From Peronospora farinosa (taxonomy: Eukaryota; Oomycota; Peronosporomycetes; Peronosporales; Peronosporaceae), in NCBI GenBank assembly GCA_947646735.1, contig CANTFK010000180.1, positions 1 to 64,000 of the forward strand: DNA of 64,000 nt, read 5' to 3'. Below the pieces are notes generated by a model, which saw only the letters and a program-made list of their open reading frames with translations, searched no databases and had not been told where the DNA came from. This document shows positions 1 to 64,000 of this stretch, in pieces. Position 1 is the stretch's first letter. Every line of letters starts with the position of its first letter. The translations under genes were made by a program, and so were the position numbers.

Positions 1-577
1 CGGGCAGCACGTTCACTGGCAGCCTCAGCCTCCAGCTGAGCATCGGCAGCTATGTTCACGGCCTGATCAACATCGTCCTGAGCAACCAGGACGCCAGCAC
101 TACCATCGCGAGGGCCCTCCTCCGCTTGTTGACGCGGAGGGACAGGTGCGCTGGATTGTAGACCGCATTGTGGGTCACGAGGACCCTCCACAACCAGTAC
201 TGCAGTCGGCTCATGAGAAGCGCGCGGTTCCATCCGTGCGCAGGTACCGAGTACGTTGGCTTGGATTCCCTCCCGAGCAGGATACATGGGAACCACGTTC
301 CTCACTCCTTCGTGACGTTCCAGATGTGGTTCTGTCGTATGAAGCCACGAAGTCGGGCTATTCCAATGCGGGCGAGCACGCGAACGCTCTCGTGACAAAC
401 GAGAGCGGTAAGGAGATCCACGTCGTCGAGAACGAGAACGATGACGCGAACGAGAACGATGTCGTGAACGAGAACGATGCCGTGAACGAGAACGTCGTGG
501 TGAATACATTATCACGATTGCGAGGCGAGAATCGCGCAGCAGGACGGGCAGGCGAACGTGTCGCTGCCCTGCGCTGA
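1..577 (+). pseudogene. pol: pol C-terminus with chromodomain (A family, partial)
   Basis: This is the C-terminal end of a Ty3/gypsy polyprotein. The frame is open from about 146 to the stop at 577. It encodes a chromodomain with the aromatic and acidic residues usual for the fold ([12 protein letters not shown], then [18 protein letters not shown]). Chromodomains at integrase C-termini are thought to steer integration to modified histones. A degenerate run of repeats encoding an N-E-N-D pattern follows the domain (about 425-510). The same DNA is read on the other strand by an antisense ORF. The start is outside the window and the copy is not expected to be functional. Confidence 0.8.
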
Positions 578-1245
578 TGATTCCGCGGAGATTGACTCCG
601 CTGTCGCGAGTGGTGCTGCCAGCGAGGCGCACCACGAATAACTGCGCTTCTCCGTTCGCTCAGACTTCGCTCATACTTTGCAATCCAACTTCGTTCGCGA
701 TCACTGAGTGGACACTCAGCGATGTGTCGTCGCCATTCGTCATGAGTTGGGCGTGGAGTCGAGTCACAAGATTGGCATCCTTCATTGACATGGACGAAGC
801 AGAGGCGGTCCTCATTCCAAGCATCCTCACACACTCTTTCGCGTAGCGCGCCGATGGAGTGATCGGCGCGAAGCTCCTCTCGATTGGCGAGCCATAATTG
901 GAAGCTGCTACCATCCTCGAGCATCCGATTCCAACGTTGGATGAAGGCACACCAAGAACGTTGTAGAGCTTCATGCTCGATTCCATCAAGACCTTTCCCG
1001 CGCAGTTTTCGAAATCGGCGGAAGTAGTCCCGCATCGTGTCCAGTGAGTCCGGAGCGTGAGCTCCGGACAAGTCGTACAGTGACCAAGGTATGAGCTGCC
1101 GCGCCATGATGCTGGTTGTTGCACTCCCGCTGATGTTTCTTGGGAGTGCTGCTGGATTGGGTGTTGGGTCTCCGGACATTGCTTGTTCGTTTGTGAGCGA
1201 CGGGTTTTCGACAGTTGAGCACTCACGGTTGGTGAGTGCTGTCAT
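358..1245 (-). CDS. antisense ORF protein, A family (shortened copy)
   Basis: This 295-codon ORF starts with ATG 13 bp inside the 3' LTR and runs antisense to the chromodomain end of pol. It is the counterpart of the 481-residue ORF at 9,310-10,755. The two agree without an internal indel for roughly the first 235 residues, including the segment with the LCxxxxxxxxCxxC pattern. They diverge by a frameshift where the intact copy enters its Arg/Ser repeat, so this copy loses the RS repeat and coiled coil. Function is unknown. I treat it as a real but C-terminally damaged member of an element-encoded protein family. Confidence 0.55.
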   Translation of the reverse strand: MTALTNRECSTVENPSLTNEQAMSGDPTPNPAALPRNISGSATTSIMARQLIPWSLYDLSGAHAPDSLDTMRDYFRRFRKLRGKGLDGIEHEALQRSWCAFIQRWNRMLEDGSSFQLWLANREELRADHSIGALRERVCEDAWNEDRLCFVHVNEGCQSCDSTPRPTHDEWRRHIAECPLSDRERSWIAKYERSLSERRSAVIRGAPRWQHHSRQRSQSPRNHQRRAATRSPARPAARFSPRNRDNVFTTTFSFTASFSFTTSFSFASSFSFSTTWISLPLSFVTRAFACSPALE

Positions 1246-1258
1246 GAGAAGGGGGTGA

Positions 1259-1587
1259 TGTAATGGGCTACATTACACACATAGTATTAACATAAATAAA
1301 CAATTACATATGTAGGCAGGTGCTGGGCCCGAATAGCGGGCACAGCGTGGTAATTTATTATTGGTTTATTATTGGGGCCTAAAAGTCCCCAATATGGACC
1401 AATGATAAATCAACCTGAAATTGTGTGGTTCCCGAAAGGCGGGAACACTGTCGTATTTATTACGACTAAAATCTTCGTAATTAGTACGAATTAAAACCAA
1501 AATAAAAATCAGAGTTAAATTTACTTAATACCTAATACTTGGGCTTGAGTCTTCCTCGAGCGCGCGTGTAAGCTAGTGACGGTACGT
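1259..1587 (+). repeat. A-family LTR, right end truncated
   Basis: It begins TGTAATGGGC and matches the LTRs at 8,955-9,296 and 16,433-16,771 (reverse orientation) and 47,487-47,827. It stops at GGTACGT, about 15 bases before the expected terminal CCGTTACA. It contains the small inverted repeat around TTCCCGAAAGGCGGGAA that is shared by the family. Confidence 0.88.
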
Positions 1588-2053
1588 GATATACACTAGA
1601 GGTATTCGCATTGATGGGAATGACGCCCAGCTCGGACTTGGCATCATTAAATGACGTCAGTCAGCTACGTCATCAAGCGAGCTTTAATATTTATGTAAGT
1701 TCGCACTTTGGGATGCGCATCATTAGAGATGGCGTCCATCATTCCATATTAACCAATCAGTAGTTAAATTTATTATATTAAGTTTATTACTCAATAAGAT
1801 TTCACTAAATATTAGCAGTCTTGAATTTGCTACACATTGTATATGCGCACGAGAAGCTAAATAAGCTTTCTGCGTGTCGTAAGTGAACTATCTCTTGTCT
1901 TAGAAATTGTTGCGCGGTTCGCTTGAAGCGACCGGCAGCGGTTGATACAGCGCTTTAGTGCTCACCAACACTACCACCACCGCACGCGGAGGTAAGACGG
2001 TCTAATTGCTTCCCATGCTGCTCGAAGGTGTGTGCTTGCGTAGCACGTGATTT
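1588..2053 (+). repeat. LTR fragment distantly related to the B-family LTR
   Basis: The 3' half shares blocks with the B LTRs in the same order: CCAATCAGTAGTTAAA, CAGTCTTGAATTT, GCACGAGAAG, and the GGTAAGACGGTCTAA segment near the end. The upstream half is different. It abuts the truncated A LTR directly. It is most simply the right part of an LTR from a B-related subfamily whose left part was replaced by the A copy. Confidence 0.65.
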
Positions 2054-3528
2054 TTAGAGTGTATGTCTAACAAAAGTTATCGTTCTGTGCGAAACTTTGT
2101 TAAAACAGAGGAACCTTCTATTTTGAATTTTGAGCTAAATTACTAACAGCTTGAAAGTGGAAGACGAGCATGGATAGTGCTTGGCAACTCGAATTGAACA
2201 CGTACATAATAATCGTTTCGAAAATGCGCCCATCATGCAAAAGCTTCGACTCAATACTCTAAGTGACAACAATTGCAAGTCGCCGATGTCAGTCAGGCTC
2301 CTTGCGCCATGCAGGTGAGTTTAGTGAAGATGACGTTTGCTCGCCTGCTCGACGATCGGCCTTACAAAAAGAGCACTAATCAAGAGTAACGTGTCCTCGT
2401 CAACGATGATTGCACGCCATAAAAACAAAATGATGGGATCTCCATAGAGTAATTGGTCCCAACACATACATTATTGGCTCTAAGTTAGCTGGTTGTGTTG
2501 GAACGTGTCTATAAACTTTAATTTGACCTGGACCACCTGCAGCTAAGACAGCTATAGATCAACAAGCTTATGCTTGGAAGTGTGCCTTTCATTGTCATTG
2601 TTAGGTCCCGATTGAAGTGGCTATATACTATAGAAAAGCACTACATGTTTTGCTGTTGTTGTCTTGTTGCATTTAACGCTTATGACAGACTCCAGAGCGG
2701 TCGTTTAGACGGACGCATAATTGAGCAAATGTAGGCCTTATTTTGTACTTTTTGCTTTTGCAAGATACTATATATATAAAATGTGCGTGGCTCATGAACA
2801 TAGCATCATTGCCTGCCATGCCATGGCTTCAAATGAGACAGCTTCAACTTCGATGGATCGCTAGAACTGTATTCAGTACAGTGAGTTTAAACCCAGGATG
2901 TCCCAGACGGGTTTAGAAAGTTGGGATCTCACTTACAGTTACCAAGTGACAAGCGCGATACGGGTTTAGAGAATAGTAAAGCCACTGAAGTAAAAGTTGA
3001 CCACACGATCTGACGTACCAGCACTTTTTTGAGTGCGAAACCTTATGATCCGTATCTGTATCTTTGTTATGAGACACTGACGTGCGAAAGCTTCATAGCG
3101 GAGGCTTACGACAACTCGATTCGATATCGACGAGGCTTTCTAGTCCCGATTGCGAGTGACTATAATGTACCTCTGCTTCCTTATCTATCAAATAGCGTTA
3201 AGTGTTGTAACATATACTAATGATGACAACTTCGTCGATAAACTGCTACCAGTGCAAAGTGTAGCCTAAATACATGCAAATATATCTATTCAACGAGAAC
3301 TCTTAGAAGTAACAAGCACCGCTTATTTCCTCTATTTAAGGTACATACCTCATTTAACCGCAAAGCGTCAAATTGAAACGAAGCAGCGACGCAGGAGTAC
3401 TTAGTTTCAATATAGTCGTACGACACGTCACTAGGCCAGTTGACATCTTCCTTATCACTCACTTTCACTATTCGATAGGAGGGCTGACCCATCCATCTTA
3501 AGTATCAATCCCCTGGCTCTTTTGCTCC
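2054..3528. other. intergenic region upstream of actin
   Basis: No convincing gene, RNA gene or repeat is visible in this AT-leaning stretch. A 63-codon open frame at 3,029-3,220 lacks recognisable features and I do not call it. The right end carries the actin promoter region. Confidence 0.5.
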
Positions 3529-3532
3529 CATA

Positions 3533-3552
3533 GCTCACTTTTCATTTCTTCC
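3533..3552 (+). promoter_or_regulatory. oomycete-type initiator (Inr plus pyrimidine-rich flank) of actin
   Basis: GCTCACTTTTCATTTCTTCC fits the known oomycete core promoter pattern, a GCTCATT-like initiator followed by a CAWTTT-type flanking block. It lies about 75 bp upstream of the actin ATG. The transcript start is inferred to fall inside it. Confidence 0.65.
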
Positions 3553-3611
3553 ACTTGGTCGCAGATCTCCCTCCTCCTCCTCCTTCCATCTCTACTCCCT
3601 CCTCTTATACA

Positions 3612-4742
3612 ATGGCCGACGAAGACGTTCAAGCTTTGGTCGTAGACAACGGCTCCGGTATGTGTAAAGCCGGTTTTGCCGGTGATGACGCTCCCCGTGC
3701 CGTGTTCCCATCCATCGTAGGCCGTCCCAAACATTTGGGTATCATGGTCGGCATGGACCAGAAAGACGCTTACGTCGGTGACGAAGCTCAGTCAAAACGT
3801 GGTGTTTTGACGTTGAAATATCCCATTGAACACGGTATTGTGACGAACTGGGACGACATGGAAAAGATTTGGCACCACACTTTTTACAATGAGCTTCGTG
3901 TGGCTCCGGAAGAACACCCGGTCTTGTTGACGGAAGCTCCCCTCAACCCTAAAGCAAATCGGGAACGTATGACACAAATTATGTTTGAGACCTTTAATGT
4001 CCCGGCCATGTATGTAAACATCCAAGCTGTCCTGTCGTTGTACGCATCGGGTCGTACCACGGGTTGTGTGCTGGATTCCGGTGATGGTGTGTCCCACACT
4101 GTACCCATTTACGAAGGGTACGCGTTACCCCATGCCATTGTGCGTCTGGATCTCGCAGGTCGTGATTTGACCGATTACATGATGAAGATTTTGACGGAAC
4201 GTGGGTATTCGTTTACTACGACAGCCGAACGAGAAATTGTGCGTGATATTAAGGAGAAACTTACGTACATTGCATTGGATTTTGATCAAGAAATGAAGAC
4301 TGCTGCTGAATCATCGGGACTCGAAAAGAGTTACGAATTGCCAGATGGTAACGTCATTGTCATTGGCAATGAACGTTTCCGTACCCCTGAGGTGCTGTTC
4401 CAACCGTCACTTATTGGAAAAGAAGCATCAGGTATTCATGACTGCACATTCCAGACCATCATGAAGTGTGACGTTGATATCCGTAAGGATTTGTACTGCA
4501 ACATTGTCCTGTCGGGTGGTACCACAATGTACCCTGGTGTTGGTGAACGGATGACGAAGGAACTTACGGCTCTTGCTCCGTCTACGATGAAGATCAAGGT
4601 GGTTGCCCCTCCTGAACGCAAGTACTCGGTGTGGATTGGTGGTTCCATCTTGTCGTCGTTATCGACATTCCAGCAGATGTGGATCTCGAAGGCCGAGTAC
4701 GATGAATCGGGCCCGTCGATCGTGCACCGCAAGTGTTTTTAA
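3612..4742 (+). CDS. actA: actin
   Basis: This encodes a full-length 376-residue conventional actin, the filament-forming cytoskeletal ATPase. Family signatures are complete: [19 protein letters not shown] at the N-terminus (phosphate-binding loop 1), the [10 protein letters not shown] block, [12 protein letters not shown] (phosphate loop 2), and the C-terminus [11 protein letters not shown]. The length equals that of typical actins and there is no intron, as is usual for oomycete actins. I chose the ATG giving MADEDVQ because it yields the conserved acidic N-terminus; the frame is open further upstream but only with non-ATG codons. An oomycete initiator sits about 75 bp upstream. Some substitutions are unusual for an actin (for example [11 protein letters not shown]), compatible with a divergent oomycete paralogue. 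Confidence 0.97.
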
Positions 4743-5257
4743 GTGGCGAAAAGAGGTTGCCATAACTGGACTTAACATCGGAAGGAATAAGACGCTGCTG
4801 CTCTACATACACACATCTTGAGGCTTTAGTGCTTCGATGCAAGTAGGAAGTAGCACAAGTGCTACTTCCTCAGTTGCTCAGTTGCTTCCAAATCTATATT
4901 TTCTTTATAATCTCTAATATACCTAAGACTGATGTTAACTAGTATTCATCCTTATTTGGCTGGCAAGCGGCATTCAGACAACATAGTGTTACTAAGAATG
5001 GAATCACCGACTGTGGCTCACAAATCAATGTATCGTTTGGTTCATAAGATTGGATCCAACTTATAGATAGCGCGAACAATATTGCATCTAGAACCTACCA
5101 CCAATCCTAAAAGTGTTTATGCCGATTTGCTACCTTAAAATCAATCGAGACAGGCATACATCAATTGACTGAATCTGATGCTGCAACGACAAGATGTGTA
5201 ATCGTGATTGAGATTATTCGTTATATGATACACATACTTGCATTGATACAAGGAGTA
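4743..5257. other. actin 3' flank
   Basis: This is 515 bp of AT-rich sequence between the actin stop and the B element. No gene is seen. It presumably contains the actin 3' UTR; no clear AATAAA was found. It ends in GAGTA, the left copy of the B target duplication. Confidence 0.5.
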
Positions 5258-5867
5258 TGTAACAGGGTACCTAGTTACACGTAAACATTAAGTAATATAC
5301 TTAATGTTTGGTCTAAAAGTATCCATGATTACTTTTGACCAGTCACTTGGGTGCGACACACAAATGTGATCCACCCTCGTGAATGTAATATCCATTGATG
5401 GATTCACATAAGAAGGGACGACGCTAGTTGAAGCTAGGCATCACGACGTCTCAGAAGGACGTCAGTTGCGATCTTAAATCTAGATTTAAGATCATGCGAC
5501 AGGATACGCTTCTAAAGAGTCGCGTATCCGATCTATAAATATATAATATATATATATAGCCAATCAGTAGTTAAACATATATTTAGTTATAATTAATTAA
5601 ATATATCTCAGTCTTGAATTTACTTAAACAAACACACCACGCACGAGAAGTTGAGAAACTTCTGCGTGACGTCGGTGTTGTAAGCGTTAAGAAGTTCGTT
5701 GCACTCTCGCTAAAGCGAGAGGCAACTGGTGGTACGACTGCTTAAGCAGTCGACCAACCTCCCAACCACCCTCGCACGCGAAGGTAAGACGGTCTAACCG
5801 CTTCCTCGCTTGTGCATAAGGTGTGTGCTCGTAGTACGAGGCAACTTCGTAGAAGTGCCCGTCTACA
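5258..5867 (+). repeat. B 5' LTR
   Basis: This 610-bp LTR ends CTACA and is followed by CT and the primer site TGGTAGCA. It differs from the 3' LTR by about six substitutions plus a length change in a TA dinucleotide run (about 5,540-5,560), roughly 1% by eye. Confidence 0.95.
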
Positions 5868-5926
5868 CTTGGTAGCAATCGTAGTCCTTCCCACGACCCG
5901 TCTCTCTGAGCGTGCGTGTGGTTGAC

Positions 5927-7008
5927 ATGGTCCTTAATATGGACTGGAGTGACTTCCCTCACCTCTCCCAACATCATAGAGAGTTGGCAGAGCATATGGC
6001 GCAGGGACTTGGTGAACAAGCCCTGGTTCATCTCTTGCATTGTCCTCCTGAGCAACATGTTGCTCAGTTGTAGCGATTTGAGTCGTTTGTGCTCGGACAG
6101 CGTAGAAACGCGTCCGAGGTAAACAGCCAAGCCACCGCTGAGTCCATCACTAAGACTTAGGATGAGCTTAGGCTTGAGCAGGCACGTAATGAGGCGCTCA
6201 ACATGACTGTTGAGACGCTCTCTGCCCGCCTGCTCAACCGAGGCCCATTCGGATGGACCCTCCGAAGTTTGATGGAACTAGCTCTCACACGATTGTTCAC
6301 TGGCTATTAGCAGTGGAGCAATGTGGAGTGGCGCAGCTCATCGAAGACGACACCAGAATGGTGTCGTATGCCATGTCCAACTTGCGTGGCAAAGCGTCAG
6401 AGTGGGCATACTCTGCGCTGATGGCTAATGCTGATGCATTTCCATCATGGGCGATCTTTAAGTCAAAGATTCGCGCCATGTATCAGCCGCCTAACAACGA
6501 AGTGTTGCTTATGGCGCGCTTCTTTGGAGCACGACAGGCGAAACGCTCTCTGCAAGAGTTTGTGCAGGAGATGCGTTCGCTGTCGGCGTCCATCAATGGG
6601 GAACCGATACCAGAGCGTATCAAGGTAGCCACGTTCATGAATGGACTTAGGCATGGCCCATCGCATCAGGCCCTTTTCAGAAAGGTGCCAGCGACGATGG
6701 AAGAGGCAATTGACAGTGCCTTAGTTGAGGAGCAATCCTACAACAGCGCCTCGGCGACAGCCTATTACAGGCCGTCGTCCGAGAAGTCTGATGCCACTCC
6801 TATGGAGTTAGGCAATGCAGATGTGATCTGCTACAAGTGCGGCAAGCGAGGCCATATGATGGCTCGCTGCTATGCCAAGGTAGCTGCTGGTGCTAAGGCA
6901 GCCAGCAAAAGGTCTCCCAACCCGAAGGGAGGTGCGAAAAACCAGCGTGCACGACGCACGGGTTCAGCACCTGCCCAAGATGGGTCGGGAAATGCGGGAG
7001 CGCAGTAG
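5927..7008 (+). pseudogene. gag: gag of element B (broken)
   Basis: The N-terminal part starts at ATG 5,927 and hits a stop at 6,071-6,073. The main capsid-like part is open from 6,253 to 7,008 in another frame. The latter shows the retrotransposon gag pattern (a WAxxxxxxADAFPSW block, then FMNGLRHG) and ends with a zinc knuckle CYKCGKRGHMMARC (C-X2-C-X4-H-X4-C) and a basic tail. Gag would form the particle and bind element RNA. The early stop makes this copy non-functional for gag. The gag stop TAG lies inside the conserved stem described at 6,978-7,024. Confidence 0.85.
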
Positions 7009-7024
7009 GGATGGGATGCCCTAC
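6978..7024 (+). promoter_or_regulatory. candidate -1 frameshift signal (element B)
   Basis: An X-XXY-YYZ heptamer GGGAAAT in the gag phase is followed ten bases later by a 7-bp stem, AGTAGGG pairing with CCCTACT, whose 5' arm includes the gag stop TAG. The -1 frame after the heptamer is open for over 40 codons beyond the gag stop. The same arrangement occurs in elements A, C and F. Confidence 0.6.
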
Positions 7025-7099
7025 TTTCGCGGACTCTGAAGCTACCCCTAAGTTCAGAGTGATCGAACAAATGGGTAGCATAGTCCCTGAGGTTCCGAA

Positions 7100-8954
7100 A
7101 GGTCGGACCTCAACCCTTTTGGTCTATAGCGCTTGAGTACGAGGCTATGACCAAGTGATGACCCTTCTCGTGGATTCGGGTGCATCACAAAACTTTGTGA
7201 AACTCGCGGCTCTAATAAGAGACCGGCGAGTTATGAGTCGCTTTGCCAGGATGGCAAGCGAGAAGAGGCGATCGTTCGTTTAGCGAACGGCGCGCTCGTC
7301 AAATCGAAGGGAGTTCAAGTTGAACTCGCCTTCAGTTTCAGTGACTTCTCTTGTAAAGAGAAGTTCACAGTGCTAAGTATGGAGAGTCCATATGAACTCA
7401 TCCTAGGCATGCCTTGGTTGGCTAAACACCAACCATGGATAGACTGGCGTACACGCACAGTCGCTAGCTCTACGCAAGACACCGGAAAGGATGTGCTCTT
7501 GCGAGAGGCTTATGTGACTGATGCTGTGTCCAACACAGTCGAGGGTGCGATGACGGTATGTCAATCGACACCAGGAACTACCCAGCTCGAAAGGAGTGGT
7601 GTAGTTGTGAGTGCACTGGCGGAAAGCCAGGTGACACATATTCCTACCCAGGTCGAAAAGACTGGTGTAGTGAATGGGGCGATGACAGGTAGTCATGCGT
7701 CCAATAGTCCTGCACAGAGCCAAGAGCCTGTGGCAGTTGATGGTGGGCTGACAGCAAGTCAAGCGCCACAAGAACCGGCACAGAGCCAAGAGCCTGGTGC
7801 GGTTGGAAGGAGTGCGTTAGCTGAGATAGCAACGACACCTTCTTCCAGGTCAAAGGTCGTGGTTACTCGAAGAACGAGCACCAGACGTATTAAGACGATC
7901 AAGGGCACGTCGAAACGAGTGACCCTTGGATCAGTCTCGGTCCAAGAGGACGGACCTACGAACGAGTTGTTCGAGGCCGTCTAAGACAAAATGCCGGAGG
8001 CATCCTCAGTTGAGGTGCTCCAACTTGTCTTGGCATCTTCCGAGGAGATAGTAAATCTCTCGGAGATGACGTGGGATCTGTTCCTGTCCGAACTAAAGGA
8101 AGGAAAGATCCACGAGATATTCGCACCAGTTCCAGAAGAGAACGTGGTGGACTGTTGCTCTTCATCCACGATGGATGAGAGCGTCTTGGAGACCGACAAA
8201 AAGAAACGGTTCGCTGCTCAAGGCTGGGATGCCTTGAAGGACAGCCCGTTCTATGATGTTCTGTGGAAACACCGTGATGTGTTTCCAGCAGAAGTGCCGA
8301 GCCGCCTACCGTCCGATAGGGGCATTAGTCACGAGATTGACCTGGAGCCTGGCACCAAGTATTGTGTGGCCAGGCAATGGCCGTTGCCGAAGGAACAAGT
8401 CGATTACATCGATGAGTTCTTCGACTAGATAACTAAGTCGGTACATGTACGTGAGAGCAAGTCGCCTCACTGCAGCCCGACCTTCTGTGTGCGTAAAGCA
8501 ACAGGAGGATGGAGCATGGTTCATGCTTATAATAAGCTGAACACGGCCACCATTCCGGCTCAGACGACGATCCCGCGGAAAGATGTTTTGTTGAATTCCA
8601 TGGGAAAGTCGACTATCTTTTCCGCGTTGGATCTGAAGGATGGCTAGTATCAGATTCTCATGAGAGATACCGATGTAGCCAAAACGGCAGTAAGCACCCC
8701 AAGCGGTATGCTGTGGGAGTGGCTTGTGATACCACAAGGGTTGAAAAATGCTCCGTCAACATTCAACCGAGTAGTGGCTCACGTGATGCGTCAGCACCGT
8801 GCCTACGCGCCCCATTACTTTGACGATGTATTCGTGCATAGTAGTGCGGAGGGCGGTCTGAGCGCGATAGAGTCGCACAAGCGTCATTTGGACGCTGTGT
8901 TGCAGACTCTGGGTGACGCCCAATTATACGTGAACTTGCAAAAGTGCGTAATAG
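7100..8954 (+). pseudogene. pol: protease and RT N-terminal half of element B (broken, interrupted by A)
   Basis: This is the first part of the B polyprotein. An aspartic protease motif (LLVDSGASQNFV) is encoded near 7,160-7,200, followed by the IL-GMPWL block near 7,405. A low-complexity linker with repeats such as SQEP runs from about 7,520 to 7,860. RT begins around 8,260 (HEIDLEPGTKYCVARQWPL) and reaches YFDD near 8,818 and NLQKC near 8,940. Stops or shifts occur at about 7,135, 7,982, 8,426 and 8,645. At 8,954 the coding sequence is interrupted by element A and resumes in the same frame at 16,777 once one target-duplication copy is discounted. Confidence 0.9.
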
Positions 8955-9296
8955 TGTAACGGGGCTAGAACGTACCGTCACTAGCTTACACGTGCGCTTG
9001 AGGAAGACTCAAGCCCAAGTATTAGGTATTAAGTAAATTTAACTCTGATTTTTATTTTGGTTTTAATTCGTACTAATTACGAAGATTTTAGTCGTAATAA
9101 ATACGACAGTGTTCCCGCCTTTCGGGAACCACACAATTTCAGGTTGATTTATCATTGGTCCATATTGGGGACTTTAGGCCCAATAATGAACCAATAATAA
9201 ATTACCACGCTGTGCCCGCTATTCGGGCCCAGCACCTGCCTACATATGTAATTGTTTATTTGTGTTAATGCTATATGTGTAATGTAGCCCATTACA
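8955..9296 (-). repeat. A 3' LTR
   Basis: On the plus strand this 342-bp LTR starts TGTAACGGGG and ends CATTACA. It differs from the other A LTR by about nine substitutions and two small indels, concentrated in the last 40 bp. Confidence 0.95.
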
Positions 9297-9309
9297 TCAC
9301 CCCCTTCTC

Positions 9310-10755
9310 ATGACAGCACTCACCAACCGTGAGTGCTCAACTGTCGAAAACCCTTTGCTTACAAACGAACAAGCAATGTCTGGAGACCCAACACCCAATC
9401 CAGCAGGACGCCCAAGATACATCAGCGGGAATGCATCCACCAGCATCATGGCGCGGCAGCTCATACCTTGGTCGCTGTACGACTTGTCCGGAGCTCACGC
9501 TCCGGACTCACTGGACATGATGCGGGAATACTTCCGCCGATTTCGAAAACTGCGCGGGAAAGGTCTTGATGGAATCGAGCATGAAGCTCTACAACGTTCT
9601 TGGTGCGCCTTCATCCAACGTTGGAATCGGATGCTCGAGGATGGTAGCAACTTCCAGTTATGGCTCACCAATCGAGAGGAACTTCGCGCCGATCACTCCA
9701 TCGGCGCGCTACGCGAAAGAGTGTGTGAGGAAGCTTGGAATGAGGACCGTCTCTGCTTCGTCCACGTCAATGAAGGATGCCGATCTTGTGACTCGACTCC
9801 ACGCCCAACTCATGACGAATGGCGACGACACATCGCTGAGTGTCCACTCAGCGATCGCGAACGAAGTTGGATTGCAAAGTATGAGCGAAGTCTGGGCGAA
9901 CGGAGAAGCGCAGTTATTCGTGGTGCGCCTCGCTGGCAGCACCACTCGCGACAGCGGAGTCAATCTCCGCGGGATCATCAGCGCAGGGCAGCGACACGTT
10001 CGCTTGTCCGTCCTGCTTCGCGATTCTCGCCTCGCAATCGTGATGTGTATTCACCGCGACGTTCTCGTTCACGGCGTCGTTCTCGTTCGCGATATCGTTC
10101 TCGTTCCGGTCATCGTTCCCGTTCCCGACAACGTGAATCTCCTTACCGCTCTCGTTTGTCACGAGAGCGTTCGCGTGCTCGCCCGCCTTGGAATAGTCCG
10201 ACTTCGTGGCTTCATACGACAGAACCACATCTGGAACGTCACGAAGGAGCGAGGAACGTGGTTCCCATGTATCCTGCTCGGGAGGGAATCCAAGCCAACG
10301 TACTCGGTACCTACGCACGGATGGAACCGCACGCTTCTCATGAGCCGACTGCAGTAATGGTTGTGGAGGGTCCTCGTGACCCACAATGCGGTCTACAATC
10401 CAGCGCACCTGTCCCTCCGCATCAACAAGCGGAGGAGGGCCCTCGCGGTGGTAGAGCTGGCGTCCTGGTTGCTCAGGACGATGTTGATCAGGCCGTGAAT
10501 ATAGCTGCCGATGCTCGGCTGGAGGCTGAGGCTGCCAGTGAACGTGCTGCCCAGGCGGAGAAGACTTCGAGTGAGACCCGACAGTCGAACCGTGAACTGC
10601 TCGAGCGGATAAGGATTCTGGAGCGCCAGATGCTTGGTCAGGTTCAGACGGGATCGAGACCCCGCCCCATGTCATCGGCGCGTCGAGCGCGACGGGAAGG
10701 CCGTTCGACTTACGAACCCCTGAAGCCGGCGTCGGAGCCAAACCGTGAAGCGTAG
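9310..10755 (+). CDS. antisense ORF protein of element A (RS repeat, coiled coil)
   Basis: This intact 481-residue ORF lies on the strand opposite gag-pol. Its ATG lies 13 bp inside the 3' LTR, so any transcript would start in that LTR or close to it. The last 842 bp overlap the chromodomain end of pol in antisense. Visible parts are: a Trp- and Leu-containing segment (residues about 50-130); a Cys pattern LCxxxxxxxxCxxC (about 147-160); an Arg/Ser dipeptide repeat (about 240-285); a predicted coiled coil (about 388-442); and a basic C-terminus. Elements B and C carry ORFs in the identical position, and the C protein shares the Cys-containing segment. I recognise no known family. RS-rich and coiled-coil parts suggest RNA binding and oligomerisation, which is inference only. 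Confidence 0.72.
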   Translation: MTALTNRECSTVENPLLTNEQAMSGDPTPNPAGRPRYISGNASTSIMARQLIPWSLYDLSGAHAPDSLDMMREYFRRFRKLRGKGLDGIEHEALQRSWCAFIQRWNRMLEDGSNFQLWLTNREELRADHSIGALRERVCEEAWNEDRLCFVHVNEGCRSCDSTPRPTHDEWRRHIAECPLSDRERSWIAKYERSLGERRSAVIRGAPRWQHHSRQRSQSPRDHQRRAATRSLVRPASRFSPRNRDVYSPRRSRSRRRSRSRYRSRSGHRSRSRQRESPYRSRLSRERSRARPPWNSPTSWLHTTEPHLERHEGARNVVPMYPAREGIQANVLGTYARMEPHASHEPTAVMVVEGPRDPQCGLQSSAPVPPHQQAEEGPRGGRAGVLVAQDDVDQAVNIAADARLEAEAASERAAQAEKTSSETRQSNRELLERIRILERQMLGQVQTGSRPRPMSSARRARREGRSTYEPLKPASEPNREA

Positions 10756-11263
10756 CCGGACGATATTCCTTCAGCCGCCCGACATAGAATGTCGGGTGGA
10801 GTCGCAGTGAAGAGGGGACGTCGAGTGTATAGGCGTCGCCAATTGCCTTCAGAACCTTGAATGGACCGATGAAGCGTGGCGCGAGTTTGCTCGCGCCCAG
10901 ATTAGTGACCGCAGAATCCCTTAAACCTTCCGTCGATAATAATACACGGTCACCTTTCTCAAACTTGCTCATGTTCTTTCGTCCATGTTTGTCAGCATTC
11001 TCCTTCTGTAGGTCTACAGCAGTTTGTAGTGCGTCGCGTACAAACCTGGTGATGGCTTGACGTTGGAGTATAAATTCCGACACGGCCATGTCATCAATTG
11101 GTCGCGCCGACTCAATCGGCGCGTAGTTGGCGGTAGGGGAACGCTTACCCGAAGACGGGTCAATCAATGTCTGCGCAGTCCATCGAGCTAATGGAGACGC
11201 CACGTCTGATGGCGTCAAAATGGCCGTCTTTGCCTTGGATCGTGTTACTGCATTCGCGCTCAA
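9914..11263 (-). CDS. pol: pol C-terminal part: integrase tail and chromodomain (element A)
   Basis: This is the continuation of the A polyprotein after a frame break at about 11,305-11,311, where the plus strand has seven C in a row. It encodes the integrase C-terminal region ([13 protein letters not shown], then FIGPFKVL and a [12 protein letters not shown] block), a variable Pro/Ser-rich spacer, and a chromodomain ([13 protein letters not shown] ... [15 protein letters not shown]). An acidic Asn/Glu/Asp repeat follows the chromodomain. Its first open codon is not an ATG, so it is expected only as part of the polyprotein. The homologous B region is in one frame through this point, so the break is probably a simple homopolymer indel. 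Confidence 0.85.
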
Positions 11264-14200
11264 AATACCGTGAGCTGCACTCGATCCTTGTTTATCACCT
11301 TTATCCCCCCCAGAGTGGAGCCACTAGGTGTTGTGGGTCGCCCCACGGCCAGGACAGTAGGAACACGAGGGTGACGAGCCGAATTTACAAAAAATGGCGT
11401 CAACCCTGTTGACGCGTGTACGGCGTTGTTGAGTGCGAACTCAGCGAGTGGTAAAAATGCACTCCAACTTGTAAATGACGTAGCATAACTCCGAAGAACG
11501 TCTTCGAGGACCCGGTTCACGCGCTCGGTCTGCCCATCCGTTTCCGGATGGGCCGCCGTCGACATCAGCAGTTTTGTCCCGAGGAGCTCGAAAAGTGATG
11601 TCCAAAATGCGGACGTAAATCGCGGATCACGGTCCGAAACAATGTTTTCTGGAAGGCCATGATGACGGAACACCGCGTCGATGAAGTGCGCCGCGGTCTC
11701 TGCCGCGGTGACCTTAGCGTGAACAGGCACGAGATGTGTCATCTTGCTGAATCTGTCAACAAAGACCAAGATGCCCGTTCGAGCTTGGCTATCGGGCGCA
11801 AGCCCGAAGATAAAGTCCATCGAAACTGATCTCCAGGCCTCTGCTGCAATTGGCAACGATCGCAAGGGAGCCTGTGACGATGGAGATGGCTTCACACGCT
11901 GGCATATTTCGCACGTTCGGATCCAGTTGCGTACCCACTTATACATGTGGGGCCAGAAGAAGTCTCGAGACACAGCCGCGAAAGTCTTTTCGCGGCCTAA
12001 ATGGCCGCCAGCAGGAGCATCGTGATACTCGTGAATGATTCTTGCACGCAAATCCATGTCATTGGCAATCACCGTGCGAGGAGCATCGAATTGGTCGATG
12101 CTATACAGAAGCAAATCGCCATCTAAACTGTATCGATGAATATGGTCGCGCTTGGTACGGGATAATGCTCCCAGGGCAGCATCGCTGGGAGCACGCAGAT
12201 ACTCGATAATGTCTGCATAATCTGAGTCACCCTTGTACGCTGCGACGATCTCATCAAATAAACACGGCTCGGGTGTAACCCGAGTTAAGTTCAGCGATAC
12301 ACACATTGCACATCGGTCATCATCGTCCTCGTCATCAGTAGCCTGGCGACTCAGAGCAGTCCGAGGATCGTAGTCAGGACGTCGTGACAAGGCGTCAGCG
12401 AGAATATTGGTCTTGCCTGGCTTGTAATGCACGACGAAGTTGTACTCAGAGAAGAATGAGAGCCATCGTGCCATCCGTTGGGACAGGTGTGGGCTCTTCA
12501 TCGCTGTGCGCAGCGATGCATGATCGGTGTACAAAGCAAACGTACTTTCACCAAGGAGATGCACGCGAAACTTGATGAGTGCATAGCGCATCGCTAATAA
12601 CTCCTTGTCGTGAACCGGATAGTTCTTCTCAGCTGGCTTCATCTGTCGCGACTGATAACTCACGACTCGTTCACGGCCCTCATCATCAAATTGCATGAGG
12701 GCACAGCCGATTGCAAAATCACTGGCGTCGCAAACCACGTGGAACGGCTTGGAATCGTCTGGTAGGACCAGGACTGGCGCTGACGCTAGGCTCTTCTTTA
12801 CTGCTTCGAAGGCTGCTTGGTGCTCGGGACGCCACAACCACGTGGCGTCTTTCTTCAAGAGTGACGACAAAGGCTGGATAGAACCAGCATAATCCTTGGT
12901 ATACTTGTGCAAATAATTAGCCAAGCCGAGCCACTGGCGCAACTCCGTAGGGTTCTTGGGCGTGGGCCAAGAACAGATGGACGACACCTTCTCTGGATCA
13001 GCTCGAACTCCCGATTTACTCACATAGCAACCTAACACCGGAATCTCCGGTGCACAAAAGACACACTTCTTGAGATTCGCGTACAACTTGTTGTCCCGCA
13101 TAACTTGAAACACTTGCTTCAGGTGTTGAAGGTGAACTTGGACATCGTTGAGGTTGCCCTCGGCGCGACTATGGACGAAGATATCGTCAAAATAACTTGG
13201 GGCAAAGTTCCGAAGAGGTCTCAACACTTGAGACACCATGCGATTGAAAGTGGCCGGAGCGTTCTTCAACCCTTGTGGCATTACCAGCCACTCCCATAAC
13301 ATGCCACTCGGGGTGCTCACCGCGGTAAGTGGGATATCGCTCGGGCGCATTAAAATCTGGTAAAAGCCATCGGTCAAGTCGATGGCACTGAAGATGACAC
13401 TACCTGACATGGAATTCAGCACCATGTCCTTCCTGGGAATTGGCGTTTGCGCAGGAATAGTGGCATCATTCAACTTATTGAACGCATGCACTATCCGCCA
13501 GCCTCCCGTAGCCTTCTTCACGCAGAAGGTTGGACTCGAATGTGGTGAGATACTCTCCCGCACATGACCCGCTTTGCGGCGGCCTTCAAAGAATGCGTCA
13601 ATAGCTTCGACTTGATCTCGAGGCAACGGCCACTGCCGTGTCACACAATACTTCGACCCTGGCACGAGATCAATCTCGTGCCGAACACCGCGGTCCGCAG
13701 GAAGTTCAGCCGGGATCTTGTCCGGGAACACGTCTGCATACTCACGAGCAATGTCGTAGACGGGGTTACCAGACTCTCGCAGGGCCTCCCATGACTGTGA
13801 TGCAAACCTTTCTTCACGCGCAGACTTCGGCTCAGCGCTTTGAGGACGCGCCATATGCTCCTCGTTTGCCACGGTAACCACCTCGTTGGTGATTAGACAC
13901 ACTTGTTCCACAGTGCCTCCCTTAAGGTCACGTAGGAAATGCTTCCAGGAAAGCCCTGGAAGACTTGTAATGGAAGACGCATTACGAGGAGGACTCTCGA
14001 CCTCGATATATTGGCGCCTTTGTGGACTCCCTTCCACGTACACGATAGCGTGGACACATTCCAACGCTAAATTCTCGGTGCTGTTGTCCCCATCGTGCTT
14101 CGAGTCACTACTCGAAGCTGGCGAACCGCAGTCAGGTGATAAACCATCACCCCCCTCTAGGCACTGGATGTCGTCATCCAAGATGCCGGAAACACTGGAC

Positions 14201-15312
14201 GGGAGTACCCCAAACTCGACCGTCGACACTTGATGCGGGAGCTCCTGCTCGGCCGCCATAAACCCGCGTGGGAGCCCCTGCTCAACCACAGTATGCCCAT
14301 GTGGGAACCTCGGTTCGACCACAGTGGGTGATGATGGGAACCCCGGTTCGACCATCATGCTCTCGCGTGGGGACTCCTGTCCGTCCACGTCGTACTCGTG
14401 TGGGAGCCCCTGCTCGACCACAATATGCCCATGTGGGAACCTCGGTTCGACCACAGTGGGTGATGATGGGAACCCCGGTTCGACCATCATGCTCTCGCGT
14501 GAGGACTCCTGTCCGTCCACGTCACACTCGCTGGCGAGCTCTTGCTCGTCGCCACAATGCCCTTGTGGGAGCCCCTGCTCGACCACAATAGGTGCAGATG
14601 GGAACCCCGGTTCAACCACTGCATTCACGTGCGGGAACCCCTGTTCAACCGCATTAATGACGCGCGGGAACCCCTGCTCGACCGCGTCGTCCTCGTTGTC
14701 CTCTTCGCTCTGTAGCGAGGAGTCACTGTCACTTGTGTCCCGAAGAACAGCACAAGCAGTGCAGAGAGGGCCATCGCTCGCTCTGTGCACCGCCAACGTC
14801 GTGGAATCGCGATCCACGACTGTGACGTTTGGCCAGTCACTTGGAGATACCAAGAGATGGGTAAACACTTCACTGACATCGAACTTGCGTCGACGTCTCA
14901 CTGATCTGGCTAACCAGTCGATCTGGGGCTTATAACGTGCCAACCATGGCATGCCCAGTATGCAATCGAATGCATAATTCATCGCGATCACCAAGAAATC
15001 ATCATTACTACGAAAGCCATCAAACGTATACGGCAACGACACTTCGCGCCGCGATACGCGGTGTGGTTTCCCGTCAGCCAACTTGACGACGACTTGGCCA
15101 GGTCCCTCACGGACCTGAATGCTGGGAGGCAGCATCGATAAACAAGATTCACGAAAGAAATTGTTTGTTGCTCCTGAGTCCAGGAGTGCTCGCAGAGGTC
15201 GCCGGACGCCGGCGACATGTAAACTGACAATAATCAGACGTGAATCACCACTCGTAGTGGTGGCATTTAACCGTGCGCGTAGCGCAGGAGGACTGGAAGG
15301 TTGGGCTGCCAC
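11260..15312 (-). CDS. pol: Pol polyprotein: protease, RT, RNase H, integrase (element A)
   Basis: This is a 1,350-codon open frame. In order it shows: an aspartic protease ([14 protein letters not shown], about residue 40) with a GMPWLARY block; a linker made of about a dozen VVE(P/Q)G(F/L)P repeats (about 195-375); reverse transcriptase ([16 protein letters not shown], catalytic YFDD near plus-strand 13,185); RNase H ([33 protein letters not shown]); and integrase with an HHCC zinc site ([10 protein letters not shown] ... CEICQR) and the D,D,E triad ([26 protein letters not shown]). The first in-frame start-like codon is GTG, but the frame is open back into gag, so translation by -1 frameshift at 15,372-15,378 is likely. 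The frame closes prematurely in the integrase C-terminal region. Confidence 0.95.
14270..14705 (-). repeat. tandem coding repeats in the protease-RT linker
   Basis: Short units encoding [20 protein letters not shown] and variants occur about a dozen times. Higher-order units of about 135 bp are duplicated almost perfectly (about 14,285-14,420 and 14,420-14,555). The linkers of elements B and C also contain short tandem repeats, but with different sequences. Confidence 0.85.
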
Positions 15313-15337
15313 CGGGGGACCCGGACCTCCGTTCCAA

Positions 15338-15378
15338 CCAGTAGGGCGCCCTGCACCTACTGGTCCCGACCGTTTTTT
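15338..15378 (-). promoter_or_regulatory. candidate -1 programmed frameshift signal between gag and pol (element A)
   Basis: On the minus strand the heptamer A-AAA-AAC (15,372-15,378) is in the correct phase in gag. It is followed after eight bases by an 8-bp perfect stem, CCAGTAGG pairing with CCTACTGG, around a ten-base loop, with the gag stop TAG inside the 5' arm. A -1 slip at this heptamer enters the pol frame directly. Copy F keeps the same heptamer and stem (48,874-48,914). Confidence 0.8.
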
Positions 15379-16406
15379 GGACGTGCGGCCGGTACAGCAC
15401 CCTCATGATGGGCGTCCACTACTTGCACCGATAATGGGGCTAGCGCACGGCACTCTGCCGCGCGATGTCCTGGCTTGCGACAACGAAAGCAAACCATTGG
15501 ACGCCCGGTGCGAGCGTCACCTTTATGATGAAAGACACGTCGCCGGTCACCCGACGACTCAATAACGTCGATCTCCATAGGTTCTGGGCCAGAAGGCCGG
15601 GGAACGCTGACGACCGAGGGTTTGGCATAGGCCTTTGTGACCCTAAAGTCTTCACGGAGTGCGATGGCGAATGCCTCCTCCAATGTGGCAGGCTCGGCGC
15701 GCTCCAACGATAAGCGGGTCTGCCCCTCACGCATACCATCCACAAAGACATTCACCTGTGTGTACATGTCCATGGGGTGCGTGATAATACACGACGCCAG
15801 ATGCCTAGCCATCTGTACGTAGTCGCGCATCGCCATTTTACCCTGTCGCATCGACAGGAATCTTGATCTCACCAGTTTCTCCTCTTGTGGTGGCTCGAAC
15901 GCAAGACGGAGATCGTCCTGGATGGTATCCAAGGTGGGAAATGCGTGCTCGTCCACAACGAGTTTACCAAGGGCCCACTCCTTGGCCTTCCCGGTGAGGC
16001 GGGAAAGAAGAAAGTTGACTTTCGCCTGTGGAGCCTCAAGAAGTCTCGAGGCGATGGCGATATCAACTTCTCGGAACCACCGGTTCAGCGATAACCGGTC
16101 CTTACCTTCTCCAGAGTAGGAGGAGGTTTCCATCTTCACGGCCTCATTACGTGAAGGGCGCGAGGGAGTTAAGCCTCGCCGGTTGGATTCGGCGAGCTCG
16201 CGTGCCATAAACTCATGTATGGCGAGACGTTGCGCGTCAGGGGTCGCTGATCTCATCAGCGACGCGACGAATGCCTCTCCCGATATCGCCGCGAGGCGAT
16301 TAAGGGCATCCCACTCAACACCAGTAAGATGGGGGAAGTTCGCGTGCTCCAGAAATAAGTCTGGAGCGTCAAAGTACGACGATTCGCTCATCCCAAACTC
16401 GGGCAT
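15357..16406 (-). CDS. gag: Gag (element A)
   Basis: This 349-residue structural protein should assemble the retrotransposon particle. The ATG (MPEFGMSES) lies 27 bp inside the 5' LTR, right after the primer site. The central part shows the gag capsid pattern ([36 protein letters not shown]). A zinc knuckle, [14 protein letters not shown] (C-X2-C-X4-H-X4-C), lies near residue 309, followed by a basic tail. It is intact. The stop codon lies within the frameshift-signal stem that links gag to pol. Confidence 0.93.
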
Positions 16407-16432
16407 AGGAAGGACTACAAAGTGCTACCAGG

Positions 16433-16771
16433 TGTAACGGGGCTAGAACGTACCGTCACTAGCTTACACGCGCGCTTGAGGAAGACTCAAGCCCAAGTAT
16501 TAGGTATTAAGTAAATTTAACTCTGATTTTATATTTTGGTTTTAATTCGTACTAATTACGAAGATTTTAGTCGTAATAAATACGACAGTGTTCCCGCCTT
16601 TCGGGAACCACACAATTTCAGGTTGATTTATCATTGGTCCATATTGGGGACTTTAGGCCCAATAATAAACCAATGATAAATTACTACGCTGTGCCCGCTA
16701 TTCGGGCCCAGCACCTGCCTACATATGTAATTGTTTATTCATATTAATACTATGTAATGTAGCCCATTACA
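16433..16771 (-). repeat. A 5' LTR
   Basis: This 339-bp LTR, read on the minus strand, begins TGTAATGGGC and ends CCGTTACA. It is flanked by AATAG at 16,772-16,776 and followed inside the element by the primer site. Confidence 0.95.
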
Positions 16772-18320
16772 AATAGGGGTCCCCGAGATACCTGTACTGG
16801 GCTGCATCGTAGGTGCACATGGTGTACGAGCAGACCCAGAAAAGGTAAAGGCTGTAAAGGAATGGCCAGTCCCACGTCATGTGAAGGATCTGCGCCAATT
16901 CCTTGGGCTCGCTAATTACTTGCATAAGTACAGCAAGAATTATGTGGAGCAGACCAAGCCGTTGTCTGACCTTTTGAAAAAGGATACAGAATGGACTTGG
17001 TCAAAGGAACAAGAAGATGCGTTCACTTCAGTGAAGCAATCTCTTGTTGAGGCACCGGTCTTGGCATTGCCAGATAAGCCCTTTAGCGTCGTCTGCGATG
17101 CAAGCAATTTTGCAATCGGCAGCGCGCTCATGCAGAAGAATGACAACGGCGTTCACCGCGTCATTTCTTATCAGTCTCGGCTTTTAAAAGCTGCCGAGCT
17201 GAATTATCCTGTGCATGACAAGGAGCTACTTTCAATTAAGTATGCCCTTGTGAAGTTTCGGGTGCACCTCTTGGGCACCGAACCTTTTGTGGTTTATACG
17301 GATCACGCATCACTGCGGACCGCTATAAATTCACCGCACCTCTCGCCGAGAATGGCAAGATGGCTAACATTCTTCTCTGAATTTAATTTCAAAGTTGAAT
17401 ATAAGCCGGGTAAGTCGAATGTCTTGGCTGACGCGTTATCGCGCAGACCAGACTTCGAGGCAAGACACCAGGATAGTGTGTCTCGTGCGAAAGCACAAGT
17501 TGAGTCGTCAACATTGGCAGCCATGAAGGCCTACCATGTGACGAGCTCAATGGCCTCCGATATAAAAGAGTGTTACAGTCAGGACGAACATTGTCGCCTG
17601 CTGTTGGATCATTTTGGTGGACGAAAGGTTACCCTTCCGTCGCACCTCAAAGCGAAGTTAAATCGCTTTAGTTACAGTGATGGCCTGTTATGGCATCAAC
17701 TGTCATCCTGTGATCCCTTGAGAATCTATGTCCCTCATGACACAGATCTCAAGCTAATGATACTTCACGAGCTCCATTATGCGCCATCTAGTGGGCATCT
17801 GGGCCGTGAAAAGACATTCTTACGAGTGTCAGAGGAATTTTGGTGGCCCCACCTATATCGGTGGGTGGCCAACTATATTCGCTCTTGTGAAGAGTGTCAG
17901 CGCATAAAGCCTGCACCTTCAAACAGTGCGCCACTGAAGCAACTGCCGATTCCAACTGAATGTTGGAATTCGGTCAGTTTGGACTTCATGTTTGGCTTAC
18001 CGCCTGACCATAAAGGCAGGACAGTGCTCGTCGTCTTTGTAGACAGACTGAGCAAGATGGTGCATTTGGCACCATGTAGCACCAAGATCTCAGGAACAGA
18101 GGCTGCCTTCTTGTTTCTAGATCAAGTTTATCGACTACACGGGATGCCCGAGTCCATAGTATCGGACCGGGATCAGCGTATACGTCGGGTTTTTGGCGAC
18201 ATGTGTTTGAGCTGCTGGGTAGCAAGCTCCACATGTCAACCGCTGATCATCCCCAGACCGATGGCCAAACAGAACGGGCCAATCGAGTCGTGGCGGATGT
18301 GTTGCGTACAATAGCGACTC
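16772..18320 (+). pseudogene. pol: RT C-terminus, RNase H and integrase core of element B (continued)
   Basis: The B polyprotein resumes after the A insertion. It encodes the end of RT (PVLGCIV ... [17 protein letters not shown]), RNase H with its acidic residues ([31 protein letters not shown]), the integrase zinc site ([11 protein letters not shown] ... CEECQR) and the first two catalytic aspartates (SLDFMFGL, SDRDQR). A frame change near 18,175-18,205 moves the reading into the next segment. The residues at the join are degraded (the usual DPRF block is altered). The domain order is that of other chromoviruses. Confidence 0.92.
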
Positions 18321-19639
18321 CTAAAGAATGGAGCAAGCAATTGCCATTCGTGGAGTTTGCTATTAATAACAGTGTTCACGCCAGTACGGGTGAAACACCG
18401 TTTTACATTAACGGACTGCGTCATCCTCGAACGCCAGTCTCGTTTGTACGCAGCCCGAGTCTTAGTGGGGGAGGGCCCCTCACTTCGCTCGGTGCGAATG
18501 CCAAAGAGGGCCAAGGTTGCCCTAGTGACACTGCTAATTTAGCAGTGGTCACGACACCTATAGGTGTCACAAAGGAGGCACGGCAAGAAATGCCAGTGCT
18601 CCTTGATGATGACACTATAGTGTTGTCAACAGCGTCGACCCATGAACGACCTCTTAGAGGCGTCATAGGCGAGCTGGATACGAAAAGCGTGAGCGAAGCT
18701 CAGCGCTTTGTGGATGATCGATTAGCCATCACACGTAAAGTCCGTGACGCGATGGCAAGCGCACAGGACAAGCAAAAACAATATGCAGACCAGCATGGTC
18801 GCAAAAACAATGAACACTTTAGTGTGGGGGACAAAGTGCTATTAAGTACTGCTACCCTACCTAAACATGCAATTTCTGTATTACCTGGTGGTACTACTAA
18901 GCTATTGCCCCGATTCATTGGGCCCTTTACAGTGGTTGAAGAAGTTGGAGACCTAAATTATAGGTTCACTCTCCCACCGTATATGAAGACGCACCCCGTA
19001 TTTTACGTGGGTCGTCTGAAACGGTATGTTGATCCAGAAGAGATCACATATCCGCATCAGTCTAACGAGACCGATGGTGACGCCGACTGTGAGTCGAGCG
19101 TCGCGACCGATCAGGCGACGAGGAAGCCGAGAGGCTCCCCGTGTATGAACGAGGCGATAGAGGACTCGGTGATCGAGGAGGACTCCGCGCTTGACGCGGG
19201 TCTCTCATCACCAGTCGCTCTAAGATGTCCAAACGGGTCTTCAGGCGGTCATACCCCTGACGGTCCCTCGTCCTCACATCGCGCAGATCCAAAGTCAGTC
19301 GCGAGACTTGACTCTCGAGATCTGACACCTGTCTCTTCAGCGCAGCAGACTCAGCCTGCGACTGAACAACAGCAGGGTAGACAGCCGCGATTAGGTGGGC
19401 GTAATCGCCACTCCTATCGGGCGCCACCTGTGTTGGTGGACACGGATGGGAACACGCGCTTCCTTGTTGGAAGGCTGTTGGCCCACCGGTTTGTGAAGCG
19501 AAAGCTCCAAATTCTTGTCCAATGGAAGGGTTACCCAACGAGCTTTGACTCGTGGGAGCCTGTGGACGCTTTGCGCGTTGACGTGCCTGGGCTGGTGGCT
19601 GCTTATGTGAAGCAGCACCAGCTGTCTTCTTTCTGCTAG
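18203..19639 (+). pseudogene. pol: integrase C-terminus and chromodomain of element B
   Basis: The frame carries the third catalytic residue of integrase (DGQTERANR), the NNSVHASTGETPF block, the integrase C-terminal region (SVGDKVLLSTATLP, HPVFYVGRLKRY), a Ser-rich spacer and a chromodomain (TRFLVGRLLAHRFV ... LVQWKGYPTSFDSWEP). Unlike element A it is open in a single frame from the integrase core to the end. The last 578 bp (from 19,062) are overlapped on the minus strand by the B antisense ORF. Confidence 0.9.
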
Positions 19640-20507
19640 GTCCGGAAGGACTAGCAGAAGAAGCGTGGCGAGAATTAATTGGGAGTCGCTTACCGCCCAT
19701 AATTTCATGTGCACGCTTCATGGCGAAGCTGATTCGCTGCGACCGCTGTTTCGTTGCATCTTCATGCAAGGTAACACGGCGCCGAAGTTCAGCTTCGTAG
19801 TCGTCGGCTGTTTCGTTAGAATGCAGCACGACTGGAATTGGGAAAGCACGACCAAGTGCTTTGCCCTGCTTTTTACACAAGGGATAAACGCTATAAAACT
19901 TATGAGTGTCTATAGTGGCACGCTGCAAAAGCGATGCGCTAGACCCATCTGAGTGCATCCACTCAGATGGAGGTGGCATTGGTGGCAAGCCACCACTCAC
20001 GTAGCCGCCCTCGCGACGGCGGGTTAGTGAGGCCGAAGGTGTACTTGGTGGAGCTTTAAGCTCACACTCAGCTGAGTCTGACTCTCCATTATGGATTGTC
20101 AAGACATCAGCTTGAGGAGTTACATCTGACAGAGTCGCGACTACTCCTTTCGAAGTAGCGTGCTCAGTCTTAGTCGCTGCGCTCGTAGGCGCAGACGACG
20201 AGGCATTACCTTCGCTTGCAGGAAGCATAGACGCTTCCTCAAGTATGGGTGCATCAAATGATGGGGACATATGTCCCATCAATGCACTATGCTCATCGCC
20301 ACTTTGGGGTGATGGCAGTGGTGTGGTCTCATTGTAGTCAACAATGAGAGATGGATCTTCATCCACATTATCGTGAGATGGAAGATCCACCCCAGTGCCT
20401 GACGCACTTTGCGACGGCTGCGATAAATCGCGGCGCGTGCGCTTAGTGCTGGACTGCATGGGTGCCTTTGCAGGCGACCCATCAGCCTTACCACGTTTCG
20501 GTGGCAT
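19062..20507 (-). CDS. antisense ORF protein of element B
   Basis: This is a 481-residue open frame opposite to gag-pol, starting with MPPKRGKADG about 107 bp inside the 3' LTR. The frame is open further, and an alternative ATG at 20,645 lies within the LTR itself. It has a basic N-terminus, an acidic motif VDEDPSLIVDY shared with element C (VDPELVVDY), a FPIP motif also shared with C, a Ser/Pro-rich middle, a coiled coil (about 372-420) and an Arg/Ser-rich tail. It overlaps the chromodomain end of pol by 578 bp. It has stayed open although gag and pol of the same copy are broken several times. The function is unknown. Confidence 0.65.
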   Translation of the reverse strand: MPPKRGKADGSPAKAPMQSSTKRTRRDLSQPSQSASGTGVDLPSHDNVDEDPSLIVDYNETTPLPSPQSGDEHSALMGHMSPSFDAPILEEASMLPASEGNASSSAPTSAATKTEHATSKGVVATLSDVTPQADVLTIHNGESDSAECELKAPPSTPSASLTRRREGGYVSGGLPPMPPPSEWMHSDGSSASLLQRATIDTHKFYSVYPLCKKQGKALGRAFPIPVVLHSNETADDYEAELRRRVTLHEDATKQRSQRISFAMKRAHEIMGGKRLPINSRHASSASPSGPSRKKTAGAASHKQPPAQARQRAKRPQAPTSQSSLGNPSIGQEFGAFASQTGGPTAFQQGSACSHPCPPTQVAPDRSGDYAHLIAAVYPAVVQSQAESAALKRQVSDLESQVSRLTLDLRDVRTRDRQGYDRLKTRLDILERLVMRDPRQARSPPRSPSPLSPRSYTGSLSASSSPDRSRRSTHSRRHHRSR

Positions 20508-20614
20508 GAGTACTGAGCAGACTAAAGCGGCGCGTTTATAAACGGCTCGCCAGTCTCTCTGTCTCTTAGGCGATGTTTTATAAAATGTAAACATCGTTCT
20601 AAAACGAGGGATGG

Positions 20615-21217
20615 TGTAACAGGGTACCCAGTTACACGTAAACATTAAGTAATATACTTAATGTTTGGTCTAAAAGTATCCATGATTACTTTTGACCAGT
20701 CACTTGGGTGCGATACACAAATGTGATCCACCCTCGTGAATGTGATATCCATTGATGGATTCACATAAGAAAGGACGACGCTAGTTGAAGCTAGGCATCA
20801 CGACGTCTCAGAAGGACGTCAGTTGCGATCTTAAATCTAGATTTAAGATCATGCGATAGGATACGCTTCTAAAGAGTCGCGTATCCGATCTATATATATA
20901 TATATATAGCCAATCAGTAGTTAAACATATATTTAGTTATAATTAATTAAATATATCTCAGTCTTGAATTTACTTAAACAAACACACCACGCACGAGAAG
21001 TTGAGAAACTTCTGCGTGACGTCGGTGTTGTAAGCGTTAAGAAGTTCGTTGCACTCTCGCTAAAGCGAGAGGCAACTGGTGGTACGACTGCTTAAGCAGT
21101 CGACCAACCTCCCAACCACCCTCGCACGCGAAGGTAAGACGGTCTAACCGCTTCCTCGCTTGTGCATAAAGTGTGTGCTCGTAGTACGAGGCAACTTCGT
21201 AGAAGTGCCCGTCTACA
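20615..21217 (+). repeat. B 3' LTR
   Basis: This 603-bp LTR starts TGTAACAGGG and ends GTCTACA, followed by the right copy of the GAGTA target duplication (21,218-21,222). Confidence 0.95.
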
Positions 21218-21851
21218 GAGTATGTATCATATAAACTGTTGTGGGGTCTTGCACAATGTTTTTAAGTAAATGCAAATTGTTCCGATCATGGCTTCAAGGG
21301 AAAAAACAAACACCGTGACATTTTAGCAACTGAGTCATGTATGGCCCATCGAAATGGTCAAGACTCTTGCAGTCAAGGTGTATGATCGTACAAACAGTCA
21401 TCGAGATCAGAAACTTGTCTCATGCACGATCTTGCATTTAAAAATATCGCCACATGTAGTACAGCAACCAGTTAAAGTTCTCATACCGACCTTGCGGTGT
21501 ACTGATTTACCATTTGTTATGAAATTGGGAGGCCACGGGTTCGATACCCACGGCCGACATAGTGTAGTTGAGCTTGAACTGTACATCTGTGTACCATGTG
21601 CGTCACCTTAAAATTACGAACCAATCCAATTGGAAGGGCAAGCCTGATGTAATATCACCAATTAAAGTTCTTTATTTTATAATCCTCTATCGTGTGCTAG
21701 CCACTAAAAAAAGTCTCGCGAGTACATATTATTGGTACGTCTTAACACTTTCTTATAGTCTACATCTTATTAACGATCTCTAATAGCGTCTATTTACACG
21801 TAGAATTCCTCGCCACCTCCTCTCAATCGTCAAATTCATACTAAAACCAAC
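21218..21851. other. region upstream of the uL11 gene
   Basis: This is 634 bp without a convincing gene. A GGTTCGATACC motif at 21,538-21,548 equals a tRNA/pol III B-box, but no tRNA fold could be built around it. A pyrimidine-rich leader (about 21,805-21,840) directly precedes the uL11 ATG. Confidence 0.4.
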
Positions 21852-22286
21852 ATGTCTGTCGCAATCAAGGGTGTTGTCCGACTCCGCGTGCTGGCGGGTA
21901 AAGCGAGTCCATCACCGGCCATTGGTCAGGCTCTAGGTCCTCTTGGCGTTAATATGATGGAATTCTGCAAGGCATTCAATGATCGTACGTCCAACATGAC
22001 GGAAAATATTCCTGTGCCCGTGGTGCTCACGGCTTATACGGACCGCACGTTTGCATTTGCTACCAAGACACCACCGACTTCGTGGTTCCTTAAGAAGGCG
22101 GCAGGTATTACGTCAGGATCGGCGACTCCTGGACAACAAGTGGTGGGAACTGTGCATTTGCGCCAGATCTATGAGATTGCCAAGGTTAAACAGCAGGACG
22201 AGATGGTGGACTACATTGACCTTCCGTCCATCTGCAAGACCCTCATTGGCTCAGCCAAATCCATGGGACTTGATGTTGTGCCGTAA
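21852..22286 (+). CDS. MRPL11: mitochondrial-type large-subunit ribosomal protein uL11
   Basis: This 144-residue protein has the bacterial-type L11 pattern: a Lys-rich start, the Pro-containing N-terminal domain (GKASPSPAIGQALGPLGVN, MMEFCKAFN), the linker PVPVVLTAYTDRTF, and the C-terminal rRNA-binding domain (TPPTSWFLKKAAGI, ending GSAKSMGLDVV). uL11 forms part of the GTPase-associated centre of the large subunit. Length matches bacterial and mitochondrial L11 (about 141-145), not cytosolic eL12. It starts at the only sensible ATG and has no intron. No cleavable mitochondrial presequence is obvious, so import by an internal signal is assumed. It converges on the kinase gene, with 427 bp between the stops. 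Confidence 0.93.
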   Translation: MSVAIKGVVRLRVLAGKASPSPAIGQALGPLGVNMMEFCKAFNDRTSNMTENIPVPVVLTAYTDRTFAFATKTPPTSWFLKKAAGITSGSATPGQQVVGTVHLRQIYEIAKVKQQDEMVDYIDLPSICKTLIGSAKSMGLDVVP

Positions 22287-22713
22287 ACAAGTGGAAGGGT
22301 CACAACAGTTTAAAAAGATTGAGAATCTCCACGTATTTTTTCATTCATTTTTCATTGGGTTCATCCCAATTGGGACACAATTATGATTCAAGTGGGTATC
22401 AATTGCTTCGACGAGTCTCCTTACAACCGTGTTTGCTTTATTGTGTATAATGCTACAACAACTTAAGACTTAATGCAAACGTGTATCGAGGTGTCGCCCC
22501 ATTGCACTCAGTAATGCTGCATCCACATGACGATAAAGCCCCTCAGACTACGTACAGGCTGTAGGCATACCTTGATAATGCAAAGTGCCAGGAGTCCTTC
22601 GAATCCAAAAGGATATAGGTGAGTGTAACTGATTCGAAGGTCCGTGATGCAGCAATGCATGCTTCAACTTCTGTGCTTAGGTCTTGGAAGGCATTGACAG
22701 GCTTGGACAGCGT
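22287..22713. other. convergent 3' intergenic region
   Basis: This is 427 bp between the stops of uL11 and the AGC kinase. No gene or clear repeat is seen; it presumably holds both 3' UTRs. Confidence 0.5.
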
Positions 22714-24828
22714 CTACTCGCCAAGTTCCATCTTAATGTCGCTGTCACGGAAAAGTGACGTGCGCCGAGAGCCAATGATATCGCTGCCCATATAACTAAA
22801 GTCATCGAAGTGCATCGCCGTGATGCCAGATCCGGTAGATGAGCTCAGCACACTCACCACAGGCGAATCCGCTACGTCCTGCTGTTTAAAGACATTCGGT
22901 ACATACTGCAAGTTAGCAATGAGCGCAGCGCTGCTAGTACGTGCACGGCTGCCTTGCGAGTCTTTTGACACCGGCTTGAAAGGTGGCTCCATTCGGCGTT
23001 CAAGAAGTGCTTCCCAATCGACACCCTTGAACCACAAGTGCCCCATAATCTCCAGCGCGCCGTCAGCTCCACAACCCATCCGCTGCTGTGGATTCTTAAC
23101 CAATAATCGCTGCAGAAAATCGGTAGCCGTGGGCGAGAAGTGCTCAGGAGGATACAACGGATCCTTGCTTAGAATGTTCTGGAACATTTGACGGCGATTT
23201 TTGTCCCAGAACGGTGTATGTCCTTGAATCATCTCGTATACAAGTACACCGTAGCTCCACCAGTCGACCGTATTGCCGTATGATGTGGATGTCCGCTGGC
23301 TGCAAAGCAACTCTGGCGCCAAGTACTCGGGGGTACCGACAAACGTAGATCCTTCATCATCTTCCTTAGACAGGCCAAAATCTGTGATGGCAATATGCCC
23401 TTCGCTGTCCACGAGAATGTTTTCCAGTTTGAGATCACGGTACATGATGTGCATGCTGTGTAAATGCGCCAACGACAGCACCAGCTCTGCCGCGTAAAAG
23501 CAAGCCCGTTGCTCTGAAAAGCGCTTTTCCTTCCGCAGATGCACGAATAGCGATCCGCCAGAGTAATAGTCCATCACTAGATACAGCTTCTGGTGGTTCT
23601 GAAAAGCATACCGCAGCCGCACCACGAACGGATGCTCCACATGCTTAAGAATGCGCTGTTCCGACTTTGTGTGTTCAACCTGCTTTTTCTTAAAAACGTC
23701 TTGCTTGCGCAGCACTTTCATTGCATACACACGACCAGCATTTTTACCTTGCTTCTTCTTTGCCAGAAACACTTTACCGTAAGCGCCTTTTCCAACCACC
23801 GACAACAAGTCAAAGTCGTTCACGCTCATGGAAGTTGAGATGACCATGCTGCGTCTTGAGCTGCGCGCACTACTGGTACGACGTTCCAGATGGTTCCCTG
23901 ATTTCGTTTCGTCTTCATCATGAAACTCTGCGTCATCCAAATGCTCCTGTTGATGCGGCGCCGACAACAAGGCAGCCGCGCCGGCATATGCATACTGCGA
24001 CAACCGACTCATTTCATCCATGAGTTCATCTTCCGCGGGTTCGTTCGGCATCGAGCCTCGTGCACTGTCAAAAAACGCAAACACGGTGTCCATACTCGCC
24101 GCAATAGTCCAGGCTGTGTTCGAAGATTTTTGTTCAGCTGGTGACGTTGGTTCTCCCGCCGAGAGACTCAAACATCCCAGTTGTGTGCAATCCTGTAGCT
24201 GCGTTCCAGTAATTTCCTTCGATCTTTGCCAGTTAATCGCCCTCGTCTCTAACAATCCTCTTACTTCCTGTGTATCATCCGTTTCAATCCGATGACTCGA
24301 CTCCATAAATGCAATTGCCGCAAGCTTCGATCTCAGCAATGGTTGTGTGCACACCAAATGTTTCGTCAATGATCCTCCACGTCCGTAAGCAGCAATGTAC
24401 ACTTGCGAGCAAGAAGTTCGAACTCCATACGTCTCCCACACATGACGAACGTGCACCTCTGGTGTACTCGAGAATGGAATTGAAATCTTCTCGTTTCCGT
24501 TAGTGACCGTATTAGTGCTTGGATTCATAACGATAACACCGTAGCCCTTGGACAATGCTGTATGTAGATACGGGAGCATCGAGCCCGATCTATATTGATT
24601 AGGATTTTCTGCGGCCTCCAGGACAAGCGAGCGGCTCCAAATACCCGGTTGAATTCCGTTACCACTCACAATTACGAGCAATAAACGACGGCAAATGTGC
24701 CAGTTCGCACTCATAAAGATGCTGCAGCGCGTAGGGCTGTCCGAGGACGGGATACACGTCTCTACAAAACCCAATTGGATCATTTTTTGCTGCTCCTCAA
24801 GCACAATTTGGTGAAGTCGCGTCTCCAT
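22714..24828 (-). CDS. AGC-family Ser/Thr protein kinase
   Basis: This is a 704-residue protein with an N-terminal region of about 330 residues that I do not recognise and a C-terminal AGC kinase domain. Kinase residues: glycine loop GKGAYGKV (346-353), ATP-binding Lys 371, catalytic YRDLKLEN (Asp 465), DFG (483-485), and the activation segment STFVGTPEYLAPE with Thr 495 as the expected PDK1 site. Behind the domain lies a hydrophobic motif FDDFSY (674-679, Ser 678), typical of kinases regulated by PDK1 and TORC2/TOR. The overall pattern is closest to S6K/Akt/SGK-type kinases, but without a PH domain. The start is the first ATG in frame (METRLHQ). A pyrimidine-rich TCATTCT initiator-like site lies 40-60 bp upstream. 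Confidence 0.92.
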   Translation of the reverse strand: METRLHQIVLEEQQKMIQLGFVETCIPSSDSPTRCSIFMSANWHICRRLLLVIVSGNGIQPGIWSRSLVLEAAENPNQYRSGSMLPYLHTALSKGYGVIVMNPSTNTVTNGNEKISIPFSSTPEVHVRHVWETYGVRTSCSQVYIAAYGRGGSLTKHLVCTQPLLRSKLAAIAFMESSHRIETDDTQEVRGLLETRAINWQRSKEITGTQLQDCTQLGCLSLSAGEPTSPAEQKSSNTAWTIAASMDTVFAFFDSARGSMPNEPAEDELMDEMSRLSQYAYAGAAALLSAPHQQEHLDDAEFHDEDETKSGNHLERRTSSARSSRRSMVISTSMSVNDFDLLSVVGKGAYGKVFLAKKKQGKNAGRVYAMKVLRKQDVFKKKQVEHTKSEQRILKHVEHPFVVRLRYAFQNHQKLYLVMDYYSGGSLFVHLRKEKRFSEQRACFYAAELVLSLAHLHSMHIMYRDLKLENILVDSEGHIAITDFGLSKEDDEGSTFVGTPEYLAPELLCSQRTSTSYGNTVDWWSYGVLVYEMIQGHTPFWDKNRRQMFQNILSKDPLYPPEHFSPTATDFLQRLLVKNPQQRMGCGADGALEIMGHLWFKGVDWEALLERRMEPPFKPVSKDSQGSRARTSSAALIANLQYVPNVFKQQDVADSPVVSVLSSSTGSGITAMHFDDFSYMGSDIIGSRRTSLFRDSDIKMELGE

Positions 24829-24865
24829 TTTGCCACGATTGTCGTCCCTCGTGTGCTGTAGCAAG

Positions 24866-24890
24866 AGAGAGAGAGAATGAAACGAGTCAG
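24866..24890 (-). promoter_or_regulatory. initiator-like site of the AGC kinase gene
   Basis: Read on the minus strand, TCATTCTCTCTCTCTC is an oomycete initiator-like TCATTYY followed by a CT repeat, about 40-60 bp upstream of the kinase ATG. Confidence 0.4.
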
Positions 24891-25259
24891 GGGTCTTATA
24901 ATCGTGTAGCCATGACGAAATGCGTCATCAGTAGTACCATTTGAGCTTTTGGGTACTTTGAAAAAAGGATTTGCGTCCTTTAATGGGGAAATAGCACGAT
25001 ATGTAACAAAAAAACAGAGCGTTGCTGACTTGAAGCCGTATAAAGCAACCTACGCGCAACCTGTTGCGTGTGGCCCACACTCCAATAGAATTTACGTAGA
25101 TGGAGAAAACGATTTTCTGCTAAAATCCTGATGGATGGTGGCGGATACCTGCAAAATGCTTGATAGATGGCAATGGATGCTGCTTGCTAGTGAAAAATGA
25201 GCTTTCTCTTTGTTCATACTGCAAACTGAATACTAGAGTCATTGTGGTCGTGCTTGCTA
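24891..25259. other. divergent promoter region
   Basis: This is about 370 bp between the kinase gene and the secreted-protein gene, which are transcribed away from each other. No gene is seen. Shared or back-to-back promoters are expected here. Confidence 0.45.
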
Positions 25260-25994
25260 ATGCCCAAACTATCGTCTCGCCAGCTCATGCTGTTGTTTGC
25301 ATTGGTAATAATGGCAATAATGTCTATCAATCAAGTCGCCAGTCAGTTTACTGGTGGCACAACGCTCTTTGGAAATTCCCAGGCAATTCAACCGTCGACG
25401 AAGCGGTCTCAGATGATTCCAGCGACCTCCAGTACAAGGTCGACGTCTTCTTCGTCCGGCTCAAGTGGTGACAAGTCCAGTGATGATGGCAGCAGCTCCT
25501 ATAGTTTCCTGGGCGGAAAAGATGGAGAAAATAGCGACAGTGGCAGTTGGAGTTGGAGTATGGAGTCGGGGTCTGGCAGTTTGAGCTTGGAATATGAATG
25601 TGACTGCCGATCGGTCCGTCGTGTCTCGCTTATGGGAGCTTCGGACTACTGCCTTGTGCCAGGTGCTTTACTAAGCAGCAAGTGTGGTAACGTTGATCTT
25701 GGTGAAAGTGGTAGTTGTCCAATGACTGGAGCTCAACCGTGCTCTGTCAAAGGCCACGTTCTGGCAAACGACTCTTTTTGTGCGCTGGACAACAAGGATG
25801 AGACGTACAAATGCGTGGCCAGCAAGAACGACTTGGAGATCCAAAAGAACGGGAAAAAGAAGAGAAAAAAATCCAGTCGCCACCATGGGCCAGAGTCGTC
25901 TATGAGCATGGCTTCACCGCATCTGCTGTGGACGGCGCGTCAAGTACTGGCGGTCGTGGTTTGCATGGCATTCGGGATGATAGCTGTAGTGTAG
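25260..25994 (+). CDS. secreted Ser-rich, Cys-containing protein, probably GPI-anchored
   Basis: This is a 244-residue protein. The start is ATG 25,260 (MPKLSSRQ), which places a hydrophobic signal peptide at residues about 8-28 (LMLLFALVIMAIM, with a likely cut after VAS). A long Ser/Gly/Asp-rich segment follows (about 45-110), then a compact domain with about ten cysteines (CDCRSVRR, DYCLVPGA, KCGN, SCPM, PCSV, FCAL, YKCV). A very basic stretch (KNGKKKRKKSSRHH, about 200) precedes a hydrophobic C-terminus (LLWTARQVLAVVVCMAFGMIAVV). That layout suits a GPI-anchored cell-surface protein or a type I membrane protein. I recognise no family. Confidence 0.75.
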   Translation: MPKLSSRQLMLLFALVIMAIMSINQVASQFTGGTTLFGNSQAIQPSTKRSQMIPATSSTRSTSSSSGSSGDKSSDDGSSSYSFLGGKDGENSDSGSWSWSMESGSGSLSLEYECDCRSVRRVSLMGASDYCLVPGALLSSKCGNVDLGESGSCPMTGAQPCSVKGHVLANDSFCALDNKDETYKCVASKNDLEIQKNGKKKRKKSSRHHGPESSMSMASPHLLWTARQVLAVVVCMAFGMIAVV

Positions 25995-26455
25995 GACGTA
26001 CACACTAGCTGGCGGTCTGTTTAAGTTGATTGTCACGGCTACAAATTCTACAGACTGCGATGCTACAGACTGCGATGCTACAAAATGAACGCTTATAACA
26101 GCACATTTATTAAACATAGGAAAGGTGTTAGCTTCCTAGCCCTATTCCATTATCGTCAGTGGATCTTGAAGACCAACCATGGTGAGCGGGGTTACCAACC
26201 ATGGTGAGCTGGGTTACCATCCAGTGTTGCATCAGAAGTTGATGTTTTAGCAAATAGGATTGGTGAACTTATTACAAAACGAATACATTTAGCAAACTCT
26301 ATAACGTTGGGAACGAATTAAAGTTATCGAGTAGGTAGGTAACTATGATGACTAGTTAAGGCTTTCTTAGCAGCAAAGCGACACAAGTTCTCCGATCTCC
26401 ACTAACTATGCGCATACGTCGCGGAATCAGCAGCTTTACTGGGACCAATGATTCC
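25995..26455. other. intergenic region with two short tandem duplications
   Basis: No gene is seen. CTACAGACTGCGATG is duplicated near 26,047-26,076, and a 22-bp unit ACCAACCATGGTGAGC(G/T)GGGTT near 26,172-26,215. Both may lie in 3' UTRs. Confidence 0.5.
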
Positions 26456-27505
26456 TCACTCCGGAAGCGACTTTATATAAGCAATTGTAGCTTGCTCTAG
26501 CGCTTTTCCATATACCGTATTCGGTTTCGGTCCTGTACGCACGTCGTGGAGCACTTCCTCGCCATCTCTTTTTTCTCGCCTCCAATTATGCAGCAGCATA
26601 TTTTTCACTTCATTTTCTAATTGCAAGGTGGCATCAGTTTTTTCAACAGTGCCTAACACTGTCAGCAACGACAGTGAATATTTTTCCATAACCGAGAGCA
26701 TTGATACTTTGGAATGGTCAGATACTTTGGAATTGTAGTAGGTAACGTACTTTATCCAAAAGGGGAAAAGATAGTAGTCGGTATACTTGTTAAGGTGGAG
26801 CCAAAGGAAGGCATGCTCTGGAGTATAATTTTGATGTTCAAACCAAAATATTCTAATTTCGGCTTCCACTCGCAACGCGTTTTTGTCTTCTGGGGCCTTA
26901 GTTACAGCAACCACCAAATATTCGATTTTACCAAAGTACTTTAGCAGTGTGAAAAGCAAGGATCTGGGCACCGTGGATACAGGGTAGGTTCTAATAAATA
27001 AGTCCCTGTACTGGACCCAGTAGACCATCTGCGGCTGTTTGAAAAGGGTGTCTCCTACAAGGTCAAGCTGATACAGTTTGAAAACTGTCTGGGGGTCTAG
27101 TTTCTGCGCAGCAAACCGTTCGTTCGCTTCTTTAAATATCATGGACAGCTCCTCTTCATTAAATCCAGCCATAACAAAGTTGAACGCGTATGTAGGTCTC
27201 GAGTTTGTTTCCTGTAACTTCAGCAGTTTATCCAAAAAAATGTCGGTAGGAGAAGGCTTGTATAAATCAAAGTTTGGGATCTCCATTCTATACTTTTCCA
27301 CCAAATTGTGAAGGTTTGAGGTAGATATTTCCTCTTCTCCGCTCAAGTTGAGGTTATTCATCCTCTCATCTTTGTCTTTGCCGTGTGCGCGCTCTTGAAC
27401 CCTCAAGTGCCTCACGACCTCATATTGGTCATCTGTGACATGTGCACCAACACCCACTGGACGGGTAGCAACAGCGAAAAAGATTAGGACGCAGGGAAGG
27501 TGCAT
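26456..27505 (-). CDS. RxLR-type secreted effector candidate
   Basis: This is a 349-residue predicted secreted protein. The signal peptide spans residues 1-21 (hydrophobic CVLIFFAVA). The motif RHLR lies at 32-35 and is followed by an acidic DER (46-48) and a further GEEE (56-59), which is the spacing of the RxLR-dEER leader of oomycete host-translocated effectors. The C-terminal 280 residues are rich in aromatic and charged helix-forming residues (for example FNEEELSMIFKEANERF, YWVQYRDLF) and may contain WY-type helical units, though I cannot confirm the fold. There is one exon and the ATG gives the signal peptide directly. The gene sits at the edge of a gene-poor, transposon-rich stretch, as is common for such effectors. 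The host target is unknown. Confidence 0.85.
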   Translation of the reverse strand: MHLPCVLIFFAVATRPVGVGAHVTDDQYEVVRHLRVQERAHGKDKDERMNNLNLSGEEEISTSNLHNLVEKYRMEIPNFDLYKPSPTDIFLDKLLKLQETNSRPTYAFNFVMAGFNEEELSMIFKEANERFAAQKLDPQTVFKLYQLDLVGDTLFKQPQMVYWVQYRDLFIRTYPVSTVPRSLLFTLLKYFGKIEYLVVAVTKAPEDKNALRVEAEIRIFWFEHQNYTPEHAFLWLHLNKYTDYYLFPFWIKYVTYYNSKVSDHSKVSMLSVMEKYSLSLLTVLGTVEKTDATLQLENEVKNMLLHNWRREKRDGEEVLHDVRTGPKPNTVYGKALEQATIAYIKSLPE

Positions 27506-29034
27506 GGTTTGGTTGGGCAGACGTGCTTGCGGGTTGGCGGCTAAGTTCAGTTTTGATAAATGGCGACTGTGAAATGACTGAAGGAGAGGTAGGTAAGTAC
27601 ACGAGATTACGAGCGGATTCGATTTAAGAGAGACAGGCGAGTCTATTTAGGTTGCGGTCAGTTCTAATCCTAGTTAGCATCGCTGGATGTGTTCAAGCCC
27701 CGGCTCTTGGGGCTGTCTGGCTATGGCACGCTGACGTATCATCAGACGGGTTCCGTGATTTTTTGTGTCGGCTCGCCGGCACTCTCGCTTCACAATGGCT
27801 CAAGATTCTCTCATGCTGGTTTCCCAAAATTCATGAATGCTACCGGCGATGGCCACGTCGGCTTGCTGAGATGTTACGGCTGCATTGTGGCGCAAAGGCT
27901 GCTCAGGATGTGCAATAGGCGGCCCAACCTCGTCGGAGTGTCACGAATTAGCTGTTCCTGGGCCATCTTGGATAGTCCTGACGCGCGTCTGCTTGCACGT
28001 AAGCTTTGGAGACGTCCAATCTCCCATCTTTCTCTTGTCCAATGGCATATAAGCTTCTGCCAGCAGGCTTGCCCACGATTATGAGCTATAGTGTATTCTT
28101 CACTCTTAGCAGCATTCGAGTCACGCAAACTGTTATCTTAGTCTCGTTCTCGTAGCCCATACATTGATGACGTCTGCTGCAAAGCTGCTGTCTGCCACGC
28201 ACTTCCCCGCGCTGAGTCCTGGAGCGTCATAAAGTTCTTGTCAGTGCCCTTTTTGAATCTTGGTACCGACAAACCTGTAGTTTCTTTAAGGCCACAATAC
28301 AGTATACGTGTTTGTCCACGATAGAGTTGAGCACACTCCATGGAATCCGTAGATGAGTGGATTCGCAAAGAACACGATGCTCTTGCATCATGGTTCTTTT
28401 GGAGCCTCTGGCTTTGCAGTCGGCTACCGTCCGCTGATCCTCATCGATGTAGTTTGCGGCAAACCTCAATGTATTTCATTACTTTCTTGCTGTAGAGCGA
28501 TGACGCAAGCTGGTCTGGGTCTAAGCTCACTGTAATGCCGCTGATGCAGTCCGTCGTGGGTATTTCCATGTGGGATGGCGCGGTAGTAGGTACTTCCGTA
28601 CTTGAAGCCCTCCACCCAATATCAAATACACTTCAACCCAAAACGAAAACTAACTCGAAAGAAGGTTTTGTTTCGATGATTAAGCTACGAAGCACGGGAC
28701 GACTAAAGTTACAAAAGCCAATTTATAAACAAACAATAAGTACAAAAAGTGAAAAGTCAATTGCATGAAATGTGTGTTCGCCTTCCCAAAAGTAGCCATT
28801 ACATCTGGCTTTACTGACATGAAACTAAAAAGTGCGATAACGATAGGAAAGTCAAGTTTACGTCGATCGTTACAATGGTGACATCTTTTAGTCCAAAGTG
28901 TCAAGCCAGCCGCAACGTGCAATATATCGCTAATATATTAATATCACACAATATGACCTCTTGCTTCTCCGAAAACGTTCAATACGCGTCGTGCAAAGTA
29001 TTATCAGCATCAGCAATACGTACGGTACCCGACC
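27506..29034. other. gene-poor stretch upstream of element C
   Basis: This is about 1.5 kb with only short open frames, none with recognisable features. A frame without stops at about 28,956-29,034 continues in phase into 37,208 once element C is discounted and may be an exon of the interrupted gene described at 28,956-42,295. The last five bases, CGACC, are the left target duplication of C. Confidence 0.45.
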
Positions 29035-29493
29035 TGTAACGGGGCACCCTCCGACTATACTGATTACAGTATAGTCTACTTTCACTGATTACAGTGAAAG
29101 CAGGTGCCTCAATTACCTCTCTTACACAAGAGGCAGAGGAAGCTTTACTTCTAAATAAAGGCTTAGAAGTAGAGGAAAAGAAAAACTGTAAATAATATTG
29201 TTAACTATCTTAATAAACTAATCTGTTATAACCTATGTTAACTATATTAAACTACAACTATGTATGTCGACAACTTGCCCTCCACTCATTGCGCGCGTCC
29301 ATCGGTCATTGGTCAGCGCGTTGGTTGATATGATGGCCCATATCAACCAATAAGAGGGCATCTCCAACTTCAAGGAGATCTAGGAACAATATTATAAGAA
29401 AAGGTAATATTGTCAAAATATTATAAGTTATAATAATATTTTATTGACACTTCATATAAGTGTCAATATTATGTAACGCGCTCACCCCTTACA
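29035..29493 (-). repeat. C 3' LTR
   Basis: This 459-bp LTR reads TGTAACGGGGCA...CCCTTACA on the plus strand. It shares its terminal TGTAACGGGG with the A LTR, but the interior is unrelated. Confidence 0.95.
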
Positions 29494-29535
29494 TCACCCC
29501 CCCCCTCAACCAACAGTCACATTAGTGACTGTTTA

Positions 29536-31308
29536 ATGACTATGGGAAAGAAAAATTTGTTGAATTTTCTTTCATTCAACAATTACGCTATGACAAAGTC
29601 AATGCGCGTCGCTGCTAAGGCAGCCAAGAGCTCGGCTGCACGCCTGTGTGCAGCCGCTACTGAGGCTTCACAGCCTCAGCAAGCAGACACTAATGTGTCT
29701 GCTGGAAGTCAACATCAGCCTGCAACGCCTGTTGCAGGTTCACGTAGCGCTTCGCCACGTGAAGATGTTGACCCAGAGTTAGTCGTCGACTACTCTGGTG
29801 AGTCGGATCACGCATCCGGCTCAAAGTCACCTATTCCACTCCCGGGCTCTCCCCGGGGTGATACCTCGTCGTCTAATGCTACGAAGAGGGATCGTGGTAC
29901 ATTGAGTGAATCAATGTACCGTGAAATGTTCGGGTCGTCTGATGAATCAGACGACTCGCCAAACGAGTCGAAGGATAGTGACTCGGGTAGGGTCGGTAAG
30001 GGTGATGTCAGTGCTTCTACTGACATCAATGCACGTTGTGTCGGTACTTCTGTTGACACTAATGCTCGTGGTGTCGGTACTTCTGTTGACACCACGCAGG
30101 AGGCTTTAGACCGCAACGTATTGCGTCTTGCTCCTGATCGCAAGCCATGGATGCTACCTAAGCATCTGCTTGATCGTTGGTCTGGAAAGACCAACGAACG
30201 GTTTCCCATACCGTTGTTTGATGCGTCAAAGCTTCATGGCCTTGACGCCAGTGCGAAGAACTTTCGCACTGAGAACGATTATTACATCGATGTAGTCCTT
30301 GAACATCGATGGTATGGCCCACACAAGAAGCGTGAGGCCGACGCGTTCCTCCAATCTTGGAACGCGTTTATCGCCAACGTTTTAAACGTTGGGAAAGAGG
30401 CTTGGTTTCAAAGACTTTTTGCTAGCCGCAAGAAGTTTGAGAAACGAAGTACTTCCGGTGCATGCTATCGTTTGCACTGGTTATCTAGAGAGGCAGGCCT
30501 GTTATGCCTCTCTTGGAGCGACCCATGCCCGGGGTGCCTGAGCACCTCATCAAGAGCACCTAATGAGGCGTACCTCCTTACTGAGCCCTGGTGGAGGGCT
30601 CGCATCTCTTCTGAGATGCGTGAAGGGATTGCTACTTTGCAATCCCTTTACGAACGCGCTGGGCACTCGTTTTCCGATGGTCCTTCACCATCGGGTGCCC
30701 CTTGTCTTACTGTTCGACAAAGCCGGGAACATCGGCCATTAGTTGGGCCCGAGGTTCCCAGCTATCCGCCGAAGGCGGATAGCCACGCCACCGGACGAGA
30801 TAACTCGTCCGACGTCCCTTCACATCGCGGTGCTTTAGTAAGCGTTCCACGAGGAAGCGCTTCCCACCATGGAAGTCCACCAGCGGATGCGGTGGTGGAG
30901 GGAAAACCCTGTCCGATTCTTTCATCGGACTTGGCTGCTGAGTTAGACGGGTTTACCCGTGTAACTCGTGAGCTCCGTTGTGATGTTGATCACGAACGGG
31001 ATAAGCGTCGCCGCTTAGAGGACATTGTGCGACAGCTTGGGTTTGACCATGAGAGGTCTCGGGCGAACAATGCTGTCGCACTATTGGAGAATGAGCGGCG
31101 ACTTCATTCTCTGAGTAATGAGCTGGAGACAGCTCGTCAGAAGATCGTCCAATATCATGGGAAGATCTCATCTCTACACGACCAGATATCGAATCTGGTT
31201 CGTGACAACAAGAATCTGAAGGGGATTCTTGAGAGTAATGGCTATGTTCGTCGTTCGAAGAAGCCGCGTACTGAACGTACGGACGAAGACGTCCCACGTA
31301 AAACGTAG
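29536..31308 (+). CDS. antisense ORF protein of element C
   Basis: This intact 590-residue ORF lies opposite to gag-pol, with its ATG 42 bp inside the 3' LTR. It overlaps both the chromodomain and the spacer before it. Features in order: an Ala/Ser-rich start; an acidic motif VDPELVVDY (shared with B); a Ser/Asp-rich stretch; RFPIPLF (shared with B); a segment with SWNAFI and LLCLSWSDPCPGC (about 321-334) resembling the SWCAFI and LCFVHVNEGCRSC segment of the A protein; and a long C-terminal coiled coil (about 464-575) ending in basic residues. The frame has no stop although pol on the other strand has one inside the overlap. Function unknown. Confidence 0.72.
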   Translation: MTMGKKNLLNFLSFNNYAMTKSMRVAAKAAKSSAARLCAAATEASQPQQADTNVSAGSQHQPATPVAGSRSASPREDVDPELVVDYSGESDHASGSKSPIPLPGSPRGDTSSSNATKRDRGTLSESMYREMFGSSDESDDSPNESKDSDSGRVGKGDVSASTDINARCVGTSVDTNARGVGTSVDTTQEALDRNVLRLAPDRKPWMLPKHLLDRWSGKTNERFPIPLFDASKLHGLDASAKNFRTENDYYIDVVLEHRWYGPHKKREADAFLQSWNAFIANVLNVGKEAWFQRLFASRKKFEKRSTSGACYRLHWLSREAGLLCLSWSDPCPGCLSTSSRAPNEAYLLTEPWWRARISSEMREGIATLQSLYERAGHSFSDGPSPSGAPCLTVRQSREHRPLVGPEVPSYPPKADSHATGRDNSSDVPSHRGALVSVPRGSASHHGSPPADAVVEGKPCPILSSDLAAELDGFTRVTRELRCDVDHERDKRRRLEDIVRQLGFDHERSRANNAVALLENERRLHSLSNELETARQKIVQYHGKISSLHDQISNLVRDNKNLKGILESNGYVRRSKKPRTERTDEDVPRKT

Positions 31309-31807
31309 GATGCGTACGCATCCTGCGTGGCAACTCGATCGTGTATGCGTTGCCTAGGCGGCGCAATACACGAAACGGGCCGATGTACTTGGGCAACAAT
31401 TTATTGCTGCCCACGTTAGTCACTACATGTTTAGGTAGGTTTACTGTTGACAGTAAAACTAAATCACCTTCAATGAATGTCTGAGCATTTACCCTTCCAT
31501 TATTGTCTGCGTTTCGTTTTTGCTTGTCCACCGCTTCCGCGATGAAATCTTGCACGAAACGGACTACCGCTTCACGAGTCAGCAGGAAATCCTTAGCTGA
31601 CTCGTTGCTTTTGGCTGCAGTGCACTGTGAATGCACTGCAGAGATATCGGTTACTAATTCAGTGAGAACATTACTGTTCTCACTTGTGATACCTCGAACG
31701 ATGCTGATATCTTCAGCATCGTTGTCAGTAAGAGCGTCATCGCTCTTACTTTCTTCCTCTTCACCGAAGTCGAATGGTACGACTTCGGTTACTTTCGCGT
31801 CGACCAT
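30707..31807 (-). pseudogene. pol: integrase C-terminus and chromodomain of element C (one in-frame stop)
   Basis: The frame runs from 31,807 through the integrase C-terminal region (IEGDLVLLSTVNLP, FIGPF-like [21 protein letters not shown]) and a Ser/His-rich spacer. A stop interrupts it at 30,953-30,955. The same frame then continues into a chromodomain (KRFLVERLLKHRDV ... LVRWRGYPPSADSWEP) that ends at 30,707. The in-frame stop falls inside the region overlapped by the antisense ORF and leaves that ORF open. Confidence 0.88.
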
Positions 31808-34227
31808 AACGTCGTCGCGTGATGAGCAAGAGCCAGATTGGTTCTCGCTCGAGCGAGTTCCTCCCCCCTTGAATTAGAGTCACCTTCTACTAAGGTGGGG
31901 ACACGTGGATGGCGAAGGCCATTCACGTAGAACGGTGTATGCGTCGTAGAAGCATGCGCTGAGTTGTTGATGGCGAATTCGACCATCGACAAGAACTCAC
32001 TACAACTCGTAAACGAGTGGACGTACCCTCGAAGAATCTCTTCGAGGACGCGATTGGCGCGTTCAGTCTGACCATCAGTTTCTGGATGGTCAGAAGTAGA
32101 CATTGTGAGACGTGTTCCAAGTGTTTGGAACACGGAACGCCAAAACTCAGCCGTGAACCGGGGGTCCCTATCGGACACAAGATCACGGGGTAAACCGTGC
32201 AGTCGAAAGATTGTATCGATAAACACTCGAGCACAGCCCTCTGCTGTGATCGACTCAGGTACAGCAACAAGATGTTCCATCTTGCTGAACCTGTCTACAA
32301 ACACGAGAATACCATTATTCCCGTGAGCGTCTTTGGGATACCCAAAGACGAAGTCCATTGATACGGACTCCCAGCACTCTGCCGGAACAGGTAGAGGCTG
32401 CAATGGTTCACGGAGTGAAGGACTAGGCTTCACTCGTTGACACACCTCGCAAGCACGCAAGTACTTGCGCACAAACTTATACTGGCGTGGCCAGTAAAAG
32501 TCGCGACTGACCGTGAGGTAAGTTTTCTCACGGCCGCGATGCCCACTTATTGGTGCATCGTGACATATAAACATGATCCGTAACCTGAGATCATGTTGTG
32601 GCGGTACAACGACACGAGGCGTGTCGTTGTTGACGGCTGTGTAGTACAGTAAGCCGTCCCGCTGGGTAAATCGATCGAGAGAAGATCGATACATGGCAGG
32701 CAAGCGCTTCTTAGCTTGCGTGGATGGGTCCTTGAGGTACTCCATCAGGCGTACAAGATCATTATCTTGTGCGCATGCCCTTCTAATGTCGTCGAGTAAA
32801 CTCGACGACAAGATGCTGGTACTCAGCGTGGCGACAGTGGTGTTTACATCACTGTCGGATTGCACAGTCGGCTCAAGGTCAGGCCGACGTGAAAGAGCAT
32901 CGGCGACGACGTTAAGTCGTCCCGGCTTATACCCCACGGAGAAGTTGTACTCCGCGAAGAACGACAACCATCTCGCCATTCGCTTCGAGAGGTGTGGACT
33001 ATTTACAGCCGTGCGTAGTGACGCACGGTTTGTATATACAATGAACGGTCTATCTCCTAAGAGATAGACGCGAAACTTAGCCAGTGCATACTTCATGGCA
33101 AGGAGTTCTTTGTCATGCACCGGGTAATTGCGCTCAGCCGGTTGCAGCTGACGCGATTGATAACAGACGACACGCTCGGCGCCGTCTGTATCGTATTGCA
33201 TCAGTGCGCAGCCGATTGCAAAATCACTGGCGTCACAGACCACATGAAATGGTCTGTTTTGATCGGCAATCGCCAACACTGGCGATTGCATCAATCTTTG
33301 CTTGATACGTTCAAAGGAACGCTGACAATCAGCGTTCCAGTTCCACTTTACATTTTTCTTGAGTAAACAAGAAAGATGTACTGTCATTTCGGCGTAATTG
33401 CGCGAGTACTTTTGCAAGTACGCCGCTAGCCCAAGGAACTTCCTTAGTCCCTTGACATCGACTGGCACTGGCCAGTCGGTGATCGCCTTGATCTTTTCTG
33501 GATCAGGGCGTACGCCGTTCTTTCCGACGATGCACCCAAGAAGTGGTATTTCGCTAGCTGCAAATATACACTTCTTGAGGTTGGCGTACAACTTATGCTC
33601 TCGCATAAGTGTAAGAACCTTACGGACGTGGAGTCTATGGACTTCCACGTCTGTTTTCCCGTCCATAGCCCGACTATGGACGAACACATCATTGAAGTAA
33701 CTCGGTGCGAATTCGCGCACCGGTCTCAATAGATGTGAAACACATCTATTGAATGTGGCTGGTGCATTACTAAGCCCTTGCGGCATCACCAACCATTCCC
33801 AGAGCATACCACTGGGAGTGCTCACTGCTGTGTACGGGATGTCCCGTTCACGCATTAGAATCTGATAGAAACCATCCATCAGATCCATGGACGAAAAGAT
33901 GGCACTCTTAGACATACCATCTATGATCACGTCCTTTCTCGGTATCGGCGTTTGCGCCGGTATCGTTGCAGCGTTCATCTTATTGAACGCGTGCACTATC
34001 CGCCACCCTCCTGTGGCCTTGCGCACACAGAAGGTCGGAGAGCTGTGAGGTGAAGTTGACTCCCTCACATGGCCCGCTGCTAGGCGATCGGCAAAGAACT
34101 TGCCGATCGCCTCGACCTGTTCCCGAAGCAGTGGCCACTGCTTCATGACACAATATTTTGTGCCAGGGACAAGGTAGATCTCGTGTCGAGTACCTTTATC
34201 CTTACGGAACGGATTCAGGGAATACAT
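31789..34227 (-). pseudogene. pol: RT, RNase H and integrase core of element C
   Basis: This is an 812-codon frame. RT has [16 protein letters not shown] and a catalytic-site variant YFND (Tyr-Phe-Asn-Asp) near plus-strand 33,690, where the first Asp of the usual YFDD is replaced; this would be expected to abolish polymerisation. RNase H follows ([14 protein letters not shown], then YTNRASL in place of [17 protein letters not shown] [10 protein letters not shown]), then integrase with zinc site (SGHRGREKTY ... CEVCQR) and D,D,E residues ([26 protein letters not shown]). Shifts connect it to the neighbouring frames at both ends with overlaps of 19-26 bp. Confidence 0.9.
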
Positions 34228-35400
34228 CCTTGAATTCGACTAAATCCTTATACAAAGGATTTGACTTCAGCGACTCCCAGGATTGCGATGTATATCGCTC
34301 AATCCGAGTCTTCTCATCAAGGACACTCTCGTCCATTGATGAGCTGCTGAGAACCCGTTCGTTCTCGGCAAAAACTGTTGCTGACCGAATGTCAGTCATG
34401 TACTCGTCCTCTGCGACGAGCACACAGATCTGCTTGACTTTGCCACTACGCAGATCACGCAAGAACCTTTTAGGTTCTAGCGTAGGCAACTGAGTTATCT
34501 CCGAAGTTAACTTAGGAGGCGCGATCAGATCAAGCGTATAAGCGCCCACGTTTGATCCGTCATTAACCAAGACGTTTAACGTCTCGGTTACTTCCTGGGG
34601 ACTTATTCCCTCAGGGCACTGGGGACTTATTCCCTCAGTGATCATTTCCTGGGGACTTATTCCCGCAGGCTCGATGGAACCTGTTCCATCGACTTCCTTT
34701 AGCTGTGGTGGCGCAACCACAGCGAGATCCTCTACGATCAACTCTTCAGTTGATCTAGGATTACCGTGTTGCCGCTTCTGGGCAACCGGTTTACTCTTCG
34801 GTGAATGCTGCCCTCTAGGCGAGCATTCATGTCCCGGTCCACTCGACTTGTTCGAGTGGTGGACCTTCGGCGCTGCCTGTGCTTGTGCACAGCCGCCGGC
34901 AGCTTGCTCCACAGCGTGACTGTCTGTCACGCTGAGTTCTTGTGCAGTCGTACTAACGACCGAACCACAAGTGAGGCCATCACACTCACTCGTAGTACAT
35001 TCACACGCTTGTGAACGCTCCAAGACATTCATCAGATGGCCATCTGATGAAGCGGCAGGCATCTTCACGGTTCGATGCTGCCAGCTGACCCATGGCTCGT
35101 ACCTTCTGAGCCATGGTAATCCTAGGATGACATCAAATTTGTCATCCAGATCAAGTACGATGAAATCATCATCGTACTTTTTGCCTTCAAGCGTGTAGTG
35201 AATTCCCACTACACGTTTCTTTACTTTTACGGATGCGCCAGTTGCAAGGCGCACCGTCATCCTCGTTGGAGGGGTCTCGCGCTCAACATATTTGAGCCTA
35301 CGATCATCTAGCGATTGGCGTCAAACAAAGTTGTTCGAAGCCCCACAATCAACTAGGGCGCGAAGTGACATGTTCTTTGTCACTTAGATCTTCAATGTGA
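34202..35400 (-). pseudogene. pol: protease region and linker of element C
   Basis: The protease N-terminus (about 35,400-35,330 on the minus strand) reads LRALVDCGASNNFV and is followed at once by a stop. The frame continues from 35,260 with the rest of the protease (FDVILGLPWLRRYEPW) and a linker with three GISPQ-type repeats (about 34,595-34,675). The catalytic triad reads DCGA instead of the usual DSGA. It ends in the RT N-terminal extension (QSWESLKSNPLY). Confidence 0.8.
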
Positions 35401-35498
35401 TGAGGGATACCTCATCACTGGGAGCGGCAACACACAGTGACTGTGTGTTGGGAGCAACCTTCGTCAAGAGTCCCGCGAACTCTCTTGACGTTGCTGGA

Positions 35499-35539
35499 TC
35501 AGTAGGGCGCTCCGCCCCTACTGACCCCGACCGTTTTTT
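35499..35539 (-). promoter_or_regulatory. candidate -1 frameshift signal (element C)
   Basis: A-AAA-AAC in the gag phase is followed by an eight-base spacer and an 8-bp stem, TCAGTAGG pairing with CCTACTGA. Relative to element A the outer pair has changed from C-G to T-A on both arms, so pairing is kept by a compensatory change. Confidence 0.75.
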
Positions 35540-36700
35540 GATGGTCCACCACGTTGTTGCGATTTCGCAGCAACGTGGGACCCATGTCTCTGGCCCTTCT
35601 TGGCAGACGGTCGATCGTCACTCCCGGTGTTACGAGACACTGGGCGTGGGGCACTACACTCATAAGCGTAGTGGCCCAACTTCTGACAGCGATTGCACTT
35701 TTGCAATCGCTTGTACCCTGGAGAGCGAGGTCGCTCGCTCTCTACATAGGAGAGGTCCATTGGTTCTGGACCTCTGCCCTCCTGTCGTCTCGGTGGACGA
35801 TAGGATCCCGAGTGGACGTAAGCCTGTTGTAGGCTAAAGTCCTCCTGTTCCGCTGCAGAGATCGCTTGATCCAGCGATTCTAGTTCCAAGCGGAACAGGT
35901 GGGTCTTGACAGGAACATCTGTCAGACCCTTGATGAACACAGTAACCTGCGTGTTCATCGATTGGGTTCAGTACGATACAACTAACGAGGTATCGCACGT
36001 GTTGGGCGTAAGCGTGTATATCACGCTTACCCTGTTTTAAATCCAGGAGCTCAGCCCGAGCCCTGAAGTCGGCGCGAGGCGGTTCAAACGTGTGTTTGAG
36101 CCGCGCCTTGAAGACGTCATACGTTGGGAAAACGTATGGGTCGTGCAGTTTGAGCCCTAAGGCCCAAGCTTTGGCACGTCCTGCCAAGTTCGACATGGCG
36201 AACTTGACCTTCATCGCATCGTCATTGATGCAACGAGCCTCAATGGCATCGTCGAGCTCGACGAACCATCTCAACAAGGAGTCGCTTTCGACTGCCTTGT
36301 ACTTGGAGACATCAATCTTCAAGGACTCGGGTCGACGTGTATACGTCGACCCGGCAGCAACAGCACTAGCCTGCTGTTGTCTCAACAGTTCAGACTGTTG
36401 AGCACCCTGCTGCATCAACAAGTCAGCTTGTTGAGCGCCTTGTTCTCTCAACAGGTCAACCTGTTGAGAACCTTGCTCCTCTAGCAAGGTGAGTTTCTTT
36501 ACAACTTCGTCAAGTTTATGTTGTATGAACTTGGCGATGGTTGCATGTTGGTCGTCTCCGCTAAGAGAGAGCAACATGGCACCAACGGCAGGGTTGCCGA
36601 TGGTTTCAGCCATACGCTGAACCGCATTCCATTCGAGGTCACTCAAATGGCGGAAATCATCACGCGTTGCGTGATGACGTTCATCACCCACTGATTCCAT
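35518..36700 (-). pseudogene. gag: gag of element C (one frameshift)
   Basis: The N-terminal part starts near 36,700 (MESVGDERHH). It contains a heptad-like repeat LLxQQGAQQ three to four times (about 36,400-36,480), probably a coiled coil, and a capsid block (LLRWFVELDDAIEARCI, KAWALGLKLHDPYVFPT). A frameshift near 35,940-35,958 leads into the C-terminal part with zinc knuckle CNRCQKLGHYAYEC and a basic end. The stop (35,518-35,520) lies in the frameshift-signal stem. Confidence 0.88.
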
Positions 36701-36747
36701 AGCGGGTGGTGCGGTGGTCGCTGAACGGACCACGAAGTGCTACCAGG

Positions 36748-37207
36748 TGTAACGGGGCATCCTCCGACTATACTAATTACAGTATAGTCTACTTGCACTG
36801 ATTACAGTGAAAGCAGGTGCCTCAATTACCTCTCTTACACAAGAGGCAGAGGAAGCTTTACTTCTAAATAAAGGCTTAGAAGTAGAGGAAATGAAAAACT
36901 GTAAATAATATAGTTAACTATCTTAATAAACTAATCTGTTATAACCTATGTTAACTATATTAAACTACAACTATGTATGTCGACAACTTGCCCTCCACTC
37001 ATTGCGCGCGTCCATCGGTCATTGGTCAGCGCGTTGGTTGATATGATGGCCCATATCAACCAATAAGAGGGCATCTCCAACTTCAAGGAGATCTAGGAAC
37101 AATATTATAAGAAAAGGTAATATTGTCAAAATATTATTAGTTGTAATAATATTTTATTGACACTTCATATAAGTGTCAATATTATGTAACGAGCTCACCC
37201 CGTTACA
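36748..37207 (-). repeat. C 5' LTR
   Basis: This 460-bp partner of 29,035-29,493 is flanked outside by CGACC at 37,208-37,212 and inside by the primer site. Confidence 0.95.
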
Positions 37208-37483
37208 CGACCAATGCACCAGTCTTGTTCCTTGTCATCTCTATTTATGCCGTGTTTGCAGTTATGAGAGACTTACGGCGACATACATCTGACAATGAAG
37301 CCAATTCTGCGGTATGTCATATCCTTCAGGACGGACAGCTTCTTCAGGAAATAATGGGAGGCGCAAAGTACAAACGTCGTCTCACTATTAACCACGTGGA
37401 AGAGCAAAGGGTTGTCAATGTCCTTGGACGACGTCCATGCAACCAGTTACTTGACCGATTTCGGCTACATTGATGTCATGATT

Positions 37484-37710
37484 TAAAGTAAATGGAGGTT
37501 CTTAACAACTTGATGATAAAACGGAAAGTGGTTATATATAGGTCATTAGTTCACAAAGAGCTACCTCTAAGCCTATCCTTTTGTAGAAGCTTCAATGCTT
37601 CAACAATGACGTCAATCTATGACGCCATTCCTTAACGTCTTACGATGACGTCACAAACACGAATACCTTACCGGCATGTGGATACATATCGAGGCGTCGT
37701 CTTGACAACA
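37484..37710 (-). repeat. E 3' LTR
   Basis: This 227-bp LTR has about five substitutions compared with the 5' LTR and contains ACGTCA-type short repeats around 37,600-37,660. Confidence 0.92.
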
Positions 37711-37843
37711 CTCCCACTCGACTCGATGGTGTACCGCGCTTAAATTCCCAACTTGTTTCGAATATTACAAACTGCACCGCGGCAATGGGCTTTGTCATGA
37801 TATCAGCTAGCATGTCTTGTGTCGGGCAATGCTCCAGCACCAC

Positions 37844-39624
37844 TCAAGCATCTTCGACCTTCTCACACACGAAGTGGTAGCGGCTGTCGATGTGTTTGCT
37901 GCGCTTGTGGGACTTCGAGTTCTTGGCGAGCGCAATGGCACCTTGAATGTACTCGTAAATCTTGACTGCTTCATTTTTCGCTATTTCACCAATCTCACAC
38001 ATGAACACCTTAGGCCATACCGTTTCTTGCGTTGATTCCGACAGCGCCATGTACTCTGCTTCTGTAAATGATAGTGCCACCGTCCGTTGCTTCTTGCTCC
38101 TCCAGCTGATACATCCGCTGTTCATCATGAACGCGTAGCCACTTGTACTTCTTCGTGACTCGATGTCACCGCATCCAAGTAACCTTGGATCCCGTTCTCA
38201 TTGTTCGCTTGGCTCAATGCCATGTTTCTTCGTTCCTTGAATGTACCTGTAGACCCTTTTGAGTGCTTTCCAGTGAGTTTGTCACGGGTCTGCTGGAAAC
38301 TGGCTCAGCACTCCCACTGCATCTGCGAGATCCGGACGTGTGCCGACAATTAGGTACATGAGGCATCCCACTGCGTTTTAATAAGAAACGTTTGCCATTG
38401 TTTCTTCATGTTTGCAGCCTCCTTCGCACATGTCCTTGGTTTACTTTAGCCCTGGATCTTGCGGTGTCTTGACGGATTTACTGTTCTCCATGCTAAACTT
38501 ACTCATAATGTCTTTAGTGAACTTGGTCTGTCGAATAGACACCTTTCCCGTCGCCGTATCTTGATCGATCTCCATCTCCAGAAAGAACCTTACTTGCCCA
38601 TGTCAGTCATTTTAAATCGGTCACGCAGGGCCTGATTTTTATCTTGGAGGATGTTGTTGTGCTGCTAGCGAGAACCAAATCATCGACGTAGAGCGCCACA
38701 AAAGTCATGTCTTGGCAATCTCGCTTATAGTAGATGCAGTGGTCTGACTCACACTTCTTGAACCTCATTGTTAGCATAAACTCATCGATGGTCTATGTTC
38801 TACATGCGTGGTCACTGTTTTTAACCATACAGTGAACGCTTGAGCTTGCACACGAAGTCTGGGTGGCCTTGATCGATAAAGCCATCCGGTTGCGCCATAT
38901 AGATGTCTTCGTCTATAAGTCCGTGCAGGAATGCTGTCTTCACGTCCATCTGGTGCACTGTGAGCTTGTACTTGGCAGCCAAACTGATCAAAATCCTGAT
39001 AAATGTTAATTTAGCCATCGGCGCAAAGGTCTCCTCGTAGTCAATGCCATGCTTCTGTGAAAATCCCTTGGCCACAAGTCGCGCCTTGAACCGCTCAATC
39101 TCACCTGATTGATTTTCTTTAACGCTAAACACCCATCTGTGGCCAATTGCCTTGCGTCCATTTGGTAGTGGGACGAGAATTCATGTCTTGTTCTTGTAAA
39201 GCGATGCCATCTCCGAGTCGCACGCATCCTTCCACTTAGCTGCGTCGCTGGATTCCATTGCCGACTGAAACGTAGTCGGAATTTCTCCAACTGAATCCAC
39301 GACGTAGGCACTTTCATACCCGTCTCTTCCCTCTGCTGCTGCAGACATCTCTTTCAGTGTCTGACGACCAATTTGCGACGCGTAGCGCTTGGCGCTCGGC
39401 GTTTCAGTAGCGTTTTCCAGTGACTGCGTCCGCGGGTGTCGCTTGCTGCCGGGGGCAAAATCTTTTTCCCGCGCAGATTCGTCTTCGTTTTCGCTAGAAC
39501 TGGACAAAAAAATCTGAATCTGGGGCATCTTCTTCTTCATGTTGTAGATCCACAAATATGCATATTCACGTTTCCCACCGTTAAAAGCGTCTTCCATGAA
39601 CTGAGCGTCACGGCTTATCAACAA
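37844..39624 (-). pseudogene. pol: copia RT and RNase H (broken)
   Basis: RT fragments read FKARLVAKGFSQKHGIDY and FAPMAKLTFIRILISLAA (39,132-38,821) and LYVDDLVLAS (near 38,680). RNase H shows the copia pattern [25 protein letters not shown] and [10 protein letters not shown] (38,128-37,844). Between them the frame changes several times. Upstream (39,624-39,181) lies the integrase-RT linker. Confidence 0.88.
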
Positions 39625-39882
39625 GCGACTGCTGTCCAGATCTTCGAACCGATATGCTTTAGCATCTTTCGAATACCCGAGGCAAGGACATCACACCGAT
39701 TCTGAGTCAATTATGGACCGTTTTTCCTTCGGATCATGCACGTACGCGTGGCATTCGAACACCTTGAGGTTTAAAAACAATAATTTCTTGCCTTTCTATA
39801 CCTGGTACGGGGATTTGTCTTGCCCGATGGCGCGTGTCGAACAACGGTTTCGAAGAAACGTGGCCGTCATCACTGCTTCGCC

Positions 39883-41556
39883 TCAATACGTTATAGACAA
39901 TCCGAAGTTCTCCAGCATACAGCGGGCACATTCCACCAGCGTACGGTACGTCCGTTCTGCCACTCCATTCAGCTGAGGCGTATACGGGGGTCTAAATTTT
40001 TGCTCAATGAAGCGATCCTTGCAAAGCTTGGCCATCGCTCCTGAAGTGTACTTGCCACCTTTGTCACTGCGCAAAGTCTTGATGCGTTGACCAGTTTGGG
40101 TTTCATCCAACGCAACAAACTCCGCAAGCTTGGTCGCTACCTCGGACTTGCTTCGCATCAAGTACACCACGCAAAAGTGCGACTTGTCGTCAATATATGT
40201 GACGAAAAAGCGCTTGTCCCCTAACGTCGAAGTCTTCATGAGACCGCACACGTCACTGTGATTTACTCCCAGAACTTCCGTAGAATAGATTGGCGAGGAA
40301 TTAGCAAATTTGACTCGCGTTTGCTTGCCAAGAGCGCATCCATCACAAAGCTCCCACTGCTTTACCGACTTGATGTCGATGCCTATCCCGTAGTTCTTCT
40401 TTACCATATCGCTTAGACCTCCATAGCCGATGTGGCCAAGTCGAAGGTGCCAGAGGTACGAAGTGGTGTTCCTTTTGCGATCCTTCGAATTTGCTGCATT
40501 GGCCTCGTCAGGCATCATCGGCGTCATGCACAGCTTAGAAAGACCTTTTTCTTCGCGAGTACCGAGCTTCCACTTCAGACCTTTCGTAATCACGAAGCAT
40601 CCGTCGCACTCGAAGTTTACTGGCCATACGTCCTTAGTAAATATTTCGACTGAAAACAAGTTCTTAGATAACTTCACACGTTCGTCAGTAAACCCCACTT
40701 AACACCATGTGCTGTCTTCGTTGACATGACAATGTCGCCGGTTCTCACAGCTTGGACTATACCATCGTCTGCGAAATGCACGTCCACGGGAATTACCTTC
40801 TTAAAGTTCTTCATAAATGTTTTGGAATTTGTCATGTGCTGCGTCGCATTTAAGTCGACCAGCCACACTCCGCTTGACTTTGTAACACCCGTTATACCAC
40901 TTACCGAGAACAAATAGTCGCCAGAATAGTCTTCACTCTGCGCGATTGTCGCTCGCTGCGTCCTCTTTCGCTGCGAGTTCTCTTGAATCCTCATTGGACA
41001 CTTGGCGATCCAATGCTCACCGCAATAATGACAAGCACACGCTTTCTTTGCCTGCCTTCCTTTGCTCTTCATGTTGCCACTTGTCATGAGCACTTGACCT
41101 TGGCGCAGCTCCGTCGATGCCACCACCTTGTTCCTTACGCTTCATGTCCTCATGCAGCAGCCGAGACGTCACTAGCTCCCACGGCAGTGTATCGGAACGC
41201 GATTCCAATGCCGTGATGAGGAGATGGTACGACTCACTCAAGCTTCCAAGAAGCGTGATCACCAAGTCGTCTTCGCTGACCGAAGCACCAACCACGTCGA
41301 GCTGCTCCGCCAGGGTCTTGACTTTGTTGATATTCTCCAGCATACCATCATCTTCCTCCATCATCGTTGTGATGAAGCGTCGACGAAGAAATAGCTTGTT
41401 AGCGAGGCTCCTCTTCTCGAAGCTTCCTTCCAGTCGTGAACATGCATCATGCACGCCACTTGCCGACCGGATAAGCGGTAGCTGCGAGTCCTCCATCGCG
41501 AGACAGATGATTGTTAGTGCTTTGCGCGACTTCCTCTTGTAAATTTTCTGGTCCAA
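39883..41556 (-). pseudogene. copia gag, protease and integrase (broken)
   Basis: Gag (41,556-41,017) has the UBN2-type pattern (ENINKVKTLAEQLDVVG, ITLLGSLSESYHLL). The zinc knuckle is damaged: CHYCGEHWIAKC has lost residues between Cys 2 and His. The protease motif reads DLNATQHM where copia elements have DSGATxHM, so two catalytic-loop residues are changed. Integrase (40,698-39,883) retains a zinc site (HLRLGHIGYGGL ... CDGCALGK) and catalytic residues (SDVCG, LRSDKGGKY, PQLNGVAERTYRT). Confidence 0.88.
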
Positions 41557-41754
41557 CGCGTTAGCGCAGTGCTCCAGCTTAACCTCTCCACTGACGACGT
41601 CCCACAGATCACGCTCTTATAGCACCATTTGCATCTTGAATTTCCACGTGTGAAAGTTAGTTCCGTCGAACTTTCCGATGCGCGTGTTCAGCGTGTTTTC
41701 CATATCGAAGGCGTTAGGTCTTGGGCAGAGTCTGCGGGGCTTGGGCTTATAACC

Positions 41755-41981
41755 TAAAGTAAATGGAGGTTCTTAACAACTTGATGATAAAACGGAAAGT
41801 GGTTATATATAGGTCATTAGTTCACAAAGAGCTACCTCTAAGCCTATCCTTTTGTAGAAGCTTCAATGCTTCAACAATGACGTCAATCTATGACGCCATT
41901 CCTTAACGTCTTACGATGACGTCACAAACACGGATACCAAACCGGCATGTGGATACATCTCGAAGCGTCGTCTTGACAACA
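41755..41981 (-). repeat. E 5' LTR
   Basis: This 227-bp LTR adjoins the minus-strand primer site GGTTATAAGCCCAAGC at 41,739-41,754. Confidence 0.92.
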
Positions 41982-42295
41982 AGATTGTCAAGGCTCAGCA
42001 CCATGAACAGCAGCGAAACAAGAGTCTGTCAAGCACTGCCGGTACATTTGCACTATTCGGCAATTCCGGCGTCCAAGACAGCTATTCAACCAGTGTATAT
42101 CGCGACTCTATGTCCAAGGACGGTAATCGCGTTCCAACAACGATGTTCCATCCAACAACAACGAATCAACGTACTACGGGTTATGCCTTCAGTTGTGACG
42201 AAGAGACGACATTAGCCGAGTCGTATATTGCCTCCAATTCGTGTCGGCTCTCCGACGCTATTTTACCAGCCATGCGCAACTCAACTTCAAGTTAA

Positions 42296-42604
42296 TGGGA
42301 GGCACGGTCTCCAATACATTGAGCTGACTCGATTGTACTCACGTTTCGACAATGACCACGAATCGATCATTCACCAGTTTTGACAAGGATCAGCTCTACA
42401 ATCTCTGTATATGGGAATTGAAACCTGCTTACATTCCGTCGAGTATCGTTCGATGCCCTGTGGCCGCTAAATAAAGAACGATTTTTTTCTTGTCTGACTT
42501 GGCATTCTTTTTTTCAGTCACAATGTAGATGTAGCCATTTGAAACGACGGTGAGGACTATAGAGTGGTACATGGTACCATCCATATGCACGACGTCAGTC
42601 GACC
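42296..42604. other. intergenic region upstream of the SFT2-like gene
   Basis: This 309-bp region contains an AATAAA at 42,470-42,475, fitting the 3' end of the gene fragment that stops at 42,295, and nothing else that I recognise. Confidence 0.5.
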
Positions 42605-42623
42605 ATCATTCTGTTCATATTTA
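42605..42623 (+). promoter_or_regulatory. initiator-like site of the SFT2-like gene
   Basis: ATCATTCTGTTCATATTT resembles the oomycete initiator TCATTYY plus CAWTTT block and sits about 15-30 bp before the ATG. Confidence 0.45.
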
Positions 42624-42636
42624 AAATTTCTAAATA

Positions 42637-43343
42637 ATGAGCGCATCGGAACAATGGGAAGGCAAGAAACCGACGTCAAGCGGATTGCAGGACACCCAGG
42701 ACGTCTTTCATAGTTTATTACGCACGTATTCTTTATCTACCGTGTCCAGCAGTAGCATCGATATCAAAAGTAGCGCCAGTTTCTCGCTGAAAAAGGCGTG
42801 GAACACGGCACGCGACCTTACGAAAAATGCAGTGGAGACTCCGACCGTTTCTAATGACACAGCGGACGTCATGGAAAATGGACAGATAAACAAGACAACA
42901 AACAATGAAACAGCGGTTAAGTGGCCGTTTATGTGGGAGAGAGAGTCTACTGGTCAAAGTATACGAACTTCAACCATGAGTTGGTGCGTGATTACGTCAT
43001 TGAGAATGAATGAGGGAAGAAAAAAGGACTAATGCAATGTACTGATACAAGGCATACAAGATTCAAGTATTTTGTCGGCATGGCGATGCTTGGGATGCTG
43101 TTCATTGGCATGGCAGTTATTTTCTTACCATTGGTACGTACATGGGGCTTTGTGGCAGAGAGAGAGAGCAAGTTGTATAATGCTATATAGTACTTCCGGA
43201 TGTCTTGGTAGATTATGGTTCGACCATCAAAATTTGCCTTGAGTTTTGCACTCGGCGGTATGTGCTCAATGGGTGTTTTAGCCATGCTTAAAGGTTTAAC
43301 GGTGTACGCGCGTAGCAGGAACAGCAAGCTCACGAAACGGTGA
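42637..43343 (+). CDS. SFT2: SFT2-like Golgi vesicle transport protein (three exons)
   Basis: Exons are 42,637-42,983, 43,052-43,133 and 43,212-43,343, giving 186 residues (561 nt including the stop). Intron 1 (68 bp, GTGCGT...ACAAG) has a branch-like CTAATGC; intron 2 (78 bp) is GTACGT...GGTAG. Joined, exon 1 ends ...STMSW and continues with membrane segments FVGMAMLGMLFIGMAVIFLP and, in exon 3, KFALSFALGGMCSMGVLAMLKG, with the RPSKFAL block typical of the SFT2/Got1 family. These four-helix proteins assist fusion of endosome-derived vesicles with the Golgi. The N-terminal 110 residues are Ser-rich and cytosolic. The gene appears intact despite the transposons on both sides. The splice sites are inferred from frame and family pattern. 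Confidence 0.83.
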
Positions 43344-43437
43344 CGCGTGGAAAACCAACGAAAAAGACAGGTTTCTAATAGGTTGAATGTTACTCCAATA
43401 AAAAACACCTTGGACGGTAGGCCATGGTACCTCATTT

Positions 43438-43590
43438 GTGGACCTCGACCCTCATTGGGGGACCTCGATCCCTCGTCGGTCGACCTCGGCCCTGCTTCGG
43501 TAGACCTCGGTACCTCTTCGGTAGACATGGGCCCCTCTTCGGTGCACCTGTGTCCCTTATCGGTAGCCCTGGTCTATCTTCGAATGAACT
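43438..43590 (+). repeat. 21-bp minisatellite
   Basis: About seven diverged 21-bp units of the form GACCTCGGYMCCTCTTCGGTA follow the SFT2-like stop by about 95 bp. The unit length is a multiple of three and both strands are open, but no gene is inferred. Confidence 0.8.
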
Positions 43591-44000
43591 GGGTTCCTCG
43601 AGGTCCAGCCAATCCTGATTTCGATCAGCATGCACAGCTGCTGTACACTTTGGGAGGGACTATGAAGAAACAAATTTAGTTTTTCGAGCTTGGCTAAAAT
43701 CTTAACAGCTATCGGAAATTGAGCTAAAGACTGTGAAATTTTCGACGCATGGAGATAAATTAGACAAATCATCACATTCTACAAGAAGCAAGTGTGGAAG
43801 AGGATTGAACGGAAAGAGTCAGGATCTTTCGTAAAGAATACTCGCCGTCTTAGGTAAGAAATTAAAAAGCAAGTTGCCGCTTTAGTATGTGATGCAAAAC
43901 AGGATGTTATAATTGTAAATGTGTTTAAGTGGACTTTAAATTTTATGATGAAAACTCAAGCCACTCAATGTGCCGTACTGACGACTGTCGAAGGGGGTAT
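43591..44000. other. region without recognised features
   Basis: AT-rich sequence with only short open frames. Nothing could be assigned. Confidence 0.4.
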
Positions 44001-45900
44001 CCCGATGCTGCGTATGTACCTTCTCTCACCTTGCGTACCCTTCGGCTGGCGGGTTAGTTTCTTCAAAGACTTGGGTGAAGTTGTAGCTGTCTGCCTTGAA
44101 AGAGGCAGACCTGGGGAGCCTCGAGTGAATATGCTTCACTCGGTGAGCCAGTGGGTGGCCACTCGATCGACCTTGTCGAAAAAGAGCTTAGAACTAAACT
44201 CTTCAAGGCTCATGTCCTCCCTGTCCTTTTTATTTGTTTTTTCAGGGGTATTAACCACCTGACCTTTACTTTGCTCCCGGACCGATAGGTGGGGGAGATT
44301 GCTTCCGATAGCGGGTCTAGGGGGAGTTGCTACTCAAACAAACCCACAGGACAGGTATATTTTAGGGTTATATTCGCATTTGAATTTAGCTACACGACTG
44401 TCTCTATCGGGTCTCTTTCCCGGAAAAGGTGGGTAGATCAGGAAAATTCCATTGAACGCGACGAAGTCGTGCCACGTAGGGTTCAGTTCGCACTTGAGTC
44501 TTACAACACGACTTTCTTCAACGAGGGGGGATTGGTTTTGGATAAATTTTTCTCGGCTTTTCAACCGAAGGATATTTATCCAGCGGATCGCGTTTTGCAA
44601 CGCGATCCGTAGGGGTCCCTAAAGATTCTGGAGGGGGGTAGAAATTTTCTTCCAGATCAATTTCTTGATCTTCCTCTTTAATTTCTTTTTCATCTGCGCC
44701 CTTCTCAAAACGCTGATGATCCGGGGATCTTTGTTTTTCACATGTCTGCGGTGATCCCTCTGCCGCTTACGTTTCAACCTCAGGCTCAAATCTGACTTTT
44801 ACATCTTATCTCAATTAAGGTCTCACGGCGAAATCCTGAGTCACCAGAAGATCCGGAAACGCGCATCATTGTGGTGGAGTGAGTCTTGCAAATTTGCTGA
44901 TGCGATTCTGGCTCTCCACTGACGTCCGGACAACCGACTAACGGAGATGGTACCCTGATCTCGTGTATAAAGCCTTCCTCATCTTGTTAACCCGTCGTTT
45001 GGGCGGGTTGCTCTCTTCTAGGTGGGCTTGAGTCGATGTTGAACTTAATTGTGTTAGGAATAGGTGGGAGGCGATCGAGTAACATTTCTCGCAAGATCGC
45101 AGTAGCTCTTGGACCGCCCTGATCTCCCTTGAGATCTCCTTGTCCAACTAGTTGATACTTAATCCGCTTGCTTCTGACCACTTTAGCCGTTTCGCGATCT
45201 TGTATTTGGACCTCTTAGTCCTCTGCGTCCAATCGCAGCTTGAAAGGGTGTGTCTTGAAAGTCCTTGACGCACCTGTCCAAACAATATAGGGCGTACACT
45301 TGCGAGGAAAGCAAGCTTACAGCGACGTCGGGTGGCCAAATAATCTAACCCGGAGGAGAAGATAACACGTGTTCCTTTAAAGTAAATTGAGCTCTCTTTA
45401 ATGTTAACCAATCAAATATACAAACCTATGATCTTGCCTATCTGTAGCTCAGGATCTATTGCCACGTATCGCCCTTTTGGAAAAATCAGATCTTTTCATG
45501 TGGTCCACTCCAATATCGCCGCGATATTGATCGCTCCCTCAATCGGATTTAACACATTTTTAGTATCGGATCGCGGCTCTAACAGATAGTATCGGATCGC
45601 AGTCCGCCGGATCACGGCTTGTCACTGTCACCTTTGCAGTTCACCGGATCATGTGAAATGTTCCATCTACATGATATGACATGTACAACTCATCCATTCC
45701 TCCGGAATGATGTCGTTTACACCATCATGTTCCACATACTTGGACTTCCTGATTCTAAATCTTAGCGATCGCGCTCACGCGGATCGCCATCGAAAAATAC
45801 TGGGGATCGCAAATGCGTAATTTTAGGCCATAGTTAATTTAACAAAGGACTGCGAGCACCACAGTTCACTGTTGTACATTCCATTTGTAACGTCTCGAGA
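44000..45900 (-). mobile_element. relic of a D-family element (LTR, leader and ORF1 start)
   Basis: The reverse complement of about 44,600-45,510 follows the D sequence 55,990-56,930 block by block (GTGGACCACAT, AGATCTGATTTT, CATTGGTTAACATTAAA, TTTGGCC-CCCGACG, GACTCAAGTCCACC). Its left part carries decayed ORF1 sequence and its right part (to about 45,900) LTR-like sequence. The relic LTR has no long tandem array, only a double GCGATCCGATACT. Left of 44,600 an imperfect internal duplication is visible (about 44,360-44,400 versus 44,475-44,515). Confidence 0.7.
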
Positions 45901-46224
45901 ACTTCTTCTGCTGCATCGCGGTTCATCGATTTTAATTAGTTCGGACTTGACCGAAAATGTGCGATCACACTTTGCAAAATTCATTATTTCGCTTCGTCAC
46001 AAAGTTCTTTCCTCTAACCTTTTTACTTTATCAGTTCCTGATGTCCTTTTCCTTGTGTCGACTGGTCTGGTCCTTGTCTTGACTGGGTGAACATTTATAA
46101 GCTAATGCAGTAATTAGCTTATGTTAATAATTGTATATCTCAAAGTAGTTTTTATGGGGCATTTTGAAGCTTTTAAGTGCCTCTTTTGGCAATTTTTGAT
46201 CCGGTGTTTAAGGAGTTTACCACC

Positions 46225-46905
46225 GTGGATTTCATCCAGGACATATTTCGTCATGTCATCCAGGACGGATTTCGTCATGTCTTCGAGCTACCGCAAATGG
46301 GGGAATTGGTAAGTTTAAGGTTCCTGTCTATGCGACAGGATAAATGGCGATGAGCGACTACGTGCAGATGGCTCGGCATTTGGCGTCGTGTATCATCACA
46401 CACACCATGAGCATGTATACGCAGGTGAATGTCTTTGTGAATGAATGCATAAGAGGCTCATTCGCTTATCGCTCGATCGCGGGGATCCTACCACATTGGA
46501 GGAGGCATTTGTCATTGCCCTCCGTGAGGACTTAAGGTTCACCAAGGCCTACGCTTCGCCCTCAATTGTCACCGTTATTTGACTTCTGGTCCGGTACCTA
46601 TGAAGACCGATGTGATTGAGTCGTCGGGTGACCGACGACGATCCACCCCCATAGGGTTGCTCGCACCGGGCTTCAAATGATTTTCTCTCGCTGTCGCAAG
46701 TCAGGGCATCGCGCGGCTGAGATCTCGCGCCAGCGCCGATATCGGCGGATGAGGTAGACGCCCATCATGAGGGCGGTGTACCGGCCGCAAGTCAAAAAAC
46801 TGGTCAGAATTAGTAGGTGCAGAGCGCCCTACTGGATAAGATTGGAGGTCCGGGTCCCACGGTGGCAACCGAACCTTCCATTCTCCCTTCACTGTACGCA
46901 CTGTA
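46225..46905 (+). pseudogene. A-family gag/protease fragment
   Basis: This is decayed sequence matching the A gag from the capsid block to the zinc-knuckle region, and running past the frameshift signal (AAAAAAC near 46,793-46,800 and a stem remnant AGTAGG ... CCTACT). Frames are broken throughout. It has no LTR. Confidence 0.8.
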
Positions 46906-47460
46906 AAAAGCCTTGGTGATTCATGTAGCGGAGTAAATTCTCAAGCGAAGTAAAAAAAATAGAAACACACTCAGCGCCGGACTGCTGACTTACGGAGGAA
47001 GTACCCCGATACCGTGTCGCGTCAACCTTGGGTCTCAACTTGTTTACCCGTCGGCTTGGCTGGTCTTGCTCCTCGTTAAACGCAGAAGACTTATTGACTT
47101 GATCCTTGTATGGAGGGACTTGGGGGCCCACGAGTGGAAATACTTCACTCGGGCCCGGGATTTCTTGGGCTCAATTGAATGTGCCGAGAGCAAAGCACCT
47201 ACCCCTTTCGGGGTCTAACTGTTTCTTGGTCCATGGACCCCTTTCTCTTTGTCCCCGTAGGGAAAACGCTTCCTGTAGCGGGTCGTAGAGTCTTGACACT
47301 TACTTGACACCTCAGGTTAACTATCCTGAGGTTCAACTTGCGTAGCTTGAGCCGTATAACACCTGCCGACGTCGGGAGGCCAAAGGATATCCCGCTCGGA
47401 AGAGGTGAGGCGTCGTAGAAGTTTGGAAAGAGCGCTTGGAGCTGCCACGTGTAAAGCAAA
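46906..47460 (-). mobile_element. second D-family relic (leader region)
   Basis: The reverse complement contains the D leader landmarks, including TTTGGCCTCCCGACG next to an LTR-like end (about 47,370-47,390), and blocks shared with the relic at 44,000-45,900 (for example the sequence around CTTCCxxTAGCGGGT). Confidence 0.55.
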
Positions 47461-47486
47461 TTTGAGTGTGTTTATTTATCTTATAC

Positions 47487-47827
47487 TGTAATGGGCTACA
47501 TTACACACATAGTTAACACGAATAAACAATTGCATATGTAGACAGGTGTTGGGCGCGAATAGCGGGCACAGCGTGGCAATTTATTATTGGTTTATTATTG
47601 GGACCTAAAGTCCCAATATGGACCAATGATAAATCGACCTGAAATTGTGTGGTTCCCGAAAGGCGGGAACACTGTCGTATTTATTACGACCAAAATCTTC
47701 GTGATTAGTACGAATTAAAACCAAAATATAAAATCAGAGTTAAATTTACTTAATACCTAATACTTGGGCTTGAGTCTTCCTCAAGCGCGCGTGTAAGCTA
47801 GTGATGGTACGTTCTAGCCCCGTTACA
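47487..47827 (+). repeat. F 5' LTR (A family)
   Basis: This 341-bp LTR reads TGTAATGGGC...CCGTTACA, full length, and is followed by CC and the primer site. Confidence 0.93.
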
Positions 47828-47854
47828 CCTGGTAGCACTTCGTAGTCATTCCTA

Positions 47855-48890
47855 TGCCCGAGTTTGGATGAGTGAATCGTCTTACCTTGACGCTCCAGAT
47901 TTATTTCTGGAGCACGCGACCTTCCCTTATCTTAGTAGTCTTGTGTGGGATGCCCTTAATCGCCTCGCGGCGATATCGGGAGAGGCATTCGTCGTGTCGC
48001 TGATGTGATCAGCGACCCCTGACGCACAACTTCTCGCCATACACGAATTTATGGCACGCGAGCTCGCCGAATCCAACCGGAAAGGTTTAACTCCCTCGCG
48101 ACCTTCACGTATTGAGGCCAAGAAAATGGAAACCTCCTCCTACTCTGGAGAAGGTAAGGGCCGGTTGTCGCTGATCCGGTGGTTCCGAGAAGTTGATATT
48201 GCGATCTCCTCGAGACTTCTTGAGGCACCTCAGGCGAATGTCAACTTCCTTCTTTCCCGCCTCACCGGGAAGGCCAAGGAGTGGGCCCTTAATAAGCTCG
48301 TTGTGGACGAGCAAGCATTCCCCACCCTGGATACCATCCAGGACAATCTCCGTCATGGATGGCTTCGAGCCACCGCAAGAGGAGAAATTGGTGCGATCAA
48401 GATTCCTGTCGATGCGACAGAGTAAAATGGCGATGCGCGACTACGTGAAGATGGCTAGGCATCTGGCGTCGTGTATTATCACACACCCCATGGACATGTA
48501 CACGAAGGTGAATGTCTTTGTGGATGGTATGCATGAGGGGTAGACTGGAATGCGCCGTGCCTGTAACATTGGAGGAGACATTTGCTATTGCACTCCGTGA
48601 GAAATTTAGGGTCACAAAGGCATATGACAGACCCTCGGTCGTCACCGACCCCCGGTCTTCTGGTCCAGAACCTATGGAGAGCGACGTTATTGAGTCGTCG
48701 GGTGACTGACGACATGTCATTTTCTATAAGAGTGACGCTCGCACCGGGCATCAAATGGTTTGTATTTGTTGTTGAAAGCCAGGGCATCTCGGGGCTGAGT
48801 GCCGTGCGCCAGCGCCGATATCGGTGCAAGTAGTGGAAGCTCATCATGAGGGTGCTGTACCGGCCGCACGTCCAAAAAACTGTCGGGACC
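47855..48890 (+). pseudogene. gag: gag of element F (broken)
   Basis: It starts at an ATG equivalent to that of A but reaches a stop within six codons because of a single-base deletion. Further shifts and stops follow (for example near 48,007 and 48,350). The longest intact part (48,051-48,425) contains the capsid block ([28 protein letters not shown]). The AAAAAAC heptamer and the 8-bp stem of the frameshift signal are preserved at 48,874-48,914. Confidence 0.88.
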
Positions 48891-48939
48891 AGTAGGTGCA
48901 GGGCGCCCTACTGGTTGGAACGGAGGTCCGGGTCCCCCG

Positions 48940-50971
48940 GTGGCAGCCCAACCTTCCAGTACTCCTGCGCTACGCGCACGGTTAAATGCCACCACTACGA
49001 GTGGTGATTCACGTCTGATTATTGTCAGCTTACATGTCGCCGGCGTTCGGCGACCTCTGCGAGCACTCCTGGACTCAGGAGCAACAAACAATTTCTTTCG
49101 TGAATCTTGTTTGTCGATGCTGCCTCCCAGCATTCAGATCCGTGAGGGACCTGGCCAAGTCGTCGTCAAGTTAGCTGACGAGATTACGACGAGGACGACG
49201 CGGTCGAACAGGTGTTCCCGCACGTCATTAACGCGGTTGAACAGGGGTTCCCGCACGTGAATGCAGTGGTTGAACCGGGGTTCCCATCTGCACCTATTGT
49301 GGTCGAGCAGGGGCTCCCACAAGGGCATTGTGACGACGAGCAAGAGCTCGCCAACGAGTGTGACGTGGACGGACAGGAGTCCCCATGCGAGAGCATGACG
49401 GTCGAACCAGGGTTCCCATTATCACCCACTGTGGTCGAACCGAGGTTCCCACATGAGCACATTGTGGCTGAGCAGGGGCTCTCACACGAGTACAACGTGG
49501 ACGGACAGGAGTTCCCACGCGAGAGCATGATTGTCGAACCGGGGTTCCATCATCACCCACCGTGGTCAAACCGAAGTTCCCATCTTTGGAACTTTGCTCC
49601 AAGTTGTTTTAACGACATTTTCGCCCACAGTCGCGCCGAGGGCAACCTCAACGATGTCCAAGTTCACCTTCACCAACTGAAGCAAGTGTTTCAAGTTATG
49701 CGAGACAACAAGTTGTACGCGAATCTCAAGAAGTGTGTCTTTTGTGCACCGGAGATTCCGGTGTTGGGTTGCTATGTGTATAAATCGGGGGTTCGAGCTG
49801 ATCCAGAGAAGGTGTCGTCCATCTGTTCTTGGCCCAAACCCAAGAACCCTACGGAGCTGCGCCAGTGGCTCGGCTTGGCTAATCATTTTCACAAGTATAC
49901 GAAGGATTATACTGGTTCCATCCAGCCGTTGTCGTCACACTTGAAGAAAGACGCCACGTATTGTGGAGTACCGAGCACTAAGCAGTTTCGATGCAGTGAA
50001 GAAGATTCTGGCGTCAGCGCCAGTGCTGGTCCTACCAGATGACTCGAAGCCGTTCCACGTGGTTTGCGATGCCAGTGATTTTGCAATCGGTTGTGCCCTC
50101 ATGCAATATGATGATGAGGGCCGCGAACGAGTCGTGAGTTATCAGTCGCGACAGATGAAGCCAGCTGAGAAGAACTATCCGGTTCACGACAAGGAGTTAT
50201 TAGCGATGCGCTATGCACTCATCAAGTTTCGCGTGCATCTCCTTGGTGAACGTACATTTGCTTTGTTCACCGATCATGCATCGCTGCGCACAGCGATGAA
50301 GAGCCCACACCTGTCCCAACGGATGGCACGATGGCTCTCATTCTTCTCTGAGTACAACTTCGTCGTGCATTGCAATCCAGGCAAGACTAATATTCTGGCT
50401 GACGCTTTGTCACGAAGTCCCGACTACGATCCTCGGACTGCCCTGAGTCGTCACGCAACTGGTGACGAGGATGTTGATGAACGATGTGCAATGTGTGTAT
50501 CGTTGAATGTAACTCGAGTTACACCCGAGCCGTGTTTATTTGATGAGATCGTCGCAGCGTACAAGGGCGATTCAGATTATGCGGACGTTATCGAGTATCT
50601 GCGTGCTCCCAGCAATGCTGCACTGGGAGCATTATCCCGAACCAAGCGCGACCGCATTCATCGATACAGTTTAGACGGCGATTTGCTTCTGTATAGCATC
50701 GACCAATTCGATTCTCCTCGCACGGTGATTGCCAATGACATGGATTTGCGTGCAAAAATCATTCACAAATACCACAATGCTCCTGCTGGCGGCCATTTAG
50801 GCCGCGAAAAGACTTTTGCGGCTGTGTCTCGAGACTTCTTCTGGCCCCACATGTATAAGTGGGTACGCAACTGGATCCGAACGTGCGAAATATGCCAGCG
50901 TGCGAAGCCATCTCCATCGTCACAGGCTCCCTTGCGATCGTTTCCAATTGCAGAAGAGGCCTGGAGATCAG
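48940..50971 (+). pseudogene. pol: pol of element F (two internal deletions)
   Basis: The protease start is intact ([14 protein letters not shown]). A deletion of roughly 0.4 kb relative to A at about 49,178 moves into the VVEPGFP repeat linker. A second deletion of about 1.1 kb near 49,555 removes the first half of RT. The reading resumes just before the catalytic site (FAPSCFNDIF, where YFDD has become CFND) and runs through RNase H ([21 protein letters not shown]) to the integrase zinc site ([10 protein letters not shown] ... CEICQR). It ends abruptly where D inserts. Confidence 0.9.
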
Positions 50972-53900
50972 TGTGGTGAAGTCGATCAAGAAAAATTTGA
51001 TCGACAATATCGAAAGTGATTGTAATGTGGACCACTTACACGGCGGAAGTCATATCCTATGGATTATACTTGGCTATTGTATGGGAGCGATCAAGATCTA
51101 TCGAGGAATGATCGCACAGTTTATACTTGGCTATTGTATTGAATGATAGCTTATCTGGATCGATCATGTGATAGCCACGGTTGGCCGAGGAGTACGCGGC
51201 GGTAATGACGATCAGGGTGGGAGATCGCTCAATCGCAATCGTCGATTGTGATCGGCAAGTGTGATCGACGATCGTGATCACAAGTGTGATCGACGATCGT
51301 AACCTCGATCCAGAAAGCCGATCGCGAGATGTAACTGGTTACAGATCGATCGTAACCTCGATCGACGGGTCAAGATCGCGATGGATTGACGATCGTGATC
51401 GGCAAGTGTGATCGACGATCGTGACAAGTGTGATCGACGATCGTAACCTCGATCTAGAAAGCCGATCGCGAGATGTAACTGGTTACAGATCGATCGTAAC
51501 CTCGATCGACGGATCAAGATCGCGATGGATCGACGATCGTGATCGGCAAGGGTGATCGTCGATCGTGATACAAGTGTGATCGACGATCGTGTACAAGTGT
51601 GATCGACGATCGTAACCTCGATCTAGAAAGCCGATCGCGAGATGTAACTGGTTACAGATCGATCGTAACCTCGATCGACGGATCAAGATCGCGATGGATT
51701 GACGATCGTGATCGGCAAGTGTGATCGACGATCGTGACAAGTGTGATCGACGATCGTAACCTCGATCTAGAAAGCCGATCGCGAGATGTAACTGGTTACA
51801 GATCGATCGTAACCTCGATCGACGGGTCAAGATCGCGATGGATTGACGATCGTGATCGGCAAGTGTGATCGACGATCGTGACAAGTGTGATCGACGATCG
51901 TAACCTCGATCTAGAAAGCCGATCGCGAGATGTAACTGGTTACAGATCGATCGTAACCTCGATCGACGGGTCAAGATCGCGATGGATCGACGATCGTGAT
52001 CGGCAAGTGTGATCGACGATCGTGATCGACAAGTGTGATCGACGATCGTGATCACAAGTGTGATCGACGATCGTAACCTCGATCTAGAAAGCCGATCGCG
52101 AGATGTAACTGGTTACAGATCGATCGTAACCTCGATCGACGGATCAAGATCGCGATGGATTGACGATCGTGATCGGCAAGTGTGATCGACGATCGTGACA
52201 AGTGTGATCGACGATCGTAACCTCGATCTAGAAAGCCGATCGCGAGATGTAACTGGTTACAGATCGATCGTAACCTCGATCGACGGATCAAGATCGCGAT
52301 GGATTGACGATCGTGATCGGCAAGTGTGATCGACGATCGTGACAAGTGTGATCGACGATCGTAACCTCGATCTAGAAAGCCGATCGCGAGATGTAACTGG
52401 TTACAGATCGATCGTAACCTCGATCGACGGATCAAGATCGCGATGGATTGACGATCGTGATCGACAAGTGTGATCGACGATCGTGACAAGTGTGATCGAC
52501 GATCGTAACCTCGATCTAGAAAGCCGATCGCGAGATGTAACTGGTTACAGATCGATCGTAACCTCGATCGACGGATCAAGATCGCGATGGATTGACGATC
52601 GTGATCGGCAAGTGTGATCGACGATCGTGACAAGTGTGATCGACGATCGTAACCTCGATCTAGAAAGCCGATCGCGAGATGTAACTGGTTACAGATCGAT
52701 CGTAACCTCGATCGACGGGTCAAGATCGCGATGGATTGACGATCGTGATCGGCAAGTGTGATCGACGATCGTGACAAGTGTGATCGACGATCGTAACCTC
52801 GATCTAGAAAGCCGATCGCGAGATGTAACTGGTTACAGATCGATCGTAACCTCGATCGACGGATCAAGATCGCGATGGATTGACGATCGTGATCGGCAAG
52901 TGTGATCGACGATCGTGACAAGTGTGATCGACGATCGTAACCTCGATCTAGAAAGCCGATCGCGAGATGTAACTGGTTACAGATCGATCGTAACCTCGAT
53001 CGACGGATCAAGATCGCGATGGATTGACGATCGTGATCGGCAAGTGTGATCGACGATCGTGACAAGTGTGATCGACGATCGTAACCTCGATCTAGAAAGC
53101 CGATCGCGAGATGTAACTGGTTACAGATCGATCGTAACCTCGATCGACGGGTCAAGATCGCGATGGATTGACGATCGTGATCGGCAAGTGTGATCGACGA
53201 TCGTGACAAGTGTGATCGACGATCGTAACCTCGATCTAGAAAGCCGATCGCGAGATGTAACTGGTTACAGATCGATCGTAACCTCGATCGACGGGTCAAG
53301 ATCGCGATGGATTGACGATCGTGATCGGCAAGTGTGATCGACGATCGTGACAAGTGTGATCGACGATCGTAACCTCGATCTAGAAAGCCGATCGCGAGAT
53401 GTAACTGGTTACAGATCGATCGTAACCTCGATCGACGGATCAAGATCGCGATGGATTGACGATCGTGATCGGCAAGTGTGATCGACGATCGTGACAAGTG
53501 TGATCGACGATCGTAACCTCGATCTAGAAAGCCGATCGCGAGATGTAACTGGTTACAGATCGATCGTAACCTCGATCGACGGGTCAAGATCGCGATGGAT
53601 TGACGATCGTGATCGGCAAGTGTGATCGACGATCGTGACAAGTGTGATCGACGATCGTAACCTCGATCTAGAAAGCCGATCGCGAGATGTAACTGGTTAC
53701 AGATCGATCGTAACCTCGATCGACGGATCAAGATCGCGATGGATTGACGATCGTGATCGGCAAGTGTGATCGACGATCGTAACCTCGATCTAGAAAGCCG
53801 ATCGCGAGATGTAACTGGTTACAGATCGATCGTAACCTCGATCGACGGATCAAGATCGCGATGGATTGACGATCGTGATCGGCGGGATCGATGATCGTGA

Positions 53901-56163
53901 CAAGTGTGATCGACGATCGTAACCTCGATCTAGAAAGCCGATCGCGAGATGTAACTGGTTACAGATCGATCGTAACCTCGATCGACGGGTCAAGATCGCG
54001 ATGGATTGACGATCGTGATCGGCAAGTGTGATCGACGATCGTGACAAGTGTGATCGACGATCGTAACCTCGATCTAGAAAGCCGATCGCGAGATGTAACT
54101 GGTTACAGATCGATCGTAACCTCGATCGACGGATCAAGATCGCGATGGATTGACGATCGTGATCGGCAAGTGTGATCGACGATCGTGACAAGTGTGATCG
54201 ACGATCGTAACCTCGATCTAGAAAGCCGATCGCGAGATGTAACTGGTTACAGATCGATCGTAACCTCGATCGACGGGTCAAGATCGCGATGGATTGACGA
54301 TCGTGATCGGCAAGTGTGATCGACGATCGTGACAAGTGTGATCGACGATCGTAACCTCGATCTAGAAAGCCGATCGCGAGATGTAACTGGTTACAGATCG
54401 ATCGTAACCTCGATCGACGGATCAAGATCGCGATGGATTGACGATCGTGATCGGCAAGTGTGATCGACGATCGTGACAAGTGTGATCGACGATCGTAACC
54501 TCGATCTAGAAAGCCGATCGCGAGATGTAACTGGTTACAGATCGATCGTAACCTCGATCGACGGATCAAGATCGCGATGGATTGACGATCGTGATCGGCA
54601 AGTGTGATCGACGATCGTAACCTCGATCTAGAAAGCCGATCGCGAGATGTAACTGGTTACAGATCGATCGTAACCTCGATCGACGGGTCAAGATCGCGAT
54701 GGATTGACGATCGTGATCGGCAAGTGTGATCGACGATCGTGACAAGTGTGATCGACGATCGTAACCTCGATCTAGAAAGCCGATCGCGAGATGTAACTGG
54801 TTACAGATCGATCGTAACCTCGATCGACGGATCAAGATCGCGATGGATCGACGATCGTGATCGGCAAGTGTGATCGACGATCGTGACAAGTGTGATCGAC
54901 GATCGTAACCTCGATCTAGAAAGCCGATCGCGAGATGTAACTGGTTACAGATCGATCGTAACCTCGATCGACGGATCAAGATCGCGATGGATCGACGATC
55001 GTGATCGACAAGTGTGATCGACGATCGTGACAAGTGTGATCGACGATCGTAACCTCGATCTAGAAAGCCGATCGCGAGATGTAACTGGTTACAGATCGAT
55101 CGTAACCTCGATCGACGGATCAAGATCGCGATGGATCGACGATCGTGATCGACAAGTGTGATCGACGATCGTAACCTCGATCTAGAAAGCCGATCGCGAG
55201 ATGTAACTGGTTACAGATCGATCGTAACCTCGATCGACGGATCAAGATCGCGATGGATCGACGATCGTGATCGACAAGTGTGATCGACGATCGTGACAAG
55301 TGTGATCGACGATCGTAACCTCGATCTAGAAAGCCGATCGCGAGATGTAACTGGTTACAGATCGATCGTAACCTCGATCGACGGATCAAGATCGCGATGG
55401 ATCGACGATCGTGATCGGCAAGTGTGATCGACGATCGTGACAAGTGTGATCGACGATCGTAACCTCGATCTAGAAAGCCGATCGCGAGATGTAACTGGTT
55501 ACAGATCGATCGTAACCTCGATCGACGGATCAAGATCGCGATGGATCGACGATCGTGATCGACAAGTGTGATCGACGATCGTGACAAGTGTGATCGACGA
55601 TCGTAACCTCGATCTAGAAAGCCGATCGCGAGATGTAACTGGTTACAGATCGATCGTAACCTCGATCGACGGATCAAGATCGCGATGGATCGACGATCGT
55701 GATCGACAAGTGTGATCGACGATCGTGATCAACAAGTGTGATCGACGATCGTAACCTCGATCCAGAAAGCCGATCGCGAGATGTAACTGGTTACAGATCG
55801 ATCGTAACCTCGATCGACGGATCAAGATCGCGATGGTATCGACGATCGTGATCGGCAAGTGTGATCGACGATCGTGATCAACAAGTGTGATCGACGATCG
55901 TAACCTCGATCCAGAAAGCCGATCGCGAGATGTAACTGGTTACAGATCGATCGTAACCTCGATCGACGGATCAAGATCGCGATGGTATCCGAAGTGGACC
56001 ACATACCGAGATCTGATTTTCCTGAAAGAGACGACACGCGGCAGTAGGTACTGTCATACAGATAGGCATAATCGTAGGATTTGGTATTTCATTGGTTAAC
56101 ATTAAACAGAGTTTCTTTTACTTCTAAGCACGCACGCAGACTTCTCTTCCGGGCGGATAACTT
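50972..56163 (+). repeat. proposed D 5' LTR (about 5.2 kb)
   Basis: It begins TGTGGTG exactly where the F coding match ends. The end is placed just before TTTGGCC-CCCGACG, the candidate primer site, which is conserved in both D relics. The single-copy parts flank the array and each contains GTGGACCAC (51,026-51,036 and 55,993-56,002). The right boundary is uncertain by tens of bases and a canonical CA end is not obvious. Confidence 0.5.
51236..55988. repeat. satellite-like tandem array, 33 units of about 144 bp
   Basis: Counting the block AACCTCGAT(C/T)(C/T)AGAAAGCC gives 33 occurrences from 51,301 to 55,902. Most spacings are exactly 144 bp; three are 122 bp (one 22-bp CAAGTGTGATCGACGATCGT subunit lost), and a few at both ends are 140-173 bp. 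Units are nearly identical in the centre and more variable at the edges. Each unit has about 13 GATC sites and inverted-repeat cores such as GTAACTGGTTAC and CGATCG. Because 144 is divisible by three, long reading frames run through the minus strand; they reflect the period and are not called as genes. Confidence 0.97.
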
Positions 56164-56662
56164 TGGCCCCCGACGATCAAGAGCTTCTGCTACGCTAAGA
56201 CAAGTGATATCCCTGGATTGTTTGGCCAGGGATTACAAGAACTCTCAACCCAAGCAAAACCCCCCTGCGATCGGACGCAGTATACAACGTAAAGGACAAG
56301 GCACAAGATCGAGACGGCTCAAGTGGTCAGAAGATCAAGTGAAATCAAGTGGATCAAGTATCTACATTTGGATAAGGCGGTCTCAAGGCAGACCAGGGTG
56401 ACTCATAGAGCACCCCCCATACAACTTTCGATCGCGTGAGGATTTTCCACGTGATCGACCCCCCGACCAATCCCCAACCCTGGTCAAGTTCAGCATCGAC
56501 TCAAGTCCACCGAGAAGAGTGCAGCCCGCCCTACCGACGGGTACACAAGGTGAGGAAGGAAAGTTACACGGATACGGGGTACCCCCTCCGTTAGTCGGTC
56601 GTCTGGGCGCCAGTGGAGAGTCGGGATCACATCAGAAATTTTGTGATCGCCACTCCACCACA
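56164..56662 (+). other. leader of element D with candidate primer site
   Basis: TGGCCCCCGACG at 56,165 may pair with a tRNA 3' end; the same position reads TGGCC(A/T)CCCGACG in two relics. The following 490 bp are an untranslated leader with many short GATC-containing words. The ORF1 frame is open from 56,519, but its first ATG is at 56,663. Confidence 0.45.
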
Positions 56663-57691
56663 ATGGTGCGCGTGCCCGGATCTTCTGGTGACTCGGGATT
56701 TCACCGTGAGTCCCTGAGAGAAGATGTCAAGATCAAGACTGAACCTGGGATTGAAGCGTCAGAGGCAGAGGGATCGCCGCAGACGCGTGAAGAAAAAGGA
56801 TCCCCGGATCATCAGCGTTTTGGGAGGGGCGCAGATGAGCAGAAAACAAAAGAGGAAGATCGATCGCTCGATCTGGAAGAAAAACCTCTACCCCCTCCCC
56901 AGGTCCCTTCGGGGACCCCTGCGAATCACGTTGCAAAACGAGATTCGCGAGATGAAAATCTTTCAGTTAAAACTGAGAGAAATTCATCCAAAACCGCTCC
57001 TACAAAACCTAAGAAGAAAGAGTCGACGAATTCACAGGTGCGGATAAAGGCACCGCGATCACAACTCAACGTTCAGACGAAGAAATCGGAAGATCGTGGT
57101 GTCCAAGGAAAAGAGTCGGCCGATCACGGATCGAAAACCGAAAGATCGACGAACATGGAAGAATTGGAACGGTGTTTTCACCAAAAAGAACTAAAGACTT
57201 TGCTATCAAGCGATCCAGTTCTCAAGATATTGAAGCCAAAGCTAATCGGATCATTACAAGGACCGGTATCAGCTCCGGTAGAAACACCGAACCAATTGGA
57301 AGCGATTCGTCGTTTGTTGAAGTTACTCAAGGAAGCTGGATTCACCGCTGGAGCGTTTGATGCGCAGACATTGCTGGATTGTGATCATGATCAAGTAATT
57401 AAAGCAGGACGATCGTTGTTCGAGGCGTTAATCCCTCTCACTGGGAAGTACCAAGCGATCGTGCCAGCCACTGAGACATATCAAACGGGCTCATCACAGT
57501 ATGCATCGGCAGAATCGGAGGCGGATTCAGGAGAATCAGTTCCCATTCAACGGATGTCGTTGGGACCGTCTGGTGCGGCGTTTATACGTGAAAGATCGAC
57601 GCCGATCGAAACGGGAGCGAAATCGGCTGATGTACCCATGGGTCCGAGAAATGAATCCATTTGGATCAAACCAGCTGGATTCCTATTTTAA
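56663..57691 (+). CDS. D ORF1 protein, unknown function
   Basis: This ORF has 342 residues from the first in-frame ATG (MVRVPGSSG). The first two thirds are rich in Lys, Glu, Asp, Ser and Pro, without visible domains. The last third (about 165-270) contains leucine-rich helical sequence (LKTLLSSDPVLKILKPKL, LEAIRRLLKLLKEAGF). It overlaps the gag ORF by 191 bp in another frame (+1 relative). I recognise no family. It might be a separate accessory protein or an N-terminal extension of Gag expressed by frameshift. Relics of the same region occur at 44,600-45,120 (minus). Confidence 0.65.
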   Translation: MVRVPGSSGDSGFHRESLREDVKIKTEPGIEASEAEGSPQTREEKGSPDHQRFGRGADEQKTKEEDRSLDLEEKPLPPPQVPSGTPANHVAKRDSRDENLSVKTERNSSKTAPTKPKKKESTNSQVRIKAPRSQLNVQTKKSEDRGVQGKESADHGSKTERSTNMEELERCFHQKELKTLLSSDPVLKILKPKLIGSLQGPVSAPVETPNQLEAIRRLLKLLKEAGFTAGAFDAQTLLDCDHDQVIKAGRSLFEALIPLTGKYQAIVPATETYQTGSSQYASAESEADSGESVPIQRMSLGPSGAAFIRERSTPIETGAKSADVPMGPRNESIWIKPAGFLF

Positions 57692-59030
57692 AGCAGCCAT
57701 GAAGAAGTACGAAGACGATCAACGGATTTTAGCTCTACAAAATGCTGATCGATCAAGGATCAACGCCACTCCTCAAATGATGAATATTCCAGACGTGGAG
57801 ATGGAGTCAGTTGGATCGCGTCATAGTCGATCCAATATTGGCGATCCGCTGGATTTAGGACTCGAGGATCTAAGGCGACCGTTGGTGGCAGCTGCAGAAG
57901 CTATGCCGAGTGGTGGAATCACTGCGCAGCGAATTCGTGTATCGGCGATCGCAGATCTGAAAGAGTTCACTGGGCGAGACAGAGACGAAGATCGAGCTAG
58001 AAGCTGGATCAGCAAGGTCAAATCTGCTTTCTTACGTGATCAAGCTCCTGACAACGAAAAGTGTCTCGTATTTGGAGATCTGCTGACGGGACCAGCAAGA
58101 AACTGGTATAGCCAGCTGAGCCGATCGACTCGTCATCACTGGAAATCTCTATTGGAAAGTTTCATGATACAATATGGAGGGTATGGTGTATCTGTTGGAA
58201 GACAATATTACCATGCAAGGAAACAATCGAATGAAACTCCATTGGAATATCTATATCGGTTAAATGTGGCAGCGATCAGAGCAAAAATTTCAATTCGAGA
58301 GGGAACGCCAGCTACCAGACGTGAACATGTGGAACATTTTATTGAGACACTGGATGATCGCGATCTGGCGAAACAGTTGACTTTATTACGTTTGGACGAT
58401 GCTGACGACATGGAAGAAACTCTACGTGCGTATCAACGTATGGAGATTCGTCAAGGCAAGGCATCGATGGGATCCAATAAATTTCGTCAACGAGCCGCCC
58501 CTGCACCCGATCAAGCGTCATCGAAACCGGCTCGTGCAGTGAGAGCGATCCATATCGAAAACGGTAACAGTGGATCAGAGTCGGAATCGAGTGGATCTGA
58601 AGTAGAAGTGGATCGACGCCGCGTGTTTTCCGCGATGACGCATGCCCCAGCTGAAAAGCCGAGAGATTATCGTGATCGACAGAATGAGAGTGACAATCGT
58701 GATCGACAGAATGTGATCGACAATCGTGATCGACAGAATGTGATCGATCAAGGCAAAGGTCATGGTCACACTGACCCACCAAGAGCCTGCACCCATTGCG
58801 GATCGAAGAAACATGACGATCGTGGATGTTGGAAGCGGTTGACCTGTCAGAAATGTGGGCGCAAAGGACATCCTTCAGACAAGTGTTTTTTCGTGTGTAC
58901 TGCCTGTGGAGAGATGCACGAAGGAGGAAAATGCCCGATGGAAGAATTTTATAATCTAATTCGCCAATGGTACGTGCCGACCAAACACGCTGGGATGCTC
59001 CCGCCGAAGGCAGAGGAGATGTTAAACTAG
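57501..59030 (+). CDS. gag: D Gag with three zinc knuckles
   Basis: This ORF has 509 codons from the first ATG, although a start at MYPWVREMN or MNPFGSNQ (near 57,633-57,651) is equally plausible. The capsid-like part (about 150-330) shows the gag pattern FTGRDRDEDRARSWISKV, GPARNWYSQLSRSTRHHWKSL and TPLEYLYRLN. A repeat RDRQN(V/E) follows (about 392-418), then three Cys/His motifs: CTHCGSKKHDDRGC, CQKCGRKGHPSDKC and CTACGEMHEGGKC; the last has one residue fewer before His. This is the RNA-binding structural protein of the element. It ends in a slippery-like heptamer next to the stop. Confidence 0.9.
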   Translation: MHRQNRRRIQENQFPFNGCRWDRLVRRLYVKDRRRSKRERNRLMYPWVREMNPFGSNQLDSYFKAAMKKYEDDQRILALQNADRSRINATPQMMNIPDVEMESVGSRHSRSNIGDPLDLGLEDLRRPLVAAAEAMPSGGITAQRIRVSAIADLKEFTGRDRDEDRARSWISKVKSAFLRDQAPDNEKCLVFGDLLTGPARNWYSQLSRSTRHHWKSLLESFMIQYGGYGVSVGRQYYHARKQSNETPLEYLYRLNVAAIRAKISIREGTPATRREHVEHFIETLDDRDLAKQLTLLRLDDADDMEETLRAYQRMEIRQGKASMGSNKFRQRAAPAPDQASSKPARAVRAIHIENGNSGSESESSGSEVEVDRRRVFSAMTHAPAEKPRDYRDRQNESDNRDRQNVIDNRDRQNVIDQGKGHGHTDPPRACTHCGSKKHDDRGCWKRLTCQKCGRKGHPSDKCFFVCTACGEMHEGGKCPMEEFYNLIRQWYVPTKHAGMLPPKAEEMLN

Positions 59031-60415
59031 GACGCTCGCCAGGTTGGAATCTGGTACGAGCCGAGCGTTCTAGGCTCTGCATTTATGCATTTGTTGAAAA
59101 GGGATCTACGGATCAAGAGGTTAACAAGCGGATCGATCCGATCAATACATGTGAGGATTCAAATCATTTGCGTTATATTTCAAGTGTCGCGAAAGTTGAT
59201 GAATTTTCCCGATCGCCTGCCAAGATGGAGCTCGACCTGGCGCCAGGCGAATCACGGGGGTATTGGAAATATCATACCCCAGGAAAGTGGTTCAAGCAGG
59301 CCAAGGCAGTGGGCAAGATCAACAATGAGAAGGCGACTATGCTATTTGATTCTGGAGCCGAAGTCTCGATCGTCGACACCACCTTTGCTCGTAAGGTAGG
59401 ATGTGTCATTGACGAGAGCCAAAGGCAAGAATGCATTGGAATTGGCGAGAATACCTATATGACCGAGGGACGAACCAAAATCAAGATCACATTAAATGGA
59501 TCACTGGTATATTATTTTGACGCCTGGGTGGGCGATCAAGTTGGTCAAGAAGCGATCTTGGGTATGGATTTTATGGTCCCAGCTGGGATTCGCTTGGATC
59601 TGGCAGATGGAACACTTTGTTTGCCGGATGAGGTTAGAATTCAATTGGCGGGACGAAGACCTCCATACCAAACGAACAGACAGCCGATCACGATCAACGA
59701 TCAATATGTGGTGATCCCAGTAGGCGGATCGACGGAATTACGAATCGGTACTGGTGCACCGAATTCTAAGCTTTGGGTGAGACGAGATCCAAAATGGATA
59801 CCAACAGTCACAACAGGACCGGGGAAGACTAAATATCTGCAGCTAACTAATCTTAGTGATCGAGAAGTGATTGTGAATCACGGAGCTCCGATAGGTTGGT
59901 GGATGGCTGCGGATATGATACCTCGATCACCTGGATATGTCTCGGTGGGGTCGCGTCGATATAATGAGTGGCAGACTCTGGCCTATGAAGCAACTACAGA
60001 TCGGAAGGAAGAAATCACTGATGAGCCAACAGGACCACTAGTTGATCACCCGTCGTATCCACTACCAACTAAGATTTTGATGCGTCCAAAGAAGGGAGAG
60101 AACGAGAAGATCGCAAAAGTGGAGAAAATTGCATCGCAATCGGATAAGGAAACGATCAACGTGGGAGTAAATCAAGATTGTACAGAAGATCAAGGTTATC
60201 GTGACAGTGAAGATCATCAGTCAAGACGATCACAATTTGTGATCAATATGCTGAAAGAAATCGACAAGGTGGATGGTGTACAAGACCGATCAGGTGAAAG
60301 AATCGATATTCGTGATGAAGACATAACGGAACAAGACCAAGAACAGTCCACAGGTGTGATCGATGCGACCGGAGAAGTGGGAGAACGTCGATCAGATACC
60401 AGATCGATCGGATGA
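58967..60415 (+). CDS. D aspartic protease ORF
   Basis: This ORF has 482 codons, overlapping gag by 64 bp in the -1 frame and RT by 53 bp. The protease core is clear: LFDSGAEVSIVD (catalytic Asp 128), then the flap-like segment and EAILGMDFM with the following IRLDLADGTL. The C-terminal half (about 280-480) is Glu/Lys/Asp-rich without domains. An ATG is available at 58,967, but the frame is also reached by a -1 slip at GTTAAAC (59,021-59,027). Confidence 0.9.
   Translation: MVRADQTRWDAPAEGRGDVKLGRSPGWNLVRAERSRLCIYAFVEKGSTDQEVNKRIDPINTCEDSNHLRYISSVAKVDEFSRSPAKMELDLAPGESRGYWKYHTPGKWFKQAKAVGKINNEKATMLFDSGAEVSIVDTTFARKVGCVIDESQRQECIGIGENTYMTEGRTKIKITLNGSLVYYFDAWVGDQVGQEAILGMDFMVPAGIRLDLADGTLCLPDEVRIQLAGRRPPYQTNRQPITINDQYVVIPVGGSTELRIGTGAPNSKLWVRRDPKWIPTVTTGPGKTKYLQLTNLSDREVIVNHGAPIGWWMAADMIPRSPGYVSVGSRRYNEWQTLAYEATTDRKEEITDEPTGPLVDHPSYPLPTKILMRPKKGENEKIAKVEKIASQSDKETINVGVNQDCTEDQGYRDSEDHQSRRSQFVINMLKEIDKVDGVQDRSGERIDIRDEDITEQDQEQSTGVIDATGEVGERRSDTRSIG
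59021..59073 (+). promoter_or_regulatory. candidate -1 frameshift signal between D gag and protease
   Basis: The heptamer G-TTA-AAC lies directly before the gag stop TAG in the right phase. A 12-bp stem with one G-U pair, CTAGGACGCTCG (59,027-59,038) with CGAGCGTTCTAG (59,062-59,073), follows, containing an inner CCAG/CTGG stem. The stem begins closer to the heptamer than is usual. Confidence 0.55.
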
Positions 60416-63400
60416 AGCAATCGAAGATTTTACGAAGATCGTCGAAGATAACGATCAGGGACAATCCGATCGAGTGGAAAATAAGTCCACAGCGATCGCA
60501 ACCGAGGATGTCCCAATAGAAGAACCATCATCTGAAGAGGCAGTATATTCCCACGAGAGTGGCGATCTGTTTGCCGAAGATGTCGATCAGCATATGGCGG
60601 TGTTGCCAGAAGTTGTGATGTCTACGGTGGAAGTATCGATCGACGATATTCAAGTTGGCGACCCTGGAATACCATTGACAGAAGATCAAGAAAAGCTACG
60701 ACAATTAATTTGGAAGAATCGCCACTTACTCATAGGGAAAGGTAATGCCTTACCTCCCGCAGCACGTGGAGCAGTTTGTGACATTGATGTTGGAGGAGCT
60801 AACCCGATCGCACAGCGAGTGCGACCTGTGGCACCCAAATTCCGGGAGAAATTAGCGGATTTGATTAAGGGATTATTGTCTGCCAAGATCATTCGGCCAT
60901 CTACGTCGCCGTGGGCTTCACCAATTGTAGTGATTATCAAGAAGAATGGCGAAGATATTCGATTATGTATCGATTATCGTAGAGTGAACCAGTTGACACG
61001 GTTGATGGTATACCCTATGCCATTGATCAGTGATTTATTGCAAGATATGGATAAGGCTATGTGGTATTGTTCCTTGGATATGGCGAGTGGATTCTGGGTG
61101 GTAGAAATGACAGAGAGAGCGAGGATGATTTCTGCATTTATTACACCGTCAGGTTTGTTTGAGTGGTTACGAATGCCATTCGGATTGAAGAATGCTCCTC
61201 AAATCTACCAGCGATTGATTGACAATGCTCTATATGGGTATTTGAAAATCGGTACAAGTTCTGATTCAATTCCAGCTGAATTGTCAAAGCCGATCGACGT
61301 GTTTACTGAAGGTGAACCGGATACCGATCCGAGACCATCGGTGTTAGGTCGGCGATCATATATTGACGATATATTGATACCTGCTACATCGTGGACGTCT
61401 CTTTATGAGAAGGTGGAACGATTGTTGGAAGCGTGCAATACGTGGAATTTATCAATCAGTGTGGCTAAGAGTTTTTGGGGACGTCGTAAAGTGGATTACC
61501 TGGGTCATCAGGTTTCGCTTGCAGGTTTAGAAGCTCATCCAAAAGATTTAGAATCTCTGGTGAACGTCCCATTTCCTCGGACGTTGCGATCAATGCAGTC
61601 CTTTTTGGGGAGTCTGAATTACTACAGCCGATTTATTGAGGATTTTGCGATTTATGCATCCGTACTTTATGAGCTGCGGGAGGCAGATTTTCATGAGATC
61701 AGCCGGGCTGGGGATGTTCAGATGGTCCCTAATGGTGCTGGACCAAATTGTGATCGCCAGTCTCGCGACAAGTATAAGATCGATCAGGATTTTAAAAGTG
61801 GATCGAAAGATGGCTACATTATCGATCAGGATTTTAAAAGTGGATCGAGAGATGGCTACATTATCGATCCAGAGTCGAATACTGGGGACGATCATGGTTG
61901 CGAGGGCAGAAACCGCTGGGAGAAGGCAACGATCGCATTCACTCTATTAAAGGCTAAAATAGCCGCGACACCGATCCTGAAACATTTTGATCCAGAACGA
62001 TCGCCTGTGATTGTGGTGTATGCCAGTAAGTGGGCCATATCAGCAGCGTTACTTCAAGAACACGATGGAATCTATTGGCCTGTCACTTTCTCTAGTCGCA
62101 CGCTGAAGCCTAACGAGATTAATTACGGGATGGTGGAGAAAGAGGTATTAGCTCTCCTCCGGATTCTGGATATCTGTTACACTATGCTGGTCTCACGAAC
62201 GATCACAGTGCTTACGAGGCATTCGACGCTGGCTTGGTTATTGCAATCTTCTGGCCTTAACGGGAGGTTAGGAAGATGGGCTGCTCTCCTATCAAATTGG
62301 ACATTAGAGATCCGTCGGAGTGAGAAAGGCGAAGACGAGATATTGGGTACCCTAGCTGCGAGTATAACTCCCCGTGAAGAAGTGGACGAGATGTTGATCG
62401 CAATCGCCCCGCGTAAGCAGCCTCGGCAAACAATCAGTATGCCACCACCCACGGTTGAAGCAGGTGAAGATCTGTTGGTAGTTAGTTTCGATGGGTCAGC
62501 TAGAGTGAAAAGGAAGGGCGGGGCATATAGCGCGATCGTGTGGAAATTACCTGAATGGACGATCGTGGCTGCCGCTTCTGAATTTGCTACTAATTTGACG
62601 GTGAATGAAGCGGAATATCGAGGATTAATTCTCAGCTTGGATCTGCTTGCAGATCAGACCAGGGGACGTGTAATCATTTGCGGTGACTCGAATTTGGTGA
62701 TCAGGCAAATGCGTGGAGAGATCGACTGTAAAGCACCGGGTCTACAATTGCTGCGTCATAAAGCTATGGAGAAACTCCGATCGTGGCCAAACCACGAATT
62801 GTTACACATGAAGCGGGACTGGAATCAAAGTGCCGATCGACTAGCAAGTGAAGCTCTACAGCGAGAAAAGGGTACAATTGTAATTTCGGATCAAGATCGT
62901 CAAGACTTGGTTACTCTAAATCGGTTGGACGAGCTGTTGATCCCAAGCCAGGTCGATCAGGTAGTCAAAGTGGCTGCGATCACTCGATCAGCTGTGAGAA
63001 GACGTTGTCAGCCAGAAATTTGGCAGGAAGAAATCGTGCAGCAAATGCGGGTCGATCGCATAAGACAAGCTCAAGACGAAGAATGTTGGATATCTAACTT
63101 GAAGACATATTTGGTCGGGGATGTTGCGACGCTAACAGCGGACGAAGCGAAGAGCTGCGCCCGGATCGCATCCGATTACGAAGTGGACCTAAGTGGACTA
63201 TTATTTTTCTGCCATGGAGCGAACGCAAAATCTGAAGATCGTAACGAGTTGGTTCGCTTGGTAATTCCGGAGTTATTGCAGCAGGATGTTTTACATCATT
63301 ACCATACGAGTCTGGAAGGTGGTCACCAAGGGATTGGTCGAACCTACCAACGGATCAAAATGAATTTCCACTGGCGAGGGTTGTACCGCAGTGTGCAGCG

Positions 63401-64000
63401 ATATGTAGGCGAATGTGTGGATTGTGAAACAGGCAAGGGGCGGCCATCTGATCATGGAGGATCACCAGGAAATTTACAGGCGACTTATCCGTTTCAAATT
63501 TTGGCTATGGATCATATTCCGTCACTACCGCGATCTTTCAAAGGAAATACGGAGTTGTTACTATGGGTTGATCTGTTTTCAGGCTATGTGATCGCAAAGG
63601 CCAGTTCGTCCCGGACTGCACAGACGATCGCAGAAAACTACGAAGAGTGTGTTTTCCGACGGTTTGGTGCAAGTGAGGCGATACGCCACGATCGAGAGCC
63701 AGGATTCATGTCTGACTTCTTTCGTGCGTTTAATCGGATCGCGGGGCAGAAACAACGAGCTACCATGGCATATAGACCACAAGCAAATGGCACGGCAGAG
63801 CGCATGGTCCAAACGTTGACACGATCAATCAAGATGTATGTAACGGATGAGAACCAGAAAGACTGGGACGAGTATGCAGAAAGGCTGACTTTCGCGATCA
63901 ATACTGCCCAAGATCGTGTCCGTGGAGATACCCCGTTTTATCTGATTCACGGTTGGGACCCGCGATCGACCTTGGAGGCGGCCCTACCGTTAGGGAGCAC
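60363..64000 (+). CDS. pol: D RT, dual RNase H and integrase (runs off the window)
   Basis: The frame is open from ATG 60,363 to the window end (1,212 codons). RT spans about residues 95-430: RLCIDYRRVNQLT, LDMASGFWVVEM, FGLKNAPQIYQRL, and catalytic YIDD (333-336), with an insertion of some 35 residues just before it. A first RNase H (about 540-680) has lost its acidic residues (VVYASKWAISAAL, LTRHSTLAWLL). A second RNase H (about 705-835) keeps D710, E751, D775 and D825 (VSFDGSAR, NEAEYRGL, ICGDSN, QSADRLAS). Integrase follows (zinc site HHYHTSLEGGHQ ... CVDCETG; catalytic LAMDHI, RHDREPGFMSD, ANGTAERMVQ). No stop is seen, so it looks intact as far as visible. Confidence 0.95.
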   Translation, partial: MRPEKWENVDQIPDRSDEAIEDFTKIVEDNDQGQSDRVENKSTAIATEDVPIEEPSSEEAVYSHESGDLFAEDVDQHMAVLPEVVMSTVEVSIDDIQVGDPGIPLTEDQEKLRQLIWKNRHLLIGKGNALPPAARGAVCDIDVGGANPIAQRVRPVAPKFREKLADLIKGLLSAKIIRPSTSPWASPIVVIIKKNGEDIRLCIDYRRVNQLTRLMVYPMPLISDLLQDMDKAMWYCSLDMASGFWVVEMTERARMISAFITPSGLFEWLRMPFGLKNAPQIYQRLIDNALYGYLKIGTSSDSIPAELSKPIDVFTEGEPDTDPRPSVLGRRSYIDDILIPATSWTSLYEKVERLLEACNTWNLSISVAKSFWGRRKVDYLGHQVSLAGLEAHPKDLESLVNVPFPRTLRSMQSFLGSLNYYSRFIEDFAIYASVLYELREADFHEISRAGDVQMVPNGAGPNCDRQSRDKYKIDQDFKSGSKDGYIIDQDFKSGSRDGYIIDPESNTGDDHGCEGRNRWEKATIAFTLLKAKIAATPILKHFDPERSPVIVVYASKWAISAALLQEHDGIYWPVTFSSRTLKPNEINYGMVEKEVLALLRILDICYTMLVSRTITVLTRHSTLAWLLQSSGLNGRLGRWAALLSNWTLEIRRSEKGEDEILGTLAASITPREEVDEMLIAIAPRKQPRQTISMPPPTVEAGEDLLVVSFDGSARVKRKGGAYSAIVWKLPEWTIVAAASEFATNLTVNEAEYRGLILSLDLLADQTRGRVIICGDSNLVIRQMRGEIDCKAPGLQLLRHKAMEKLRSWPNHELLHMKRDWNQSADRLASEALQREKGTIVISDQDRQDLVTLNRLDELLIPSQVDQVVKVAAITRSAVRRRCQPEIWQEEIVQQMRVDRIRQAQDEECWISNLKTYLVGDVATLTADEAKSCARIASDYEVDLSGLLFFCHGANAKSEDRNELVRLVIPELLQQDVLHHYHTSLEGGHQGIGRTYQRIKMNFHWRGLYRSVQRYVGECVDCETGKGRPSDHGGSPGNLQATYPFQILAMDHIPSLPRSFKGNTELLLWVDLFSGYVIAKASSSRTAQTIAENYEECVFRRFGASEAIRHDREPGFMSDFFRAFNRIAGQKQRATMAYRPQANGTAERMVQTLTRSIKMYVTDENQKDWDEYAERLTFAINTAQDRVRGDTPFYLIHGWDPRSTLEAALPLGS

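What the first reader, a model, noticed from the sequence alone, without database searches (positions are those of the whole stretch)
9310..10755. Long antisense ORF opposite the chromodomain end of pol in element A, repeated in two other families
An intact 481-codon ORF begins 13 bp inside the 3' LTR of element A and runs antisense to the end of pol. Elements B (19,062-20,507, 481 codons) and C (29,536-31,308, 590 codons) have ORFs in exactly the same place, and a second A copy keeps about 235 codons of it (358-1,245). The three proteins share a layout (charged or Ser-rich N-terminus, middle segment, C-terminal coiled coil, basic end). C and A share a segment with SWxAFI and an LC...CxxC pattern; C and B share a VDxDPxLxVDY-like motif and FPIP. 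Pol of B and C is broken, but the antisense frames are open. Antisense ORFs are known from some plant Tat-lineage elements; I know of none described for oomycete chromoviruses. This is the strongest candidate for an undescribed element-encoded function.
Basis: partly seen in the sequence, partly recalled or inferred. Interest (0 to 1): 0.92.

Follow-up and report, generated by a model that had tools for sequence, protein, structure and literature searches.

The report
Antisense gene in oomycete retrotransposons
Three families of jumping genes in what is probably a downy mildew carry a real extra protein gene written on the opposite DNA strand, partly on top of the chromatin-reading end of their main gene, and relatives in Phytophthora appear to have the same arrangement, so it is probably an old accessory protein whose job is still unknown.

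Summary
The antisense ORFs of elements A, B and C are real and coding. Between the pol stop and the 3' LTR the antisense frame is the only open one, and its conserved domain is under purifying selection: variants shared by two or more copies, pooled over the families, are N 58 / S 61 against 85.5 N expected (p=1e-7), while singletons are neutral. Opposite pol, random synonymous recoding of pol would leave the frame open in only 0.08-0.27% of draws. Homologues occur in Phytophthora, Peronospora and Hyaloperonospora. Read backwards, 46 of 52 encode a chromodomain on the other strand, 43 in the same phase. The proteins have no known domain or fold match. Not shown: homology between the A, B and C proteins, any transcript, any function. 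Corrections: ORF A starts 13 bp outside the LTR, beside the polypurine tract; antisense frames are not better preserved than pol. Best reading: an accessory, probably nuclear, regulator expressed antisense from the 3' LTR end, analogous to HBZ and plant aORF-3R proteins; a new variant of a known kind, overprinted on the chromodomain.

The parts
9310..10755 (+). Antisense ORF A, 481 codons
   Evidence: selection; homologues
9460..9912 (+). Conserved helical domain of ORF A (codons 51-201), free of pol
   Evidence: alignment; pN/pS 0.30; model of residues 41-207, pLDDT 79.9
9946..10173 (+). Arg/Ser-rich stretch of ORF A (about residues 213-288)
   Evidence: translation; charge table
10471..10632 (+). 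C-terminal heptad/alanine-zipper-like stretch of ORF A (residues 388-441)
   Evidence: below Pfam cut-off; marginal, 7 of 300 shuffles as good
9297..9309 (-). Polypurine tract of element A, between the 3' LTR and the antisense ATG
   Evidence: identification by sequence
8954..9296 (-). 3' LTR of element A
9914..11263 (-). Pol end of element A (SH3-like module, linker, chromodomain, tail)
10211..10399 (-). Chromodomain of element A, opposite ORF A
   Evidence: residues 289-351 of 9914-11263
19062..20507 (-). Antisense ORF B, 481 codons
   Evidence: selection; homologues
19686..20057 (-). Conserved domain of ORF B (codons 151-274), free of pol
   Evidence: pN/pS 0.39
19466..19612 (+). Chromodomain of element B, opposite ORF B
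   Evidence: residues 422-470 of 18203-19639
20615..21217 (+). 3' LTR of element B (5' LTR 5258-5867; A is nested inside B)
29536..31308 (+). Antisense ORF C, 590 codons (start perhaps 29590 or 29602)
   Evidence: selection; homologues
30091..30633 (+). Conserved domain of ORF C (codons 186-366), free of pol
   Evidence: pN/pS 0.39; weak model pLDDT 62.2
30710..30859 (-). Chromodomain stretch of element C (approximate), opposite ORF C; window copy has two premature pol stops nearby
   Evidence: translation; natural pol end about 30632 in other copies
29035..29493 (-). 3' LTR of element C (5' LTR 36748-37207)
358..1245 (-). Second A copy: antisense ORF in frame for codons 1-245, then shifted

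Best explanation
Each element carries, besides gag and pol, a protein gene on the opposite strand that starts just inside the 3' LTR and runs back over the chromodomain end of pol. SHOWN: the frame is protein-coding and was kept by selection while the elements multiplied; most homologues in Phytophthora, Peronospora and Hyaloperonospora also lie opposite a chromodomain. INFERRED: it is transcribed from an antisense promoter in or beside the 3' LTR; the protein self-associates through its C-terminal coiled coil, enters the nucleus through its basic stretches, and uses its conserved helical N-terminal domain to bind a host or element factor; it acts in trans as an accessory regulator of the element (transcription, splicing or export of genomic RNA, or copy number), working like HTLV-1 HBZ or the plant aORF-3R proteins. 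I put the coding part at about 0.95 and the nuclear regulatory part at about 0.5.
For: Only open frame outside pol. Shared variants depleted in amino-acid changes in all three domains, w 0.47, 0.22, 0.40 with p 0.006, 9e-5, 0.006; singletons 0.93, 0.97, 0.97; pooled p 1.1e-7. Pairwise pN/pS in the domains 0.30, 0.39, 0.39. Open against pol where recoding would close it. 52 database homologues, the named ones all in Peronosporaceae; chromodomain footprint on their opposite strand in 46 of 52, also where the antisense peptide has diverged to 19-50% identity with window A. C-terminal heptads: B and C 0 of 300 shuffles as good, A 7 of 300; basic segments. Analogy: HBZ and plant aORF-3R proteins, several of them nuclear (PMC10186651 and PMC11963269, passages; PMC7264820, parts 1 and 2 of 3).
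Against: No transcript or peptide evidence was available. No nuclear signal was tested. A, B and C proteins share no significant sequence similarity. Selection is patchy: A codons 1-50 (w 1.11) and C codons 1-185 (ratio 1.01) look free. In the 40 close A copies alone the signal over the whole non-overlapping part is weak (shared>=2 w 0.65, shared>=4 w 1.01); for shared>=8 in the A domain w is 0.48 with p 0.3. The mirrored opposite frame, whose wobble position coincides, has similarly low ratios (0.27, 0.43, 0.54) and is excluded only by its stops. In the A overlap the antisense ratio (0.70) equals that of two unused frames (0.70, 0.71), so selection on the overlapping half is not shown there by this test. 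Six of 52 homologues lack a footprint above all shuffles. No fold or domain match helps with function.
Confidence: 0.55

Rival explanations
1. The protein is real but is a particle or pre-integration accessory (chaperone, packaging or nuclear-import aid acting with Gag or integrase), not a regulator of transcription or RNA.
For: Conserved helical domain plus coiled coil and basic tail would fit such a role too; Vicient and Casacuberta discuss import of the pre-integration complex as one option for aORF-3R proteins (PMC7264820).
Against: No gag- or envelope-like domain in the antisense proteins. Its strand implies an expression control separate from gag-pol (inference).
Confidence: 0.28
2. The antisense RNA, not the protein, matters (or nothing does), and the open frame is a by-product of pol codon use.
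For: No expression data; in retroviruses some antisense RNAs act without a protein (PMC10186651, passages); small RNAs map to both strands of Gypsy elements in Phytophthora infestans (PMC3522703, passages).
Against: The best-conserved part does not overlap pol and shows protein-level selection; recoding test.
Confidence: 0.05
3. The protein protects the element from host RNA silencing, which its own sense/antisense overlap would provoke.
For: Phytophthora infestans has Dicer-dependent small RNAs from LTR elements (PMC3522703, passages); A has a basic Arg/Ser-rich stretch.
Against: No suppressor-like domain found; the Arg/Ser stretch of A is not shared in that form by B or C (sequence).
Confidence: 0.07
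4. The ORFs are captured host genes carried as passengers.
For: Such transduction is known in LTR elements (PMC7264820).
Against: All 20 diverged A places that I fetched have the pol end opposite the ORF and most homologues keep the chromodomain on the other strand; I found no copy outside an element, though the further matches were not examined one by one.
Confidence: 0.05

Closest known systems
Plant aORF-3R genes (maize Grande gene23, rice RIRE2, Silene Retand, PvRetro13) and fungal Boty
   Same: Antisense ORF at the pol-3' LTR end of Ty3/gypsy elements, kept in many copies, function unknown (PMC7264820, parts 1 and 2 of 3 read)
   Different: Described there as lying between pol and the 3' LTR; here the C-terminal half to two fifths is overprinted on the pol end including the chromodomain, in chromodomain-bearing oomycete elements. 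Retand TRP28 (PF04195) was not among the Pfam matches (one search showed 25 of 30 families)
HBZ of HTLV-1 and related antisense retroviral proteins (APH-2, ASP)
   Same: Protein coded antisense, beginning at the 3' LTR side, C-terminal coiled-coil-like region (PMC10186651, passages)
   Different: No bZIP match in Pfam; transcription, location and function of the oomycete proteins untested; no sequence relation claimed
Chronos chromodomain Gypsy elements of oomycetes
   Same: Oomycete Ty3/gypsy elements with a chromodomain at the pol end (PMC5348765, parts 1 and 2 of 5 and a term search)
   Different: Chronos has a dual RNase H; no second RNase H was listed for pol of A, B or C. The words antisense and opposite do not occur in that paper's main text

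Membership tests
aORF-3R (antisense additional ORF at the pol-3' LTR end) | ORF antisense to gag-pol, at the pol-3' LTR end, in many copies | tested here: met
   but part of it overlaps pol, unlike the published description
aORF-3R (antisense additional ORF at the pol-3' LTR end) | Conserved as a protein | tested here: met
aORF-3R (antisense additional ORF at the pol-3' LTR end) | Antisense transcription (shown for Grande and Retand) | not testable with these tools
   no RNA data held
Retand antisense protein | TRP28 domain (PF04195) | tested here: not met
   not among matches at E<=0.5 for 19 A members and 14 B members; for 15 C members not among the 25 of 30 families shown
HBZ-type bZIP antisense protein | bZIP domain | tested here: not met
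   no bZIP family among the Pfam matches and those shown; works-like claim rests on layout only
HBZ-type bZIP antisense protein | Nuclear protein expressed from a 3' LTR antisense promoter | not testable with these tools
   no expression or localisation data
Chronos (oomycete Gypsy) | Dual RNase H | tested here: not met
   A pol 1350 aa, C pol 812 aa and B fragment 477 aa: one RNase H region each, matched by two overlapping models
Chromovirus | Chromodomain at the pol C-terminus | tested here: met
   A and B; C by translation and similarity to A and B
Chromovirus | Position in the RT tree | not tested
   no tree was built
One family A+B+C | Significant sequence homology of the antisense proteins | tested here: inconclusive
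   nothing above shuffles; small alignments
Known fold | Match of the A domain to a solved or viral structure | tested here: inconclusive

The most novel reading that the evidence does not exclude
The antisense strand of the chromodomain is a recurrent cradle for accessory genes: related Gypsy lineages (pol 51-61% identical) bear antisense proteins that are mutually unrecognisable yet alike in position, phase and layout, either because they were recruited or overprinted more than once, or because one ancestral gene diverges far faster than pol under conflict with the host. Either way the chromodomain is dual-coding in Peronosporaceae elements and its sequence is shaped by two proteins at once.
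Probability: 0.3. Interest if true: 0.85.

Novelty: new variant of a known kind. Interest (0 to 1): 0.74.

Why it matters
It adds oomycetes to the short list of lineages with antisense accessory genes in LTR retrotransposons and gives a case, the first that I know of (recall, not a search), overprinted on a chromodomain. It names protein families now hidden among hypothetical proteins of Phytophthora and downy mildews. If the overlap is truly dual-coding, chromodomain evolution in these elements must be read with a second constraint. Many copies per genome and several species make the old question of what antisense accessory proteins do directly testable.

Tried and rejected
Rejected: spurious ORF from pol codon use; a sense-strand gene in the pol-LTR gap, because the mirrored frame has stops (3 of 200 codons in window A; open in 0 of 23 B and 0 of 31 C rows); captured host gene.

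Caveats on counts: one search kept pairs with dS>0.05 in each frame separately, which pulls ratios down; one search selected pairs by total divergence >0.03; one search used no pair filter but took its mutation spectrum from the same variants. Pairs and homologues are not independent. Rows used: A all 40 scored copies (of 295 candidates) plus 20 further places chosen from the 96 matches; B 20 of the 40 plus 2 diverged places and the window; C 30 of the 40 (one is the window) plus 1. The per-copy 'net frameshift' count for C looks like an end-of-alignment artefact and is not used. The three homologous-protein searches each scored only the 8000 best candidates.

Full report
What is there. The window comes from a genome of 46.9 Mb in 274 contigs. 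The closest database proteins to B and C are from Peronospora effusa and P. farinosa, so the source is probably a Peronospora; that is an inference. Element A (minus strand, LTRs 8954-9296 and 16432-16771) has gag, a pol with protease, reverse transcriptase, RNase H and integrase, and a pol end with an SH3-like module and a chromodomain. A is nested in element B (LTRs 5258-5867 and 20615-21217). Element C has LTRs 29035-29493 and 36748-37207. Opposite the pol end of each lies a long antisense ORF: A 9310-10755, B 20507-19062, C 29536-31308.

Geometry. ORF A starts 13 bp internal to the LTR, directly beside the polypurine tract. Pol ends at 9914 (A), 19639 (B) and about 30632 (C; natural end seen in other copies), so about 604, 868 and 1096 bp of the ORFs are free of pol. 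The rest runs over the pol tail, the chromodomain and the linker behind the SH3-like module. The phase is the same in all three (the pol wobble base is ORF codon position 2), but it is also the phase with the fewest expected stops.

Coding evidence outside pol. The antisense frame is the only open one. In the conserved domains, variants found in a single copy are neutral (w 0.93, 0.97, 0.97 for A, B, C), whereas variants shared by two or more copies are depleted in amino-acid changes (w 0.47, 0.22, 0.40; p 0.006, 9e-5, 0.006). Pooled: N 58, S 61 against 85.5 N expected, p 1.1e-7; stop variants 3 against 7.2 (60, 23 and 31 rows). Pairwise pN/pS in the domains is 0.30, 0.39 and 0.39, and 0.47, 0.50 and 0.66 over the whole non-overlapping part. 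Against this: A codons 1-50 (w 1.11) and C codons 1-185 (1.01) are not constrained, while B codons 1-150 are at 0.57; the 40 close A copies alone give only w 0.65 for shared variants and 1.01 for those in four or more copies; and the mirrored opposite frame scores as low (0.27, 0.43, 0.54) and is excluded by its stops.

Coding evidence opposite pol. With the pol protein fixed and codons drawn from element usage, the used phase is expected to hold 5-6 stops and is stop-free in 0.08-0.27% of draws, yet it is open in A, B and the four C copies tested. Substitution ratios over the overlap do not decide: in A the antisense frame is at 0.70 and pol at 0.67, but two unused frames are at 0.70 and 0.71 and two at 1.05 and 1.17; in B antisense 0.54 and pol 0.87; in C 0.79 and 0.71.

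Spread. Homologues of the A protein: 24, named sources Phytophthora capsici, ramorum, rubi, fragariae, idaei, infestans, nicotianae, megakarya, cactorum and Peronospora matthiolae and destructor. C: 15, named ones P. effusa, P. matthiolae and Hyaloperonospora arabidopsidis. B: 13, named ones P. effusa and P. farinosa. The search reaches only relatives sharing exact words, so absence elsewhere means little. DNA of these was not obtainable, so I asked whether each protein, back-translated over all synonymous codons and read on the opposite strand, contains a chromodomain, using a 31-column profile from the other two families. 21 of 24 A, 14 of 15 C and 11 of 13 B homologues beat all 500 of their shuffles; 43 of these 46 in phase 1, three A gene models (P0016, P0019, P0020) in phase 0, probably frame-shifted models. 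The six that do not: P0013, P0017 and P0018 (these two 1 of 500), P0038, P0048, P0052. Shared antisense ancestry alone does not explain the scores: the A homologues that pass in phase 1 are only 19-50% identical to the window there (for example P0003, 31% identical, 54.5 against 49.3 for window A), and the three phase-0 models are 9-12% identical. I conclude that the antisense-to-chromodomain arrangement is shared across Peronosporaceae.

How it probably works. Expression from the 3' LTR end antisense to gag-pol, self-association by the coiled coil, nuclear entry by basic regions and a regulatory contact through the N-terminal domain is the reading that best fits layout and precedent. Every step after 'coding and selected' is inference.

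Known background. Antisense additional ORFs at the pol-3' LTR end are known from plant Grande, RIRE2, Retand and PvRetro13 and fungal Boty, function unknown (PMC7264820, parts 1 and 2 of 3 read). Retand antisense ORFs carry TRP28 (PMC11963269, passages). HBZ is an antisense, 3' LTR-driven nuclear bZIP protein (PMC10186651, passages). Oomycete chromodomain elements were described as Chronos with dual RNase H (PMC5348765, parts 1 and 2 of 5 and a term search); antisense and opposite do not occur in its main text. My searches for antisense or additional ORFs in oomycete elements listed no report of this (open-licence papers only, listings seen; passages read of PMC3522703, and PMC12477816). Hence: a new variant of a known kind.

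Noticed in passing
51238-55985: Satellite-like array with a 144-bp unit, directly after an A-like pol fragment (49963-50979); the long minus-strand ORFs 51483-55677 are translations of the repeat, not genes.
   Followed up: partly
3555-4742; 22714-24864; 39883-40698: Actin-like ORF and protein-kinase-like ORF (both judged by eye from translations) and a Copia-type fragment with gag_pre-integrs and rve matches.
   Followed up: no
14237-14698: Imperfect 33-bp direct repeats inside the pol ORF of element A.
   Followed up: no
L-terminal part of ORFs B and C (about 20300 and 29800): Short shared motif near the N-terminus, DP-x-L-x-VDY-[NS], inside an acidic Ser-rich stretch (BLASTP E 0.043); meaning unknown.
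   Followed up: partly
P0016, P0019, P0020 (homologues): Three annotated Phytophthora gene models carry the chromodomain footprint in another phase, so public annotation of these antisense genes probably contains frame-shifted or mis-spliced models.
   Followed up: no
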